From Halomonas sp. GT (GTDB taxonomy: Bacteria > Pseudomonadota > Gammaproteobacteria > Pseudomonadales > Halomonadaceae), in the NCBI RefSeq assembly GCF_002082565.1, contig NZ_CP020562.1:3720001-3784000 (forward strand): DNA of 64,000 bases. Reading direction: 5' to 3'. Shown here in pieces: positions 1 to 64,000 of the stretch. The position numbers and the translations under genes were made by a program. The notes below the pieces were generated by a model. It did not search any database, was not told the origin of the DNA, and saw only the letters and a program-made list of their open reading frames with translations. The first letter of the stretch is position 1; each line of letters opens with the position of its first letter.

Positions 1-719
1 TCTCGGGTAGCGCCATGGCGGCGTGTACCAACTTAGCGGTTACTATTCACGGCGCGGGCGGACATGGTTCCATGCCCGCTCAAACGGTAGATCCTGTGGT
101 GATTTCTGCCCATGTCGTTACCCGCCTACAGAGCATTGTCTCCCGAGAAGTGCCACCGGAAGAAACCGTGGTGGTCACCGTTGGCAAGCTCCATGCAGGC
201 ACTCAGGCCAATATCATTCCGCACATTGCTGAGCTTGAGATCAATATTAGAAGCTTTGATAACGCACTGCACCGTCAGGTAGTGGCATCTATTGAGCGTA
301 TTATACGCGCTGAGTGTGAGGCAGGACGCACGCCTAAACCGCCAACCTTCCAAGTGCTCAACGAGACCATCGCTCTGCATAACGACCCGATGGCCGTTGA
401 GCATGTGCGCCACGCTCACACCGCGCATTTTGGTGATGCTAATCTCTACGCTATGCCACGCCTTAACGGCAGTGAGGATTTCCCACTGCTCGGCAACGCA
501 CAAGCAGGCGGCTTTAGCGGCGATGATATTCCCTATGTTTATTGGTTTATCGGTGCGACGCCTGCGGAACGCTGGGCCAACACGCCAGGCGAAGATGTCT
601 CACAGAAAATGCGCCACCTTGAGATGCCACACTCCCCCTACTACTTTCCTGGCAATGACGTAACGCTACGCACCGGCATTGAAGCGATGACAACCGGCGC
701 GCTGGCCTATTTATCCTAG
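1..719 (+). CDS. M20-family amidohydrolase/peptidase, 5' end cut off by window edge
   Basis: C-terminal part of a zinc-dependent M20 amidohydrolase of the hippurate hydrolase/IAA-amino-acid hydrolase type, which cleaves N-acyl amino acids or similar amides in the cytoplasm. The reading frame is open to the window edge (codons from base 3), so the gene starts outside and the ATG at 15 is internal. Visible motifs, numbered from that internal Met, are the lid-domain signature GAGGHGSMP (residues 13-21), SEDF (153-156, the usual metal/active-site acidic pair) and a C-terminal metal His in HSPYYFP (206). The N-terminal metal ligands are outside the window. It ends convergently with the BKACE gene. 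Three 15-bp tandem repeats begin over its stop codon. Family assignment is firm; the substrate is not known. Confidence 0.85.
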   Translation, partial: SGSAMAACTNLAVTIHGAGGHGSMPAQTVDPVVISAHVVTRLQSIVSREVPPEETVVVTVGKLHAGTQANIIPHIAELEINIRSFDNALHRQVVASIERIIRAECEAGRTPKPPTFQVLNETIALHNDPMAVEHVRHAHTAHFGDANLYAMPRLNGSEDFPLLGNAQAGGFSGDDIPYVYWFIGATPAERWANTPGEDVSQKMRHLEMPHSPYYFPGNDVTLRTGIEAMTTGALAYLS

Positions 720-755
720 AGCTAGTTATCTTAGAGCTAGTTATCCTAGCGCTAT
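711..755. repeat. Three tandem 15-bp repeats across the stop codon
   Basis: Units TTATCCTAGAGCTAG (711-725), TTATCTTAGAGCTAG (726-740) and the degenerate TTATCCTAGCGCTAT (741-755). The first contains the TAG stop of the amidohydrolase. The period is a multiple of three and each full unit carries in-frame TAG codons, so read-through would stop again. Confidence 0.8.
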
Positions 756-769
756 TTTCCCAAACGTCG

Positions 770-798
770 TCGCGGTAGTGGCAGTGCCGCTACCGCGA
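770..798. terminator. Strong hairpin between convergent genes
   Basis: A 13-bp stem (one G-T wobble) with an AGT loop: left arm 770-782, right arm 786-798. It sits between the 3' ends of the amidohydrolase and BKACE genes. There is no clear T-run on either side, so it is a probable rather than classical terminator. Confidence 0.5.
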
Positions 799-831
799 CT
801 GACGATGGTGACAAACGGCTAAGACGATTTT

Positions 832-1665
832 TTAATACGATTGTTTCAATCCAAGAATGTGCCGCGCCTGCTGCCAAGTGGCCACCGGGCGCTGATACTT
901 TTCACACAACGCGACAGCACGTTCGACCAACGCTGCATTAGAGGGTGCTAGCGTATCGCGATCAAGACGCACATTGTCTTCAAGGCCAGTACGGGTATGC
1001 CCACCGGCAGCAATCGCCCACTCATTGACCACGTATTGATTAGCACCGATACCTGCGCCACACCACTGGGCATCCGGTGCTAAGCGTTTGAGCGTTTCAA
1101 TATAAAAATCAAACGTAGGCTTGTCCGCTGGCATGGAGTTTTTAACCCCCATTACAAACTGAACATAGAGCGGAGACGTGATGCTGCCTTGCTCTGCAAG
1201 TGCCACCGCCTGATGAATATGGGATAAATCGAACGCCTCGATTTCAGGCTTAACTGCGTAGGTGCGCATCTCGTCAGCGAGCCACTGCACCAGCTGTGGT
1301 GGATTCTCATAGACACGCGTGGGGAAGTTATTCGACCCCACCGAGAGGCTGGCCATATCCGGCGCCAATGGCAGCATGCCACCACGGGCTTCTCCTGCGC
1401 CAGAGCGCCCACCGGTAGAAAGCTGAATAATCATACCGGGGCAATGCTTCTTAAGCCCTTCCATTAGGCGGCCAAACTTCTCAGGGTCTGAGGAGGGCGT
1501 TTGATCATCATTGCGCACATGGCAGTGGGCAATGCTCGCCCCAGCCTCAAAGGCTGCTTGAGTGCTTTCAATCTGCTCTGCAACGGTGATGGGCACTGCC
1601 GGGTTATCCTCTTTACGAGGCAAGCTGCCAGTGATGGCGACGCAGATAATACAGGGGTTAGACAT
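832..1665 (-). CDS. BKACE-family beta-keto acid cleavage enzyme (former DUF849)
   Basis: 277 aa TIM-barrel enzyme of the beta-keto acid cleavage family (relatives of 3-keto-5-aminohexanoate cleavage enzyme). The family reaction is beta-keto acid + acetyl-CoA giving acetoacetate + an acyl-CoA. Zinc ligands are visible in AHCHVR (His47, His49), with Glu229 in RTGLEDNVRL matching the conserved family Glu. The start is supported by AAGGAGG a few bases upstream of the ATG at 1665. It is the last gene of the pcaI-pcaJ-pcaF-pcaD run, 58 bp after pcaD. Inference: with 3-oxoadipate as substrate it would yield succinyl-CoA and acetoacetate, an alternative to PcaIJ plus PcaF. Specificity cannot be read from sequence alone. 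Confidence 0.85.
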   Translation of the reverse strand: MSNPCIICVAITGSLPRKEDNPAVPITVAEQIESTQAAFEAGASIAHCHVRNDDQTPSSDPEKFGRLMEGLKKHCPGMIIQLSTGGRSGAGEARGGMLPLAPDMASLSVGSNNFPTRVYENPPQLVQWLADEMRTYAVKPEIEAFDLSHIHQAVALAEQGSITSPLYVQFVMGVKNSMPADKPTFDFYIETLKRLAPDAQWCGAGIGANQYVVNEWAIAAGGHTRTGLEDNVRLDRDTLAPSNAALVERAVALCEKYQRPVATWQQARHILGLKQSY

Positions 1666-1723
1666 GAGCCCCTCCTTGCTGAATCGGTAGCTGAGCGCTG
1701 ACGCCGCTCGTTAACCGGAAAGA

Positions 1724-2530
1724 TTAGTTAGAAACAGCGTGAGCAGGCGTAGCAAACAGTGCCAGCAGCTTTTCCGCCAGTAACCCCGGTACCTCGACTG
1801 AGGGCACGTGACCGACTCCCTCAAGAATTGTTAGCGCTGCACTATCGAGTTCGGCCGATAGTGCTTCCAGCGTTGATGGCGGCGTGGCCATATCTTCGCT
1901 GCCGCCAAGTAACTGCACCTTCACGCTCTTGTTGCTCAGCTTTCCGCAGAAGGTATCGCGGCCCAGCATTTCACATAGCTGTGCGTAGGACTCATCGTCA
2001 CCACGGCCCATCTGGGTGCACCAGCCTGTTTTCAACGCCGGACTTCCCTCAAACGCCGCAGGGGCAAACCAACGTGGCACAATTTCTTGAGACATCGCCG
2101 CCAGGCCTTCATGACGAACCCGGTCCGCGCGGGTATTCCACAAGTCCGCATTGCCAATCACTGCGCCGGTATTGGTCAGCGTAATGGTCAGCAAACGATC
2201 GCTGTGTTCAGCGATTAGCTGTTGACCAACCACGCCACCAATAGACGTACCAACAAAGTGGAATTGTTGTGTGCCTGCCAATGCCACCAACGCCAGCGCC
2301 TCAGCGGCGAGATCCGCGGGCGAAAGTTGCTTACCGCTGACCGCCTGGCTGGCCCCATGGCCGGGTAAATCCCAGGTTAAAATACGGTAGCGCGGCAGCA
2401 GTGCGGGGATAATGTCGTCCCACACGGCTTGGCTCATGCCTAACGGATGTGCCAATACCACCAGTGGCTTCATTTCATCGCCAAGCAGCCGATAGGCGAC
2501 GCTGCGATCATTCATCATTTGAAATGCCAT
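1724..2530 (-). CDS. pcaD: 3-oxoadipate enol-lactonase
   Basis: Alpha/beta hydrolase that opens 3-oxoadipate enol-lactone to 3-oxoadipate in the protocatechuate/catechol branch. From the chosen start (268 aa) the nucleophile elbow is GTSIGG with Ser96, the oxyanion-side motif AHPLG lies near residue 27, and the catalytic His is in GVGHVPS near residue 247. I chose the ATG at 2530 because GGAGG lies 4 bases upstream; a longer frame starting at 2554 would overlap the end of pcaF. It sits 10 bp after pcaF and 58 bp before the BKACE gene, in the expected pca context. The enol-lactone-forming genes (pcaB, pcaC, catB, catC) are not in this window. Confidence 0.85.
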   Translation of the reverse strand: MAFQMMNDRSVAYRLLGDEMKPLVVLAHPLGMSQAVWDDIIPALLPRYRILTWDLPGHGASQAVSGKQLSPADLAAEALALVALAGTQQFHFVGTSIGGVVGQQLIAEHSDRLLTITLTNTGAVIGNADLWNTRADRVRHEGLAAMSQEIVPRWFAPAAFEGSPALKTGWCTQMGRGDDESYAQLCEMLGRDTFCGKLSNKSVKVQLLGGSEDMATPPSTLEALSAELDSAALTILEGVGHVPSVEVPGLLAEKLLALFATPAHAVSN

Positions 2531-2540
2531 ACGGCCTCCG

Positions 2541-3743
2541 TTAAACGCGCTCAATCAACGTGGCAATACCTTGCCCAACACCCACACACATGGTGCACAG
2601 CGCATAGCGCTTACCTGTATTTTGAAGCTCGTGGGCAGCGGTCATTAGTAGCCGAGCGCCCGACATTCCCAAAGGGTGGCCCAATGCAATGGCACCGCCG
2701 TTTGGATTCACCCGCGGGTCATCGTCGTTAAGCCCAAGATCGCGCATGCAGGCAAGCGCCTGAGCGGCAAACGCCTCGTTAAACTCGAACACATCGATCT
2801 CGTCTATCGTGATTCCCGTACGCTTGAGCAACTTCTGTACGGCGGGCACTGGGCCGTACCCCATAATCCGCGGTTCAACCCCTGCCGTGGCCATACCGAT
2901 AATTTTGGCCATCGGCGTCAGGCCGTGCTGTTTTACCGCCGCTTGGCTTGCCACTAGCATCGCCGCTGCGCCGTCGTTAACGCCGGAGGCATTGCCTGCG
3001 GTCACGCTGCCGCCATCACGAAAGGGCGTCGGTAAAGCCGCCAATTTTGCCAAGGTAGTTTCGCGCAGGTGCTCATCCTGATCGAAGATCAGCGGTGCCT
3101 GCTTGCGGCGGGGTATGTCAATGGCGGTGATCTCTTGGGCGAAGCGACCCACTTGCTGAGCGCTCGCCGCTTTCTGCTGGGAACGCAGCGCGAAAGCATC
3201 CTGATCCTCCCGGGAGATGCTGAATTGCTCTGCGACGTTTTCCGCCGTTTCTGGCATCGAATCGACGCCGTAGGCTTTTTTCATTAGTGGGTTTATAAAG
3301 CGCCAGCCAATGGTGGTGTCTTCAAGTTTTTGGCCGCGCGAGAAAGCGCTGTCGGCCTTGCCCATCACGAAGGGGGCCCTGGACATAGACTCGACGCCAC
3401 CGGCCAGCGCCAGCTCCATCTCGCCTGCTTTAATAGCGCGAAATGCTGTACCTACCGCATCCATGCCTGATCCGCATAGGCGGTTCATGGTCGTGCCGGG
3501 TACGGAAGTCGGGATGCCCGCCAGCAGCGACGACATGCGTGCCACGTTGCGATTATCCTCCCCCGCCTGATTGGCACAGCCCATAAACACTTCATCAATG
3601 GCGACAGGGTCGAGAGCCGGCGCTTGTGCCAACACCGCTTTAAAAATCGTTGCGGCGAAATCATCGGGGCGTACGCTGGCCAAAGTGCCACCGAAGCGAC
3701 CAATGGCAGTGCGGCGCGGGTGGCATAAATAGACATCACTCAT
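2541..3743 (-). CDS. pcaF: 3-oxoadipyl-CoA thiolase
   Basis: 400 aa thiolase, the usual length for PcaF/PaaJ, splitting 3-oxoadipyl-CoA with CoA into succinyl-CoA and acetyl-CoA. The three thiolase catalytic regions are intact: Cys90 in [12 protein letters not shown], His356 in [10 protein letters not shown], and Cys386 in [10 protein letters not shown] near the C terminus. The ATG at 3743 has AAGGAG upstream. It lies between pcaJ (10 bp gap) and pcaD, and the operon context makes 3-oxoadipyl-CoA the likely substrate rather than acetoacetyl-CoA. Confidence 0.92.
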
Positions 3744-3753
3744 ATAAAGCTCC

Positions 3754-4521
3754 TTATTCGCCCGCGTGGGCCCGCTCGGTGCGTGCTTTCAGTTCGCGCA
3801 ATATGTCAAGCTCATTGGCGTTCGGTTCCGGTGTGCTCTCCAGCTGTTCGACAAAGCGAATATCCCAGCCGGTCGCATCGATCACTTGTTCACGTGTAAC
3901 GCCAGGATGCAGCGACACCACCACCAGCTCTTTGGTATCCGGGTCGGGCTTCATCACGCACAGGTCGGTAATGACCCGCGTGGGACCCTTGCCAATATTG
4001 GGAACGTTGTCACGCCCTTTGCCGTCACGGCCAAACCCAAGCGTGGTGACGAAGTCGACATCTTTCACAAAAGCACGCTTGGAGTGCTTGAGAGTAATAA
4101 AGACTTCACCGGCATTGGTGGCAATTTCAGGCGCACCGCCGCCGCCTGGCAGGCGAACCTTGGGCGCTTTGTAATCGCCAATCAGCGTGGTGTTGAGGTT
4201 GGCAAAACGATCAATTTGCGCGGTGCCTAAAAAGCCCACATTGACTTTCCCACCCTGCAGCCAATAGCGGAACATTTCCGGTACGGCCACCGTGGTTAGC
4301 GCTGATTCACACAGCTCGCCGTCACCAATCGAGAGCGGCAGAATGTCAGGCTTGGTTTGCAGGGTGCCAGACTCATAAATCAGCACTACCTCAGGCGCAT
4401 GCGTTAAGCGCGCCAGGTTAGCGGCTTCAGATGGTAGACCAATACCCACAAAGCAGGTCATGCCATTTTCCAACGCACGGGCTGCCGTCACGGTCATCAT
4501 TTCAGAAGAGGTGTAACTCAT
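3754..4521 (-). CDS. pcaJ: 3-oxoadipate CoA-transferase subunit B
   Basis: 255 aa beta subunit of a class I CoA-transferase that moves CoA from succinyl-CoA to 3-oxoadipate. The catalytic Glu region IYESGTL lies near residue 50, and the glycine-rich LPGGGGAPE near residues 124-132 is typical of the family. Its start codon shares one base with the stop of pcaI (TGATG), so the two subunits are translationally coupled. AtoA/ScoB relatives are similar, but the pca context favours PcaJ. Confidence 0.9.
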   Translation of the reverse strand: MSYTSSEMMTVTAARALENGMTCFVGIGLPSEAANLARLTHAPEVVLIYESGTLQTKPDILPLSIGDGELCESALTTVAVPEMFRYWLQGGKVNVGFLGTAQIDRFANLNTTLIGDYKAPKVRLPGGGGAPEIATNAGEVFITLKHSKRAFVKDVDFVTTLGFGRDGKGRDNVPNIGKGPTRVITDLCVMKPDPDTKELVVVSLHPGVTREQVIDATGWDIRFVEQLESTPEPNANELDILRELKARTERAHAGE

Positions 4522-5354
4522 CAGGCTTGGCCTCCCGCAGGGTTGTTGTCAGCGCGGTATACGTTGTCGTCGAGCCACTGGGTGAACGTATCGCGATCAC
4601 GCGCAATGGCATCCCACTCTTTATAGAAGCGGTTGCTGCGACCGTAGTAGCCATGGGTATACGAAGGCAGCGCGCCCTTTTCTGCCACGGCAACGGCACT
4701 AATTGCCCAGCCAGGAATAACGCAAGCATTGGGATGAGCGTTCAGGTCATCGACAATTTCTTCCACGGTGACAATGCTGTGCTTAGCAGCCAACACGGCC
4801 TCTTTCTGTACGCCCACAATACCTTCCACCAGCACATTACCCTGGCGGTCTGCCCGCTGTGCGTGAATGATCGACACATCTGGCCGCACCGAGGGCACAG
4901 CCGCTAGGCGTTCGCCGGTAAACGGGCACTCAATAAATTTGATTTGATCATTCACGCTCGGTAGCTCGCTACCCACATAGCCACGCAGCACAGCCAGGGG
5001 CAAGCCAGCAGCCCCAGCCTCAAACGCGCAGGCCATCGCCGCATGGCTGTGCTCTAAAATTTCAATTTTTTGCGGCCAGCCTTTCTCAACTGCATCACGC
5101 AGGCGGTGAAGTGAGCCAACCCCTGGGTTACCACCCCAGGAAAAAATCACTTTCTTAGCGCAGCCCGCGCCGATCAATTGGTCATAAATGATATCGGGGG
5201 TCATGCGAATAAGCGTCAGATCGCGCTTTTTCTGGCGAATAACTTCGTGACCCGCAGCAAACGGAATCAGGTGGGTAAAGCCTTCCATGGCAACGGTAGC
5301 GCCGTCTTCGACGTAGTGTGCTACCGCGTCATGCAAGCTGAGAAACTCGGCCAT
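4521..5354 (-). CDS. pcaI: 3-oxoadipate CoA-transferase subunit A
   Basis: 277 aa alpha subunit of the 3-oxoadipate:succinyl-CoA CoA-transferase, partner of PcaJ. The protein begins MAEFLSLHDA with the family GG/NPGVGS region (FSWGGNPGVGS near residue 95). An upstream in-frame ATG at 5423 would add 23 unconserved residues; the ATG at 5354 has AGAGG about 9 bases upstream and matches family N-termini, so it is preferred. First gene of the operon, facing the pcaR-like gene across a roughly 295-bp promoter region that contains GTTCG/CGAAC repeats. Confidence 0.9.
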   Translation of the reverse strand: MAEFLSLHDAVAHYVEDGATVAMEGFTHLIPFAAGHEVIRQKKRDLTLIRMTPDIIYDQLIGAGCAKKVIFSWGGNPGVGSLHRLRDAVEKGWPQKIEILEHSHAAMACAFEAGAAGLPLAVLRGYVGSELPSVNDQIKFIECPFTGERLAAVPSVRPDVSIIHAQRADRQGNVLVEGIVGVQKEAVLAAKHSIVTVEEIVDDLNAHPNACVIPGWAISAVAVAEKGALPSYTHGYYGRSNRFYKEWDAIARDRDTFTQWLDDNVYRADNNPAGGQA

Positions 5355-5438
5355 GATAGGTGCCTCTTCGCTGGTGAGTACCTTGCTGACGTGTCTGGCT
5401 GGCGTGCCTTGAAGACGCATCATGCTGAAGGCGTTTTA

Positions 5439-5599
5439 TTCGCATAGCGAACATTGATTCTCTTTGCGAACAAATTAATCCTCAAGCGCCCACAAGTCAA
5501 CTCCGTTTTGTTACTGGTCTCTAGCAACAGGCTTTCTCAACCGGTTTTCTCAAGGGCTTTTATCGATCGACAATGCCGCTTATTGTTCGCCATTCGAAC
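5439..5599. promoter_or_regulatory. Probable PcaR/IclR-type operator region of the divergent pca promoters
   Basis: Two inverted repeats share TTCGC/GCGAA or GTTCG/CGAAC half-sites: TTCGCATAGCGAA at 5439-5451 (5-bp arms, 3-bp spacer) and GTTCGCCATTCGAAC at 5585-5599 (5-bp arms, 5-bp spacer), with another TTTGCGAAC at about 5463-5471. GTTCG-type half-sites are typical of PcaR/PcaU/PobR sites in other bacteria. One site is next to each of the divergent genes, which suits autoregulation plus control of pcaIJFD. Confidence 0.6.
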
Positions 5600-5649
5600 A
5601 AAGTGTTATTTTCACGCCTCGCTTCCCCATCGACGCTGCTGAGATACCC

Positions 5650-6444
5650 ATGAGCAATGCCCTACCAGAAGATGTTTTGAAACCAACGGATCGTGATTTT
5701 GTTGCGGCGCTGGCCAGCGGGCTGGAAGTCGTGATGGCGTTTGATGAGATGCACACGCGAATGACACTCAGCGAAGTTGCCGAGCGAACAGGGATGAATC
5801 GAGCCAAAGCTCGGCGGTTTTTACTGACGCTCCACGCCCTTGGCTATGTGCGTAAACAGCAGCGCTACTTCGAGCTAACCCCTAAGGTACTGCAGCTGGG
5901 GTACTCGTATTTAGCGTCTAATAATTACCGTGGGGTCATACAGCAGTATCTGGAGGAGATTACCCGCCAGTGCGGTGAATCCTCATCGCTGGGGGTACTC
6001 GACGGTGACGACGTGATCTACCTGGCCCGCTCAGCCGCACCGCATCGCTTGATGGCGATCACCCTTTCCGTCGGTACTCGCCTGCCCGCCGCCTACACAT
6101 CCATGGGCAGAGTGCTACTTGCCCAGTTGCCGGATAGTGAGTTGGATAGCTACCTGAGCCAGCTCACCTTGATGCGCTATACCGACAAGACCATTACCGA
6201 TCCCGCAGCACTGAAAGCAGCGATACAAAAAGCGCGGGAAGAGGGTTACGCGATTACCGATCAAGAGCTAGATTCTGGCCTGCGTTCGATTGCAGTGCCG
6301 GTGTTTGATACCCATGAAAAGCTGATTGGCGCGATTAACATCAGCACCAATGCCGCCCGTGTGGATATGCCAACACTGTTGGAAACGTATCGACCGTTAT
6401 TGTTGGAAAAAGCACAGCTCATTCGCCAGTCGGTAAGTGTGTAA
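5650..6444 (+). CDS. pcaR: IclR-family regulator of the 3-oxoadipate pathway (PcaR/PcaU-like)
   Basis: 264 aa. N-terminal winged helix with the recognition region TLSEVAERTGMNRAKARRFL (about residues 38-57), then an IclR effector domain (about 80-262). This is the PcaR/PcaU/PobR branch of IclR proteins, which sense 3-oxoadipate or protocatechuate and activate pca genes. It is divergent from pcaI, and the shared intergenic region carries GTTCG-type inverted repeats. The effector identity is inferred from context. The gene symbol is given for the subfamily, not for a proven orthologue. Confidence 0.8.
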   Translation: MSNALPEDVLKPTDRDFVAALASGLEVVMAFDEMHTRMTLSEVAERTGMNRAKARRFLLTLHALGYVRKQQRYFELTPKVLQLGYSYLASNNYRGVIQQYLEEITRQCGESSSLGVLDGDDVIYLARSAAPHRLMAITLSVGTRLPAAYTSMGRVLLAQLPDSELDSYLSQLTLMRYTDKTITDPAALKAAIQKAREEGYAITDQELDSGLRSIAVPVFDTHEKLIGAINISTNAARVDMPTLLETYRPLLLEKAQLIRQSVSV

Positions 6445-6777
6445 CCCCGTTAAATTATTGAGTTTGTTCAAGCTATGCTCAAACGACGAGTCCTCTACTC
6501 TTTCGGGAGTCTCGGCGGACTTGTCTACTGGCTACCACCTAATAGCGCTTGCGTTCCTGTAGAAACGTCCAATCTGGTCATATTAGCGACAGGCCAACCT
6601 GTCATTGCCCGTATGACCTGCCGAGAATATGCCAACACAAGGAAACAAAATCTGTCATTCGCAGTGATGAGTAAACGACGGATGCCCTTGTTAATGCAGA
6701 CTCCCTACGCCTAACAACAAAGACTATTTACTGTGATGGCGTGGAGTGGCCCACAACAAAACTTACAAGGTAACCTC
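6445..6777. other. Intergenic region upstream of the SDR gene
   Basis: About 330 bp. A 79-codon open frame here (6475-6714) shows no ribosome-binding site or recognisable domain and is not accepted. The notable content is the nested inverted repeat at 6576-6618, listed separately. The promoter of the SDR gene should lie in this stretch. Confidence 0.5.
6576..6618. promoter_or_regulatory. Nested inverted repeat, possible operator or RNA hairpin
   Basis: Outer arms GGTCATA (6576-6582) and TATGACC (6612-6618) enclose inner arms GACAGG (6588-6593) and CCTGTC (6598-6603) with a CCAA loop. Both arm pairs are perfect. It lies 160 bp upstream of the SDR start, so it could be a double operator or a folded leader. 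Confidence 0.5.
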
Positions 6778-7581
6778 ATGGACAACACTCGACTCAAAGG
6801 TAAAAACTGCCTCATTACAGGCGCAGCTCGCGGCATGGGCGCTGCCGTAGCTGAACACTATGCTGCCCAAGGGGCAAAGGTTTGCGTAGCAGATATCAAT
6901 ATTGAAGGGTGCGAAGAAGTCGCGGCACGTATCAAAGCAAACGGCGGCGATGCTATTGCAGTCAAACTTAACGTTACCGACCGTGCTGAAGTGCAGGCTG
7001 CAGTGAAGGCCACTGTCGACGCTTTTGGCAGTTTGAACGTGATGGTCAATAATGCGGGCATCAACAAGCCATTGATGTTCCTTGATATCACTGAGGAAAA
7101 CTGGCATCAGATAATGGATGTTAACGCGCTGGGCTGTCTACTCGGGATGCAGGAAGCAGCCAAGCAGATGATTGACCAGGGCAAAGAAAACGGTCCCTAT
7201 AAAATCATTAACGTTGGGTCAATTCTGTCTCGCCAGGCCTTTGACGACGTTGTGCCCTACTCATGCAGCAAACATGCTGTGCTGGCCATGATTAACGGCG
7301 GTGCCAAGGCACTGGTCGACCACAATATTACGGTCAATGGTTATGGCCCTGGCGTCGTGCGCACTGAACTGTGGGAGCAGCTTGATAAAGATTTGGTCAG
7401 TATCGGAAAATTCGATAAGCAGGGCCAGTCTATGGACGAGCTTGCTGAGAAAATGATCCTAATGAAGCGCTACTCCTACCCGGAAGATGTGGTCGGCACC
7501 GCCTCTTTCCTAGCCAGCGCTGAATCTGATTACATGACCGGGCAGTTACTGATGATTGATGGCGGCATGATCATGCAGTAA
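6778..7581 (+). CDS. Short-chain dehydrogenase/reductase (acetoin/polyol dehydrogenase type)
   Basis: 267 aa classical SDR. It has the Rossmann TGAARGMG motif (residues 14-21), NNAG (91-94) and the catalytic triad Ser148, Tyr161, Lys165 (YSCSK). Asp39 after the second strand (VADIN) favours NAD(H) over NADP(H). The ATG at 6778 is chosen because AAGG lies about 8 bases upstream and homologues start here; the open frame extends to 6733. It stands alone between the pca genes and a convergent regulator and ends at a terminator pair. Meso-butanediol/acetoin, sorbitol or another secondary alcohol are all possible substrates. Confidence 0.8.
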   Translation: MDNTRLKGKNCLITGAARGMGAAVAEHYAAQGAKVCVADINIEGCEEVAARIKANGGDAIAVKLNVTDRAEVQAAVKATVDAFGSLNVMVNNAGINKPLMFLDITEENWHQIMDVNALGCLLGMQEAAKQMIDQGKENGPYKIINVGSILSRQAFDDVVPYSCSKHAVLAMINGGAKALVDHNITVNGYGPGVVRTELWEQLDKDLVSIGKFDKQGQSMDELAEKMILMKRYSYPEDVVGTASFLASAESDYMTGQLLMIDGGMIMQ

Positions 7582-7591
7582 GTCAGTCTCC

Positions 7592-7664
7592 GCCCCATGC
7601 CTGCGATTCAGACATGGGGCTAGTTACCTCACAACGGGCTCCCCCCTTCGGGAGTGCTTTTTTA
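7592..7664. terminator. Two hairpins after the SDR gene
   Basis: First hairpin with arms GCCCCATG (7592-7599) and CATGGGGC (7613-7620). Second, a GC-rich stem around CTCCC/GGGAG with a TTCG-containing loop (about 7636-7657), followed by CTTTTTTAT, which is a classical intrinsic terminator for the plus strand. Confidence 0.75.
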
Positions 7665-7711
7665 TCTTTGTGGTTTTCGTCCGTGTGATCCGTGAGTGTC
7701 CGTGGCCGGCC

Positions 7712-9493
7712 TCAATAATGCCCCTTTTCTCGCATCACCTTATCGGCACGCTCTTGAGCAATAGAGAGTGCTTTCTTGATAGAGCGCCGTCCATCCAGTA
7801 CTTCAAAAATCTCGTTTCCCGCAATGCTGATGACCTCCGTTACCCCAGGCACGGGCGGGCGTGGCCATGCCTGTAAAATATCCTTCTTTGCCATATCATC
7901 GACAATCTTAATCAGCGGCGATAATGCCGACACCTCAGGGTCCTGACTAACACTGAAGCGAGGCGTTACCAAGCTACCGTTCATGATGTAAAGCTTGGAC
8001 ATATTGGCTGATGTCAGGTGTCTTAGCGCTGTCCATACCGCCTCAACACGCTCTGGTGCTAAGTTCGCGGGAATAGCGAGGGCATAACCACCAATCGGAG
8101 TAATGGCGCGACCATGATTTCCAACCGGATGGGGCAGATAGCCAGTATTGCCATATGCAGGAGAGTGTCGATCTAATTCAAACAACGGGGCGAGTAACGT
8201 ATAACAGTAGGCCATACAGGCCTCGCCCGATGCGTACGACTGAGCACGTTCGTACCAGGACATACTGAGAATGTTCGGCGGTGAATATTTCAAAATATCC
8301 AGCATATATTCACAGGCCCTATAAGCGGCATCTGACTGAAACATTGGGCGCAATTGCTCGCCCGCGGCTTGCTGAAAGTCATAACCACCCTTGCCGTTGG
8401 GGAGGTTAAGCAGCGGCTGACCGAACTTTGCCATTAAAAAACTAAACGTATGACCAAGGGGCGTGCCTCTTGCCGCATTCCAGGCAATGCCATAACGCCC
8501 TTTAGCTGGATCATGTAACTGCCTAGCGACTTTAACCAGTGCTTCTGTGGTGGTGGGCGGCGTTAACTGCGCCGCCTCGAAAACATCCTGACGATAACAA
8601 AGTAATTCCGGTGTGGTTTGAACAGGAATACCGTACTGGCTACCCGTATACCCCGAGCTCTGAATCGCCATGGGGTGGAAATCAGAAAGATCGTAATTAT
8701 CGCGTTTAATTAGCGTATCGAGAGGCATGAGAATCCCTCTTGCCGCTAATTCACCAAACCAGGGCAGGTCACAGGCCACGACGTCATAGCGCGACTTCGC
8801 CAAACGGGCATTATCGAGGATCTCATCTAGCAGATTATCGATTGACCGTGCTTTGTTGCGAATTTCTAGGCCAAAGATTGACTCTAGCTGACGCTTAAGA
8901 TTGTGCATGGCCATAAACGTGGGGTCAGCGTGGGCTAACACGCGTAACCCACCCTTCAGTTCAAGCCGTGCAGACAGGACTGCTGGGGTTGATATCACCC
9001 GCTCTGAGGACGACGCCCCCAAGAAGATCTTACTGGCCGTTTCCGATGAAGGGTCGATTCCGAACAATGGGCCGAGGAGCCCTTTAATTCGCTCAGCGTA
9101 GCTTTCCCACTCCTGAATCATTTGAGAAGAAGGATGCAGCGAAACCGTTTTACCCGACTTGGTTCGTGGGCGTGAGATAAGAAGACCTCGCTGCATAATA
9201 CTGTCAATACCGCGCTTTGCCGTCCCATAAGTCAATCCAGACGCATCGGCCAGCGACGTTGGGGTGGTTAATCGACCTGCAAGATGGTTGCGCATGACGT
9301 GCAACAACATACGCATTTCGCGATAGCCGAGCGCCATGGAGAGCGTGCCTTCAGTTTCATCTTCAAATTTTTCAATGAAGTCGATAAAGCGAGCGAACTC
9401 TGTATTAGAAATTTTCGAGGAGGGCATTTGCGACAGCTTATCGTAAGGCCCCTCTGGATTAGCCTCATTTATCTCAGCAAGATCGTCTCTCAT
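7712..9493 (-). CDS. Winged-helix regulator fused to an extracellular solute-binding protein (family 1) domain
   Basis: 593 aa from the ATG at 9493. There is no signal peptide. Residues about 30-125 form a MarR-like winged helix (TPTSLADASGLTYGTAKRGI, 77-96, plus a basic wing around RPRTKSGKT). Residues about 183-500 resemble MalE-type family 1 solute-binding proteins (DLPWFGELAARGILMPLDTL; YGIPVQTTPELLCYR). This is the logic of SgrR (DNA-binding domain plus a binding-protein sensor), but with different domain families. The frame opens at 9634, but 9493 has a G-rich Shine-Dalgarno-like stretch and avoids overlapping the TauE gene. Inference: a cytoplasmic one-component sensor of a sugar-like or aromatic ligand, perhaps controlling the SDR gene or the nearby ABC operon. 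Confidence 0.8.
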   Translation of the reverse strand: MRDDLAEINEANPEGPYDKLSQMPSSKISNTEFARFIDFIEKFEDETEGTLSMALGYREMRMLLHVMRNHLAGRLTTPTSLADASGLTYGTAKRGIDSIMQRGLLISRPRTKSGKTVSLHPSSQMIQEWESYAERIKGLLGPLFGIDPSSETASKIFLGASSSERVISTPAVLSARLELKGGLRVLAHADPTFMAMHNLKRQLESIFGLEIRNKARSIDNLLDEILDNARLAKSRYDVVACDLPWFGELAARGILMPLDTLIKRDNYDLSDFHPMAIQSSGYTGSQYGIPVQTTPELLCYRQDVFEAAQLTPPTTTEALVKVARQLHDPAKGRYGIAWNAARGTPLGHTFSFLMAKFGQPLLNLPNGKGGYDFQQAAGEQLRPMFQSDAAYRACEYMLDILKYSPPNILSMSWYERAQSYASGEACMAYCYTLLAPLFELDRHSPAYGNTGYLPHPVGNHGRAITPIGGYALAIPANLAPERVEAVWTALRHLTSANMSKLYIMNGSLVTPRFSVSQDPEVSALSPLIKIVDDMAKKDILQAWPRPPVPGVTEVISIAGNEIFEVLDGRRSIKKALSIAQERADKVMREKGHY

Positions 9494-9582
9494 GACAACC
9501 CCCAGCCATGGTAAAGCCATAAGACTAACAAAGTAGTGATAAGTGCTTTTAACGATCAGCCGTTGTTTAAAGCATTCAAACG

Positions 9583-10320
9583 TCAGTTGATACCGTCCAT
9601 GATTAACCGGATGCCCAGTAAGATCAGTAGACAAAGAATGACACGGAAAAACACTTCACCATCAATGCGTTTCTGAATAACCAAGCCCAGCCTGACACCC
9701 AACCACGCAACGGGCATCAGTAGTAACGCTATCGTCAGGTTATCGATATTCACCAAGCCCAGCAGGGTATAGGGCACCAGCTTTACCAAGTTGGTAATCG
9801 CCAGAAACACCACTGCCGTGCCTAGAAACTGCTGTTTCGTCAGTTGACATTGCAACAAGTAAAAATTCAGCGGCGGGCCACCTGCATGGGCAATAAAGCT
9901 GGTAAACCCTGCTATCCCACCACACAGTCGTCCAACCCAGCTAGGCATCAACTTGCCACGTAGCGGCTTGAATAGCCCCCATAGACCAAACAGCACTGAG
10001 AAAATCCCCAGCAGCAGTTTCAGGAGCGCTTCATCAAACCAGCCATAGGTTAAATAACCTACTCCAACACCTAATATCGCAGGTGGAAACATCAGCCACA
10101 ATAAACGATCAACCCGCTGTCGCCACCACGCTTTTAGGCTAAAGATATCCATCACTATTAGCAGCGGTAGCATCACTGCCACTGCAAATGTTGGGCTCGC
10201 TTTTAGCGAGATTAACGGCACGGCAACCACCCCCACACCACCGGCAAAGCCTGACTTGGAAATACCGGTCAGCAGCACGGCGACCACCATCAAAATAACA
10301 AAAACCCAATCAACACCCAT
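9583..10320 (-). CDS. TauE/SafE-family membrane exporter
   Basis: 245 aa, very hydrophobic, about eight membrane segments, with the family-typical GISKSGFAGGVGVVAVPL near the N terminus. TauE/SafE proteins move sulfite, sulfoacetate or other small organic anions across the inner membrane. The ATG at 10320 is preferred: GAGG sits 6 bases upstream, overlapping an earlier ATG at 10332. It is separated from the upstream catabolic operon by a terminator (10367-10399), so it is probably transcribed on its own or with the downstream regulator gene 90 bp away. Substrate unknown. Confidence 0.8.
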   Translation of the reverse strand: MGVDWVFVILMVVAVLLTGISKSGFAGGVGVVAVPLISLKASPTFAVAVMLPLLIVMDIFSLKAWWRQRVDRLLWLMFPPAILGVGVGYLTYGWFDEALLKLLLGIFSVLFGLWGLFKPLRGKLMPSWVGRLCGGIAGFTSFIAHAGGPPLNFYLLQCQLTKQQFLGTAVVFLAITNLVKLVPYTLLGLVNIDNLTIALLLMPVAWLGVRLGLVIQKRIDGEVFFRVILCLLILLGIRLIMDGIN

Positions 10321-10366
10321 GACACACCTCATCAGTCTTCGAGCAGCAAACGGCTATTCGCAGATG

Positions 10367-10399
10367 AAAAAAGGGGCCATGACATGCACGGCCCCTTTT
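10367..10399 (-). terminator. Intrinsic terminator of the ABC/hydroxyquinol operon
   Basis: Arms AAAAGGGGCC (10369-10378) and GGCCCCTTTT (10390-10399) form a 10-bp stem. Read on the minus strand the stem is followed by a run of six T. It can also act on the plus strand. It closes the nine-gene operon starting at 20092. Confidence 0.85.
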
Positions 10400-10473
10400 G
10401 CTCGGGTAATTTACCCCTACAAACTGCCCAGATGCTTTATCTGTCGGGTTTAAAGTACCTGTTATCGCACTTG

Positions 10474-11064
10474 TTATAGCACCTGGCATACTTCATCGAA
10501 GGAGAAGCGATCACCACGGGGGAACAATGCGCTGGCATCGCCATAGCCTAAGTTACACAGGAAGTTGCTCTTCACTTTGCCGTCCGGGAAGAACTCTTCA
10601 TCCACGGCTGCATTGTTGAAGCCGGACATGGGGCCTGCATCCAAGCCGAGTGCGCGCGCCGCTAAGATAAGATAGCCACCCTGAATGGAACTATTGCGGA
10701 AGGCTGTGGAGTGAATAAAGTCCGGCTTACCTTCGAACAACGACTTGGCATCTTTATTATGGGCAAACATGCGCGGCAAGTGCTCATAAAACTCGGTATC
10801 AAAGCCAACCACAGCCACCACTGGGGCTTTCATGGTCTTCTCCTGGTTGCCTGGTAACAGCGCAGGCTTCAAGCGCTCTTTTGCAGCATCGGTGGTTAGA
10901 AAAATAATCCGCGACGGCTGGCAGTTCATGGATGTGGGGCCGAAATGCATTAGGTTATACAGTTCGCGTAGGGTTTCTTTACTTACCTCACGGTCCTGCC
11001 AAACGTTGTGAGTACGTGCTTCAGTAAACAGTGTTGCGATAGCTTTTTGATCAATCGTTGTCAT
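10474..11064 (-). CDS. Nitroreductase-family oxidoreductase, RutE/HadB-like (malonic semialdehyde reductase type)
   Basis: 196 aa, the usual RutE length. FMN-binding nitroreductase fold with FGPTSMNCQPSRI near residue 41 (flavin contact), the central IHSTAFRNSSIQGGYLILAA and the GLDAGPMSGF segment typical of the RutE/HadB subgroup. RutE reduces malonic semialdehyde to 3-hydroxypropionate in pyrimidine breakdown, but no other rut gene is present. Here it is the last gene of the operon, 59 bp after the dioxygenase, so it may act on a quinone, nitroaromatic or semialdehyde intermediate. Function beyond family is inferred. Confidence 0.75.
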   Translation of the reverse strand: MTTIDQKAIATLFTEARTHNVWQDREVSKETLRELYNLMHFGPTSMNCQPSRIIFLTTDAAKERLKPALLPGNQEKTMKAPVVAVVGFDTEFYEHLPRMFAHNKDAKSLFEGKPDFIHSTAFRNSSIQGGYLILAARALGLDAGPMSGFNNAAVDEEFFPDGKVKSNFLCNLGYGDASALFPRGDRFSFDEVCQVL

Positions 11065-11123
11065 GTCATTTCCTCTTTCGGTTTAACCAGCTCAGTTCGA
11101 GCCGGGCGTTCAGGGTAAGACGC

Positions 11124-11987
11124 TCAGGCCGTCTTTAAGCCGAAGTCGTAATGAAAGTAGCGGTAAGGTGTTTTCATCTGCCGGCCATCGGGTGCCTGCC
11201 CCGCTGGCTGCTGAGAAAACTCCTTGACCAGTGAGTCTTTCACGCCAAATACCGCATCAGAATCGAGGTAGGGATCATTCTCAGCGAAGATTTGCGTGAC
11301 CAAGGTTTCGTACCCCGGCGCCATCAACATGAAATGCACATGGGCAGGCCGATAAGGATGGCGCCCAGTAATTTCGAGCATTTTGCCGACCGGCCCATCC
11401 GTCGGAATCGGATAAGGCGAGGGCGTCACCGTCCAGAAGGCGTAATGGCCCTGACTGTCCGTGTGAAAGCGAGCGCGCAGCGAGGCATTTTCAAGCTCAG
11501 GCTTTTGGACGTCGTAAAACCCTTCGCTGTCGGACTGCCAAACATCAATAGTGACATTTGCCAAAGGCTTGCCCTGGGCATCGTGCACGTTTCCCTCGAT
11601 GAATAACGGCTCACCTTCCACGCCCCAGTTAATGGCGTCGCCTTGGTTTGCTTGGGGAGGGTTTTCAACATAAAAAGGGCCCAACACCGTGCTTTCGGTA
11701 ATCTTGGGATCACTGCTTGCGTGGTTAATCGCATCCACTAGCATGGTCACGCCAAGGGTGTCAGATAGCAGGATGAACTCCTGACGTTCGTCGTCACACA
11801 TTTGCCCCGCTCGGGTGAGAAACTCAATCGCCTGGGTCCACTCTTTCTCGGTGGGCTTCACCTCGCGCAAATAGGCATGCAAGTGTTTTACTAAGCCATT
11901 AAGCAGCGTTTTAAGCCGTTCATCATCACAGCTGGAAAATTCATCAATCACTGCCGCGGTAATGTTGTCGGTGGTTAAGTTACGCAT
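11124..11987 (-). CDS. Intradiol ring-cleavage dioxygenase, probably hydroxyquinol 1,2-dioxygenase
   Basis: 287 aa from the ATG at 11987, which has GGGAGGG about 8 bases upstream and overlaps the preceding gene by 8 bases. N-terminal dimerisation domain (about 1-100), then the catalytic domain with non-heme Fe(III) ligands Tyr158 (EGFYDV), Tyr192 (SPYPIPTDGP), His216 and His218 (RPAHVHF). The PYPIPTDGPVGKML stretch and STVLGPFYVE resemble hydroxyquinol dioxygenases more than catechol dioxygenases. The neighbour maleylacetate reductase supports this: hydroxyquinol to maleylacetate to 3-oxoadipate. A catechol 1,2-dioxygenase remains possible. Confidence 0.85.
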   Translation of the reverse strand: MRNLTTDNITAAVIDEFSSCDDERLKTLLNGLVKHLHAYLREVKPTEKEWTQAIEFLTRAGQMCDDERQEFILLSDTLGVTMLVDAINHASSDPKITESTVLGPFYVENPPQANQGDAINWGVEGEPLFIEGNVHDAQGKPLANVTIDVWQSDSEGFYDVQKPELENASLRARFHTDSQGHYAFWTVTPSPYPIPTDGPVGKMLEITGRHPYRPAHVHFMLMAPGYETLVTQIFAENDPYLDSDAVFGVKDSLVKEFSQQPAGQAPDGRQMKTPYRYFHYDFGLKTA

Positions 11988-12927
11988 GTGTTTGCCCTCC
12001 CTGCTGTGCAGGCATTGGCTCACCTAGTCCTGAAAGGCGCTCGGTATGATGTACGGTGGCGATGTAGTCATCATCGCCGTGCCCTGTTGCGATAAGCGCT
12101 GTATAGGCTTCACGCATTTGTGCGGCCAGTGGTGTTGATACCCCTGTGCCATGGGCACAATCGAGAATGAGATCAAGATCTTTGGCCATCTGGGCGGCTG
12201 AGAACGTCGACGTAAAATCGCGCTGGGAAAGCGGCGGCACCTTGTACTTCACCATCGGAGACCCCACCGCACTGTCGGAAATCAGTTCCAGCATAGCGTC
12301 CCATTCAATGTTGCCTTTACGCGCTAGCGTCAGTGCTTCACTCATCATTCCGGCACTCACGGCGATCATCAGGTTGATCGCCAATTTGGCCACTCGGGCC
12401 TGCTCTTCATCGCCCAGCCAATATTGTGCTTTAGTAAAAGCGTCAAATACGGGCTTCGCCGTTGCCAGTGCTTCGCGCGGGCCAGACACCATCGCCGACA
12501 GCGTGCCAGCCTCTGCTGCCACTGGATTGCCTGATACGGGGCTGCGCAGATATTCAAGACCCTGAGCCTTTGCCGCTTCAGCGACACGTGCTGAGGCTTC
12601 AACACTCACCGTACTCGTCTCAATCAAGATACTGCCAGGCATCATGTGGCGCACCAGCCCTCCGGATTCAAGACACAGATTGATCAAGGCGCGGTCATCA
12701 GGAATGGAGACAAACACCAAGCCGCAGTCAGCCACCGCACTGGCAAGCTGTTGATGGGGCGTGATGCCTATTTTTTCAGCGAGAACAAGGCGTTCAGCCG
12801 AAAGGTCAAACCCTTGAACGGCAGTGCCTGATTGAATAATCCTGGCGGCCATAGGTAAACCCAACTTACCCAAACCAACCCAAGCCACTTTTGAGGGCGA
12901 AGGGTGCGTGGTAGGAACGGTTGTCAT
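11980..12927 (-). CDS. NAD(P)-dependent beta-hydroxyacid dehydrogenase (3-hydroxyisobutyrate dehydrogenase family)
   Basis: 315 aa. N-terminal Rossmann motif VGLGKLGLPMA (residues 17-27) and an all-helical C-terminal domain with the family catalytic Lys in AKLAINLMIAVSAGMMSEAL (about residue 180). Substrate-loop SPVSGNPVAAEAGTLSAMV is typical (normally SGG; here SGN). Start and stop overlap its neighbours by 4 and 8 bases. Likely oxidises or reduces a beta-hydroxyacid intermediate of the operon's substrate; identity unknown. Glyoxylate/succinic semialdehyde reductases and tartronate semialdehyde reductase share this fold. Confidence 0.8.
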   Translation of the reverse strand: MTTVPTTHPSPSKVAWVGLGKLGLPMAARIIQSGTAVQGFDLSAERLVLAEKIGITPHQQLASAVADCGLVFVSIPDDRALINLCLESGGLVRHMMPGSILIETSTVSVEASARVAEAAKAQGLEYLRSPVSGNPVAAEAGTLSAMVSGPREALATAKPVFDAFTKAQYWLGDEEQARVAKLAINLMIAVSAGMMSEALTLARKGNIEWDAMLELISDSAVGSPMVKYKVPPLSQRDFTSTFSAAQMAKDLDLILDCAHGTGVSTPLAAQMREAYTALIATGHGDDDYIATVHHTERLSGLGEPMPAQQGGQTHA

Positions 12928-14309
12928 GAGGTTGCCTCCTGTGTCGATTGCACTTCACGCGCCAGCAATTCGGCGTGAATTCGGTGGCCAGACTTGGCAA
13001 GCTCAACAATTCCCTGTTCGGTCTCTATCAATAGACGGCCGCCACGTTTTTTGAACTGCCCTGCCACCATGACGCTGTCGACGTTGGCAAGGCTTGTTTG
13101 CATAACGACCGTAGAAACGGGATCGTTAACTGGCTGCATATTGAGCTGGTTGCTATCCAACAGCACCAAGTCAGCCTGTTTGCCTGGAGTCAGGCTGCCA
13201 ATGCGGTCGTCAAGCCCGAGGGCTTTTGCCCCATCCAGTGTGATCCAGCCCAGCGCTTCACGGGTGGTAATGGTCGAGGTGTCGGGTATCTTGCCCTGCT
13301 CACGGCGAGAGGCATCGTTATCCAGGGCGCGCTGCATCCCTAGAGCAGCTCGGGCTACGCTGAACATGTCGCCGGAAAGCACGGACTCAAGATCCACTCC
13401 CAAGGACACCACGCCGCCGTGCTGGCGAACCAGTCCGGTCACTGGAAAGCCATGGCCTTGTGTCATTTCATTTTCCGGTGCCACCGAAAATGTGACGCCA
13501 CTGGCGCAGAACCGAGACATCTGGCCCTCATCCAGGCTCTGGCCATGAACAATGTTGATGTCTTGACCCAGCAGACCGCGTGCTTCTACTTCGTCCCAGG
13601 CACCGGGCGCCACAGCCTCGCCGCCGCCCTGATGCATCGAGGCAACCAGACCAAACTCCTTGGCCAGGGCAAAATCCTGCAACGTGACATCCAGGGTGGA
13701 GTAATGTGGCCCCAGAATGGCCATCCCCAAGGTGACCAGTCCGTCAGGGTCAGACAACTCACCGCCAAGCAGCCGCTCGATTTCATGGCGCGGGTGGGGA
13801 ATTTCACTAAAGTGCGGTTGGCCAGGTTTGGGGTCGGGCTTGGGAGAGCCGTGCATAAACAGCGCCCGAATGCCTGACTCCTTTAGTCCCCAAACAGCAG
13901 CGTCTGTATGCTCGGGGGTGGGGTTGTTATGGCACCAGTCACCCAGCGTGGTGGTGCCGCAGTTAAGCTGATTAATCGCGCCCATGCGGGTAGCGATGTA
14001 AATATCATTCGGCGTGAAGAGTGCGGCCAACCCACGATGCACATGGCGGAAATACTCAAGCAGCGTCCAGTTAGCGGCAACGCCGCGTAGGCCGGTCTGC
14101 CAGGTATGCATATGGGCATTCACCAGCCCAGGAATAAGGATGCCGCCGCCACAGTCAATGATCTCGGCATTTTGTGCCTTGGAGTCTTCGGTCAGGTCAT
14201 GGCCCACCGCGGCAATCCGATCATCCTCAACCAGTACTTGGCCGCTGCTTAGCTCACCTAGCTGCGGATCCATTGTGATAATAGTGGCGTTAATAAACAG
14301 GGTGTTCAT
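12924..14309 (-). CDS. Metal-dependent amidohydrolase (AtzA/TrzN/SsnA-like deaminase group)
   Basis: 461 aa composite beta-sandwich/TIM-barrel amidohydrolase. Metal ligands are visible: His66 and His68 (NAHMHTWQ), the barrel His in SMHQGGGEAV, a later His in INIVHGQSL and Asp in VSLGVDLES (in place of the usual SLGTDS). This group hydrolyses exocyclic C-N or C-Cl bonds on heterocycles or deaminates purines and S-adenosylhomocysteine. It overlaps both neighbours by 4 bases and so is firmly in the importer/hydroxyquinol operon. Inference: it removes an amino or amide group from the imported compound before ring opening. The substrate is not identifiable here. Confidence 0.82.
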   Translation of the reverse strand: MNTLFINATIITMDPQLGELSSGQVLVEDDRIAAVGHDLTEDSKAQNAEIIDCGGGILIPGLVNAHMHTWQTGLRGVAANWTLLEYFRHVHRGLAALFTPNDIYIATRMGAINQLNCGTTTLGDWCHNNPTPEHTDAAVWGLKESGIRALFMHGSPKPDPKPGQPHFSEIPHPRHEIERLLGGELSDPDGLVTLGMAILGPHYSTLDVTLQDFALAKEFGLVASMHQGGGEAVAPGAWDEVEARGLLGQDINIVHGQSLDEGQMSRFCASGVTFSVAPENEMTQGHGFPVTGLVRQHGGVVSLGVDLESVLSGDMFSVARAALGMQRALDNDASRREQGKIPDTSTITTREALGWITLDGAKALGLDDRIGSLTPGKQADLVLLDSNQLNMQPVNDPVSTVVMQTSLANVDSVMVAGQFKKRGGRLLIETEQGIVELAKSGHRIHAELLAREVQSTQEATS

Positions 14310-15385
14310 TGCTCACCCCCACTATCCGCTTGCGGCCGATGACCCGACTGGGCATCACTTAACAAGCGATGGATCCCTTTGGCCTCGACGTTCCGAGGAT
14401 TCCAATAAGGGTTGCGGGTAGCTATATCCGTGGCCCGCTCAACATCTTCCACGCTAAATCCTAGTTCGGAAAGCGCGCTCGGCGCGCCGACGGCTCGTCC
14501 CAGGTCGTAAAGACCAGCAGCCGCATCGTCACACCCTAGCGCACGACTAATGCGGGCTATCGCATCTGGCACCGCTGGCGCGTTATAAGCCAGCGCATGA
14601 GGTAGCACAATGGTGTGCGTCTCTGCATGAGGAAGGTTAAAGGAGCCACCTAAGGTATGACAAAGCTTGTGGTGCAACGACATGCCCACCGACCCAAGAC
14701 AAGTACCGCACAGCCAAGCGCCATACAGCGCATCAGAGCGGGCGTCAGTATTGGTAGGGTCGCTGGCAATCACAGGCAGGCTTCTCGCCAACGCCGCAAT
14801 GCCTTCCTCTGCCATTAGCGCAATCACCGGATTACAGTCACGGGCATAAAGCGCTTCTACCGCATGGGCAATTGCGTTTATACCACTCGTCCCCGACATC
14901 ACCGCGGGCAGCGTTAAGGTAAGGTCAACGTCATAAATCACCGTTTCCGGCAATACATCCAGGGTGCGCTGAGTGGTCTTGATACCATCTCGGGTTTCAC
15001 CCAGGATCGGCGTCATCTCGGAACCAGCATACGTGGTGGGAATAGCGATCTGTGGCAAGCCAGTGCGCAATGCAATGGCTTTACCTAACCCAATGGTCGA
15101 GCCTCCGCCAATGGCAACCGTGCAATCCACGTTAAGCTCTTCCACCACCTGCAAGGCACGCTCGGTCACCTCGGCAGGCGTATGCATAACGGCGTCAGCA
15201 TAAAGGCCAACCCCCTTCTCACCTAGTTGCTTTAGTACACGGTTTGCCTGCTCGTGCTGCTGGGGCGTTGCTAGCACCAAAGCGCGCGAGCAACCGAGAT
15301 GCTCAAGCTCTTCACTTAGTTGCGAGAGAGTGCCCCGTCCGAACACTACGCGGGATGGCAGGCCATCATAAACAAAAGGTTGCAT
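14306..15385 (-). CDS. Maleylacetate reductase (iron-containing alcohol dehydrogenase family)
   Basis: 359 aa, the usual length of MacA/TfdF-type enzymes, reducing maleylacetate to 3-oxoadipate with NAD(P)H. Visible features are GGGSTIGLGKA (nucleotide-binding loop), IPTTYAGSEMT and the metal-region HHKLCHTLGG and HAETHTIVLPHAL. The ATG at 15385 is chosen over 15439 because AAGGA lies 7 bases upstream and family proteins start MxxFVYxGLPxRVVFG. 72 bp after the ATPase gene, overlapping the amidohydrolase by 4 bases. With the dioxygenase it defines a hydroxyquinol-type lower pathway. Confidence 0.88.
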   Translation of the reverse strand: MQPFVYDGLPSRVVFGRGTLSQLSEELEHLGCSRALVLATPQQHEQANRVLKQLGEKGVGLYADAVMHTPAEVTERALQVVEELNVDCTVAIGGGSTIGLGKAIALRTGLPQIAIPTTYAGSEMTPILGETRDGIKTTQRTLDVLPETVIYDVDLTLTLPAVMSGTSGINAIAHAVEALYARDCNPVIALMAEEGIAALARSLPVIASDPTNTDARSDALYGAWLCGTCLGSVGMSLHHKLCHTLGGSFNLPHAETHTIVLPHALAYNAPAVPDAIARISRALGCDDAAAGLYDLGRAVGAPSALSELGFSVEDVERATDIATRNPYWNPRNVEAKGIHRLLSDAQSGHRPQADSGGEQ

Positions 15386-15457
15386 GGAACATTCCTTATA
15401 CGTTTGAAGTGGTCTGTATGCGCTCTTTGCAGAGCGCACCAGTCGCTATGTGGCGAG

Positions 15458-16999
15458 CTAGCTCGCCTGCGCCTGCTTACCCATGCCGGTAATCGCTTGC
15501 ACTAGCTCGTCTTCGCTGACGTTGTCACCATCAAACTCAGCGGTAACACGGCCGTCATACATGGCAATAATCCGATTACTCAGGCCAAGCACTTCTGGCA
15601 TCTCGGAAGAAATCACCAATACGGCATAGCCAGATTTGGCTAAGTCTTTAACCAAGGTGTGAATTTCAGATTTAGAGCCGACATCAATGCCCCGGGTAGG
15701 CTCATCCAAGATGAGTAATTTAGGATGCGTGTGCAGCCACTTGCCGATGACGATCTTCTGCTGGTTCCCGCCGCTTAAATTGCCTACCTTCTGGCGCCAG
15801 CTGGGCGTTTTGATTTTCATTGCTTGGTGATATTTGTCGTAAACTTCGCGCTCTTTAGAACTGGTCATAAAACCCAGTGACGACACGCTAGAAAGACTTG
15901 CCAGCGTCATGTTGTCTCGACAGTTCATCCCCAATATCAGCCCTTGGTCCTTGCGATCTTCTGGCACTAAAGCAACACCATTGACGACTGCATCGTGGGA
16001 GTTACGAAAACTCACCACCTCGCCATCCAGCACGACCTCGCCAGCAGAAGGCGTTCGCAAACCGAAGATCGTCTCTGCCACTTCAGAGCGTCCCGCGCCG
16101 ACCAGGCCATACATGCCGACAATCTCACCCTTGCGAACGTTAAAGCTGACATCTTCAAACACTCGCTTCACTGAGAGATTGCGTACTTCCAGTAGGTTGT
16201 CGCCGAAGTCACTGGGTTTACTGGCATGATCGAGCTCCAAACTGCGGCCGATCATCATGCGGGTAATCTCGTCTTCGTTGGTATCCGCTGTATTGACGGT
16301 GCCGGTGTACTCACCGTCTCGCAGCACGGAAATACGATGAGAGAGGTGGAAAATCTCGTCCATGCGGTGGGAGATATAAACAATCCCTACACCTTGCTCA
16401 CACAATGAATTGATCACGTCGTAAAGCACTGGTTTTTCATGGTCGGTGAGCGACGCCGTCGGCTCATCAAACACCACGACGCGTGGGGTAAACGCCAGCG
16501 CTCGACCAATCTCCACCATCTGTTTCTTAGCAATCGATAGCGACCCAACCAAGTCATCGTGCTGAAAACCGCACTTGAGCGTTTCAAGAATTTTATTGGT
16601 ATCCTCGCGCAGCTTACGCCAGTCAACACGGTTGAACGGCTTTCTTGGCAGGCTGCCTAGAAAGATGTTTTCGGCCACCGTCATTTCAGATACCAACGAC
16701 TGCTCCTGATGGATCAGAACGACCCCTGCACGCTTGGCATGCTTAGGGTTTTCAAAGGCCATCTCCTCACCACCGAGAATGATCTTGCCCTCATTCGCCT
16801 GGTGCTTACCGGCCAATACTTTCATCAAGGTCGATTTTCCAGCGCCGTTCTCACCCAGCAAGGCATGCACCTCGCCGGGGCGAACGTCGAAATCCACGTT
16901 GTTGAGTGCCACCACTCCGGGGAAGCGCTTGGTAATACCTTTAAGCTCAAGTATCGGCGCAGCATCAATCGGCCGACGAGACTGGATAGGAGAATTCAT
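15458..16999 (-). CDS. Sugar-type (CUT2, RbsA-like) ABC importer ATPase
   Basis: 513 aa with two fused ATPase halves, as in RbsA/XylG. First half: Walker A GENGAGKSTL (50-59), signature-like LSIAKKQMVEIGRAL and Walker B VVVFDEPTAS. Second half: degenerate Walker A GLVGAGRSE, signature LSGGNQQKIVIGKWL and Walker B LLILDEPTRG. The ATG at 16999 follows a perfect AAGGAGGTG and overlaps the first permease stop (ATGA). It energises import with the two permeases and the binding protein upstream. The substrate cannot be told from the ATPase. Confidence 0.92.
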   Translation of the reverse strand: MNSPIQSRRPIDAAPILELKGITKRFPGVVALNNVDFDVRPGEVHALLGENGAGKSTLMKVLAGKHQANEGKIILGGEEMAFENPKHAKRAGVVLIHQEQSLVSEMTVAENIFLGSLPRKPFNRVDWRKLREDTNKILETLKCGFQHDDLVGSLSIAKKQMVEIGRALAFTPRVVVFDEPTASLTDHEKPVLYDVINSLCEQGVGIVYISHRMDEIFHLSHRISVLRDGEYTGTVNTADTNEDEITRMMIGRSLELDHASKPSDFGDNLLEVRNLSVKRVFEDVSFNVRKGEIVGMYGLVGAGRSEVAETIFGLRTPSAGEVVLDGEVVSFRNSHDAVVNGVALVPEDRKDQGLILGMNCRDNMTLASLSSVSSLGFMTSSKEREVYDKYHQAMKIKTPSWRQKVGNLSGGNQQKIVIGKWLHTHPKLLILDEPTRGIDVGSKSEIHTLVKDLAKSGYAVLVISSEMPEVLGLSNRIIAMYDGRVTAEFDGDNVSEDELVQAITGMGKQAQAS

Positions 17000-17955
17000 A
17001 TCCGCACCTCCTTGGTTGAGGGTGCATTGAGTTTCTTGTCGATAATCAATACCGATATGAGGATCGCGCCTAGAATCACCAGTACATAAAAAGCAGGCAC
17101 CTGCATTAAATTCATGCCGTTACGTAGAATGCCGATGGCAAGAACACCACCTAGGGTGCCGACAATACTGCCGTAGCCACCGGTCAGCTTGGTGCCACCT
17201 AAAACAACTGCGGTAATCACCCAAAGCTCGTAGTCACGCCCCAAATTCGGTGTCGCAGCACCCATCTGACTCGCTAGCATCACGCCCGCCAGTGCAGCAA
17301 AGAAGCCAACAATAATGAAATTGATCATCATGTGGCGCCCCAACCGAATCCCTGCATCTATCGAGGCTTCTGGGTTTCCGCCTACCGCAAAAGTGTTACG
17401 GCCATGGCCGGTTCGCGTTAGCACTAGATGCATGATCAATGTGCAAATCAGGAAGATAATGGCCAATACTGGAAAAGGTCCGATGGTGCTGGTACCAAAA
17501 TCAGAGAAGGCAAAATTCATCGCATAAAACGACTGCTCGCCGGTATATAGAAAAATCAGTCCCCTGATGCCCAACATGGCTCCTAGCGTCACGATGAAAG
17601 CATTTACACCGGTTTTCCATACAATTAGGCCATTGATCGCGCCCAGCAATATACCCGACCCAAGTGCCGCAAGAATTGCCAGCGTCATACTGATCTCTTG
17701 CAAACCTACCGCAAGCGAAGCGGCTAGCCCCAATATCGCGCCCACGGATAAATCGATGTTGCCGTTGATCATGACTAAGGTCATGCCCAATGCAATCAAG
17801 CCGATGGTGGAGGTCTGCACCAAAATGTTGGTGATATTGCCGAACGACAGGAAGTACTCCGACATAAAGCTGAAGAAAATAAAGAGAGCGATAACAAACA
17901 CCCAGATTGGCTGGATTTTTGTCCTGCCACGGAAGAACCCTTTAATTGACGTCAT
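16996..17955 (-). CDS. CUT2 ABC importer permease (RbsC-like), first copy
   Basis: 319 aa, about eight to ten membrane segments, with the family motifs GNIDLSVGAILGL (residues about 65-77) and VLGGTKLTGGYGSIVGTLGG near the C-terminal third. It is one of two non-identical permeases in this operon, implying a heterodimeric channel as in YtfT/YjfF. 16 bp after the second permease gene; coupled to the ATPase by a 4-base overlap. Confidence 0.9.
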   Translation of the reverse strand: MTSIKGFFRGRTKIQPIWVFVIALFIFFSFMSEYFLSFGNITNILVQTSTIGLIALGMTLVMINGNIDLSVGAILGLAASLAVGLQEISMTLAILAALGSGILLGAINGLIVWKTGVNAFIVTLGAMLGIRGLIFLYTGEQSFYAMNFAFSDFGTSTIGPFPVLAIIFLICTLIMHLVLTRTGHGRNTFAVGGNPEASIDAGIRLGRHMMINFIIVGFFAALAGVMLASQMGAATPNLGRDYELWVITAVVLGGTKLTGGYGSIVGTLGGVLAIGILRNGMNLMQVPAFYVLVILGAILISVLIIDKKLNAPSTKEVRI

Positions 17956-17971
17956 AGTGCATTCCTCCGCG

Positions 17972-18982
17972 TTATGAGTGGGTCGTGAACAAGCTCTTAC
18001 GCTTGTTAGCGAGATCCAGCCATACGGCCAGAATGATAATTACCCAGGTTACGATCCACTGGATGTAATAGGGATAACCCATCAACAGCAGCCCATTCTG
18101 GATAAAGCCCAAAATCAGCACGCCCACTACGGTTTTCCAGATACTGCCAGCGCCGCCCAATAAACTAGTGCCACCAAGAATGATGCCGGCCAGTACTAGC
18201 AGCTCATAACCTTGGCCAACATTGTTTTGGGAGCCCATGACTCGGGAGCCAAGTACTAGTGCCGCACATGCCACGCAGAACGCTGAAATCAGATAAGTAC
18301 TGAACACACACCAGTTCTTACGAATACCGGAGTAAACAGCGGCCATCGGATTACCACCTACAGCAAAGATGCGTCGCCCGTATCCTGTGTAGCTCATCAC
18401 CACTTGCACCAGAATGGCCAGCAAACCAAACAGCAGAATTGGAACGGCGATTCCTCCTAAATAGCCACGTCCAAAGAAGGCGAACCACGTCCCCTCTTGG
18501 TCGGCAATGTCAACGTTCTGACCACCGCTATAAATCAGCACAAACCCCTGAATCGCTGACAGCATAGCCAACGTCACAATGAGCGAATTAAGACGTAAAA
18601 AGCCGATCAAAATGCCATTCACGGCACCGATCATAAGCGTTAATGCAAACATCATGAGAATCGCATTGGTGGGGCCAACCTTGTCGTGTAAATCCACCAC
18701 CAATACTGTCGAGAACGACAGCATCGACCCCACGGAAAGATCCAAATTGCCGCCAATGATCACCACCGTGACACCGACTGCGATGATGCCAATAATGGAT
18801 GCCTGACGGATCACGGTCATGATGTTCGACTGGGAGAGAAACTGCTCAGAAAAGAACGAAAAAACGAACATGCCGAGCAGGAAAAAAATAAGAATCCCCT
18901 GAGCCGATAGAAAGCTCATTACGCCTGCCTTGCTAAGCTTTCCTGTCGGCAGCCTGGATTTTGATTGTTCTGCGGAAGCCAT
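17972..18982 (-). CDS. CUT2 ABC importer permease (RbsC-like), second copy
   Basis: 336 aa from the ATG at 18982 (AGGTGA about 8 bases upstream; a longer frame from 19066 adds 28 poorly conserved residues). Motifs GGNLDLSVGSMLSF and ILGGTSLLGGAGSIWKTVVG match its partner permease. A polar N-terminus of about 30 residues precedes the first membrane segment. It lies 171 bp downstream of the binding protein, with a hairpin in between that may lower expression relative to the binding protein. Confidence 0.9.
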   Translation of the reverse strand: MASAEQSKSRLPTGKLSKAGVMSFLSAQGILIFFLLGMFVFSFFSEQFLSQSNIMTVIRQASIIGIIAVGVTVVIIGGNLDLSVGSMLSFSTVLVVDLHDKVGPTNAILMMFALTLMIGAVNGILIGFLRLNSLIVTLAMLSAIQGFVLIYSGGQNVDIADQEGTWFAFFGRGYLGGIAVPILLFGLLAILVQVVMSYTGYGRRIFAVGGNPMAAVYSGIRKNWCVFSTYLISAFCVACAALVLGSRVMGSQNNVGQGYELLVLAGIILGGTSLLGGAGSIWKTVVGVLILGFIQNGLLLMGYPYYIQWIVTWVIIILAVWLDLANKRKSLFTTHS

Positions 18983-19075
18983 GCTAATCACCTGTATAAA
19001 ATCACCTTGGAAAGCACCGGTTAGCGCAATGGACAAGCGTGTCATCCATTGACGCTTACCGAGCACTCCGGCGCA

Positions 19076-19106
19076 GGAACCCTGCCTTCAGGCGCATGCT
19101 GGTTCC
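19076..19106 (-). promoter_or_regulatory. Intercistronic hairpin between binding protein and permease genes
   Basis: Arms GGAACC (19076-19081) and GGTTCC (19101-19106), with further internal pairing (GCAGG/CCTGC). Binding-protein/permease junctions in importer operons often carry such stems, which raise binding-protein mRNA relative to permease mRNA. No T-run. Confidence 0.4.
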
Positions 19107-19153
19107 CAGAGTCGACAAACTAAGCGCCTATCGCCCCAGGAGCATGCGTGATC

Positions 19154-20092
19154 TCAGAAAACGGGACGGTCAAATTCACTGACGTTGTCAGCGGTGATTT
19201 TGGGGGTCTCAAAGAAGTTCATCTTCGGCACTTCTTCGCCAGCTAATACGTCCAGGGCCGTTTGTAGTGCAGCTTCCGCATCATCTACAGGTGACTGATA
19301 GATAGAACCGTAATATTCACCACGCTCGATCGCGTCGTAACCAACGGCGAAATTAGTGGCGCCAATGAACACAATGTCATCGGCTCGGTCAGCACCTTTT
19401 GCAGCATTCAGTGCACCGACACCCATGTTGTCATCGCCAGAATAGACACCATCAATACGATCATATTTGGTTAGAAAATCTTCCATAACCCGCTGAGCTC
19501 GCTCACGATTCCAGTTACCAGGCTGCGTTTCCAGCAGCTCAACACCAGGGCAAGCTTCTGCAAGACGGTCCTCGAAACCGGTCGCACGCTCCATAGCAGT
19601 GGTATAACCCGGCTGACCAGCAATCTGAACGATCTGCCCTTCTCCTCCCAAGGCATCACACATCATTTCCGCAGACGAAATACCTTGCTGGACATTATCT
19701 GGGCCAGAGAAGGCAGCGATGAACTCGAGCCCTGCTTCAGCAATTTTAGAGTTAGTGACGACCACCGGAATGCCAGCATTATGTGCTTGGCGTATAGCCG
19801 GAATAACGGCCTGCCCATTGGTTGGCCAGATAATAATGGCGTCGACACGCTGCTGAATAAGATCCTGCATCTGACCAATCTGACGAGCGACATCACCACC
19901 GGCATCTAACACCACGATATCGACGTTGCCAGCCTTTTCAGCGGCGGCTTCAAACGCACTTTCATAAGTCGTTTGATAACTATCAACACCGACGTTGTTT
20001 TGGGTAATACCAATGCGATAAGTATCTTCAGCCTGCGCTGTCGTGATCGACATCATAATGACCGACGCGGCAATAGCGGTTTTCTTGAACAT
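19154..20092 (-). CDS. Periplasmic sugar-type (CUT2, RbsB-like) substrate-binding protein
   Basis: 312 aa starting at the ATG at 20092, with AGGAGA 8 bases upstream. N-terminal signal peptide of about 21 residues ending TTAQA-ED. The rest is a Peripla_BP_4-type two-lobe protein (GGDVARQIGQMQDLIQQRVD; IIIWPTNGQAVIPAI; GVYSGDDNMGVGALNA). It delivers the ligand to the two-permease ABC importer. First gene of the nine-gene operon. Its linkage to ring-cleavage genes suggests the ligand is not an ordinary sugar but perhaps a cyclic polyol, a glycosylated or amino-substituted ring, or a nucleoside-like compound (inference). Confidence 0.9.
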   Translation of the reverse strand: MFKKTAIAASVIMMSITTAQAEDTYRIGITQNNVGVDSYQTTYESAFEAAAEKAGNVDIVVLDAGGDVARQIGQMQDLIQQRVDAIIIWPTNGQAVIPAIRQAHNAGIPVVVTNSKIAEAGLEFIAAFSGPDNVQQGISSAEMMCDALGGEGQIVQIAGQPGYTTAMERATGFEDRLAEACPGVELLETQPGNWNRERAQRVMEDFLTKYDRIDGVYSGDDNMGVGALNAAKGADRADDIVFIGATNFAVGYDAIERGEYYGSIYQSPVDDAEAALQTALDVLAGEEVPKMNFFETPKITADNVSEFDRPVF

Positions 20093-20290
20093 TGCGTTTC
20101 TCCTAGCGTTTTTTAGTAATTGTTTTTTAGCCTGCAGGCTATGCAAGCCTGGGTTTGGAGCTTACTGCCGAGCTTTGTTCCGGCACAACGTGACCGAAGT
20201 ATAGAAATGACCAAACTGGTTATTTTGTTTTGTTACTTGAGCACGACGATAAGCAAGTCATTCATCAGCAAGGTCTTAGCAGAAAGGAAA

Positions 20291-20313
20291 GGAAGGAAGG
20301 AAGGAAGGAAGGA
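20291..20313. repeat. GGAA tetranucleotide repeat
   Basis: Five and three-quarter perfect GGAA units inside a longer purine-only stretch (20281-20318). It lies about 200 bp upstream of the binding-protein start. Tetranucleotide tracts can change length by slippage. Confidence 0.9.
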
Positions 20314-20338
20314 GAAAGATTACTAAACAGAACGACAA

Positions 20339-20359
20339 CGGCCTCTATCAAAGAGGCCG
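20339..20359 (-). terminator. Hairpin downstream of the small secreted peptide gene
   Basis: Perfect arms CGGCCTCT (20339-20346) and AGAGGCCG (20352-20359) with a 5-base loop. On the minus strand it is followed by a T-rich stretch (TTGTCGTTCTGTTT), consistent with termination of the transcript from 20585 or from further upstream. Confidence 0.6.
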
Positions 20360-20408
20360 CTGGGCATACACCTACTCTAAACGTTTAATAAAACCACGCC
20401 ATAGCGGC

Positions 20409-20585
20409 TTAACGATTTCGGACAGGCAGATCAGCCAAGGCATTGTGCCCAATAGCACCGCTGTGCTGCTGAGACGTTGATTCTGGATAAGCGATTTGAT
20501 TATCTTCACCCGAACCGCGCTCTGCTAATGCAACACCAGAGACCAGTGCAAGAGCGATGGCAGCGACGATGTTAATTACTTTCAT
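20409..20585 (-). CDS. Small secreted peptide, 58 aa, unknown
   Basis: Read directly from the minus strand. The product starts MKVINIVAAIALALVSGVAL and continues with a short polar mature part ending ADLPVRNR. The N terminus is a convincing signal peptide (Lys, hydrophobic core, cleavage near ALA-ER). The mature region is about 37 residues, has no Cys and carries NQIAYPESTSQQ. The Shine-Dalgarno sequence is weak (GTGAG). It lies 134 bp after the HIU-hydrolase-like gene, and three copies of a 12-13-bp repeat fill part of that gap. It may belong to the HprRS-linked secreted set. Function unknown. Confidence 0.6.
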   Translation of the reverse strand: MKVINIVAAIALALVSGVALAERGSGEDNQIAYPESTSQQHSGAIGHNALADLPVRNR

Positions 20586-20631
20586 GATTCATTCTCACTC
20601 GTTTTAATTGGTTAACTAATAAATTGATTTA

Positions 20632-20691
20632 TTAATAAATAGAGCAGTTAAGAGATAGCGTGGTTAATAAATAGAGTGCTTAATAAATAGA
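20632..20691. repeat. Three direct repeats TTAATAAATAGA
   Basis: Copies at 20632-20644, 20664-20676 (both with a final G) and 20680-20691. The start-to-start distances are 32 and 16 bp, multiples of the same step. They sit between the HIU-hydrolase-like gene and the small secreted peptide gene. Confidence 0.75.
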
Positions 20692-20719
20692 ACAACTCAT
20701 CAATGATTGCTCCGTAACC

Positions 20720-21130
20720 TTAATTCCCACGGTACGTTGAGTAGCCGTAGGGGCTAAGTAGTAGCGGAATGTGGTAGTGCTGATCGGCCTCTTCCACGAC
20801 GAAAGGTACTGGCACATTGGGAAAAAACGTCGCGGTGTCATTCGCTTCAAACCATTCACCGGTTTCAAACGTGACACGGTAAGTGCCAGGCAAGAACGCT
20901 TCACCAGCGGGATAAAGGGCTGATACACGGCCTGCATCGTCGGTAGTTGCCGTTGCCAGCAATTCCCAGCCCGTATCGGTATGGCGCTCAAGCCCCACAT
21001 CAACGCCAGGAGAGGGCTGGCCGTTCTGAATATTGAGGACATGAACACTCAGCGGGTTATCAGCCGCCAGTGCTGTGGCAGCAACACTGCTAAGAGCAAT
21101 ACCGGCAAAAAAAGCAGACAATCGTTTCAT
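20720..21130 (-). CDS. hiuH: Exported transthyretin-like protein / 5-hydroxyisourate hydrolase
   Basis: 136 aa. Signal peptide of about 22 residues (cleavage near ALA-AD), then a transthyretin-like domain: LSVHVLNIQNGQPSPGVDV at the mature N-terminus, with the conserved His and the Arg in LERHTDTGW, HYHIPLLLSPYGYSTYRGN at the C-terminus. The YRGN ending corresponds to the YRGS hallmark of HIU hydrolases, with Asn replacing the final Ser. The enzyme hydrolyses 5-hydroxyisourate made from urate; in E. coli the periplasmic version is linked to HprRS. Here it is 47 bp after an HbpS-like gene and near an HprRS-like pair, the same association. Confidence 0.85.
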   Translation of the reverse strand: MKRLSAFFAGIALSSVAATALAADNPLSVHVLNIQNGQPSPGVDVGLERHTDTGWELLATATTDDAGRVSALYPAGEAFLPGTYRVTFETGEWFEANDTATFFPNVPVPFVVEEADQHYHIPLLLSPYGYSTYRGN

Positions 21131-21177
21131 AACAACATCCTTTTAGGGTGATAGGAGTAAAGTGGTCTTTGTGGGAT

Positions 21178-21669
21178 TTACTGCGGTATCACGCTGTTGA
21201 TAGCCGTTAGGGCACAGCCTTCGTCGATGGCAGAACCACCCGCCCCGGCAACACCAAGGGCGCCAATTAGTTCACCCTCGATTCGGAGCGGCACACCGCC
21301 CCCCAACAGCAGCAATTCATCCAACGTGTTTAGGTTTGCCGACTCAGGGTCTTGGCGAGCATGTTCAGATAACGCGCGACTGGTACTGCCCGTCGACAAC
21401 GATGTAAATGCTTTGCGTTGGGCGGCCAACGTGTTGTGGGGGCCGATGTTGTCATCGCGTTGCAGAGCAACCAGATTGCCACCACGATCTACTGCGGCGA
21501 CTACCGCAGTGCGGCCATCGGCATGACACGCTTCCAAGGTGGCATTCACTAAGCGATTAGCCAGATCCAGTGACAGTGTCTGCTGCTGGAGCGGCCCGGT
21601 ATCGGCAAGTACGCTACCGGCCAACAAGACAGCGCCAAGCAGAGGCAGGCGAGCACGTCGTGATGTCAT
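21178..21669 (-). CDS. Secreted HbpS/GlcG-family heme-binding-like protein
   Basis: 163 aa from the ATG at 21669 (AAGGAG 6 bases upstream; longer frame to 21699 rejected). Signal peptide of about 22 residues (LLGAVLLAGSVLA-DT). The mature part is the GlcG/HbpS fold: VVAAVDRGGNLVALQRDDNI, AFTSLSTGSTS, LLLLGGGVPLRI, GALGVAGAGGSAIDEGCA. In Streptomyces, HbpS binds heme and modulates the SenS-SenR two-component system. Here it is divergent from an OmpR/HK pair, so an accessory sensory role is possible but inferred. It probably shares a transcript with hiuH. Confidence 0.82.
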   Translation of the reverse strand: MTSRRARLPLLGAVLLAGSVLADTGPLQQQTLSLDLANRLVNATLEACHADGRTAVVAAVDRGGNLVALQRDDNIGPHNTLAAQRKAFTSLSTGSTSRALSEHARQDPESANLNTLDELLLLGGGVPLRIEGELIGALGVAGAGGSAIDEGCALTAINSVIPQ

Positions 21670-21735
21670 GAAAGTCTCCTTATCAAGTGATGGCATCATC
21701 CTGACAGCTCGACCTCGTCAAACACCTGACGGCAG

Positions 21736-21753
21736 CATTACAGATTTGTAATG
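21736..21753. promoter_or_regulatory. Perfect palindrome, probable HprR/CusR-type response regulator box
   Basis: CATTACAGATTTGTAATG: 7-bp arms CATTACA/TGTAATG with a 4-bp centre. It lies between the divergent HbpS-like and response-regulator genes. From memory, the HprR/CusR family binds ATTACA/TGTAAT-like palindromes of this size, so this fits the neighbouring regulator. Confidence 0.75.
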
Positions 21754-21804
21754 TGAAAAAGCGTCCGATCCGGCTACTCTGTGTCGATTTCGCGGGGTGA
21801 CTGT

Positions 21805-22476
21805 ATGCGTATCCTGATAGTAGAAGACGAGCAAAAAACCGCTGATTACCTGAGCAGAGGGCTTGGTGAATCGGGCTATGCTGTTGAGGTAGCTCGCGAT
21901 GGATACGATGCACAGCACTACATTGAAGAGTGCGAATTCGACTTGATCATCCTTGATGTCATGCTGCCCGGCCTTGACGGCTGGCAGTTGCTACAACTGG
22001 TCCGCCAGCGAAGTCAGGTACCGGTGCTTTTTCTGACCGCGCGCGATGCCGTAGAGTATCGCGTCAAGGGGCTGGAACTGGGCGCAGACGATTACTTAGT
22101 CAAGCCCTTCTCGTTTGTCGAACTATTAGCCCGAGTACGTACGCTGTTACGCCGCAGCCCGCCTCGAGAGAGAGAGCATTTTCGCGTAGCCGATTTAGCA
22201 ATGGATGTTTTGCGCCGCAGAGTCACCCGCCAGGGCGAGCGACTTGCACTCACCAACAAAGAATTTGCGCTTTTAGAGCTGTTTCTCGACCGGGAAGGCG
22301 AAGTGCTATCACGTACCTATATTGCTTCTCGGGTTTGGCAGATGAACTTTGACAGCGATACCAACGTCGTCGAAGTAGCTGTGCGGCGACTTCGCGCTAA
22401 AGTCGACGACCCCTTTCCCACTAAACTAATCCACACCGAGCGTGGCATGGGCTATGTGCTTGAGGATCGTTCCTAA
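21805..22476 (+). CDS. OmpR-family response regulator, HprR/CusR-like
   Basis: 223 aa. Receiver domain (about 1-115) with acidic pocket EDE (8-10), phospho-acceptor Asp in [14 protein letters not shown] (about residue 51) and the Lys in [12 protein letters not shown]; then a winged-helix trans_reg_C domain (about 125-220). The ATG at 21805 is the natural start of the receiver ([10 protein letters not shown]); the frame opens at a GTG at 21781. The stop overlaps the kinase start (TAATG). It belongs to the heavy-metal/oxidant subgroup (CusR, IrlR, HprR), and the nearby hiuH favours an HprR role. Confidence 0.88.
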
Positions 22477-23849
22477 TGCCAGCATTAAACTCTCTAGCAA
22501 CGCGCCTATCGCTACTTTTTGCCCTTGTCAGCACACTACTGCTGGGAAGTATCGGCACCTATCTCTACCATTCGTTAACCCGTGAAATAGCATGGCGTGA
22601 TGACCAAATGCTGCATGGACGCCTGGAGCGTATGGAGGCGCTGCTTGACGATAGCGAAAGTATCGCGATGCTTCACCAGCGCCCTCAGCTCTATGCCAAC
22701 ATGCTAGGCAATCGCGACAGCCTGCTGTGGGTACTTGATAGCGAAGGAAAGGTGCTCATTGAGGTTAATCCCAGCAATGTGCCCGTGCCGACACTGCCAA
22801 TGACGCCATCCGTTCGCTTTAGTGATATGCCTGAATCAATCCAGGCGAGACTGGCATGGCACACTCTTGAACAAAATGGCCAGCCATTAACCCTGGTCGC
22901 AGGCAAGCTGTTAAATGAGCGAAATCAGATGCTCGCTGCCTATCGGCTCAAACTATGGGTGGCATTAGTGACTGGCGCATTCCTGGCTTTTTTGCTTGGC
23001 TGGGGGGTCAGCCGACAGGGACTTCAACCGCTGCGCCGTCTGGCAGAACAGACCAATCGCATTGACATCCGCCAATTGGATCGACGCTTGAACGTGACTG
23101 GGGAAACGGAAGAGATCAACCGTCTTAGCCAAGGCCTGAACCGTATGCTGGGTCGATTAGAAGAAGGCTTCTCACAACTCTCTCGCCACTCAGCCGATAT
23201 GGCTCATGAGTTGCGCACCCCCTTAACCAATTTATTAGGGCAAACACAACATACGTTGCGCCGGGAAAGAAGTAATTTGGAATATCGCCAGGTACTTGAA
23301 TCGAATATCGAAGAGTATGAGCGCTTATCAAGAATGATCGACAGCCTGCTATTCCTAGCCCGTACTGAAAGCCCATCAAGTGATATTTCCAAGGAGCGCG
23401 TCGATATCAGTGAGCTAGTCACCCAGCTATGTGATTACTTCGAGGGCATGGCGGAAGACGACAACCGCACGTTGATAAATCACACTAGTGGTAGCGTACT
23501 TGCCAACTGCGATCTATTGCGCACGGCATTAGCCAATCTAATCGCTAATGCCCTACGCCATGGACGTTCAGGAACACCTATCCGTATTTATACCAAAAAC
23601 GTTGAAAACCAAATTGAGTTACACATTCATAATCATGGGCCTGTCATCTCACCAGACGATCTGTCAAGAGTGTTTGAACGGTTCTATCGCTGCGATCCAG
23701 CACGAAGCGGAGTGGCAGGCTCAGGCGGCTTAGGACTAGCCATTGTTCGCTCAATTGCTCAGTGGCATAAAGGTGACGTGCGGGTCGAAAGCGATGTCGA
23801 AAAAGGCACTACCTTTACGCTCTTACTCAGCATTAACGACACGCACTGA
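22476..23849 (+). CDS. Membrane sensor histidine kinase, HprS/CusS-like
   Basis: 457 aa. Membrane segments at about 10-30 and 158-178 enclose a periplasmic sensor of about 125 residues; HAMP (about 180-235); HisKA with HELRTPLTNLLGQTQ (phospho-His near 246); HATPase with NLIANALRHG (N box), a shortened D box region, and GSGGLGLAIVRSI (G box). Coupled by one base to the response regulator. Metal, HOCl or H2O2 sensing are the known options in this subgroup; the periplasmic part has no Cys that I could see, so copper/silver sensing is not specifically supported. Confidence 0.88.
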   Translation: MPALNSLATRLSLLFALVSTLLLGSIGTYLYHSLTREIAWRDDQMLHGRLERMEALLDDSESIAMLHQRPQLYANMLGNRDSLLWVLDSEGKVLIEVNPSNVPVPTLPMTPSVRFSDMPESIQARLAWHTLEQNGQPLTLVAGKLLNERNQMLAAYRLKLWVALVTGAFLAFLLGWGVSRQGLQPLRRLAEQTNRIDIRQLDRRLNVTGETEEINRLSQGLNRMLGRLEEGFSQLSRHSADMAHELRTPLTNLLGQTQHTLRRERSNLEYRQVLESNIEEYERLSRMIDSLLFLARTESPSSDISKERVDISELVTQLCDYFEGMAEDDNRTLINHTSGSVLANCDLLRTALANLIANALRHGRSGTPIRIYTKNVENQIELHIHNHGPVISPDDLSRVFERFYRCDPARSGVAGSGGLGLAIVRSIAQWHKGDVRVESDVEKGTTFTLLLSINDTH

Positions 23850-24028
23850 TACGGTTACGGATTTCTTACTTAACACACTCACTTATTTTTGTGATCGCTT
23901 AGTATTATCTAAAAAATAACAACTATCAGCCTCACACAAACTAACGTTTGCTTAAGTTACTTTTTAATAAATTACGCTATAGTTTGCTGTAGTGCTTGAT
24001 AACTCCTATCTGATTTGAGAGAGAATAT

Positions 24029-25186
24029 ATGATGCTACGTCTTTCTAAACCTCGTTTAGCGCCGCTATGTATCGCCGTTGCCAGTATCGCCATAGCACCC
24101 ACCGTATCTGCTTGCACTTCCCTTCTCTATAGCGACGCAAATGATCACTACTATGCGGGCCGCACCATGGAATTGCCCATGGAATTACCTTACAAGGTAT
24201 CTTACTTTCCTGAAGGCACTACCTTTGGTTCGCAAGCTGACAAACATCATGCACTGGACTTTACTGGTCAAAACGCATTTGTAGCGATTAGCGTACCTGA
24301 CCCAGTTTCAGGAGACGTAAAAGTAGCAGAAGGACTTAATGACAAAGGCCTAACATTTAGCGTGCTGGCATTCGCGAGTACAGAAGGTCCCGTAGATATG
24401 GTCGACAACACACAAGCAGTGCTAGCCGCTATCGACTTAGGTGCCTGGACGCTTTCTCAGTTTGATACAGTTGACGAAGTCAAACAGGCATTAGAAGAAC
24501 AGCCTGTATTAGTCACTTCATTACTACCCCATGGGTTACTAAAAACACCGTTCCATTACACCCTGCACGACGCTACGGGTAATTCAATTGTGATCGAGTT
24601 TGCTAACGGTGAACAAAATATTATTGATAACCCGCTAGGTGTTATGACGAATGGGCCAGAATTTTCCTGGCATATGACTAACCTGAACAACTACACATTT
24701 TTAAGCAACATTGATCAATCAAAATTGGAGCTTAATGGGGTCACACTCACCCAACCTGATTCAGGCATCGCCACTGCTGGGCTCCCCGCTTCAAACACAT
24801 CAGTTGGCCGCTTTGTACGCGCCGTTTACTATTCTCAGTTTTCCGAAAAAGCGGAAGATGCTGATAATGCAATCACCACGCTGGCGCATGTAATGAATAA
24901 TTTTGACCGTCCGCGCGGCATTACTATCGACAACCGTTTCCATGATTCTATTGAAAACATTGCGGCCCCAGGCGTTAACAATAATCGCATCTACACGTCT
25001 GAGTACACCTCCTGGACGTCATTGATTGACCTCCAGCAACGGCACTTCCACATACGCTCTTACGACAGCCTTAACTATATTCATTTCGATTTAGATGAGC
25101 TAACTGATATTGATGAAATACGGCACGTCGAACTTAAAGATGTTGTTCATGGCCCACAAGATGCCACCGCATCCTTACGTCAATAA
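24029..25186 (+). CDS. Exported choloylglycine hydrolase-family (Ntn) linear amide hydrolase
   Basis: 385 aa. The signal peptide ends VSA, placing Cys29 at the start of the mature protein, the Ntn nucleophile. AGRTMELPMELP (with the conserved Arg) and a late NFDRPRGIT segment match penicillin V acylase/bile-salt hydrolase/AHL acylase relatives. It would cleave an amide bond in the periplasm, possibly penicillin V, N-acyl homoserine lactones or conjugated acyl amino acids. A standalone gene, about 180 bp after the kinase, somewhat richer in A+T than its left neighbours. The acceptor specificity is not predictable here. Confidence 0.85.
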   Translation: MMLRLSKPRLAPLCIAVASIAIAPTVSACTSLLYSDANDHYYAGRTMELPMELPYKVSYFPEGTTFGSQADKHHALDFTGQNAFVAISVPDPVSGDVKVAEGLNDKGLTFSVLAFASTEGPVDMVDNTQAVLAAIDLGAWTLSQFDTVDEVKQALEEQPVLVTSLLPHGLLKTPFHYTLHDATGNSIVIEFANGEQNIIDNPLGVMTNGPEFSWHMTNLNNYTFLSNIDQSKLELNGVTLTQPDSGIATAGLPASNTSVGRFVRAVYYSQFSEKAEDADNAITTLAHVMNNFDRPRGITIDNRFHDSIENIAAPGVNNNRIYTSEYTSWTSLIDLQQRHFHIRSYDSLNYIHFDLDELTDIDEIRHVELKDVVHGPQDATASLRQ

Positions 25187-25278
25187 GCAATTCTTTGAAA
25201 AACTTAATTCGATAAAAATACGTTTATAAACAAAAGACTAGATAATAAAAACATACTAAGCCGTTATGCTAATCGTCC

Positions 25279-25305
25279 AGGGCAAGAGCTAGCACCTCTT
25301 GCCCT
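25279..25305. terminator. Hairpin between convergent genes
   Basis: Perfect 10-bp arms AGGGCAAGAG (25279-25288) and CTCTTGCCCT (25296-25305) with a 7-base loop, between the acylase and the RsbQ-like gene. No T-run on either side. Confidence 0.6.
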
Positions 25306-25344
25306 GCAAGCTCTAACTAACCTGCGACATGTTCTACTCAAACG

Positions 25345-26160
25345 TTAACGCCTACCCTCTAACCAGGCGTTAATTTCCCGAGCGACAAGCTCTGGATGCG
25401 TCATGTGGATACAGTGCCCCTCGCTTGCCATAACACGCAGTGTGCTATGAGGCATTTGCGTATGGATATAACGCCCTACTTCAGGGCTAGCAAGGGAGTC
25501 TACTTCGCTTTGAAGCACTAGCGCTGGTTGTTTCGCTTGAGGTAGTAAATGTCGGTAATCCGAAAAGAAAGTAGCTCGCGCAAAGGTTTTCGCCACTAAC
25601 GGATCGGTTGAACAGAAACTGCTGGAGAGCTCTCCAATTAACGCCTGAGACGTCCCAGACCCTATAATCAGTGGTGCCAGATAATTAGCCCATCCGATAT
25701 AATTTCGATCCATTAAGCCAATTAGTTCTTCCAGATCACCACGCTCAAAGCCACCGTAATAGTTGGGTGGCATATTGAGAAAACAAGGCGAGGGACAAAT
25801 CATAATATGACTAGCGAATCGCTCGGGGCTGGCAATAGCCGCTAAGAGGCCAATATTGCAACTAACAGAATGCCCAACAAAATGCACCTCGCTCAAATTG
25901 AGAGCATCGCAAATATCGGTAATATCCTGAGCATAACCTTCCAGCGTATTATAGCGTGACTCGCTGAAGGCAGAAATTGTTGATTGACCTGATCCTACAT
26001 AGTCAAACAAGACCAGCGTGTAGTGCTCTTCAAGCTGGGGGATAAGGTACTGCCACATATGTTGGTCACAGCCAAAACCGTGAGCGAGCATCAGGATTTT
26101 ATTGCCTGATCCAACAACGGTTACATTATTACGAGCTATGACTCGCTCTTTCGTCAACAC
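25345..26160 (-). CDS. RsbQ-like alpha/beta hydrolase
   Basis: 271 aa, the length of RsbQ and plant KAI2/D14 proteins. Catalytic Ser98 in FVGHSVSC, Asp in LQSEVDSLASPEV (about 220) and His in SEGHCIHMTHPE (about 249); also LAHGFGCDQHMW. In Bacillus, RsbQ with the PAS-bearing phosphatase RsbP forms an energy-stress sensor in which the hydrolase supplies or modifies a small ligand for PAS. Here it directly follows a PAS-GGDEF-EAL gene (47-bp gap, same strand), so a parallel sensing pair feeding c-di-GMP is inferred. Confidence 0.85.
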   Translation of the reverse strand: MLTKERVIARNNVTVVGSGNKILMLAHGFGCDQHMWQYLIPQLEEHYTLVLFDYVGSGQSTISAFSESRYNTLEGYAQDITDICDALNLSEVHFVGHSVSCNIGLLAAIASPERFASHIMICPSPCFLNMPPNYYGGFERGDLEELIGLMDRNYIGWANYLAPLIIGSGTSQALIGELSSSFCSTDPLVAKTFARATFFSDYRHLLPQAKQPALVLQSEVDSLASPEVGRYIHTQMPHSTLRVMASEGHCIHMTHPELVAREINAWLEGRR

Positions 26161-26207
26161 GTTTGCTTTGCTCCCTTAGCTTAACGGTTTTATATACCAA
26201 ACATTAA

Positions 26208-27947
26208 CTATCGATGACGTTTGAATTGCTTTTTAAACGCGTACTGATGCCACTCTTCAACCCAGGGTTTGAAAGCATGAGCGGGCATTGGGCGGGCAAT
26301 AAAATATCCTTGCCCACATTCGCAGCCAAGCTCAATAAGCTGTTGGCTATGTTGAAGCGTTTCAACGCCTTCAGCGACCAAATCACATTCGAATGCGCCT
26401 GCAAAACCAATAACACCTTTAAGAATCGCTAAATCTCCAGCGCTAGACAGCATATTTTGAACGAAACTACGATCAATTTTTAGTGTATCAACTGATAGAT
26501 CTCTAAGATGGCTTAAAGAGGAGTACCCGGTACCAAAGTCATCTAATGAGATGCGGATTCCCATCATACGGCAAGCATTGAGCACCGAGTAAACATGGCT
26601 AACATCCTCAATAGTGCTTGTTTCCAACACCTCAAGCTCAAGTCGCTGTTTTGGTAAATCAGGAAAATCCGCAAGTATGTGGCTTAAATCGCAGAGAAAT
26701 TGGGAATGCTGCAAGTGATATCCATCGATATTGACACTGACATGTAAATCCAGGCCTTGCTGAAGCCACTCCTGAAGCTGGCGAAGTGCGCTAGTGATAA
26801 CCCATCGCCCCAGTTCCACGCCGGTCGACGTATTATTCAGCACAGGTAAAAAAGTGGCGGGTTCTTTTAATCCTTCACTAGGGTGGTTCCAGCGTATGAG
26901 TGCTTCAGCCCCAATCACCCTCCCCGTGAGCATATTAATTTTGGGCTGGAAATAAAGTTCAAACTGATCAGCACTCATCGCAGCTCTAATAGCATTTAAC
27001 TCTGATTGTTTGCCTTTTTGGACTTGTTCATTACCCACATTAAATAAACAAATCTGATTTTTGCCTGACACCTTTGCTTGATACATCGCCTGATCGGCCT
27101 GACGAATCAACTGGTCAGGCTCTACCTCTTCCGATTGCGGATAGAGGGTAACGCCTATGCTGGCAGAGAGCTTTAACAACACAGAATCTATATCAAAGGG
27201 TTCTGAAAGTTTATTAATCAGTCGAGAAAGTGACTCTTCGACTAAACCGGCACTGAAGCGTCCATTTAAAAAAATAACAAACTCATCACCACCAAAACGC
27301 GCAATTAAATCGTCGCTTCTTAAATTGCTAGCCAAGCGTTTGGCTACTAATTGAAGAATTTTATCGCCCATATGGTGACCATAGCGATCATTCACCTCTT
27401 TAAAGCCATCCAGGTCAACAAATGCAAGCGCAAACGCCATATCATTTTTCTGTAAATCAATGATTTTCTGATCAAGGTGCTTGGTCAAAGCGGCGCGGTT
27501 AGGCAAACCGGTCAACTGATCGGTATCTGATAAAGTACGTAGCAAAGAGACCTTCTGCTCAAGAAGCTTTTTAGTTTCCGTCAACTCCTGAAATAACTGG
27601 TCAGACCGGCTAGAACTACTAACACTCCAGAAAATACGCTCATTAGCACTATCATCGCAAAGCACACTCACCACGATTGGTAGGGTACTTGTAGAACGAG
27701 TCACCATTGAAAGCCGTATTTCGTCGCACTGCTTTTCCCGAACTAAAATAGGCACTATATAAGTGTCATACATAATCTGTGACGCTTTGCTCAACAAAAC
27801 GAACAAATCGGCGCCTAACAAATCGTTCGTTGAATAACCGTGATATTGTTCAAGATAGCGATTACTATAGAGAATCCGACGCTTATAGTCGGTAACCATG
27901 CACCCTATTGGGAAATCATCAAGCGAAAATAAGTTAGATGTCACCAT
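26208..27947 (-). CDS. PAS-GGDEF-EAL cyclic-di-GMP enzyme
   Basis: 579 aa, soluble. PAS (about 8-115), short coiled linker (about 118-137), GGDEF (about 140-300) with an intact RFGGDEF (217-223) and inhibitory-site RSDD (210-213), then EAL (about 325-565) with EALIRW, LEVLETS, DDFGTGYSSL and VAEGVET. Both catalytic domains look active, so it may make and break c-di-GMP. AAGG 7 bases upstream supports the ATG at 27947. It forms a two-gene unit with the RsbQ-like hydrolase, which may control the PAS domain. Confidence 0.9.
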   Translation of the reverse strand: MVTSNLFSLDDFPIGCMVTDYKRRILYSNRYLEQYHGYSTNDLLGADLFVLLSKASQIMYDTYIVPILVREKQCDEIRLSMVTRSTSTLPIVVSVLCDDSANERIFWSVSSSSRSDQLFQELTETKKLLEQKVSLLRTLSDTDQLTGLPNRAALTKHLDQKIIDLQKNDMAFALAFVDLDGFKEVNDRYGHHMGDKILQLVAKRLASNLRSDDLIARFGGDEFVIFLNGRFSAGLVEESLSRLINKLSEPFDIDSVLLKLSASIGVTLYPQSEEVEPDQLIRQADQAMYQAKVSGKNQICLFNVGNEQVQKGKQSELNAIRAAMSADQFELYFQPKINMLTGRVIGAEALIRWNHPSEGLKEPATFLPVLNNTSTGVELGRWVITSALRQLQEWLQQGLDLHVSVNIDGYHLQHSQFLCDLSHILADFPDLPKQRLELEVLETSTIEDVSHVYSVLNACRMMGIRISLDDFGTGYSSLSHLRDLSVDTLKIDRSFVQNMLSSAGDLAILKGVIGFAGAFECDLVAEGVETLQHSQQLIELGCECGQGYFIARPMPAHAFKPWVEEWHQYAFKKQFKRHR

Positions 27948-28268
27948 GCTCTACCTTGAAATATACCGCGATGATTCATGCGTAAGCGTTTTTTACATTT
28001 ACATATGATCTCTGATAATTAGCAAAGTTGCTATTTTTATAACGTAACCAATTGATGTCAGCTCAAAAAAACCAATATAAAGAATTCTATAAGTGGTATC
28101 GCCCGCTAGAGGCGATATATCTCATGTTTGTAAGTTGCGCGGTACAACAGTGAAGCGTATTAACGCAAGTATGCAGAAAGTACTAAAAACAACCGATGCT
28201 GCCCACTAGATTTTTCTAAAAGGCAGCATCGCTAGGCAACGTCATCATCTTGACCAAGAAAAAGACGG
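27948..28268. other. Intergenic region between ccoG and the PAS-GGDEF-EAL gene
   Basis: About 320 bp, A+T-rich. It contains the ccoG terminator (28180-28231), a second small hairpin (TATCGCC 28097-28103, GGCGATA 28111-28117) and presumably the promoter of the PAS-GGDEF-EAL gene. No ORF accepted. Confidence 0.6.
28180..28231 (-). terminator. Intrinsic terminator of ccoG
   Basis: Arms CGATGCTGCC (28194-28203) and GGCAGCATCG (28222-28231), with a second inner stem TAGA/TCTA. Read on the minus strand the stem is followed by GTTGTTTTTAG. Confidence 0.75.
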
Positions 28269-29762
28269 TTATCTCGACGGCCCCAGGAAACGCGTTTCAC
28301 TAACACGCGTTACCGATGGTTCTTCCTGCGATGTAAAGCGCAGCTCAATGGGGTGGCTGGGTTGAGTCAAAACACGCTCATCGGCGCTGAGAGCAACTCG
28401 TAAGCGACGAGTCTCGTTAGCCTCTACGTCAATGGTTTCCATGCCTTGTAAGCGCAGCCCTGGCAAGCCTGATGCCGTTAACACATAGCGGTGAGGATCA
28501 GTATCTTGATTGCGCAACGTTACATTGTAGTAGTTGACGATGCGCCCACCTTCGGTAGTTTCAAACAACGCTTGGCGGTCTCGCGCAACATCCACATCAA
28601 TGGGCACTCGAGTATTCAAGAAGCCAACTAACAGCACCACCATGGAGAGCAGCGCCACTGCGTAAGCGATTAGCTGAGGACGCCAGAAACGAGTCTCTTT
28701 CCCCTCCAATGCACGCTCCGTGGTATATCGCACGAGGCCAAGCGGTTTATTAATGCGTGCCATGACGCTGTCACAGGCATCAATACACGCGGCACAGCCA
28801 ATGCATTCGTACTGCAGTCCATCACGAATATCGATACCTGTTGGGCATACTTGAACACACAGCTCACAATCGATGCAGTCACCAACACTGGAGGCCTCAA
28901 CACCCTTTTGATGATGATTACGACGAGGTTCACCACGCGCAGCATCATAAGAAACAATCAGTGTATTAGCATCGAACATTGCCGATTGAAAACGCGAGTA
29001 AGGACACATATGGAGGCATACTTGGTGGCGTAGCCAACCCGCATTCAAATACGTAAAAACCGTGAAGAAGCCGATCCAAAATAGCGCCCAGGGATGCGCA
29101 TTCAAGCTGACAAAATCTACCACCAACGCTCTAATCGGCGTGAAGTAACCGACAAAGGCGATCCCCGTTGCCAGTGCGATCAGCAGCCAAGCCGTATGTT
29201 TAGCGGTTTTGCGCAAAAACGTGTCAAAGGTGCGCGGCGCGTTATCACGACGTATGCGACGGTGCCGAGGCCCTTCCAAGCGATGCTCAAACCAGATAAA
29301 CAGAAAGGTCCAAACGCTTTGCGGGCAGCTGTAGCCACACCACACGCGACCCGCCGCTACCGTGATCAAAAACAGGCCAAACGCGCACAATACCAAGATC
29401 CAGGTGAGCAAGATAAAGTCTTGTGGGTAAAACGTCGCCGCAAAAATATGGAACTCTTGCGCAGAAAGATCAAACCATATCAGCGGCCGGTTCCCCCAAT
29501 TAATCCATGGCAAGACAAAATACAGCGCCATTAACAACCAGTTTGAGCAGCGCCGGATGCGTTGAAAAAAACCACCAATTTCTCGCACATAAATATGCCC
29601 AAGCTTGGGTGGCTTATTATTGGACGGATTGTTACTAGAAGGCTGATGACGGGCATCATTAGATGAAGGCGAGTGGTGTTCAACCGCTGCCTCAGCGGTT
29701 AGGTTTTGCAATGGAATGCGTTGCGTCATACCGATATCCAGAAAAGAGGGAATGGAGGTCAT
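28269..29762 (-). CDS. ccoG: Cytochrome c oxidase accessory protein CcoG (copper-reducing ferredoxin-like membrane protein)
   Basis: 497 aa. About five membrane segments (residues about 75-95, 115-140, 195-220, 225-245, 375-395). Cys motif CGYSCPQSVW in the membrane part and two cytoplasmic 4Fe-4S clusters (CIDCELCVQVCPTG and CIGCAACIDACD). C-terminal immunoglobulin-like FixG domain. CcoG helps deliver reduced copper to cbb3 oxidase. There are no ccoNOPQ or ccoIS genes in this window, so it is detached from its usual cluster here. An N-terminal extension of about 55 Ser/Asn/His-rich residues precedes the conserved HIYVREIGGFFQRIR. Confidence 0.93.
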   Translation of the reverse strand: MTSIPSFLDIGMTQRIPLQNLTAEAAVEHHSPSSNDARHQPSSNNPSNNKPPKLGHIYVREIGGFFQRIRRCSNWLLMALYFVLPWINWGNRPLIWFDLSAQEFHIFAATFYPQDFILLTWILVLCAFGLFLITVAAGRVWCGYSCPQSVWTFLFIWFEHRLEGPRHRRIRRDNAPRTFDTFLRKTAKHTAWLLIALATGIAFVGYFTPIRALVVDFVSLNAHPWALFWIGFFTVFTYLNAGWLRHQVCLHMCPYSRFQSAMFDANTLIVSYDAARGEPRRNHHQKGVEASSVGDCIDCELCVQVCPTGIDIRDGLQYECIGCAACIDACDSVMARINKPLGLVRYTTERALEGKETRFWRPQLIAYAVALLSMVVLLVGFLNTRVPIDVDVARDRQALFETTEGGRIVNYYNVTLRNQDTDPHRYVLTASGLPGLRLQGMETIDVEANETRRLRVALSADERVLTQPSHPIELRFTSQEEPSVTRVSETRFLGPSR

Positions 29763-29975
29763 ACGGTCGAGGGGCGTCGCCGATTATTAACCACCACTAT
29801 CCCCACTACGCTGACTAACAAACAGGTGCAGTTTTAGATAAATATTGCGTATCAGTTGAGTCTAAACAGCTTATAAATTCACCTTCTGATATGCTTTTTA
29901 TTAATGGATTTGAGCCTGTTTTAAATTGCCCACATGCGTCACAGTGGCATTTCCCTCTAGCAGAGAGTCTCACCT

Positions 29976-31448
29976 GTGCCGCCTAAAACTGTGATGGAGT
30001 ATCCTGGTGCTATCCTCAACGCACCGACGGTTTATCCCATGAAACGTTACGAACGATTTGCCGATGAGATAGCCACGCTGATTCGTCAGGGCGTGCTTGG
30101 TCCTGGGGAGCGGATTCCGTCTGTTCGCCAGGCCAGCCGCCACCATGGGATCAGCCCATCCACGGTGTTTCAGGCGTACTACCTACTCGAAAATCGCGGC
30201 CTTATCACAGCACGAGCACGCTCAGGCTATTTTGTTCGTGAACATGCTCGGCGCTTGCTGGGCGAGCCACGTGTGACGCTGCAACCCACCGATCCAGCGG
30301 AAGTAGAAGTCAGTGAGCTAGTGTTCTCGGTACTCGACTCACTGCAGGATGATCGAACGGTGCCCTTTGGGTCCGCCTTCCCAAGCCCTGAGCTTTTCCC
30401 GCTTTCGCGGCTGAGCACCAGCATGACACGTGGTCTGCGCGAGCTTTCTCCTCAGCAGGTAGTGGCCGACATGACCACCGGGCATGTCGACCTGTGCCGA
30501 CAAATCGCTCTCCGCTACATGCTGGGAGGAATTCAGCTACCAATGGAAGAGCTAGTGATTACCAATGGCGCGATGGAAGCGCTCAACTTAGCCCTTCAAT
30601 GCGTGACCCAACCTGGCGACTTAGTGGCGGTTGAGTCCCCGGCGTTTTATGCCAGCCTGCAAGTATTGGAGCGGCTAAAACTGCGTGCAGTGGAGATTCC
30701 AGTGCATCCACGCGAGGGTATCGACCTTGATGTGTTAGCAGAGCGGTTGACGTCGCTACCTATCAAAGCCTGCTGGTTTATGAGCCATCTGCAAAACCCG
30801 CTCGGCGCCAGCCTAAGCAATGAACGAAAACAGACCCTTTATCAACTATTAAAGCAGCACCAAGTCCCCATGCTAGAGGATGATGTGTATGCCGAGCTGT
30901 ACTTTGGCAGCACACCGCCTACCCCAGTGAAAGCGTTTGATGATGAGGGGTTAGTCATTCATTGCAGCTCTTTCTCGAAATGCTTGGCGCCTGGTTATCG
31001 CGTTGGCTGGGTAGCGGGGGGACGCTACGCCGACGCTATTTCACGACTGAAGTTAATGACGACTATTTCGCCTTCCATTCCCTCGCAGGCAGCCATTGCC
31101 GACTATTTACAGCACGGCGGCTATGACCGTCACTTACGTAAACTCCGCCACGCTCTAGAAGCCCAACAAGGCAGTATGCTGGCGTCTGCAGATCGCTACT
31201 TCCCCACCCAAACACGTATCACTCGCCCTGATGGCGGCTACTTTTTGTGGGTAGAGTTTCCTGAAAAAGTGGATTCACTACGCTTATTTAACCTAGCGCT
31301 CGACCATGGTGTTAGCTTGGCGCCAGGCCCCATTTTTTCCGCAACTCAGCAGTTCCGGCATTGCGTACGCTTAAGCTATGGCCACCCGTGGACAGCACGC
31401 AGCGAGCGGGGCATGGAAACCCTGGGGCAGCTATTAACTCTTTTTTAA
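29976..31448 (+). CDS. MocR-family transcriptional regulator (GntR helix-turn-helix plus class I aminotransferase domain)
   Basis: 490 aa. GntR winged helix at about 20-90 (GERIPSVRQASRHHGISPST), then a fold-type I PLP domain (about 110-480) with NPLGASLS and the PLP Lys in SSFSKCLAPGYRVGW (about 335). MocR/PdxR/TauR/GabR proteins use bound PLP to sense vitamin B6 or amine substrates. The start at 29976 is GTG; the conserved region begins at YPMKRYERFADEI, so a later start is possible. It is divergent from ccoG with no adjacent obvious target, so its regulon is unknown. Confidence 0.85.
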   Translation: MPPKTVMEYPGAILNAPTVYPMKRYERFADEIATLIRQGVLGPGERIPSVRQASRHHGISPSTVFQAYYLLENRGLITARARSGYFVREHARRLLGEPRVTLQPTDPAEVEVSELVFSVLDSLQDDRTVPFGSAFPSPELFPLSRLSTSMTRGLRELSPQQVVADMTTGHVDLCRQIALRYMLGGIQLPMEELVITNGAMEALNLALQCVTQPGDLVAVESPAFYASLQVLERLKLRAVEIPVHPREGIDLDVLAERLTSLPIKACWFMSHLQNPLGASLSNERKQTLYQLLKQHQVPMLEDDVYAELYFGSTPPTPVKAFDDEGLVIHCSSFSKCLAPGYRVGWVAGGRYADAISRLKLMTTISPSIPSQAAIADYLQHGGYDRHLRKLRHALEAQQGSMLASADRYFPTQTRITRPDGGYFLWVEFPEKVDSLRLFNLALDHGVSLAPGPIFSATQQFRHCVRLSYGHPWTARSERGMETLGQLLTLF

Positions 31449-31784
31449 ATCCCTGCTGCTCTGTAGCTCACCCCTCTTCCTAACTGATATGGTTTTTTGG
31501 TTAATCACTAACCTGCTATGAAGCACATCTACTAATAAAGTAATTTAGCAAATAGCCAGATAGAACCACTCGCGAAGCGCTTAGGCTGGTTAATGACCAT
31601 TTGGTTTTCGAGCGTTTGTGTTCTATTACTGCTTTCACTAGGAATTAAGTTCATGATGGAGCTAGTGGGCTTAACCAGCTAAAAGGCTTACGTTGTCTGG
31701 TCAACGTATTAGGCATTGAGTCATAGGTTATGATCGCTCTTTGGCAACTTGCCTGTCATTGAACAATGTTAACCGGATTAGCCT
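31449..31784. other. Intergenic region between the MocR and PAS-GGDEF genes
   Basis: About 336 bp. Holds a possible 29-codon membrane-peptide ORF (31593-31682), listed separately, and otherwise nothing I can assign except the expected promoter of the PAS-GGDEF gene. Confidence 0.5.
31593..31682 (+). CDS. Possible small membrane peptide, 29 aa
   Basis: ATG to TAA, with product starting MTIWFSSVCVLLLLSLGIKF and ending MMELVGLTS. One strongly hydrophobic segment fills most of it. AGG lies about 8 bases upstream. Such single-pass peptides are often missed. No homologue can be named, and it could be chance coding in an A+T-rich region. Confidence 0.3.
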   Translation: MTIWFSSVCVLLLLSLGIKFMMELVGLTS

Positions 31785-32636
31785 ATGCCCGTTGACCTGC
31801 AAGCGCTCTATCCCAAACTAGTGCACCTGATGCTGGACACTGTCTTCGTGGTCGATAAAGACAGTCGGATACTCTTTGTGAGTGATGCCTGTGAGTCACT
31901 ACTTGGTTACCGTGCCGATGAACTGAACAGCACGTTAATCACCAACTACATGCATCCTGACGACCTCGCGCTTACACAAGCATCCATTGTGCGGGTCATG
32001 AGCGGTCAGCACCATGTTGATTTCCGCAACCGCTACCTCCGCAAGGATGGTAGCACTGTGCACATATTATGGTCAGCTCGCTGGTATGAAGACGAGGAAG
32101 TTCGCATCGGCGTTGCCCGAGACGTGACAGCCCTGATGCAAGCCGAAGAAGAATTACGCTTCCTTGCCCATCACGATCCACTGACGAAACTAACGAATAG
32201 GGTACTTTTCTACGATCGGCTACTGTCAGGTTTAAGCGCGGCTCGTCGCCATAAGAGCTGCCTCGCGCTGCTCTTTCTGGATATTAATGACTTCAAGCTG
32301 ATTAACGATACCTATGGGCATGCCATAGGCGATGGGGTGCTCTGCACGGTGGCTCGACGACTGGAAAGTTGCCTGCGTGAAACGGATACCGTCGCGCGGA
32401 TGGGTGGTGATGAATTCACTGTTTTGCTGACAGACATCCAATCGATGGAAGCTGTCACACGCAAGATAGATCAAATTCTCACCGTCATGGCCGAGCCGCT
32501 GGGCGCAGAATTCGGTGAAATCAGCATGCCGTCTTGCAGTATCGGTGTGGCTTGCTATCCCGCCGATGGGGACGATGCTGATACGCTGCTTCGGCATGCT
32601 GATAGTGCAATGTACAGAGTCAAAAAGCTTCGTTAA
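31785..32636 (+). CDS. PAS-GGDEF diguanylate cyclase
   Basis: 283 aa. PAS (about 10-118, PAS core FVVDKDSRILFVSDACESLL and a PAC end), then GGDEF (about 125-283) with intact RMGGDEF (205-211) and the RETD inhibitory site (198-201). Predicted active, product-inhibited, soluble. A single-gene unit. 44 bp past its end lies the convergent MFS gene. Confidence 0.9.
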   Translation: MPVDLQALYPKLVHLMLDTVFVVDKDSRILFVSDACESLLGYRADELNSTLITNYMHPDDLALTQASIVRVMSGQHHVDFRNRYLRKDGSTVHILWSARWYEDEEVRIGVARDVTALMQAEEELRFLAHHDPLTKLTNRVLFYDRLLSGLSAARRHKSCLALLFLDINDFKLINDTYGHAIGDGVLCTVARRLESCLRETDTVARMGGDEFTVLLTDIQSMEAVTRKIDQILTVMAEPLGAEFGEISMPSCSIGVACYPADGDDADTLLRHADSAMYRVKKLR

Positions 32637-32680
32637 CAACATGGCCACTTCGACTATTCGTTTATCTCATTAGTAAACGA

Positions 32681-33997
32681 TCATGAGACATTAGACTCTT
32701 CAGTTACAGGCTCTTCAATGGGCTCACCATTCTCATCCAGCAGTTGATGGTCATATGCTGCCTGAAGACCAGTCTCTTCAGCAGAGGGTTGCTCCTCTTG
32801 CCCTAGTTCTTCCTCTGCACTCTCTTCCGTCCAGTCTGCCCAGTAATCAATATGACCAGGATACGCTGGCGATATAATCGCCACCACAATGCCGATAACC
32901 GAAAATATCGAAAACGCATAGGCGTAACCAAACCCATCCACCAATATACCAACAACCGGAGACCCTGCTGCCTGCCCAAGCGCACAGGCCATGAAAGGCA
33001 GTACGGGCCCCATGGAAAGCCGCCCCGGCAATAGCCGAATGCCTGTCATCAGATATAGTCCCGTTAAGCTCATGTAAGCCAGGCCAAATACCATAGCGGA
33101 AAACATCGCCAACACTAACTGACTAGGACTGGCAGCAAGCAGCACCAAGCTTGAAGACAGCATCATCAGCATTAATGCTTGCGTAATAGGAGGGTTATTG
33201 CGGTCAGCCAAATCACTCACTACGGCTCCTCCAAGCCCAGCAAGTCCTACGGCAAACCAAAGCCAACCGGTTTGATGGGGAGGCAACCCGCCAAGGGTAA
33301 CGGCCAAATCAGGGGCAAAAAGCCAGAACGGCGATGACACAAACCCCATAGCGAAAGCAAAGAGCGAAAGCCGGATAAGGCGCGACCACTGTAGCCGCGT
33401 GATTGGCGGCGGCGGCGCTGCATTCGCTGGCACCACCCGAGAGACCGAAGGGATAAAGTACCAGGCTGCAACGACACCCAAGCCTGCAAGAACAGCAAAG
33501 CTAGTGTAGGTAAAGCGCCAAGCATCCGCCAAGAACACAACCGTCGGCACTGCTACAATAATGCCAATACTGGTGCCTGCATTCATAATAGAGCTAACGC
33601 GACCATGCATTGTTCGGCTCACCAACGCCTGCATAGCAGCAGTCAGAGCGGGCATCATCAGACCAGTGCAAATCCCGCAGATAAACACACCCACACCGAG
33701 CGATAAGGCGCCAGACGACTGACTTATCAAGACAAGGCCGGCCACACCGAACCCACCCGATAGCACCGCCAAATTACGCGCACCGAGCCGATCTGCTGCA
33801 AGTGGTGCAAACAGCGTGGCCAATACAAAACTAATAAACGGCAGCGCCCCGATAATACCAACCAAGTACGCGGTCAGCTCTAGTTCAGCGCCAATAGAAG
33901 GTACAAATAAGCCAAACGCAAAGCGCGCAAGCCCATAACTAATCGCCACCAGCGCTGCACCAAATAGGGCAAACCCTATATTCGACAAGGTCCTCAT
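32681..33997 (-). CDS. Major facilitator superfamily transporter with acidic C-terminal tail
   Basis: 438 aa, twelve predicted membrane segments in residues about 5-375, with the loop 2-3 motif PLAADRLGARN. The C-terminal 60 residues form an acidic Glu/Asp-rich cytoplasmic tail, in keeping with a halophile. Similar to YbfB/YjiJ-type permeases; exports or imports a small solute, unknown. Runs convergently into the PAS-GGDEF gene. Confidence 0.82.
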   Translation of the reverse strand: MRTLSNIGFALFGAALVAISYGLARFAFGLFVPSIGAELELTAYLVGIIGALPFISFVLATLFAPLAADRLGARNLAVLSGGFGVAGLVLISQSSGALSLGVGVFICGICTGLMMPALTAAMQALVSRTMHGRVSSIMNAGTSIGIIVAVPTVVFLADAWRFTYTSFAVLAGLGVVAAWYFIPSVSRVVPANAAPPPPITRLQWSRLIRLSLFAFAMGFVSSPFWLFAPDLAVTLGGLPPHQTGWLWFAVGLAGLGGAVVSDLADRNNPPITQALMLMMLSSSLVLLAASPSQLVLAMFSAMVFGLAYMSLTGLYLMTGIRLLPGRLSMGPVLPFMACALGQAAGSPVVGILVDGFGYAYAFSIFSVIGIVVAIISPAYPGHIDYWADWTEESAEEELGQEEQPSAEETGLQAAYDHQLLDENGEPIEEPVTEESNVS

Positions 33998-34353
33998 ATC
34001 GGGTACTCCACGGCTATCTATTGTATGTGTACACGTCTACTTGGTTCATTGTCGTAGCAACATCCGAGATGAGCAATGAAGATGTGTTATTGCCTAAGAA
34101 AATAGCAGTGACTAAGTGGCAACGAAGTAATTAAAAGTTAGCTATTATAGTTTTATCAGACCATGCCGAAAAATAAACAATACAACTTGTAAAATTATCT
34201 TATTTTACCAAGCTAAGGATGGTCACGAATGAGAGCGTAAAAAAAGAAACATTCAAATAATCACTAGAAAATAAACAAACGCAAAAAACCCCGCACATGG
34301 CGGGGTTTCTAAGCTTACCGAGCTAGTCGGTAGCTAATATCACAGTATGGAGT
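33998..34353. other. Intergenic region between MFS and cold-shock genes
   Basis: About 356 bp, A+T-rich. The csp terminator occupies 34283-34308; the MFS promoter should lie near 34000-34100. A short palindrome GTGTACAC lies near 34026. No ORF accepted. Confidence 0.6.
34283..34308 (-). terminator. Intrinsic terminator of the cold-shock gene
   Basis: Arms AAACCCCGC (34286-34294) and GCGGGGTTT (34300-34308) with a 5-base loop; on the minus strand the stem ends in six T. Confidence 0.92.
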
Positions 34354-34560
34354 TTATTCCACAACCTTGATATTAGAAGCTTGAAGGCCTTTTTGGCCCT
34401 GAGTGACGTCAAAAGAAACCTTCTGACCGTCTTGCAGGGATTTAAAGCCATCAGCTTGAATTTCGGAGAAGTGTGCGAACAGATCGTCGCCGCTAACTTC
34501 AGGAGAAATAAAGCCGAAGCCTTTAGTGTCGTTAAACCACTTTACGGTACCAGTTGCCAT
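34354..34560 (-). CDS. Cold-shock domain protein (CspA family)
   Basis: 68 aa. RNA-binding motifs KGFGFISP (RNP1, 14-21) and DLFAHFSEI (RNP2, 26-34). A single-stranded nucleic-acid chaperone; CspA-type or CspD/CspE-type cannot be told apart. A long, A+T-rich upstream region (34561-34912) is in keeping with a structured 5' leader. Confidence 0.93.
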
Positions 34561-34912
34561 GATCGAAGTCCTCGATTTAGCGAAATTAATGCCGGGGAAA
34601 TACCCGAGTTACAGAGGGCAGAACAAGAAACTTTCACCAGGCTCAACGCTAAAATGCTTCGATACTGCTGACAACGTTCGACTTGCTAACCAACTGCAAT
34701 CAGTCTGCGCTTCTATATTACTTACGTCAACAGCTAATACGAAAAAGAGCTAAATAAGGTAACAGCAGCATCTATATTGAGGTGTTTATCCTGAACATAA
34801 AATAAAGCTTAATAATATATTGAGAATTTAAAACATGCATTACAGCAACTTACAAATTTATTGGCTGGCATATAGCCAGCCATTCTTTTAAAACAATTTT
34901 AAAAAATCTTCT
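34561..34912. other. Cold-shock leader/promoter region and 3' end of the five-gene operon
   Basis: About 352 bp. The left part is the presumed csp promoter and 5' leader. At 34862-34882 a hairpin (arms TGGCTGGC 34862-34869, GCCAGCCA 34875-34882) probably ends the 40543-34913 operon; its minus-strand tail is ATAAATTTG. Confidence 0.5.
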
Positions 34913-35440
34913 TCAAACGCTTAAATCGCACATCAGCATGGCTTTTCCCGCTTCTTCGTCAGTAATCAACTGCGCCTGATAGGGGCCGCTATCATGGTTC
35001 ACCAGGGAATAATCAACGCTTGAAAGCCTTTCCTGCACGTCGGCAATAGGCGCTGAAAACTCAACCAAAAGCACGCTAATGCCATTTGAGTTTCCAAGAT
35101 AAAAAACGAAGCTTTCAACTGGCAGGCCATAGTACTCACCGTTTTTTGCTGCTAAACGGTAGCCGCTATAATCTCGATTGCGCTCAAAGAAATCTATTTC
35201 TCCAAGAGCTTCTTTATAAACAGTCGGCAGAACAATCTCGTTAACGTCTGGGTAGAGCGAATCCTCTGAGTAGGTAACCAGGTTTCGACGCAAATCTCCC
35301 CACTCCTCAGACTGGTCACAGCCGTCTTCCCACGACTCAAGCAAGGGTGTCCAATCGACTGTTGAGCCTGCCGCAGTGCCGCCGTAAAAAAGCGCGCACC
35401 CTAGAACTGTTGCAAGCAGTGGCTTATAGGTACGTTTCAT
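34913..35440 (-). CDS. Secreted protein of unknown function, fifth gene of envelope operon
   Basis: 175 aa. Signal peptide of about 25 residues (LATVLGCALFYGGTAAGS). The mature protein is acidic with two Cys, at ESWEDGCDQSEEW and near the C-terminus (LMCDLSV), likely one disulfide. No family recognised. It follows the fourth gene by 23 bp, with AGGGAACC-type sequence before the start. All members of this operon are exported or membrane proteins, so a shared envelope role is inferred. Confidence 0.8.
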   Translation of the reverse strand: MKRTYKPLLATVLGCALFYGGTAAGSTVDWTPLLESWEDGCDQSEEWGDLRRNLVTYSEDSLYPDVNEIVLPTVYKEALGEIDFFERNRDYSGYRLAAKNGEYYGLPVESFVFYLGNSNGISVLLVEFSAPIADVQERLSSVDYSLVNHDSGPYQAQLITDEEAGKAMLMCDLSV

Positions 35441-35463
35441 TCGGTTCCCTTTTTAATTTATAT

Positions 35464-36303
35464 TTAATCGAACAGGCTGGCAGGTACGGCGTCGGGGGCT
35501 CCTAGTTCAAGCCACTCTTGATGCTTTTGAATGAAGTGACTACCGCGTGCACTTAAGATATCTTGACTGTGAGTGCCAATATCGAACGTTATCGCACCAG
35601 CAGCTTCAGCCACTGACAGAACAGAATTTTTTGATACTTTACAATAACTTCCTTTCAGCGGTGTAAAAATCTGAGATAGTTCAGTATCTACAGATGAGAT
35701 TAGTCCTCTACCTCCAGAAACAAACCACGCTTTGCCATGTTCGCCGTAAACGCTTCCACCAAAACGTACAAACAGATCAGCGAAGTGCAGGTACTTTGTT
35801 TCAGCGTCACAAGAAGCCGTATGAATATTAATTCCCGCACTTCTTGCCAAGCGCTCCATTAACTCGTCGTTGCCGCTATCAATTACCGTAAAGTAACTAA
35901 TGAACTCCATAGGATCGACAGGCTCAGCACGAAAGCTATTGAGCAGGATTTGCTGTGTTCTTTCATCCCCTCTTAGGACAGCATCGTAAAAGCCCATATA
36001 CAGCGTTGAGAAAGGCATTTCGATGCGAAATGGCGGCTCACCTTGGCTGACTTGCATTGGGCGACACTCACTATCGAGTAAGCGTAGATTGTCACCGATC
36101 ACGTCCCTCGCCCTTGGCGTCAGGTTTAGAAACGTTGCCACGGTTAACTGCAAAGGCTCAGACGTGCCTGCCTGCCGTTGATCGATATAGTCAGCAAATG
36201 AATAGAGCCGCTCATCGTCTTGGCAAGCTGCCTGGGCGAATGCACTGGTGGGCAGTGAAAACAGTGATATTACCCCGGCGGTAAATAGGGCCTTAAGATA
36301 CAT
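35464..36303 (-). CDS. Secreted protein of unknown function, fourth gene of envelope operon
   Basis: 279 aa. Signal peptide of about 24 residues (cleavage near AFA-QA). Four mature Cys: CQDDERL near the N terminus, LDSECRPM, HTASCDAETK and GSYCKVSK, so two disulfides are possible. Middle segment about residues 95-160 resembles the third gene's middle region in layout (TLYMGFYDAVLRGDERTQQILL compared with LPFEEHLDILLSKL), suggesting distant relatedness, not proven. Its ATG immediately follows the TAA of the third gene. Confidence 0.78.
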   Translation of the reverse strand: MYLKALFTAGVISLFSLPTSAFAQAACQDDERLYSFADYIDQRQAGTSEPLQLTVATFLNLTPRARDVIGDNLRLLDSECRPMQVSQGEPPFRIEMPFSTLYMGFYDAVLRGDERTQQILLNSFRAEPVDPMEFISYFTVIDSGNDELMERLARSAGINIHTASCDAETKYLHFADLFVRFGGSVYGEHGKAWFVSGGRGLISSVDTELSQIFTPLKGSYCKVSKNSVLSVAEAAGAITFDIGTHSQDILSARGSHFIQKHQEWLELGAPDAVPASLFD

Positions 36304-37236
36304 TTACTGGCACTCCTGTGGCTGTATAGTGACGCGGCGACTGACATTAAAATAGGGATTGATGGGGTCTTCGATGGCGGTTGATTCAGCCAATTGATAG
36401 CCATCTCCCTCTTGCTGAACGACTGGCCGCCAACTGCCCCGGCTTGAAATACCTTCTTCTCGGTAAAAGGCTTCAACCATTTCCCAGGCAATGTTTTTAT
36501 CAACCACAATGTTGGCATTAGGCTCGGCCTGCTCACCTTGGCACTCGTTGGTATTTTCAACGTAGATACCCTGGCTAAACACATTGTCGTATATCAACCA
36601 AAACGCATTTTCTTCCATCACGTTGCCTAAGCTGCCGACAAACATGCGCGCGACTTGTTGAATAGTGTCAACGTTCTGGCCTAATAACCGATAGTGGTCA
36701 CCATCTAATAGATAAAACGCCCAGAACCAACGCGCATCAATCGCCGCTGCTTTGGTACCACGCAAAAATTCCATGTGCGCGCTTAACTCTGGTGTTTGCC
36801 TTAACTTAGAAAGCAAGATGTCGAGATGCTCTTCAAAGGGCAGTACCGGATGGCCAATTAGCTCCCCATCAAAGTAATAGACAGGGTTACATTCCATGCT
36901 AGCAATCACCATATTGCGTGCTAACAGCGTTTGAACGTTCTCACCGGCAAATAGAAATGTGCGTAATGTCACCTGGAGAGGATCCATATCGTCGCCATTG
37001 GCTAATGCCTGCAAGGTCCCCCGGGGGTCTTCCTGTAAGCGAATATCATCGCCGTATTGGCAACCAAATTGGGCACTTTCCTGAGCAATGTAATAGTGCC
37101 AGGCTTGCTTTTGCTCTTCCGTTAATGCTGATTGTGCGAAGGGCTCGACCACCAAATCGTTAGCATGCGCAGCAGAGAGTGTTGTAACTCCGACCGCGAT
37201 GGCTCCTGCCCATGTCAGCGCTTTTTTCATGATCAT
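36304..37236 (-). CDS. Secreted protein of unknown function, third gene of envelope operon
   Basis: 310 aa. Signal peptide of about 25 residues (GVTTLSAAHA-ND). Four Cys (FGCQYGDD, SMECNPVYY, NTNECQGE and the final ECQ). Contains a repeated theme shared with the fourth gene: a count of residues PLQVTLRTFLFAGENVQTLLARN here against PLQLTVATFLNLTPRARDVIGDN there, followed by a SMECNP/DSECRP cysteine. The two therefore look like diverged paralogues. The start overlaps the 961-aa gene by 4 bases (ATGA). No known family. Confidence 0.78.
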   Translation of the reverse strand: MIMKKALTWAGAIAVGVTTLSAAHANDLVVEPFAQSALTEEQKQAWHYYIAQESAQFGCQYGDDIRLQEDPRGTLQALANGDDMDPLQVTLRTFLFAGENVQTLLARNMVIASMECNPVYYFDGELIGHPVLPFEEHLDILLSKLRQTPELSAHMEFLRGTKAAAIDARWFWAFYLLDGDHYRLLGQNVDTIQQVARMFVGSLGNVMEENAFWLIYDNVFSQGIYVENTNECQGEQAEPNANIVVDKNIAWEMVEAFYREEGISSRGSWRPVVQQEGDGYQLAESTAIEDPINPYFNVSRRVTIQPQECQ

Positions 37237-40118
37237 TCATGGTTCCTTGTCACTATCACGTCTAGCGTTTGGCCCGCCGTACTGGCTGGCAATTGTCCCG
37301 CTCCAAAAACGCCATAGCGTAAGTCGTGAGTTTGTGAAAAGGTGGATACGTCGGTATTGGTATGGCTGTGATGAACCACTAGCCAGTCTCCCGGTGTCAG
37401 CACACCTTGAATGCCCTCTAACGCAGCTTCCGATAGCGTTAAGGCTTGAGGACGATAGCCAACCCCCCTGGCGCGCTCACGCAGGCGCTGAACGTCTGCC
37501 AAGCTCATACGACGAAGCTGGCGGTCTCCTTCTGCTTGGGGCTCACCATACTCAGGTCCAAAGTAAGCAAGACCATACTGACGTTCATGCCGCGCAAAAC
37601 AGCTAAGTACCTGTGGCGTACTGGCGGCAGCGGTAAAGCGGTGAGCCCCTAACACATCAGCAATTTGGTCGGCTTCACGACGTACTGCATGACAATTAAC
37701 TTCGCCCAAGAGCGTCGGTTGGAAATGCACCCATAACGCGACACCCTCTTCATTGCGCTGAATAACACGAGCGAAATCGGCCGCAAGCGGAATACTAACG
37801 GGGCGTTTCGCAATCGCGTCGCTACCACAGTCACCATGCCTAGCTGCGCGCCACTGCAAACTATTTACTCGGCTAATATCCATCGCTCTTGAGAAGTTGG
37901 TAAGGCAAGTACCTTCGCCTGTGATAACCGGAGACCGATGGATTGCCCAATTGCCGTCATTGAGCTGCTGAACATCAATAAGTGCCGCGTGATGGGGCGT
38001 GTTGTCGCGTAGTGTTGATAGCTGGCTCTCTAGCGATGTGGAGACGTCTAGATGCATCACACCTAACGGCCTTCCGTCCTCTGGCAACGCCACATGAGTG
38101 CTGTTGTCTTCGGTGGCAGAGGGAGAATTGGGAGAGGGAGAATAAGGAGAAGCCGATGGCTCAGCTGGCCTCTCTACCGCAGCTTGTTCAACAGAGCCAG
38201 ATGTTGTTGCTTCACTTTCCTGGTTATCACTTTCAAGACGCTCTATCGCGTTGGAATGCCCGCTTACCAATGGAGGCGCAATGTAGGAAGCGAAGCGCCC
38301 TAACGAATAGATCACCGGCTGAGTGTGGATTACCCATGTGGCAAATAACGCGCCCCCTGTGGTCATTGAGCGCTGAAATTCTTCGTTAAAATAACGGTAC
38401 GTTGGGGTTTGCGTCACCGCCGCACTACTCAACATGGGCACCGTTACAACAATCACCAACCCACCCACTTTGATCGCGTGGGGTAACCAGCGATGTCTGG
38501 AACCCATGAGAACAGGAATACTTGCGGCCAAACCAATCGCATTCACTAACGCAAAAAACAGTGAAAAGCCCATCGCAATCGGTGGCACAATAAGTGCTCG
38601 AACGTACTGTTTACCCTCTTCTTCTCTAGGCTGACCATTCGCGAGCCGTTGAGCGTCATCATATAACCGCCGACGCTCGTCTTCGGCATACGCTAAATAG
38701 TGCGGTAACAGCACCTGGTCTCTGAACTGCTCTGGCGTCAGGTCTAACGTGATGACCATCTGCTCATCACGCGGTTGTAACACCTCGTGTAGTTGATCTT
38801 GAATTGGCTGAGAGGCAATAAAGGCGTCGGCATTCAAATCAAGTGGTAGCGATGCACCTAAATGTTGCTGCATGGACTGATCTGCTTGCTCGCCTATCTC
38901 GTGAGACTGCTCTGCAATAATCGCCTCAAGAAATCCCTCCCGGTCATTCGCGCGCCAATCACTGGGTAGCTCAATACCCTGCGCCAGCATTGCTTGCCTT
39001 ACCTGAGCAGCAACCTCATCACTCGCCACAAAGTGTTCGTAAGAAGCGGGCGCACCTAAAACGGCGGCTAACTTCCCATTCAAATGCTCGTAAGAGAGGT
39101 CTTCACAGCGCTGAACGGTTCGCTGCTCAGTAACGAAACGATTGCCACGACGGACATTTTGGGTCACTACTTCGGGGGCATAGCACCAATCGGTGGGGGC
39201 AATATAGTGTCCTAAGTTGTCGACGACTTCTTCACGATAAATCTCTTCAACTCGAACAACACATTCATTTCTAAAACGACCACTTTCACATCGTTGTCGG
39301 GCATTAAAATAGGTTGCCAAACTGCGCTGTAGGGTCAGCACCTGGCGAGTGAAAGCCTCTTCGCTTCCTTCTACTTGGTTATTTCGCCATTGGCTTAACA
39401 GGTCTTCTTGCACGTCTAGCCACGCTTGCTCAGCGTAGCTAGAGATCTCTTGCTGGGCCGCCCAATAATTATCCGAAATCGTTTTATACGCGCCCCATGC
39501 ACCACGAGTAGACTCTTGTAGCGTTTCATAGCCTTGGTAGCTTTCAGGTAGCTCCTTACTCGCTTCATTTGTCGCTACTTGATGGATAATACGCTCTGCC
39601 TCTGCCTTGAGATCATCAACAAAGGCTGGAGAGACAAATGTCATAAGCCCTAATACTGAAAGAAAGCTGCGCGTATGAGGTGAATCGAGATCCTCTTCAT
39701 CAAACGCGATGCCTTCCAATTGCAGCGAGTTAGTGGCAAGCCCTCGTTTCATCAGCAGAAGATGCTGAGCATCCATACGCTGCTCAGCAGAAGTGCGATC
39801 AATCAAAACATCAACTAAGATGCGCTGGCCAAAAAACATGACAGGGAAGCCGACAGCGATCGCCAACGCTACCTGCTTTATAAACACCTTGGCTTGCTTA
39901 TTTTTTAATGTAATTAGCCGTAGTAATAACAGGCTAAGACCAATACCCGACAGTATCCGTCCCTCTAGCTCTAACGCTCTAATGTCGCCGTTCGATAAGC
40001 GGGCCACCGATGCATCTACCAGGCGGCTGTTAAACGCTAATTCATAAACTAAATAGGCAATATTGAGTGTGAAGAGCAGCCAAAGCCAAGCCCTCCCATT
40101 TTTTAAGTAATGACGCAT
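37233..40118 (-). CDS. Large multi-domain inner-membrane protein of unknown function, second gene of envelope operon
   Basis: 961 aa. Predicted layout: three membrane segments near 12-30, 55-72 and 80-100; a long soluble, probably periplasmic, region (about 105-500) rich in Glu/Gln with cysteine motifs (RQRCESGRFRNECVV, DWCYAPE, VQRCEDL); three more segments near 505-535, 545-562 and 585-610; a Ser/Pro-rich linker (about 650-680); and a C-terminal domain (about 685-961) with Cys at GTCLTN, HGDCGSD, VNCHAV, LSCFARH. The C-terminal part contains ALIDVQQLNDGNWAIHRSP, reminiscent of the second strand of glycerophosphodiesterase-like barrels, but their catalytic His-Arg pair is not evident. One-base overlap with the first gene. 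Confidence 0.75.
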   Translation of the reverse strand: MRHYLKNGRAWLWLLFTLNIAYLVYELAFNSRLVDASVARLSNGDIRALELEGRILSGIGLSLLLLRLITLKNKQAKVFIKQVALAIAVGFPVMFFGQRILVDVLIDRTSAEQRMDAQHLLLMKRGLATNSLQLEGIAFDEEDLDSPHTRSFLSVLGLMTFVSPAFVDDLKAEAERIIHQVATNEASKELPESYQGYETLQESTRGAWGAYKTISDNYWAAQQEISSYAEQAWLDVQEDLLSQWRNNQVEGSEEAFTRQVLTLQRSLATYFNARQRCESGRFRNECVVRVEEIYREEVVDNLGHYIAPTDWCYAPEVVTQNVRRGNRFVTEQRTVQRCEDLSYEHLNGKLAAVLGAPASYEHFVASDEVAAQVRQAMLAQGIELPSDWRANDREGFLEAIIAEQSHEIGEQADQSMQQHLGASLPLDLNADAFIASQPIQDQLHEVLQPRDEQMVITLDLTPEQFRDQVLLPHYLAYAEDERRRLYDDAQRLANGQPREEEGKQYVRALIVPPIAMGFSLFFALVNAIGLAASIPVLMGSRHRWLPHAIKVGGLVIVVTVPMLSSAAVTQTPTYRYFNEEFQRSMTTGGALFATWVIHTQPVIYSLGRFASYIAPPLVSGHSNAIERLESDNQESEATTSGSVEQAAVERPAEPSASPYSPSPNSPSATEDNSTHVALPEDGRPLGVMHLDVSTSLESQLSTLRDNTPHHAALIDVQQLNDGNWAIHRSPVITGEGTCLTNFSRAMDISRVNSLQWRAARHGDCGSDAIAKRPVSIPLAADFARVIQRNEEGVALWVHFQPTLLGEVNCHAVRREADQIADVLGAHRFTAAASTPQVLSCFARHERQYGLAYFGPEYGEPQAEGDRQLRRMSLADVQRLRERARGVGYRPQALTLSEAALEGIQGVLTPGDWLVVHHSHTNTDVSTFSQTHDLRYGVFGAGQLPASTAGQTLDVIVTRNHE

Positions 40119-40543
40119 TATTCTCTTTGTTCGCTTGGTATCGTGATAATGACGGGGGCTGTTCGAGGCGCTGTTACCACGGTCGTTCCGCTACCTGTTT
40201 TTAATTGGCCACGCTCTGGCAGCGTTACAACGATAGCACTGCCTTCAAGCGATACCAGGGCGCCCGTTTGATTCAAATAAGCGCCCTGTTGAATAAAAAA
40301 GGCCTGTTCTTCATCAACGCCACGGGCAGCATCATCAGGCAGAACGGTGCCTTCGATGACTAAGGGGTTGCGAGGTGCTGCGCCTTGCGAGGAGGGACAA
40401 TCAGCTTCATCACGACATAACAGCTGTGCAGCGAAATCATCCAAGCTATCTGCATAAACTGGCTGGCTATAGCTTTGAACGCAGAAAAAACTGGCTAATA
40501 TGCCGAAAATGACGGCTGTATTCCGGCATGAAAACACGCTCAC
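40118..40543 (-). CDS. Secreted protein of unknown function, first gene of envelope operon
   Basis: 141 aa. Signal peptide of about 31 residues (VIFGILASFFCVQSYSQPVYA). The mature protein has two Cys (LLCRDEADCPSS), likely a local disulfide, then a beta-rich region (LVIEGTVLPDDAARGV, TGALVSLEGSAIVVTLPERG) and a Thr/Val/Ile-rich tail. Stop and next start share one base (TAATG). No recognised family. Confidence 0.75.
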   Translation of the reverse strand: MSVFSCRNTAVIFGILASFFCVQSYSQPVYADSLDDFAAQLLCRDEADCPSSQGAAPRNPLVIEGTVLPDDAARGVDEEQAFFIQQGAYLNQTGALVSLEGSAIVVTLPERGQLKTGSGTTVVTAPRTAPVIITIPSEQRE

Positions 40544-40726
40544 TCCCGCTATCGAGTTTTTTGAAATGTTAAGTATCTTTTATAATCACAGACCCGCCCT
40601 GCATAAGTCAACGCTACTTTTCAGTTAAATTAGCTTTTAATTTTGCTTTGCTAATTCATTCTGTTATGGCGTTTACATCCTGTCGTAGCGCTACTTTCTC
40701 GCCACCCAAGGAATTAGCCAGCAGCG

Positions 40727-43700
40727 TCAGGTAAGGTTGAGCTCTTTGAGCATTTTTGAGGGGTGTTCGTACCACGACTGCAACGCCTTTGCTGGCATGG
40801 GTCGGGCGATACCGAAGCCTTGCAGCAAGTGGCAACCCATGGCGGTCAGCCGCTCAATATGGGCGTTACTTTCCACCCCTTCAGCGACGACTTTTTTGTT
40901 GAATCGCTTGGCTAGATACACAACGCTCTCAACAATGGCCAGGTCATGCTCGCTCTCCAGCATGTTGATGACGAAACTGCGGTCTACCTTGACCACGTCC
41001 ACGGGTAGATCACGAAGATAGGTCAGTGACGAATAACCCGTCCCAAAATCATCCAAGGCAACGTTCACCCCCAATGAACGACAGGCACGCATGACTTGTG
41101 TTGCGGCTTGAAGGTCGTCCAGGGCAGCAGACTCCAGCACCTCAAGGCATAGCAGTGCTGGCGACACCTCTGAATGTGCGGCTAATGCGCCTTGCAGGGT
41201 ATCGAAGAAATCAGCTCGAGTGAGAGACTGGGGGCTCAGGTTAATGCATACCTCAAGCATGATATCACTGGCATGCCACTCCTCCATCTGCTGCAGCGCC
41301 GTTTCGAGTACCCAGGCATCGAAGTTCAGTTCTAGTTCGCTGCCAGCAATCGCGGGTAGAAACTGACCGGGGGCCAGCAGCCCTCGCTCAGGGTGCTGCC
41401 AGCGGATCAACGCCTCCACACCGGTAACCTGCTGAAGGACTGGATCAAACTGCGGCTGGTAAAAAAGCACAAACTCACCTGCGTCAAGTGCACGTGAAAT
41501 TTGTCCACGCCGAACCTGAAGATCTTTAAGCTCTTGTTCACGTTCAGGGTCGAAAAGAACAAAACGATTGCCGCCAACCATTTTAGCGCGATACATCGCT
41601 TGGTCGGCGTGACGTAACAGAGTGTCAGGATCGTTGTGATCAGCAGGAAAGAGAGTAACGCCTAGGCTGCCAGTGAGTCTCAAAGGTGTCTCATCAGTAA
41701 TACCTAGTTCAGGTATCTGCAGTGGCTTCGTCACCTGTTCAAGTATGAGCTCCAAACGCTCGGGACTTCCCTCGAATCGCTGTAATAGAAAAGCAAACTC
41801 ATCCCCCCCAATACGAGCAACAAGGTCACCAGAACCTAGCGTATTAACCAACTGTCCGGCCAAGGCCACCAGAATACGATCAGCCCCTGCTCGACCAAAT
41901 CTCGAATTAAGCTCCTGAAACCCGTCTAAGTCGAGTACCGCGACTGCCTGGATTTCATCTGGTTTGCAGCTATCAAGGGCTTCATGCATAAGCTCAATCA
42001 TGTGGCGGCGATTGGGCAGCGCGGTGAGGCGATCTACATACCCCGCTCGAAACAGCTCATCTGCATGCTGTTTGATGCCGGTCAGATCGGAGAAAACAGC
42101 GACATGATGCGTCGTTTCACCAACTTCATTGCGCACCAACGAAATTGACAGCATCTCTGGTAGTGGCTCGCCGTTTTTGCGTCGATTAAGCACTTCCCCT
42201 TGCCAATAGCCTTTCTCGTTCAGTGACGCCCATAGCGACTTAAAAAAGCCCGGCGTTTGGCGCCCTGACGATAAGAGTTTGGGGTTCTTACCAAGCACTT
42301 CGTCACGGGTATAGCCGGTAATTCGCTCAAAGGCTTCATTAACCTCAATAATGCGATTATTGCTATCCGAGATCATGATCGCCTCACGGCTACTGGAGAA
42401 CACCTTGGAGGATAGCTCCAGGCGCTTCCAGGCTTCGTCGTTCTGACGGCGCAGGCGCAAACCGTGAATCAGTTGGCCAAGCGGCCTGAGCAATGGCTCA
42501 AGCAACGTAAGCGTTTCTTCGCTATACCCTTTAGCGCAGTTGGCAAGTCCCAGCATGGCCACCATCTCGCCTTCCACCGAGACAGGCAGACACAACAATG
42601 CATCAAGGGAAGGATGCCCTTTAGGCAGTCCGCCACGCCTTGGATCATGGGAAGGTTGATTGCTAATCAGTGACTCGCCAGTGCGCAGTACATGGCCATA
42701 GAGTGAATCTAACTGAGAGAACACTAAACCATCTGCTTTCGCCTGACCGTAAAGCGCCCGCGAGGCGTCGTCCCAACTAATATCAGTAATGGCATGGGTC
42801 TTAAGGAACGGCTCTCCACTCTCATCCTTAAATACCTCACCAATAAACCCGTATTCACTCTCCGTTAGCGACAGCAGCGCCTCTAGCGCGCCTGAAAACG
42901 TAGCGGAGATATTATCTCCAGCAATAATGCTCGCTTGCAGGCGAGTGATCAGATCGTCGATACGGTGACGCCACTCAAGTTCGTGTTTGTTCTGCTGAAG
43001 GAGCGTAATGTCCTGTAGGGTGCCAGCAATATAGCGGGCAGGCACCGCATCATCGATAGAGGCACCCGTTAACTGAACCCAGGTAACCGTTGTTTCGCCG
43101 GGGACCTTCAAACGTAAGCTGGCGTCAAAAGGGGTGCCCTGTTGGATGATTTTTCTAAGCCCGCTTTCCAGTGTGTCTCGATCTTCGGGTAAATAGTGGC
43201 TAGCAAGCTCAAGGCGGTGACTAGGAACCAACGGAGCAACACCATGCAGGCGCTGGAACTCACTGTTACCCCACACCGCATTGGAGCGCACATCAAGCTC
43301 CCAGACCCCTAGCCCAGCGTGATTAATAAGTTGCTCAAGTCGTTGAAGTCGATGCAACTCGAGATGGCTCATAACTTGGTGGGCTAGGGTCTGCAAATGA
43401 CGTTTATGCTCGTCACCTATTGCCCTTGGGCGGTGATCTATCAGGCACAGCGTGCCAATAGAAAACCCGTCGGGCGTCACTAGTGGCGCTCCCAGGTAAT
43501 AACGAATATAAGGTGGGCCGGTGACTAAGGGGTTATCCTGAAAACGGGCGTCCAGGGTGGCATCTGCCACCTCCAGAAGCTCACTTTCCAAAATGGCATA
43601 AGCGCAAAATGAGATGTCACGGGGGGTAGTGGCAATATCGAGCCCTACTTGACTCTTAAACCACTGACTGTCCTCTTCAACCAAGCTAATCAGCACAATT

Positions 43701-43837
43701 GGAACGTCAAAAAACTTGGCGGCAGAACGAGTAATAGCATCTAAAACAGCGTCAGGAGCCTGGTTATGACGGATATAGCGCCACATCGCACGCAAGCGAT
43801 CTGTTTCATTCGAAGGCAATGGTGCAACCATTAACAT
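40727..43837 (-). CDS. GAF-PAS-GAF-PAS-GGDEF-EAL cyclic-di-GMP enzyme
   Basis: 1036 aa, soluble. GAF (about 25-160), PAS (about 170-280), second GAF (about 290-460), PAS (about 472-595), GGDEF (about 600-760) with intact RIGGDEF near 678 but GSGD where the RxxD inhibitory site would be, and EAL (about 775-1030) with VEALIRWQH (about 809), LEVLESA, DDFGTGYSSLTYL and VAEGVES. Both catalytic domains look intact. The first GAF (SFCAYAIL, PLVTPDGFSIGTLCLID) is of the phytochrome-related type common in light/redox sensors. It faces another GGDEF-EAL gene across a 288-bp divergent promoter. Confidence 0.9.
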   Translation of the reverse strand: MLMVAPLPSNETDRLRAMWRYIRHNQAPDAVLDAITRSAAKFFDVPIVLISLVEEDSQWFKSQVGLDIATTPRDISFCAYAILESELLEVADATLDARFQDNPLVTGPPYIRYYLGAPLVTPDGFSIGTLCLIDHRPRAIGDEHKRHLQTLAHQVMSHLELHRLQRLEQLINHAGLGVWELDVRSNAVWGNSEFQRLHGVAPLVPSHRLELASHYLPEDRDTLESGLRKIIQQGTPFDASLRLKVPGETTVTWVQLTGASIDDAVPARYIAGTLQDITLLQQNKHELEWRHRIDDLITRLQASIIAGDNISATFSGALEALLSLTESEYGFIGEVFKDESGEPFLKTHAITDISWDDASRALYGQAKADGLVFSQLDSLYGHVLRTGESLISNQPSHDPRRGGLPKGHPSLDALLCLPVSVEGEMVAMLGLANCAKGYSEETLTLLEPLLRPLGQLIHGLRLRRQNDEAWKRLELSSKVFSSSREAIMISDSNNRIIEVNEAFERITGYTRDEVLGKNPKLLSSGRQTPGFFKSLWASLNEKGYWQGEVLNRRKNGEPLPEMLSISLVRNEVGETTHHVAVFSDLTGIKQHADELFRAGYVDRLTALPNRRHMIELMHEALDSCKPDEIQAVAVLDLDGFQELNSRFGRAGADRILVALAGQLVNTLGSGDLVARIGGDEFAFLLQRFEGSPERLELILEQVTKPLQIPELGITDETPLRLTGSLGVTLFPADHNDPDTLLRHADQAMYRAKMVGGNRFVLFDPEREQELKDLQVRRGQISRALDAGEFVLFYQPQFDPVLQQVTGVEALIRWQHPERGLLAPGQFLPAIAGSELELNFDAWVLETALQQMEEWHASDIMLEVCINLSPQSLTRADFFDTLQGALAAHSEVSPALLCLEVLESAALDDLQAATQVMRACRSLGVNVALDDFGTGYSSLTYLRDLPVDVVKVDRSFVINMLESEHDLAIVESVVYLAKRFNKKVVAEGVESNAHIERLTAMGCHLLQGFGIARPMPAKALQSWYEHPSKMLKELNLT

Positions 43838-44125
43838 TCCTCAATGAAACAGAGCTGAAGGCTTGCCAAGGGACAAAATAACGGCGGATTTGGCTCAAGA
43901 CACATGGGAGACTTCCTTACATTATTTTTCTGGGCATCTTTTAGTATCGGCAAACAATGAAATAGCTTTAGTCGGATATCGCGAGAATTAGCATAAAGGA
44001 GGAGCACTTTTACGTTGCTATCACTTATGTTTAGTTACATGGTACGTGTTGAACAACCACGCGTCAGAATTAAACAAAAATACAGTCATACGGCTCTTGA
44101 GCCTTATGCATGAAAGGGGCACGTT

Positions 44126-46723
44126 ATGCACCATGAATTTCCGCTACTAGAAGCCCAGCAGGAAATCCACGAGCTGACTGCCGCTGGAGCACCACTCACC
44201 ACAACACTGGTCGCGCTAATTGAATGGGCAGAATTGATGCTGCCTGACGCCCTGGTTTCCATTATGCGCTTCGATCCGGCGCAAAACACGCTAAGCCTTG
44301 TTCCTAGCCCACGCTTTTCGGCTGGCTACATCGCTCAAATGCAAAACATCGAGATCGGTCCCGCTATTGGAACCTGCGGGAGAGCTGCCTTTAAAAAGCA
44401 ACTGGTGGTCACTGGCGATATTGACACTGACCCTAACTGGAAGGATTTTCGTGAATTAGCACGCGCAGAAGGGCTACGTGCTTGCTGGTCAATGCCCATC
44501 CTTTCCGCTAAAGATGAAGTGCTTGGCACCTTCGCCACGTATTACCGCCATCCAGCAACGCCCTCGCAAAATGCGCAGAACTGTCTAGCCCGTAGCGCCA
44601 GTCTCGCCGCCCTGGTGCTTTTGCGACACCGTGATAAGCAGCATCATCGCACCCTTTCTGAGTGGCACCGCTCCCTGTTTGTGAATCACCCTGACGGTGT
44701 TTATGAATTTGACCTTAACGGACACTTTCAACGCTGCAATAAAGCACTTGAAAGCATCACAGGATATCCAGCATCTCATTTAATAGGGGCACATTTTAAC
44801 CAGTTTATTGCTCCCTCCTTTCAGGAACTTACCCAGCAAGCGTTTGATAATGCTTGCCGTGGCGAAGCCATTACCTACGAAACTATTGGCAAGCATGCCA
44901 ACGGCCATCACTACCATTTAGAGATTACCAATTTCCCTGTGGTAGTAGACGACGTGATCGTAGGGGTTTATGGAATATGCCGCGACGTTACCGAGCGCAA
45001 GCAACAGACCGAAGAAATGCGCTTGCTAAAACGGGGGATGGAAGCCAGTCCCAGCGGCATTATCATGGTGGATGCGCAACAGGCTGGCATGCCGATTGTA
45101 TTCGCTAACCCTGCTTTTTCGCGCATTACCGGCTACGCGCATGGTGAAATCATCGGTAATAACAGCCGCTTTCTGCACGGCCCCGACACTGCCCCTGAGG
45201 CGATTGACGCCATTCGCGCCGCAATGTGTGAACAGCGTGACGTGAGCATTACGCTGCTTAACTATCGTAAAGATGGCGAACCTTTTTGGAATCATCTAGT
45301 GGTCAGCCCAGTATTTGATCAAAGTGATCTTTGTACCCACTTTATAGGTATTCATCAGGATATCACCCATGAAAAAGCCCAAGAGGCCAAACTAGCCTAT
45401 CAGGCTACTCATGATTTGCTCACCGGTTTGCCCAACTACTCTGCTTTCACCGAACGATTAGCCAGCCGCTTTCAGCTTCACGCCTTAGGGCCACACCTTG
45501 GCACACTGGTAGTCATGCAGATTGACCTGGATGGCTTTAAAGCCATTAACGACGGCCTGGGCCACCATGCGGCTAACCGTGTTCTAATTACTGTCGCCCA
45601 ACGCCTAGAGGGGCTGGTTAGCGCATCTGCCATGGCAGCTAGGTTAGTGGGAGATGAATTTGCCCTGCTGTTGAGTGTAAAAGATGACCTCGACGCTACG
45701 ATCAACCTATTAGCCGAGCGCATTCTCACCACCCTTGCCGAACCTATAGAGCTTGAGGGCCAGTTGGTTCACCTTAGCGCCAGCATTGGCATTGCCTGTG
45801 ACACCACTACCGTTGTAGCGCCTTACAGCCTGCTCCAGCATGCTGACTTAGCGCTAGAACAAGCCAAGCGCCAAGGGCGCAACACCTGGCAATGGTACCG
45901 TGGGCGAAAAGCGGAGAGCATTAAACACAGCGTCGCCATGCGACACGATTTGCACACTGCGCTTATCGAAGGGCATTTTGAACTGCACTATCAGCCCTTG
46001 GTTGATGCCATGAGCAGCCGTATACGTAGCGTTGAGGCTTTAGTGCGTTGGCGCCACCCTACGCTTGGCTTAATCGCACCAGGTGATTTCATTCCACTTG
46101 CTGAGCAAACAGGGCAAATTATCCCACTGGGACGCTGGGTACTTCTCCAAGCCTGCCGAGAAATTGCGGCACTGAACGAGCAAAGTGACCGAGTGCTCTC
46201 AGTGGCAGTGAATATTTCCTCGCTGCAGTTCTGCCGAGATGGCTTTCTTGATGAGGTAAAATACGCGTTAAAAGCAACTGGCTTACCACCAGAACGCCTC
46301 GAACTAGAAGTGACAGAAAGCGTCTTGCTGGATGGCACAGACCCCATTATTGAGCTAATGCAGACGCTTAAAACCATGGGGGTGCGCGTCGCCCTGGACG
46401 ATTTTGGCACCGGCTTTTCAAGCCTCAGTTACCTGTGCGACTTACCCACCCATAAGGTCAAACTAGACCGACGTTTTGTGCAAAAGACGCTAGAAAATCG
46501 GCGTATGGCTGCCATTGTCCAAGGTGTGATCACTATGGCACATCATATGGATATGCAAGTTGTCGCGGAAGGAATTGAAACCCGCGCACAGCAAGAAGAT
46601 CTCACCCGTCGCCACTGCGATCTACTCCAGGGATACCTGTTCGCACGCCCCATGCCCTTAGAAGAACTAAAGCGTCTACCCGACCATTTACCCGCCTCCC
46701 TAACAGTCGATAAAGCAGAGTAA
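44126..46723 (+). CDS. GAF-PAS-PAS-GGDEF-EAL protein, probably a c-di-GMP phosphodiesterase
   Basis: 865 aa. GAF (about 10-170), PAS (about 180-300), PAS (about 305-430; VFANPAFSRITGYAHGEIIGNNSRFL is a LOV-like sequence, but the LOV photo-Cys motif NCRFLQ is NSRFLH here, so no flavin-Cys photochemistry is expected), GGDEF (about 435-605) with the degenerate motif RLVGDEF near 507 and no RxxD, and EAL (about 625-860) with VEALVRWRH, LEVTESV, DDFGTGFSSLSYL and VAEGIET. Predicted net activity is degradation of c-di-GMP, with the GGDEF acting as a GTP sensor or scaffold. Confidence 0.88.
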   Translation: MHHEFPLLEAQQEIHELTAAGAPLTTTLVALIEWAELMLPDALVSIMRFDPAQNTLSLVPSPRFSAGYIAQMQNIEIGPAIGTCGRAAFKKQLVVTGDIDTDPNWKDFRELARAEGLRACWSMPILSAKDEVLGTFATYYRHPATPSQNAQNCLARSASLAALVLLRHRDKQHHRTLSEWHRSLFVNHPDGVYEFDLNGHFQRCNKALESITGYPASHLIGAHFNQFIAPSFQELTQQAFDNACRGEAITYETIGKHANGHHYHLEITNFPVVVDDVIVGVYGICRDVTERKQQTEEMRLLKRGMEASPSGIIMVDAQQAGMPIVFANPAFSRITGYAHGEIIGNNSRFLHGPDTAPEAIDAIRAAMCEQRDVSITLLNYRKDGEPFWNHLVVSPVFDQSDLCTHFIGIHQDITHEKAQEAKLAYQATHDLLTGLPNYSAFTERLASRFQLHALGPHLGTLVVMQIDLDGFKAINDGLGHHAANRVLITVAQRLEGLVSASAMAARLVGDEFALLLSVKDDLDATINLLAERILTTLAEPIELEGQLVHLSASIGIACDTTTVVAPYSLLQHADLALEQAKRQGRNTWQWYRGRKAESIKHSVAMRHDLHTALIEGHFELHYQPLVDAMSSRIRSVEALVRWRHPTLGLIAPGDFIPLAEQTGQIIPLGRWVLLQACREIAALNEQSDRVLSVAVNISSLQFCRDGFLDEVKYALKATGLPPERLELEVTESVLLDGTDPIIELMQTLKTMGVRVALDDFGTGFSSLSYLCDLPTHKVKLDRRFVQKTLENRRMAAIVQGVITMAHHMDMQVVAEGIETRAQQEDLTRRHCDLLQGYLFARPMPLEELKRLPDHLPASLTVDKAE

Positions 46724-46762
46724 TCACCCACCGCGTGACCGGATAGATTCAGCCACTCACAG

Positions 46763-47650
46763 CTAGTCTAAGCGCGCTCGTATCCAGTCAATAAAAACGC
46801 GCAGCTTATAAACGTCGACCATATGTTCTGGGTAGGCCATGTAGTAAGCGTCTTGGCTTTTAAGTGAGAACTGCCAAGGAATGACTAATTTCCCTTCATC
46901 AAGCTCTTCTTGGGCCAGAAATCTTGGCACTAGGGCGACGCCGCAGCCCGCCCGGGCAGACCTTAACGCCATATAGAACGTATCGAATCTTGGCCCATGG
47001 TAGCTGTGCTCCGTATATAGATCTTGTGCTTCAAACCAGTCATGCCACCCCTCGGGCCGAGTAGAAACCTGCAGCAACACCATGTCGGTTAAATCCAATG
47101 GGTCGCGTACAGTCGTCTGCTCCATAGTGGAGGGCGCGCAGACAGGCACCACGTCTTCATCCAGTAGCTTAATGCATTCAGCCCGCGGCCATACACCATG
47201 GCCAAAAAAGAAAGCCGCTTCTATGCGCTCTTTTTGCATATCAAACGGCTCGGTACGGTTAGAAATATTGAGATTAATATTGGGATGTTTAAAGCGGAAT
47301 CCGTTGAGTCTTGGGATAAGCCAACGCGCCCCAAAGGTGGGTAACGTGGCAATATTCAGTACATCTGCCTCTACGCCATAAGACTGCATATAACGCGTAG
47401 ACATTTCGACCTGGGCGAGTATTTTACGCGCTTCGCCAAGATAGACCGCCCCCTCTGGCGTCAGGTGCAGGCGCTTTCTCACCCTCCTAAACAACGGATG
47501 TTGCAGCGTTACTTCCAATTGTGACACCTGCTTGCTCACCGCACTTTGCGTCAGGCTCAACTCATCCGCGGCCCGCGTAAAACTGAGATGCCTCGCCGCT
47601 GCCTCAAAGCAATTCAAGCTGGTCAAAGAAGGTAAGTTTCGACGACGCAT
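46763..47650 (-). CDS. LysR-family regulator (GcvA-like), next to the pipecolate genes
   Basis: 295 aa. HTH in residues about 20-50 (SFTRAADELSLTQSAVSKQV), then a LysR effector domain (about 90-293). Divergent from amaB across 124 bp in which TTGGTGAA occurs twice (near 47673 and 47764), possibly part of its binding sites. Very similar in layout to the second LysR at 61445-62410, which flanks the other end of the block. Likely controls the amaB-nhaC-amaA run. The effector is probably a lysine/pipecolate catabolite (inference). Confidence 0.85.
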   Translation of the reverse strand: MRRRNLPSLTSLNCFEAAARHLSFTRAADELSLTQSAVSKQVSQLEVTLQHPLFRRVRKRLHLTPEGAVYLGEARKILAQVEMSTRYMQSYGVEADVLNIATLPTFGARWLIPRLNGFRFKHPNINLNISNRTEPFDMQKERIEAAFFFGHGVWPRAECIKLLDEDVVPVCAPSTMEQTTVRDPLDLTDMVLLQVSTRPEGWHDWFEAQDLYTEHSYHGPRFDTFYMALRSARAGCGVALVPRFLAQEELDEGKLVIPWQFSLKSQDAYYMAYPEHMVDVYKLRVFIDWIRARLD

Positions 47651-47774
47651 GGCAATCCCACTTGGTGAAATTAAGGAATGATGTTTTTCACAAACATCGT
47701 TTGATGAGCTACCGCAAGCTTGGCAATACTGGCCCTGTAACCAATTTACTCACAACTTAATATTTGGTGAAGCA

Positions 47775-49268
47775 ATGATTCATTCCCTGATGGAAAAAAT
47801 GGGCGTCGCAAAAGAACAGTATCAAGGCGGCGACCTGATTGTTACTACGCCGATTGATGGTAGCGAAATTGGTCGTCTTACAACGGCTTCTAGCAGCGAT
47901 ATTGAAACGGCTATTGCGAACTCAGAAAAAGCCTTTCAAGCCTGGAAAAGCGTGCCTGCCCCCCGTCGTGGTGAACTGGTGCGTTTGTTTGGCGATCAAC
48001 TGCGCCAGCACAAGGAATCACTCGGCGAGCTGGTCACCTGGGAGTGTGGCAAGATTCTCCAGGAAGGGCTTGGCGAAGTTCAGGAAATGATCGACATTTG
48101 CGACCTTGCCGTTGGTCAATCTCGCCAGCTTTTTGGACTGACCATCGCTTCCGAGCGCCCTGGTCACCACATGCGTGAAAGCTGGCACCCGTTAGGCCCG
48201 ATTGGCCTAATTACGGCATTTAACTTTCCCGTTGCCCCTTGGGCATGGAATTCAGCCTTAGCGCTGGTATGCGGCAATAGCTTGCTGTGGAAACCTTCAG
48301 AAAAAACACCGTTAACAGCGCTGGCATGCCAAGCACTGTTAGAGCGTGCAATTGAAGAGTTCGGCGATGAGGCACCCAAGCACCTGAGCCAGGTGATAAT
48401 TGGTGAGCGTGCCGCCGGTGAACAGTTGGTCAATGACGCTCGCGTTGCCCTGATCAGCGCTACCGGCAGCACCCGCATGGGTCGCGAAGTTGGCCCACAA
48501 GTGGCAGCGCGCTTCGGTCGCAGCATTCTTGAACTGGGTGGCAACAACGCCATGATCTTAGCGCCAAGCGCAGATCTTGATATGGCGACTCGCGCCATTC
48601 TCTTCTCTGCGGTAGGTACGGCTGGGCAACGCTGCACGACACTGCGCCGCTTAGTCGTTCATGAATCCATTAAAGACGAAATCTTAGCGCGTCTTAAGAA
48701 GTCCTATAGCGCGGTGTCTATCGGCAACCCGCTTGAAGGTAACTTGGTTGGTCCGCTAATTGACCACCAAGCCTTTGATGCGATGCAAAGCGTGCTGGCT
48801 AAAGCGCGTGAACAAGGTGCGAATGTGTTCGGTGGCAACCGTGTAGAGATCGCCAACAGCAACGAAGGCTACTACGTCGAGCCTGCCATTGTTGAAGTGA
48901 CCGAGCAAAACGATCTGGTCAAGCACGAAACCTTTGCGCCCATTCTCTATGTCCTCACCTACAAAGAGCTGGATGAGGCCATTGCTACCAATAATGACGT
49001 TCCCCAGGGCCTGTCATCTTGTATTTTCACCACCGATGTTCGCGAAGCCGAAACCTTCATCTCCGCGGTTGGCAGTGACTGCGGCATCGCCAACGTCAAC
49101 ATCGGCCCTAGCGGTGCTGAAATCGGCGGTGCGTTTGGGGGCGAGAAGGAAACCGGTGGCGGTCGCGAGTCTGGCTCCGACGTTTGGAAGAGCTATATGC
49201 GTCGCCAAACTAACACCGTGAACTACTCTCGTGAACTCCCACTGGCCCAAGGCATTAAGTTCGACTAA
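47775..49268 (+). CDS. amaB: Aldehyde dehydrogenase, L-2-aminoadipate-6-semialdehyde (piperideine-6-carboxylate) dehydrogenase
   Basis: 497 aa, the ALDH7A1/AmaB length and type. Catalytic Cys near 287 (GTAGQRCTTLRRLV), Glu in SILELGGNNAMI (about 255) and Asn in ITAFNFPVAPWAWN. Residues beyond this resemble antiquitin-family enzymes. Oxidises aminoadipate semialdehyde to 2-aminoadipate with NAD(P)+. The neighbours (pipecolate oxidase AmaA, aminotransferase, HglS) fit this. First gene of the plus-strand run. Confidence 0.9.
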   Translation: MIHSLMEKMGVAKEQYQGGDLIVTTPIDGSEIGRLTTASSSDIETAIANSEKAFQAWKSVPAPRRGELVRLFGDQLRQHKESLGELVTWECGKILQEGLGEVQEMIDICDLAVGQSRQLFGLTIASERPGHHMRESWHPLGPIGLITAFNFPVAPWAWNSALALVCGNSLLWKPSEKTPLTALACQALLERAIEEFGDEAPKHLSQVIIGERAAGEQLVNDARVALISATGSTRMGREVGPQVAARFGRSILELGGNNAMILAPSADLDMATRAILFSAVGTAGQRCTTLRRLVVHESIKDEILARLKKSYSAVSIGNPLEGNLVGPLIDHQAFDAMQSVLAKAREQGANVFGGNRVEIANSNEGYYVEPAIVEVTEQNDLVKHETFAPILYVLTYKELDEAIATNNDVPQGLSSCIFTTDVREAETFISAVGSDCGIANVNIGPSGAEIGGAFGGEKETGGGRESGSDVWKSYMRRQTNTVNYSRELPLAQGIKFD

Positions 49269-49282
49269 CCCTTCCCCTCTAT

Positions 49283-49307
49283 AAGGGCCCTTCCCTGCAG
49301 GGCCCTT
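49283..49307 (+). promoter_or_regulatory. Hairpin between amaB and the NhaC gene
   Basis: Perfect 9-bp arms AAGGGCCCT (49283-49291) and AGGGCCCTT (49299-49307) with a 7-base loop, no T-run after it. Could partly terminate or protect the amaB message. Confidence 0.6.
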
Positions 49308-49337
49308 ACTAAAAACATAAAAAAATTAAGGTGATGT

Positions 49338-50795
49338 ATGCGTGACGATGTCCAAATCGGCCCGACGCCGGGCCTCGCGATGGCGCTATTACCGCTGCTG
49401 GCCACTACCGCCATTCTAATTCTGCAATTTTTTATCTTCTCTGACTTTACCCCACATATTCCTTTAGCCTTCGGGATAATGATTTGTGCCCTGTGCGGAC
49501 GCATCCGTGGCGTACCCTGGCAAAAAATGGAAGCCTCCATGCTTGAGGTGGTTAAGCTGGGGATGCCCGCTATTTTTATTCTATTAGCGGTCGGTATGGT
49601 GATTGGCACCTGGATTCTTTCCGGCACCGTTCCCACGCTGATGTATTACGGTTTTCAGCTGGTTTCACCCTCTTACTTCCTTGTCGCGACGTGCGTCATT
49701 AGTGCTTTGGTATCCCTTGCCACAGGCACATCCTGGGGCACAGTAGGAACACTCGGGCTTGCCCTAATGGGCATCGGGGAAGGGCTGGGCATTCCCATGT
49801 ATCTAACGGGCGGGGCGCTGGTATCCGGTGCGTTCTTTGGCGATAAAATGTCGCCCTTATCAGAGACTACCAACTTAACCCCTGCCGTATGTGAAACCGA
49901 TTTATGGAGCCATATACGCAGCATGATGGCCACCACGGTGCCCGCCATGATCGTCGCGCTGGTGCTTTATTTATGGCTCGGGACTAGCTATGGCGGCCAG
50001 CTTGAACGAAGTACCGATATTGCAACGTTCCGTCAGGCACTTGATGACACCTTTACGCTCTCCTGGGTAACGTTGATCCCGCCTTTTGTTGTGATCGGTT
50101 TAGCGCTTGCCAAATTCCCACCTTTCCCAACTATTTTCACTGGCGCTGCGATAGGCGGCTTAGTGGCCATCGGCGTTCAGGGCGAGACCGTACATGCCGT
50201 GTTTGATGCCATGCAAAATGGCTTTAGCAGCGATACCGGTAATCCGGCGATTGATGCTCTGCTCAGCAGTGGCGGTGTGCTCTCCATGACCTGGGTCGTA
50301 ACGCTTACGTTCTTCGCGCTGGGTTTTGCTGGCATGCTGGAAGCCTATGGCACCGTTGATGCGATTATTAAGCAGCTCATGCGGCTCATTAAAGGTCGCT
50401 TCAGCTTAGTGGCAACAAGCGCCGGCACAACACTGGCGGTAAGCACTATTATTGGCGATGTTTATACAACGCTGGTGCTGCCCGGTCGCTTGCTGAAAGG
50501 CCAGTATCAAGCTATGGGCTATAAGACTTCGACGCTGTCACGCACCATTGAAGACAATGGCACGCTCTCTTCTCCATTAATTCCCTGGAACATGGGCGGT
50601 GGGTTTGTGTCCTCGACGATTGGCGTACCCACGCTAGCGTATGCGCCCTTCGCCTTCGCTTGCTGGTTATCCCCTTTATTCGGCTTGCTGTGGGCGCTAA
50701 CCGGACGTTTTATTCCTCGTGAATCCTCCGAGGACGAGGCTGAAAACTCGCCCCATACGCCTCAAACCACCTACTCCTCCCAACCTACTTCATAG
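49338..50795 (+). CDS. NhaC-family Na+/H+ or amino/organic acid antiporter
   Basis: 485 aa, about 11-12 membrane segments. Signature GTSWGTVGTLGLALMGIG (about 130-147) and FFGDKMSPLSETTNL (about 168-182) typical of NhaC, plus EDNGTLSSPLIPWNMGG near the C-terminal half. Placed between amaB and amaA in the same direction, 69 and 55 bp apart. Inference: it may exchange a catabolite, such as pipecolate or lysine derivative, with Na+ or H+, or help ion balance. NhaC-type proteins include malate/lactate antiporters, so solute transport is possible. Confidence 0.85.
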   Translation: MRDDVQIGPTPGLAMALLPLLATTAILILQFFIFSDFTPHIPLAFGIMICALCGRIRGVPWQKMEASMLEVVKLGMPAIFILLAVGMVIGTWILSGTVPTLMYYGFQLVSPSYFLVATCVISALVSLATGTSWGTVGTLGLALMGIGEGLGIPMYLTGGALVSGAFFGDKMSPLSETTNLTPAVCETDLWSHIRSMMATTVPAMIVALVLYLWLGTSYGGQLERSTDIATFRQALDDTFTLSWVTLIPPFVVIGLALAKFPPFPTIFTGAAIGGLVAIGVQGETVHAVFDAMQNGFSSDTGNPAIDALLSSGGVLSMTWVVTLTFFALGFAGMLEAYGTVDAIIKQLMRLIKGRFSLVATSAGTTLAVSTIIGDVYTTLVLPGRLLKGQYQAMGYKTSTLSRTIEDNGTLSSPLIPWNMGGGFVSSTIGVPTLAYAPFAFACWLSPLFGLLWALTGRFIPRESSEDEAENSPHTPQTTYSSQPTS

Positions 50796-50850
50796 CCATA
50801 CAAGGTCGGCCATAGGCCGACCTGCGCTTCTTTTCAGGAGGTACTATAAG

Positions 50851-52143
50851 ATGCAAACGACCCTCTCCGAGCGCTGCCTTTGGCTGCAAACGAGCGCGGA
50901 AGCCCCAGTACAATACCCTGCGTTAGCGAACCAGGAAGAGGCCGAGGTCTGTGTTGTTGGTGGCGGTATTACAGGTCTGTCCACCGCGTTACATTTGGCC
51001 GAAAAAGGCATCAAGGTCATCTTGCTGGAGGCGGGAGATATCCCCACGGGGGGTTCAGGCCGCAATGTTGGTCTGGTTAATGCTGGGCTTTGGATTCCAC
51101 CCGATGACATCGTGGCCGCGCTAGGTGAAGAAAAAGGTGAGCGCGTTAATACTATTTTGGGCAGCGCGCCATCAAAGGTATTCGACATTATTGAGCGCTA
51201 TGCCATTAAATGCGATGCAACGCGCACAGGCACCCTGCACCTTGGCCATAACACCAAAGGCTGCCAAGAGCTCACACGCCGCCGCGACCAGTTACAAAAC
51301 CGTGGGGCGCCGGTGACCTTATTGGAAGGCGAAGAGTGCGAGCGTATGACAGGAACCGCTCAGATACATACCGCGCTGCTTGATAAGCGCGCGGGTACTA
51401 TCAACCCCTGTGCCTATACGCGAGGTCTCGCTCGCGCTGCTGCAAACCTAGGGGCCACTCTCTACTGCCAAAGCCCCGTAACAGGCATCGAGCGACAAGA
51501 AGACCGCTGGCGGGTGTTAACTCAAGACGGCAGCGTGACCGCGAACAAAGTCGTCATGGCGACCAATGCGTATACCGAAGACCACTGGAATCAAGTTCGC
51601 CAACACTTCTTTACCGGCCACTATTACCAACTGGCGTCAGAACCCCTGACGGGCGAAGCCGCCGATGCGATACTGCCAGAGAAGCAAGGCGCTTGGGACA
51701 CTCGGACGGTACTTAGCAGCATTCGGCGGGATAAGGCAGGCCGCTTACTGTTGGGCAGCCTGGGAAAAGGTGAAGGCAAGCCGCTGGCTTACTTAACTCG
51801 CTGGGCCGATACCATAAAAAATCATTACTTCCCTGAGCTTGGCAACGTTCGCTGGGAATACACCTGGACAGGTAAGGTCGCGTTCACACCGGACCATACC
51901 TTACGTATTTTTGAACCGGCCCCTGGAATATTGTCAGCCACTGGCTATAACGGACGCGGCATTACTACCGGCACGGTGGTCGGCCAAGGTTTTGCCCATT
52001 ACATTGCAAACGATGATGACAGCCTGCTTCCGCTGCCGCTGTCGCAGCCCAAACCCATCAAAGCACGCCCGCTGTGGAGCTGTGCCTATGAAGGCGGTTT
52101 CTCGCTATATCATGCAGGTCAGTGTCTACGGGTGCTGATCTAG
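50851..52143 (+). CDS. amaA: L-pipecolate oxidase (FAD-dependent, DadA/GlpO-like)
   Basis: 430 aa from the ATG at 50851, preceded by AGGAGGT with a 9-base gap; the frame opens much earlier (50719) inside the antiporter gene. FAD-binding dinucleotide motif VVGGGITGLSTALHLA at 35-50, and GSGRNVGLVNAGLWIPPDD matches the family. Oxidises pipecolate to piperideine-6-carboxylate, the cyclic form of aminoadipate semialdehyde. Relatives include sarcosine and other imino acid oxidases; the amaB link favours AmaA. Confidence 0.85.
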   Translation: MQTTLSERCLWLQTSAEAPVQYPALANQEEAEVCVVGGGITGLSTALHLAEKGIKVILLEAGDIPTGGSGRNVGLVNAGLWIPPDDIVAALGEEKGERVNTILGSAPSKVFDIIERYAIKCDATRTGTLHLGHNTKGCQELTRRRDQLQNRGAPVTLLEGEECERMTGTAQIHTALLDKRAGTINPCAYTRGLARAAANLGATLYCQSPVTGIERQEDRWRVLTQDGSVTANKVVMATNAYTEDHWNQVRQHFFTGHYYQLASEPLTGEAADAILPEKQGAWDTRTVLSSIRRDKAGRLLLGSLGKGEGKPLAYLTRWADTIKNHYFPELGNVRWEYTWTGKVAFTPDHTLRIFEPAPGILSATGYNGRGITTGTVVGQGFAHYIANDDDSLLPLPLSQPKPIKARPLWSCAYEGGFSLYHAGQCLRVLI

Positions 52144-52165
52144 GAGCATTACTACGTAACAAAAT

Positions 52166-52195
52166 GGCAGCACATTCCTGTGCTGCCGTTCTTTA
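52166..52195. terminator. Bidirectional terminator between amaA and hglS
   Basis: Arms GGCAGCACA (52166-52174) and TGTGCTGCC (52179-52187), loop TTCC, followed on the plus strand by GTTCTTTAT; on the minus strand by ATTTTGTT. Both genes end here convergently. Confidence 0.8.
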
Positions 52196-52206
52196 TAAAC
52201 GACTGA

Positions 52207-53568
52207 TTAGCTTTTCAAACTTGCCAGCACCTTCGCTTTAGAGGCATTTTCGCGCTCTGCATAGAGCGATAGCTCATCTGTCACCTGGGCACCCAATGCT
52301 TCTTCAAAGGCATCGCGATTGGCATTACCCGCGTAAGCTTCGCTCTCTGCTCCGCCTAGGTTCGACTGGAAAATACCCGCCGCACTGACCGGCAGAAAGT
52401 CTTCATAGGTAATCGGCTGTGCTTCTACCAAGCCCTGGGCGATTAACGCCTCAATATCAGCACTACCAGCGTCGTTAGCGGCCTGACCTTTTTCGGTCAG
52501 ATGATAGTGAAAATACGCTAGCCCCGCACGGCGCATGGCTTCGTCGTTATCAGGGAGCTTGGCAAAGACGTTTTGCATAACCGTTTGGTGTGCGTCGTTA
52601 TCCAAGCCTGCGGTTTGCTTGCGGCCTTCAGTAAGCAACTGGTCGTAAAGCGCACGGCCTTTCGGTGTTAGCGCCACTCCACGCTGCTCAATTTCACCAA
52701 AGCGAGCGGTGTGAGTACCTTGCGCGTCACCGGCAAAGCGGATTGATTCTTCCAACGCTTTAAAGCTGGTTTGGCGCAGCAAAATGGGGCATTCACGACG
52801 CGGCGGCCCTTCAATGACGGCTTTGGGGTTCATGCCCATCTCCGGCATGCGGCGCTGTACTTCGTCGATATCCAGGGTGCGTGGCGTCAGGTGATTAATA
52901 TGCGGCCCACGGAAGCACACTACATCGGCAATCAAACGGTGCTCATCATGTAGCGCCTGATAAGTCTCCAGATCGACCGTCGCATCCTGATGCCAACGGA
53001 AGGTTTCCAGTGCTTCTTTGACGAACTGGTCGGTCTCTTCGCTGGTGAGTCCCCCCTGGGTTTCATGGCGCTCAATAAGTTCGCGCGCCCCTGGGGTAAA
53101 GATATCGCGCTTAGCCAGAATTTCTTCCGAACGCTGGCGCAGCGCCTCGCTTTCAATAAGCTCTAAACGCAGTAGCGAGGTAAAAACGCGGAAAGGGTTC
53201 ATCGCCAACGCGTCATCGTCGATGGGCCGGAAGGCGGTTGAGTGAACCGGCACGCCTGCTTCAGAAAGGTCGTAATAACCGACCGGATACATGCCCATCA
53301 CGGCAAACAGGCGGCGCAGCATGGAAAGCTCTGTAGCGGTTCCTACGCGTATGGCTCCGTGGCGCTCTACGCTCAAACGCGCCAACTCACCCTGTGCCTC
53401 CAAGCGGCGATGAAGTTCGGGCTGCTGACTAAGCGTTTCTTGATTAACGCGCTCGACAAGTTCAAGCAGCGTGCCGTACTGCGGCACTTCAGCTTGATAC
53501 ATGGCCGACATCGCCTTAGAGAAACGGTCGCGAACATCATTGGTTGAAAGAAGGTTCGGTTGAGTCAT
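52207..53568 (-). CDS. hglS: 2-oxoadipate dioxygenase/decarboxylase (D-2-hydroxyglutarate synthase)
   Basis: 453 aa former DUF1338 enzyme, which turns 2-oxoadipate and O2 into D-2-hydroxyglutarate and CO2. The residues known as Fe ligands in the family are in place: His70 (VERHGAIR, with Arg74 completing the motif), His226 (GPHINHLTPR) and Glu294 (FGEIEQRG). Overlaps the D-2-hydroxyglutarate dehydrogenase gene by 4 bases (ATGA). Last gene of a three-gene minus-strand run. Confidence 0.92.
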   Translation of the reverse strand: MTQPNLLSTNDVRDRFSKAMSAMYQAEVPQYGTLLELVERVNQETLSQQPELHRRLEAQGELARLSVERHGAIRVGTATELSMLRRLFAVMGMYPVGYYDLSEAGVPVHSTAFRPIDDDALAMNPFRVFTSLLRLELIESEALRQRSEEILAKRDIFTPGARELIERHETQGGLTSEETDQFVKEALETFRWHQDATVDLETYQALHDEHRLIADVVCFRGPHINHLTPRTLDIDEVQRRMPEMGMNPKAVIEGPPRRECPILLRQTSFKALEESIRFAGDAQGTHTARFGEIEQRGVALTPKGRALYDQLLTEGRKQTAGLDNDAHQTVMQNVFAKLPDNDEAMRRAGLAYFHYHLTEKGQAANDAGSADIEALIAQGLVEAQPITYEDFLPVSAAGIFQSNLGGAESEAYAGNANRDAFEEALGAQVTDELSLYAERENASKAKVLASLKS

Positions 53569-56500
53569 TTCGTTGCTCTCTCTTGCATATTGTTGGGATA
53601 AGGATGAGATACCGACGTCAATTGCGCCAATAGCGCCTGAAGCGGGTGGTGCAATGTTTGTGCTGAGTAGCGCTTCACCTGGCTGCGGCAGGAGTAGCCG
53701 GTGGCGAGCAGCTTGCCCGCGTTTTCCTCGGCTTCCACCTGGGGCTGCCAGGATTGGGCGTAGATCGTCTTCGACGTTTCGACATTGCGGGTTTCATGCC
53801 CGTAAGTGCCGGACATACCGCAGCAGCCGGTCGCCATCAGCTCAAGCTCTAAGCCAAACGCCGCAAACACCTGCTGCCAGGCCTTGGGGCTGCCCGGTGC
53901 GTTGGTTTTTTCGGTGCAGTGGGACAGCAGCTTAAAGCCAGGATCGGTTAAGTTCAGCTGGCTAGGCGCTAGCGTGTTAATGCGGGTGGCCAGCCACTCT
54001 TGCAGCATCAACACCTCGGGGACCTGCTCGGCCCCCAGGGCTTTGACGTATTCTTGGCGGTAGGTCAGCGTCATGGCGGGGTCGATCCCTACCATCGGTA
54101 CGTCGAACTCTGCCAACGCCCGCAGGCGCTTGGCCTGTTTTTCCGCTGTGCGCTCAAAGGCGCCTAAAAAGCCCTGCACCTGCAGCGGTTTGCCGTTGGC
54201 AGAAAATGGCATCACAAACACTCGCAGATTCAGCCGCGACAGCAGTTCCACCACGTCCATCACCAGCTTGGCTTCAAAGTGGCTGGTGAACGCATCCTGG
54301 ACAATAATCACGCTGTTAGCGCGCTGCTGCTCGGTAAGCAGTACCAGCGAGGTGGGCGTGGCTTCCGCAACGCCCCAGGCGCGCAACTGCTTTTTCACGC
54401 TGGCACGGGATAGCTGTGGGGAGTCACTCATTCCAAGCCCTTTACGCATCAGGCTATCTACCCAGCGCTGGTTGAGTAGGGCGTTATACAGCGGCGCAAC
54501 CTTGGCAAGGGTTGGCAACATGAATTCGGTGCCACCGATGATGTAATCGCGCAGCGGGCGTAAATAGCGGCCGTGGTAGACCTCTAAAAACTGCGAACGG
54601 AACTGCGGCACATTGACCTTAATCGGACACTGGCCTGCACAGGATTTACACGCCAAGCAACCCGCCATGGCATCGTAAACTTGGTGAGAATAGTCGTGGT
54701 GTTGCTTACGGCTGAGCGTATTGGCAACGCGCAGTGGAAAGCGTTTAATAAAGCCCCAGCCGTTTTCGGTTTTCTTTTTGCGCGACTCTTCCACCACATC
54801 GATCCCTGCCTGGGACTGCAGACGCAGCCACTCACGCATCAAGCTGGCACGGCCTTTGGGCGAATGCACACGGTCACGGGTAGCCTTCCAGGAAGGGCAC
54901 ATGGGGTCATCAAGGTCGTAGTTGTAACAGGCACCGTTGCCGTTGCAATACACCGCCGCGTCATAGGCCTGCCAAGCACGTTCATCAATGGTGCGATCTA
55001 ACTGGCCGCGCAGGGTGACGCCATCAATCGTTAACAGTTCAGGGTCGCTGTCTTTGGCAATCAGGTTATTGCTTTCGGCGGGAGACGCGATTTTGCCGGG
55101 GTTTAGCTGGTTATGCGGATCAAACGCGGCTTTGACGCGCTGCAGGCTGGGGTAGAGTTCACCAAAAAATCTGGGGCCGTACTCTGAGCGCACGCCTTTG
55201 CCGTGTTCCCCCCATAACAACCCGCCATACTTCTGGGTCAGGGCTGCCACTTCATCGGAAATCTCACGAATCAGTTTTTCCTGCTCGGGATCTTTCATAT
55301 CCAGTGCCGGGCGCACGTGCAGCACCCCCGCATCGACATGGCCAAACATCCCGTAGGAGAGCTTTCGGGCATCCAGCGCGGCGCGAAACTCAGTAATAAA
55401 ATCAGCCAAGTGCTCCGGTGGTACGGCGGTGTCTTCTACAAAGGCAATCGGGCGTTTCTCGCCCTGCACATTGCCCAGCAAACCCACTGAGCGTTTGCGC
55501 ATGGCGTAGACTTTTTGGATCTGCGGACGACCTTCCGCCAGGGTGTAGCCTAAGCGCTCAACGGTAGCGTCTTGGCTCAAATGGTCAGTGAACGCCTGTA
55601 CCCGTTCCGCCAAGCGCTCAGGATCATCGTCATTAAACTCGATCAGGTTAATGCCACAAATCGGCGTACTGCCGGTGGCGGGGAAAAACTCAGCTACGCT
55701 GTCCCAGACAAAGTCTTCCATGGCCAGCTGCAACACGGTGTCGTCGATGGTTTCAATCGAGGTGGGCCGAGCGCTGCTGGCCATCAATGCCTTGGCATCG
55801 CGCAGCGCGTCCATAAAGCTGGAGTAACGCACATTGATCAAAGTGGCGTGCTGGGGAATCGGCAGCACGTTCAATACCGCTTCATTCAAAAAGCCCAACG
55901 AGCCTTCCGAACCACACAGCAAGCTGTTCAGGTTCAGCTGGCCTTGCGCTTCCCGCAGGTGCGCCAGATCGTAGCCGGTTAAGCAGCGGTTGAGCGGCGG
56001 AAATTTCGCCTCAATCAGCTCACGCTGCTGGTCGATAATCTCAGCGGCGGTGGAGTGCACGCGACCAAGGATGCCTTCTTGTTGGCACTCAGCCTGTTCT
56101 TCTTCAGCGCTAAGCGCGCGGCTATGCAGATGCTGCCCCCCCAGCAGAACCGTGTCCAGTTCCAGCACATGGTCACGGGTTTTGCCGTACTCGCAGCTGC
56201 CCTGGCCGCTGGCATCGGTGGAGATCATGCCGCCGATGGTGGCACGGTTAGAAGTAGACAGCTCCGGGGCAAAAAACAACCCATGGGGCTTCAGCGCCGC
56301 GTTGAGTTGATCCTTCACCACGCCCGCCTGAACGCGCACCCGCCGTGCCTCTACATCAATCGATAGGATCTGGTTCATATGGCGGGAAACGTCCACCACG
56401 ATGCCGTCGGTCAACGACTGGCCGTTGGTACCGGTGCCGCCGCCCCGAGGCGTGAGCACGATATCGCGGTGGGGCAGCTCAGCAGCCAGCTTGGCAAGGC

Positions 56501-56693
56501 GTTCCAGGTCTTCCGCGTGCTTAGGAAACACCGCCGCCTGAGGCAGACGCTGGTAAATAGAGTTATCCGTTGCCAGCACCGTGCGGTTGGCATAGTCAGG
56601 GGCAATCTCGCCTTCAAAGCCACGGGCGCGCAAGGCGTCGAGAAACGCCACATAGCCACGTCGCACTGCCACTTCGCTGACCATTGCGATCAT
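53565..56693 (-). CDS. ydiJ: FAD/4Fe-4S D-2-hydroxyglutarate dehydrogenase (YdiJ-like)
   Basis: 1042 aa, the length of YdiJ-type fusions. FAD-binding type 4 domain near the N terminus (about 45-270; LTPRGGGTGTNGQSLTDG), FAD-linked oxidase C-terminal domain (about 275-530), then a 4Fe-4S motif CLACKSCAGQCPIKVNV (about 670) and a CCG-like domain near the C terminus (GCCGMSGTYGHE). Converts D-2-hydroxyglutarate to 2-oxoglutarate, the step after HglS. Start and preceding stop overlap (ATGA) with the aminotransferase; both flanks of the gene are coupled. Confidence 0.9.
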   Translation of the reverse strand: MIAMVSEVAVRRGYVAFLDALRARGFEGEIAPDYANRTVLATDNSIYQRLPQAAVFPKHAEDLERLAKLAAELPHRDIVLTPRGGGTGTNGQSLTDGIVVDVSRHMNQILSIDVEARRVRVQAGVVKDQLNAALKPHGLFFAPELSTSNRATIGGMISTDASGQGSCEYGKTRDHVLELDTVLLGGQHLHSRALSAEEEQAECQQEGILGRVHSTAAEIIDQQRELIEAKFPPLNRCLTGYDLAHLREAQGQLNLNSLLCGSEGSLGFLNEAVLNVLPIPQHATLINVRYSSFMDALRDAKALMASSARPTSIETIDDTVLQLAMEDFVWDSVAEFFPATGSTPICGINLIEFNDDDPERLAERVQAFTDHLSQDATVERLGYTLAEGRPQIQKVYAMRKRSVGLLGNVQGEKRPIAFVEDTAVPPEHLADFITEFRAALDARKLSYGMFGHVDAGVLHVRPALDMKDPEQEKLIREISDEVAALTQKYGGLLWGEHGKGVRSEYGPRFFGELYPSLQRVKAAFDPHNQLNPGKIASPAESNNLIAKDSDPELLTIDGVTLRGQLDRTIDERAWQAYDAAVYCNGNGACYNYDLDDPMCPSWKATRDRVHSPKGRASLMREWLRLQSQAGIDVVEESRKKKTENGWGFIKRFPLRVANTLSRKQHHDYSHQVYDAMAGCLACKSCAGQCPIKVNVPQFRSQFLEVYHGRYLRPLRDYIIGGTEFMLPTLAKVAPLYNALLNQRWVDSLMRKGLGMSDSPQLSRASVKKQLRAWGVAEATPTSLVLLTEQQRANSVIIVQDAFTSHFEAKLVMDVVELLSRLNLRVFVMPFSANGKPLQVQGFLGAFERTAEKQAKRLRALAEFDVPMVGIDPAMTLTYRQEYVKALGAEQVPEVLMLQEWLATRINTLAPSQLNLTDPGFKLLSHCTEKTNAPGSPKAWQQVFAAFGLELELMATGCCGMSGTYGHETRNVETSKTIYAQSWQPQVEAEENAGKLLATGYSCRSQVKRYSAQTLHHPLQALLAQLTSVSHPYPNNMQERATK

Positions 56694-57943
56694 GCTTTGA
56701 GCGTCTCCAGCGCGTGCTCGATGAGCCCTAGCCCTTCTGCCATGACGTCTGGTTCAGTGGTCAATGGCGGTAATAAGCGTAAGACATTACGTTTGCGGCC
56801 ACTGGGCATTAATAAGACACCGGCATCACGACCGGCTACCAACAGGTTAGCTAAGTGCTCCGCACCCGTGGCGTTTTCGGTGTCTTCAAAGACGATGCCG
56901 CGCATAGCGCCAACACCAGTCATAGCGCCTACCATCGGGAAACGCTCGCTGGCCTTCCAGCGCTGATAAGCATTTACAATCGCCGCTTCTTGGGCATTAC
57001 CCCATTCACTTAGCGCCTCGTCTTGCATGACATCCATCACTGCCAATGCAGCTGCACACGCGACCGCATTGCCTGAATAGGTGCCTCCCAACGCGCCTTT
57101 GGGTAAGGCATCCATTAACGCTTTACGCCCTACCAAGGCCGCAAGAGGGAGGCCCGAGGCAATACTTTTCCCCAACAGAAGCAGGTCGGGCTCGATACCG
57201 AGGTGACTGAAACCAAAACGTTTACCGGTTCGCCCGAAGCCCGATTGAATTTCGTCACAAATCAATAAAATGCCGTGCTGATCGCAGATTGCCCGCAGCG
57301 CTTTGGCAAACTGGGGGCAAAGTAAGCGAAAACCGCCTTCCCCTTGAATGGGCTCAACGACGACACAAGCCACTTCACTGGGAGCAATTTCCACGTCAAA
57401 TACGCGCTCTAGGGCAGCCAGCGACTGCTCAGCGGATACCCCACTGTCCTGACTAGGAAACGGCACGTGATAAACCGGGCCAGGCAGCGCGCCCAAGCCT
57501 GCTTTATAGGGCTTAACTTTACCGTTCAAATTGAGTGCTGCCAGCGTGCGTCCATGGAAAGCATCGTCAAAGGCAATTACGCCTTGGCGACCCGTAACGC
57601 CACGGGCCACTTTCAGAGCATTTTCGGTCGCTTCCGCTCCACTGTTTGTCAGCATGCATCCCAGCGGATAAGAAACGGGCACAAACTGGTCAAGACGCTC
57701 GACAACTGAGAGGTAGCCACGATGAGGCACGGCATTAAACGCTGAATGCATAAGGGTATCGATCTGGGCTTTAACGGCTTCGACCACCGCTGGATGGCAG
57801 TGCCCCAAGTTAAGCACGCCAATACCGCCAATAAAGTCGATATAACGCTGCCCCGCCTCATCCCATACCTCTGCATTACGCCCTTTGGTAATACAAACGG
57901 GATGAAGGATGCCTAATGCACTACTGACGTTGGGAAGATCCAT
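56690..57943 (-). CDS. Class III aminotransferase, probably 2-aminoadipate transaminase
   Basis: 417 aa from the ATG at 57943, with AGGAG 11 bases upstream; an ATG at 57970 (AAGGGA nearby) is equally possible. PLP enzyme of the GabT/ArgD type: NSGAEATENALK, DEIQSGFGRTGK, the PLP Lys in LLLLGKSIASGLPL (about 255), and GTYSGNAVACAAAL. Placed first in a run with D-2-hydroxyglutarate dehydrogenase and HglS, so conversion of 2-aminoadipate to 2-oxoadipate is the likely job. A 4-aminobutyrate or 5-aminovalerate role remains possible. Confidence 0.82.
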   Translation of the reverse strand: MDLPNVSSALGILHPVCITKGRNAEVWDEAGQRYIDFIGGIGVLNLGHCHPAVVEAVKAQIDTLMHSAFNAVPHRGYLSVVERLDQFVPVSYPLGCMLTNSGAEATENALKVARGVTGRQGVIAFDDAFHGRTLAALNLNGKVKPYKAGLGALPGPVYHVPFPSQDSGVSAEQSLAALERVFDVEIAPSEVACVVVEPIQGEGGFRLLCPQFAKALRAICDQHGILLICDEIQSGFGRTGKRFGFSHLGIEPDLLLLGKSIASGLPLAALVGRKALMDALPKGALGGTYSGNAVACAAALAVMDVMQDEALSEWGNAQEAAIVNAYQRWKASERFPMVGAMTGVGAMRGIVFEDTENATGAEHLANLLVAGRDAGVLLMPSGRKRNVLRLLPPLTTEPDVMAEGLGLIEHALETLKA

Positions 57944-58394
57944 CGTCGAAAACGCTCCTGAAATGACCATGTGTTCCCTTATCAAACAGGTTCATATGGC
58001 AGATCACAAACGAAAAAAAACGCTAAATACATGCCAAGCAGGAATGCATTGGGTGTGAACACTTGATCAGAAGCATAATCATCCGCCGCCCAGCATAGCC
58101 CACTCATTGCTAGCACATATTCCAATAGGCAGACTATAAAAAGAAAACGTCGTGCTGGCCATGCAGATAATAAGCACAAATTATTGATTACTTAAGGGAT
58201 TTCTTAAAAGCCTTTGGCATGACAAAATGGAATGCGTACGCAACTTAATTTCTTTTGTCTGTCGAGCTGCATACGTGAACAATAGCCAGCTATCTTTTTC
58301 GCGACATTTTTCACTGATCGATCCCCAGACAGTCGGATTGCGAAAATTGCTAAGCATAATTTTATTATAAATAATTTAATTAGCAGGAGTTAAT
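57944..58394. other. Intergenic region between aminotransferase and TAXI binding-protein genes
   Basis: About 450 bp with divergent promoters for the minus-strand lysine run and the plus-strand TRAP run. A 65-codon TTG-started frame at 57982-58179 (minus) has two hydrophobic stretches but no convincing start and is not accepted. No terminator-like stem seen. Confidence 0.5.
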
Positions 58395-59435
58395 ATGAAA
58401 AACATTCCCTCTAACGTGTTTCCAACAAAAGTGCTATCCACAAAAGTGCTATCACCAAAAATGCTATGCGGCGTAGGCGCTACTCTTCTGCTGGCGGGCT
58501 GTGGTGGCGAGAGCAAACCTAATATCGCTATTGGCCCTCCTGCCAGCACCACTCAAAGCGTTTCTCAACTACTTTTTGATGCCTATGGTATTGGTAGCGA
58601 CAAGTACAATACCTATCAAGAAGGGTTTGGTGCTGCACTCGATGGCGTACAAGATGGCAACATTGATATTTCTATCGGCATTCTTGGTTTGCCTTCTGGC
58701 AGCATTGAGAACTTACAAGCCTCGAGTGGCGATGCACGTCTGATCAGTTTAAGCGATGACGCTATTGACTATATTGAAGAGAATAGTGCCTATCAGCGCT
58801 TTACGATTCCTGCTAATAGCTATGCTTTTCAAAATGAAGATGTAAATACTATTACGGCTTATGCCATTTTAGTTGGCAACACGAATACGATTGATGAAGA
58901 CCTAGGTTATGAACTAGCGCGCTTAATGCATGAGCATGCTGAAGAAAACACGCATTCTCAATCTGCGTTTATTACCCTTGAAAATGCACTGAATGGCTCA
59001 GAAGGTTTGCCCATTCACCCCGGTGCTAAAAAATATTACGAAGAGCAAGGCCTAACCGTAGATAACCCGGTCGCTGAGCTTGGCGAAACTGAAGACAAAG
59101 AAGAATTTATTTTAGGTACCGGTAGCCAAGGCGGCACTTACTACCCACTGGGCGGTGAGATGGCCACTATTTGGAACCGTTACCTGGAAAACCATAACTT
59201 CACCAATATTGAAACTGGCGCTTCAATCGAAAACTTAGTGAGCATCCGTGATAACGGTATGGATCTCGGAATGACCGTACACGCACCCGCACAAGATGCC
59301 ATAGCAGGCAGCGGTGAGTTCGAAAGTGGTGCTATTGATAACGTTGCCTTTATCGGACACATCTACCCTGAAGTCATTCAGATCGTCACCCGTGAACGCT
59401 CCAACATTGAGAGCCTAAGTGACCTAACCGATTGA
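58395..59435 (+). CDS. TAXI-family TRAP substrate-binding lipoprotein with circularly permuted lobes
   Basis: 346 aa. Signal peptide with lipobox LLLAGC (Cys36), so an inner- or outer-membrane-anchored lipoprotein. Residues 42-225 (from KPNIAIGPPAS through LPIHPGAKKYYEEQGL) match the C-terminal half of ordinary TAXI proteins, including their usual C-terminal HPGA.KYY sequence. Residues 236-346 (EEFILGTGSQGGTYYPLGG to NIESLSDLTD) match the N-terminal half, including GTGSQGG.YYPLGG. The protein therefore ends at the point where a normal TAXI protein would continue as its residues 42 onward. AGGAG lies 6 bases upstream. Three 15-bp repeats encode TKVLS within the signal region. First gene of the TRAP run. 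Confidence 0.88.
   Translation: MKNIPSNVFPTKVLSTKVLSPKMLCGVGATLLLAGCGGESKPNIAIGPPASTTQSVSQLLFDAYGIGSDKYNTYQEGFGAALDGVQDGNIDISIGILGLPSGSIENLQASSGDARLISLSDDAIDYIEENSAYQRFTIPANSYAFQNEDVNTITAYAILVGNTNTIDEDLGYELARLMHEHAEENTHSQSAFITLENALNGSEGLPIHPGAKKYYEEQGLTVDNPVAELGETEDKEEFILGTGSQGGTYYPLGGEMATIWNRYLENHNFTNIETGASIENLVSIRDNGMDLGMTVHAPAQDAIAGSGEFESGAIDNVAFIGHIYPEVIQIVTRERSNIESLSDLTD
58425..58469. repeat. Three in-frame 15-bp tandem repeats in the signal-peptide region
   Basis: Units ACAAAAGTGCTATCC (58425-58439), ACAAAAGTGCTATCA (58440-58454) and CCAAAAATGCTATGC (58455-58469). They encode TKVLS, TKVLS, PKMLC in the n-region before the hydrophobic core. Confidence 0.9.
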
Positions 59436-59446
59436 TGTTCCCTTTT

Positions 59447-59469
59447 CGCCGCTGGCTGAGCCAGCGGCG
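59447..59469 (+). promoter_or_regulatory. Intercistronic hairpin between TAXI protein and TRAP permease
   Basis: Perfect 10-bp arms CGCCGCTGGC (59447-59456) and GCCAGCGGCG (59460-59469), loop TGA. No T-run. Typical of binding-protein/permease junctions, where it can stabilise the upstream message. Confidence 0.7.
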
Positions 59470-59490
59470 TTATATGCATGAGGTTTAATC

Positions 59491-61445
59491 GTGGATAAAA
59501 AAAAACTCCTGACGAAGCGGCGCTGTTAGAAAAGTATGATCGTGAGTCACAAGTACGTTCCGCACTACAGCTAGGCAAGTGGGGATGGCTGATCACCCTA
59601 ATGGGTGTATCACTGACGTGTTTTCATCTCTATACCGCTTATTTTGGTACGCTACCGTCACAGCAGCAAGGCGCCGTCCACTTAGGGCTTGCTTTGGGGA
59701 TGATCTTTATTCTATTCCCTGCAACGCGAGGCGCAGGCAGGCGCAATGGAGTGCCGTGGTACGACGTACTACTCGCCTTCGCAGCAACTTTTGCTGCCTA
59801 CTATAAAATCCTGTTTTATGAAGAAGTCCTGCGTGCAAGGGTCACGGGCTATTCAGCTTTTGATCTAACGATTGCCGCACTCGGCGTGCTGTTTGTACTA
59901 GAAGCAACTCGCCGTACCGTTGGTATGCCAATCGTTGTCATGGCCACGCTGGCAATTCTTTATGCGCTGTTTGGCAACCTGATCCCAAGCCCTTTGCTTT
60001 CCCATCCTGGCTTCTCTCTTGAGCAGGTGTCTCCTTACCTATGGTTTAGGGAAAGCGGCGTTTTTGGCACGCCCTTGCAAATATCAGCGCGCTTTATCTT
60101 CTTATTCTTGTTTTTCGGTGTTGTTCTGATGCATACCGGCGTCGGGCGATTCTTTAATGACTTAGCCTTTGCATTAACCGGACGCTTTACGGGTGGTGCT
60201 GGCAAAGCCGCCGTTATAGCAAGTTCGCTTCAGGGTATGATTTCGGGAAGCTCTATCGGCAACACTGTGGCTTCTGGCTCTTTCACCATTCCTATGATGA
60301 AAAATGCCCGCTTCAAGCCCGAAGTAGCAGGAGCCGTCGAAGCGTCAGCCTCTACCGGCGGTCAGATCATGCCCCCCTTAATGGGCGCGGCGGCTTTTAT
60401 CATGGTGGAATACGTGGGCGTCTCTTACCGCGAAATCATGTTCTCGGCACTGATTCCCGCCATTCTCTATTTTGCGGGTATTTTTATCGGGGTTCATTTC
60501 GAAGCCAAGCGTCATCGCATTCTCGGCCTTCCCAAAGATCAATTGCCCAGCAAACGTAAGCTCATACTGTCAAAAGGCTACATGTTGCTGCCTTTGCTCG
60601 TCATTATTACGACTATTAGCGTTGGCTTTACCGCTCAGCGAGCAGCGCTACTGGGTATCGCATGTGCGTTTGCTGTCAGTTTGGCGCGCAAAGAAACACG
60701 CCCTTCGTTAAAAGATATAGTGGTTATTTTTGAAAAAGGCGCGCGCGTGGCACTGCCAGTGATCGCTGCAGTTGCTTGCGCTGGCATTATCGCTGGCGTG
60801 GTAGGCATGACAGGAATGGGGTCAAAATTTGCTGCTGGTATTATTAGTCTGGCTGATGGCGTTTTGATACTTGCGCTGTTGTTCACGATGATTGCTTGTA
60901 TTGTTTTGGGCATGGGGTTACCCACAACGGCAAACTATGTGGTTACTGCTACGATTGCCGCACCAGCGCTTATTAATGAGTTCGGCCTTCCGCCAATGGC
61001 AGTGCACTTGTTTGTCTTTTATTTCGGCATTATCGCCGATATTACACCTCCCGTTTGTTTAGCCGCGTTCGCAGGTGCGGGCATTGCACAAGCCAACCCG
61101 ATGAAGACCGGCTTTACGGCGGTTAAATTGGCGATTGGTGCGTTTATTATTCCTTATGCCTTCATTTATAATCCTGTGCTGGTATTAGTCGAACCTACGC
61201 TGCTAGGTCTTTTAAGCGCGTTGTTCTTTTCACTCGTAGGGATTATGGGCGTCAGCAGTGCACTACTCGGCTACTTTGTGCGCGATTCCTTCTTCTGGGA
61301 GCGTCTGGTACTGTTAGTCGCAGGGCTTGCCATGGTGGTTCCTGAGCTGCTAACCAGCGGTTTGGGCTTACTTGCCATGGTGACAGTGGGCTGGCTTCAA
61401 TCGCGTCGACCTGATAAATATCAGGAGGCCACGACGCTCGCCTAA
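59491..61445 (+). CDS. TRAP transporter fused DctQ-DctM permease, start across an A9 frameshift
   Basis: Uninterrupted from the ATG at 59601 (614 aa), but about 35 codons upstream are clearly coding: a GTG at 59491, with GAGG 9 bases upstream, begins VDKKK and then, after a one-base shift in the nine-A run 59497-59505, continues TPDEAALLEKYDRESQVRSA and on into MGVSL. Without the shift GTG frame stops at TAG (59527-59529). The body is a 4-TM DctQ part followed by a 12-TM DctM part, with MGLPTTANYVVTATIAAPAL and PPVCLAAFAGAGIA. Either a sequencing error in a homopolymer or slippage; stops 1 base into the LysR start (TAATG). Confidence 0.85.
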
Positions 61446-62410
61446 TGAGCCATTATAAAAGCCTAGCTTCCCCCCGGCGCTTAGTCGCCGGGGCGGCTTT
61501 CAGGTCATCAGGAGCGCCAGGTTTGGCATCACGTAATCTTCCTTCTACGGCGGCTATGCAATGCTTTGAAGCAGCCGCACGCCATATGAGTTTTACTCGA
61601 GCAGCAGACGAGCTAAACCTCACACAAAGTGCTGTCAGTAAACAAGTCGCGCACCTCGAAACCACCTTGCAACACAAGCTATTTCGTCGCGTGCGACGCA
61701 GCCTACTGCTAACCCCTGAAGGTGCCATTTTTTTAAGTGACGTTCGTAAAGTGCTCACTCAAATTGAGATGTCGACACAAGCGATAATGACCTACAGCGG
61801 TAATAGCGAGGTTCTTAAAATCGCCACATTACCTAGCTTCGGTAGCCGTTGGCTAGCCAATAAGTTACCTACCTTTCTGGCCGCCAATCCCGGCATTAGT
61901 TTGGAGTTTCATGACCGCGTAAAAGATTTCGATCTTGAGCAGCAAGATATCGATATTGCTCTGTTTTATGGACATGGAAGTTGGCCAAGCCTTGCTTGCC
62001 ATAAGCTTATTGATGAGGATATGGTCGCTGTTGCCTCCCCTGAATTACTCGCTCGGCACCCCATCCAGTCAGTGGATGACTTAACACAACTACCGCTACT
62101 TCACCTCTCGACACGCCCTGACGCATGGCACCATTGGTTTGCAAACCAAGAGATCATCACTGACCGTAGCTATCATGGCACCCGCTTCGAGACCTTTCCT
62201 ATGCTGGTGCGAACGGCAATGGCAGGCGGTGGGGTCGCGCTAGTACCTCACTTTACCGTCGATGAAGAGTTGGAAGGTGGCCGACTGACCGTCGCTTGGC
62301 CATATCGGTTGCTCAGCGAGAGTGCTTATTATCTTGTTTACCCTGAACACTTGGGGGAACTCGCCAAAGTGCGGCGCTTTGTAGAGCATGTTACCCAGTT
62401 TAGTGATTGA
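61445..62410 (+). CDS. LysR-family regulator, second copy at the far end of the lysine/TRAP block
   Basis: 321 aa. HTH at about 50-75 (SFTRAADELNLTQSAVSKQV), LysR effector domain after that. The first 30 residues before RNLPSTAAMQCFEAA are not conserved in the sister LysR and might be skipped by an internal start. It overlaps the TRAP permease stop by one base, so it is translated with the transporter. Its sister at 46763-47650 is nearly the same in HTH and layout. Confidence 0.82.
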   Translation: MSHYKSLASPRRLVAGAAFRSSGAPGLASRNLPSTAAMQCFEAAARHMSFTRAADELNLTQSAVSKQVAHLETTLQHKLFRRVRRSLLLTPEGAIFLSDVRKVLTQIEMSTQAIMTYSGNSEVLKIATLPSFGSRWLANKLPTFLAANPGISLEFHDRVKDFDLEQQDIDIALFYGHGSWPSLACHKLIDEDMVAVASPELLARHPIQSVDDLTQLPLLHLSTRPDAWHHWFANQEIITDRSYHGTRFETFPMLVRTAMAGGGVALVPHFTVDEELEGGRLTVAWPYRLLSESAYYLVYPEHLGELAKVRRFVEHVTQFSD

Positions 62411-62634
62411 TACTGGCACAGTACTACGCTCTGCTATGTTTGAGCTAAACAACTAGCCATTGCTTTGTGCCAAACAATTACCTCATTTAATCCCTATTAA
62501 AAGCTTAGCGCTATTAATATGTTTATATGTTCATACGCTTGAGATTTTATAACAGCATTGATAACTATCGGGCAGAAGCACCAAAGAAGAAAACATCTTT
62601 TTTACGTCACTCCCACCCGAGAGTACACCTTAGG

Positions 62635-63741
62635 TCAGTCAATGGTGTCGACAAATTCGCTGAGATCCCGCACTCGACTCTTGTCGATAGTCACGCCAAG
62701 TCCAGGTGAATCATCCAACACAATATGCGTTTCATCTCCCGGCATCTGGGCAACATCTTCGCCAATCATGGCAGGCCCCACCAAGTCATTCGCAATAATA
62801 TTGGGATGCGCCAGCGCTAAGTGGGCACCCGCGAGCGTCGCGATCGAGGACTCCACCATAGAGCCTATCTGGCAGGGTATATCAGCCGCCATCCCGACCT
62901 CTGCCATCGCCATAGCAGGACGTAGGCCAGAGGATTTCATTAACTTGATGTTAACCATGTCAGCAGCGTTTAGTTGAATCACATCCAACATCTCTTTAAC
63001 ACCATGAATAGGCTCATCAGCCATAATCATGGCATCAGTTGACTGAGTCACACGGGCCATGGCGGCGAGATTCTCCATAGCGACGGGTTGCTCAAACCAA
63101 TCCACTTGATAGGGCGCTGCATGCCGAATGACCTGAAGCGCTTGCTTAGCACTCCATCCTTGATTGGCATCCACACGCAACGCAATCGATCGATCTAGCG
63201 CCTCTCTAACACGTGCAATCCGCTCAATATCATGTTCCGGCGTATCTCCCAGTTTGATTTTGATGGACTGATAACCGCGTCGAGCAGCCTCTTTCGCCTG
63301 ACGCGCCATCTCCTCCGGCGCTAACATGCTGATAACGTATGGAAGTTCCAATCTAGCATGGCTACGCCCACCTAGCAGCGCATAAAGCGGCTTTCCGCAC
63401 TCACGCGCCACCAAGTCGTGAAGCGCAATATCGAGAGCTGCTTTCGCTGAGGGGTTATGGCGAATTTTAAGGTTGGCAGCATGATGGAATTGCGCAATAT
63501 CACTGGCGTCGGCGCCCATTAGCAAGGGCGCTAGCTCACGGGTTATGATTTCTCGTGCGCCAAGATACGTCTCTCCAGACACATGCTGGTCTACCACGGC
63601 TTCACCCCAGCCAACCTGGCCAGAAGCAGTTTCGATGCTGACAATCAGGCTGGCGATATCGTGATAAGTGTCATAGGCAATCTTAAATGGTTGTTTAAGC
63701 GGAAGACGCACACCATATACCGTGATTTTGTTAATACGCAT
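62635..63741 (-). CDS. Enolase-superfamily epimerase (dipeptide epimerase / muconate-lactonising group)
   Basis: 368 aa from the ATG at 63741 (AAGG about 9 bases upstream; the frame opens at 63846 but that overlaps the next gene). Catalytic residues of this subgroup are in place: KIK (Lys161, Lys163), Asp191 (RVDANQGW), Glu217 (WFEQPV), Asp242 (MADEPIHG) and Lys266/269 (NIKLMKSSG). N-terminal capping domain about 1-125. Candidates are L-Ala-D/L-Glu epimerase, N-succinylamino acid racemase or a proline-betaine/hydroxyproline-type epimerase. 14 bp after a transporter gene cut off by the window edge. Confidence 0.82.
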   Translation of the reverse strand: MRINKITVYGVRLPLKQPFKIAYDTYHDIASLIVSIETASGQVGWGEAVVDQHVSGETYLGAREIITRELAPLLMGADASDIAQFHHAANLKIRHNPSAKAALDIALHDLVARECGKPLYALLGGRSHARLELPYVISMLAPEEMARQAKEAARRGYQSIKIKLGDTPEHDIERIARVREALDRSIALRVDANQGWSAKQALQVIRHAAPYQVDWFEQPVAMENLAAMARVTQSTDAMIMADEPIHGVKEMLDVIQLNAADMVNIKLMKSSGLRPAMAMAEVGMAADIPCQIGSMVESSIATLAGAHLALAHPNIIANDLVGPAMIGEDVAQMPGDETHIVLDDSPGLGVTIDKSRVRDLSEFVDTID

Positions 63742-63755
63742 TATTGATGCCTTAT

Positions 63756-64000
63756 TTATGTCCAGGAAAAGATCTGCGCCAGAGTAATCATGAGACTTGC
63801 CATACCCAGCTGAAGAATCGCTAATGGCAGTATCCATTTGATCCACTTACTCCACGACACACCTGCCACCGCAAGCCCTGCCATGAAATATCCCGACGTT
63901 GGGGTAAGAATATTCGAGATGCCATCACCAAACTGAAACGCAAGAACAGCCGTCTGACGGGTGACTCCCACAAGATCTGCAAGAGGCACCATCAAAGGCA
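63756..64000 (-). CDS. YfcC-family (C4-dicarboxylate/amino acid carrier-like) transporter, C-terminal end only
   Basis: About 81 residues; the frame is open to the right edge, so the gene's 5' part is outside. The visible part holds LVGVTRQTAVLAFQFGDGIS and NILTPTSGYFMAGLAVAG, characteristic of the YfcC/ArcD-related permease end, then two membrane segments. It directly precedes the enolase-superfamily gene on the same strand and probably imports its substrate. Confidence 0.72.
   Translation of the reverse strand, partial: PLMVPLADLVGVTRQTAVLAFQFGDGISNILTPTSGYFMAGLAVAGVSWSKWIKWILPLAILQLGMASLMITLAQIFSWT

Follow-up and report, generated by a model that had tools for sequence, protein, structure and literature searches.

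A circularly permuted TAXI-type TRAP receptor in Halomonas, its normal-order sisters and a second permuted TAXI family

The window analysed here, a stretch of 64,000 nucleotides from Halomonas sp. GT, holds an open reading frame that raises a simple question: have the two halves of a TAXI-TRAP solute-binding protein really changed places in it and, if so, how did the new order arise and what does it mean for the receptor? A preliminary description, made from the sequence alone, had called it a TAXI-TRAP protein whose C-terminal half comes first and whose N-terminal half comes last, and independent comparisons bear out both points. A sequence search of solved structures matched seven TAXI chains, with the swapped order in all five alignments shown; residues 5–116 of the 8s4j chain correspond to residues 238–345 of the window protein, and 120–298 to 44–220. 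Positions 113–289 of the PF16868 profile align with residues 43–219 and the second part, scored separately, with positions 1–110; in TIGR02122 the corresponding stretches are 144–320 (residues 44–219) and 24–139. The entire protein scores 206 bits against PF16868 (cut-off 27, E 1.2e-60) and 218.6 bits against TIGR02122 (cut-off 84.35, E 9.4e-65), and each half alone exceeds the cut-off of both families. Since the match is not collinear in either profile or in the structure search and consists of two stretches in swapped order, we place the protein as a permuted branch of the TAXI family and not as an ordinary member. The residue boundaries first proposed, 42–225 and 236–346, are correct to within a few residues. 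The window ORF encodes a genuinely circularly permuted TAXI protein; its features and those of its neighbourhood are collected in Table 1.

Table 1. Features of the permuted receptor gene and its surroundings (positions in the window)
Feature	Position	Strand	Basis or remark
Circularly permuted TAXI-TRAP solute-binding lipoprotein	58395..59435	+	346 aa, ATG start; structure search, PF16868, TIGR02122, model
Signal peptide and lipobox ...LLLAGC36, Cys36	58395..58502	+	sequence motif
Old C-terminal half, residues 43–220	58521..59054	+	PF16868 113–289; 8s4j chain 120–298
New linker, residues 221–236, between old C- and N-termini	59055..59102	+	without counterpart in normal-order sisters
Old N-terminal half, residues 237–346	59103..59432	+	PF16868 1–110; 8s4j chain 5–116
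Hinge strand 1, residues 317–333	59343..59393	+	VcGluP 116–131 maps to 317–332; model strand 317–333
Hinge strand 2, residues 150–163	58842..58883	+	VcGluP 255–267 maps to 150–163; model strand 150–162
C-terminal SLSDLTD segment, within residues 338–346	59406..59432	+	model helix 341–344; cut after this leftover domain 2 helix
Fused TRAP permease	59601..61445	+	TIGR02123, 702.9 bits (cut-off 320.65)
Strong RNA hairpin in the receptor-permease gap	59446..59470	+	fold of 59430–59500: MFE –27.7 kcal/mol, z –3.48
LysR-type regulator, GcvA-like	61445..62410	+	NF008352, 277 bits, just below cut-off 288
Pipecolate/2-aminoadipate catabolic cluster beside the transporter	46763..57985		NCBIfam matches

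The preliminary description knew of no other such TAXI protein, and here it was mistaken, as the same order is common to many relatives. Some 5.8 billion proteins were searched and gave 814 relatives, and the order is swapped in the window protein and in all of the 120 matches listed (121/121); one scan of GTDB genomes gave 125 relatives, the best 80 of which all lie at loci with a permuted ORF. These 80 loci comprise 24 in Halomonadaceae (one labelled Pseudomonas sp. Q2-TVG4-2), two in Oceanisphaera and 54 in Bacillota, the hosts including Oceanobacillus, Virgibacillus, Psychrobacillus, Sporosarcina, Siminovitchia and Bhargavaea. The gene is carried by 14 of the 151 genomes sampled from the window's family, and among 398 genomes of its phylum a comparably strong match occurs in its own genome and one congener only. 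The possibility that the order reflects an assembly collapse or a chimaera of two tandem genes was rejected and retains practically no probability, because numerous assemblies made independently, from two phyla, and a one-contig genome all show the identical order. The window genome itself has five other TAXI genes above the cut-off, all in normal order. The lipobox of the window protein is a pattern match, LLLAGC with its Cys, and a permissive pattern fits all 139 proteins of this permuted family (family 1). Named relatives among the 120 matches listed of 814 are mostly annotated merely as TAXI subunits; annotation by TIGR02122 or PF16868 hides the rearrangement. As a separate observation, Oceanobacillus damuensis (G398) has two permuted TAXI genes and also a permuted OpuAC-like protein (L200:1408-2343).

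That many relatives share an order could mean that the order is ordinary, and the preliminary description had named this outcome as one that would refute its reading; many relatives do have the order, yet the existence of normal-order sisters marks it as derived. The first such sister, P0122 from Candidatus Syntrophocurvum alkaliphilum (genome G670, locus L150), is 62% identical to both halves and is the sole gene of this kind in 398 genomes of a Bacillota phylum. A search with P0122 found 1797 matches, and 78 normal-order proteins are among the 120 listed. Over the tree rows, mean identity between permuted proteins and sisters is 62% for the N-half and 56% for the C-half. Where permuted proteins end (...SLSDLTD or SLDDLK) and begin (...C, a spacer, then KxIAIGPPAS, as in KPNIAIGPP), sisters such as P0124 from Caldalkalibacillus run straight across with ...SIEDLRGKRVAIGPPGSG..., continuing from the point equivalent to SLSDLTD into GKRVAIGPP. 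The proposal that the window protein stops at SLSDLTD exactly where an ordinary protein would run on thus holds, the two termini abutting almost exactly. At the other junction most sisters have little left beyond the HPGA.KYY motif; permuted proteins go on there into the linker and then ILGTGSQGGTYYP. The earlier view that a joining segment connects the halves agrees with this short linker, which measures 20–23 residues between the profile ends in 139 permuted proteins.

We built trees from the halves aligned in ordinary order, with 105 rows and a quick search, then with 92 rows, 13 distant outgroup rows being left out for their long branches. In the 105-row tree the permuted proteins, 41 rows, make up a single clade (SH-aLRT 98), with 29 normal-order sisters around it; since such sisters exist and the permuted clade lies among them, the permuted order is derived. 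The 92-row tree concurs (permuted clade 97), and the clade is recovered from the C-half alone (93) and, weakly, from the N-half (SH-aLRT 18). Eleven Pseudomonadota rows group together (98), nested in Bacillota by forks with support of 82–90 (105-row tree). The permeases tell a similar story in a 43-row tree: the 33 that lie beside permuted receptors form one clade (99), closest to which are the Syntrophocurvum permease (fork 84) and then the permeases of other sisters, and 11 proteobacterial permeases, the window's included, form one clade (100) within it. The simplest reading is a single permutation within Bacillota, after which the operon was transferred to Gammaproteobacteria. Such a transfer fits the finding that the permuted receptor of the window genome has a lipobox and its five other TAXI receptors, by eye, have none. 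We therefore consider it very probable that the window encodes a working TAXI-type TRAP receptor that was permuted once in a Bacillota ancestor and is now found with its permease in Halomonadaceae and Oceanisphaera.

How the two forms are distributed was examined in one Bacillota order, where 5 of 199 genomes have the permuted gene and 29 have a sister as judged by a C-half match; the fetched loci confirm the order for 8 of the 29 sister genomes (normal) and 4 of the 5 permuted ones. No genome of the 199 has both forms at E 1e-50, with about 0.7 expected, so these counts provide no evidence for mutual exclusion. At three loci (L073, L081 and L084, from Siminovitchia and Bacillus norwichensis) the permuted gene is preceded by a distant normal-order TAXI gene, the two being separated by a further gene of the TRAP permease type (the permease was checked at L073).

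Where the chain was cut is best seen against VcGluP, for which the portions of PMC11574862 available give domain 1 as residues 29–115 and 268–328, the hinge as 116–131 and 255–267, and domain 2 as 132–254. An AlphaFold2 model of the window protein built with 21 sequences (pLDDT 84.2, pTM 0.79), a check that had been recommended at the outset, contains both hinge strands, and the linker is modelled at pLDDT of about 89–96. The old C-terminal half holds most of domain 2, hinge strand 2 and the C-terminal part of domain 1; the old N-terminal half holds the N-terminal part of domain 1, hinge strand 1 and the first helix of domain 2. The term "permuted lobes" used at first is therefore inaccurate: mapped onto VcGluP, the cut does not separate the two lobes. 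It lies within domain 2, some 12–15 residues beyond hinge strand 1, so that both hinge strands are kept, domain 1 becomes continuous and the lipid anchor sits on domain 2. Besides this anchor, domain 2 of the model retains a small C-terminal helix. A Foldseek search with the model returned OpuAC of Bacillus as the best full-length match, ordinary TAXI proteins matching over half only; the fits are poor (TM 0.29–0.45 to the query among the 50 matches listed), and such low values are expected for a permutant and give no independent proof of the model.

Permutation of TAXI proteins is not confined to this family. A second family, consisting of P0218 (locus L162, genome G777, Dethiobacter alkaliphilus) and P0219–P0222, also has swapped halves; it was found as five permuted against 115 normal-order proteins among the 120 matches listed of 434, in a search that scored part of its candidates. 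Its members start near SLRDLEGMRVG and end at ...YNTYFHWMANK, so that by sequence the cut lies ahead of the S-L-x-DL helix, close to where hinge strand 1 ends. By eye, their linker resembles a parental C-tail (IPERLIPPEYTE in P0223) followed by a parental mature N-terminus, the composition that a tandem fusion should leave. The family nests within its own normal-order sisters (98 in the 105-row tree, 93 in the 92-row tree), and it is not one clade in the N-half tree. All five proteins fit the lipobox pattern, and at L179, the one locus examined, a permease gene follows the receptor. Across 97 genomes of the class of G777, seven have a match at E 1e-35; by match coordinates one is permuted (G777), four are in normal order and two match the C-half only, one match lying at a contig end. 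Both families are TAXI receptors with swapped halves, whereas family 2 is cut elsewhere and has a separate origin. To judge from these sequences, family 2 was permuted independently of family 1, and permuted TAXI proteins have evolved at least twice. One shared origin of all permuted TAXI proteins was rejected (dlnL 353, p-AU 2.2e-117, with groups that were named after the first tree had been seen).

By which route did a permuted gene form? Tandem duplication followed by loss of the outer halves, as first suggested, is consistent with the data, and an in-frame duplication of this kind would yield the observed order in a single gene. A scan of short reading frames at the 80 loci, L179, L181 and the window found neither a tandem intermediate nor a remnant half, the sole single-half match (L077) being cut by the locus edge, and it is for this reason that we only infer the route. 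Recombination of two different TAXI genes, or gene fission and fusion, would account for the lack of a tandem-copy remnant, for a family 1 linker that is not obviously built from parental tails and for the normal TAXI gene beside the permuted one at 3 of 80 loci. We consider it unlikely, since both halves are closest to the same TAXI sister group with similar identity (62% and 56%), albeit with a weak N-half tree, and the adjoining normal TAXI genes of L073 and L081 fall outside the sister group in the 105-row tree. Such a route would be compatible with either of the following accounts of why the order persisted.

Constraint on the protein is clear: dN/dS is 0.01–0.07 in both halves, which indicates strong purifying selection (computable for 4 of 7 pairs in the C-half and 5 of 7 in the N-half, dS often being saturated), and 0.11–0.58 in the linker, the least constrained part (6 of 7 pairs). 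With modest confidence we favour neutral drift, in which a duplication and deletion accident was tolerated, function stayed unchanged and the order was kept because reversal needs a second rare accident. Whether permuted or in normal order, sisters have kept the same partner in the operon, the cut falls where the chain seems generally tolerant, and sisters are commoner than permuted genes in the sampled Bacillota order (29 genomes vs 5 of 199). However, two TAXI events, OpuAC and, from the literature, TpMglB-2 all concern lipid-anchored receptors, which hints at a bias; a lipobox fits the permissive pattern in 78 of 78 normal-order sisters as well, and the bias argument is therefore weak. An adaptive account would have the lipid moved from domain 1 to domain 2 and the change selected, either because it alters docking on the permease or because it relieves strain at the ligand site. 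Independent recurrence with different cuts, each of which leaves the anchor on domain 2 (for family 2 by sequence), speaks for this possibility, as do the OpuAC-like topology and, in the available portions of PMC4990184, the tethering raised by Brautigam et al. for TpMglB-2. Yet normal sisters are tethered too, and the permuted form has not displaced the normal one, which leaves selected re-anchoring a doubtful explanation. The broader proposition, that permutation is a recurrent, selected route to re-anchoring, taken at least twice in TAXI proteins and separately in OpuAC, leaving the anchor on domain 2 and the once divided lobe in one piece, and altering docking on or release to the transporter, is likewise no better than tentative. 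In the TAXI cases, and apparently in OpuAC, the new termini lie close to the first inter-lobe crossing. We believe that the interest of the system lies in its recurrence and in its natural pairs: living normal-order sisters (56–62% mean identity, related permeases) can test chain topology and anchor position, and two independent events with different cuts, together with the OpuAC-like topology, allow comparison and offer a natural test of why rearranged proteins survive.

As for function, the permuted protein is most likely an ordinary TRAP receptor; it would still close on its ligand like other receptors and pass it to the adjacent permease, with the pull of the lipid anchor shifted from domain 1 to domain 2. 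A permease cluster lies beside the permuted receptor at 76 of 80 loci according to a crude gene caller, and in the 28 of the 80 loci that were re-checked the permease is downstream in every case. L183, one of the eight fetched sister loci, shows no permease ORF in the stretch fetched. At L069 a 996-aa ORF (5580-8570) occupies the expected place of the permease beside the permuted receptor and is possibly a fusion. The hairpin between receptor and permease genes perhaps serves differential expression of the two. A further peculiarity concerns the start of the permease. A conserved N-terminal segment (..LLEKYDRES..) is encoded upstream (59491–59600), not in the frame of the GTG at 59491 but in its –1 frame, and spans a run of nine A (59497–59505); when the –1 frame is compared in 10 relatives, 33, 7 and 114 differences lie at codon positions 1, 2 and 3, respectively. 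Across 27 loci (the window, L039–L062, L106 and L107) a –1 frame start codon is absent from 19, present in 4 and not parsed in 4. A usable in-frame start is lacking at 22 of 25 non-Oceanisphaera loci, L058, L054 and L062 being judged by eye; the start codon of L058 comes after the segment, and L048, L059 and L061 have an in-frame start. These patterns suggest programmed frameshifting or transcriptional slippage at the transporter start.

The genes of the cluster beside the transporter encode LysR, L-piperidine-6-carboxylate dehydrogenase, NhaC, AmaA (L-pipecolate oxidase), HglS, YdiJ (D-2-hydroxyglutarate dehydrogenase) and 2-aminoadipate transaminase, named by NCBIfam matches; the five enzymes and NhaC exceed their cut-offs and this LysR scores 287.3 against 288. 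The region 46763–62410 as a whole combines a gene set for L-pipecolate or lysine to 2-oxoglutarate with an NhaC antiporter, two GcvA-like LysR genes and the TRAP system, and we take the five enzymes to form one pathway from L-pipecolate to 2-oxoglutarate. Because the receptor-permease pair sits in this gene set, its cargo here may perhaps be an intermediate of lysine breakdown, for instance L-pipecolate or L-2-aminoadipate, a guess that we would not press. None of the pathway genes is among the annotated neighbours at four Bacillota loci, where some neighbours are annotated, so that the suggestion holds at most for Halomonadaceae. The binding site agrees only in part with that of VcGluP: S40, Y45, Y46, S75 and E125 are kept, and the residue differs at V44, Q93, H123, G156, D157, Y200 and M201. 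V295 is aligned with Q93, which is the strongest ligand determinant in VcGluP, and Y200 and M201 are changed as well, so a glutamate-like ligand should not be presumed.

Permuted binding proteins are already known, and the window protein is the first permuted TRAP receptor as far as the literature searched shows. No permuted TAXI or TRAP receptor was found among the papers listed from the open-licence PubMed Central literature, and "permut" has no occurrence in the available portions of the main texts of PMC11574862, PMC12344293 and PMC2861598; in the portions of the first, TAXI proteins are assigned to Cluster F. With the TAXI proteins of known structure (8s4j VcGluP, 1us4, 9ibp VCA0144 and others) the window protein shares its sequence family, the predicted two-lobed fold, an adjoining fused TRAP permease and the TAXI ligand tyrosine and serine; unlike ordinary TAXI proteins it has swapped halves, an anchor on domain 2, an extra linker and Val as the equivalent of Q93. 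OpuAC is described as a permutant of ProX, and our sequence comparison with ChoX and the L. lactis OpuA domain likewise shows OpuAC itself to be permuted. OpuAC of Bacillus has the permuted two-lobed topology in common with the window protein, but it belongs to another sequence family, serves an ABC and not a TRAP transporter and binds other ligands. To judge by eye, both chains end after an S-x-x-DL segment, and their cut points may coincide. PF04069, the OpuAC family, has no match in the window protein at E 0.001; the protein would work like OpuAC and is not a member of the OpuAC family. TpMglB-2 (Tp0684), as presented in the portions of PMC4990184 available, is a natural permutant too, a tethered glucose-binding lipoprotein with Gram-positive and treponeme homologues, whose permutation Brautigam et al. 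raise tethering as a possible cause of; it and the window protein are both permuted and tethered, whereas TpMglB-2 has a Type I fold with a permuted N lobe (Type Ic), a different cut and an ABC transporter.
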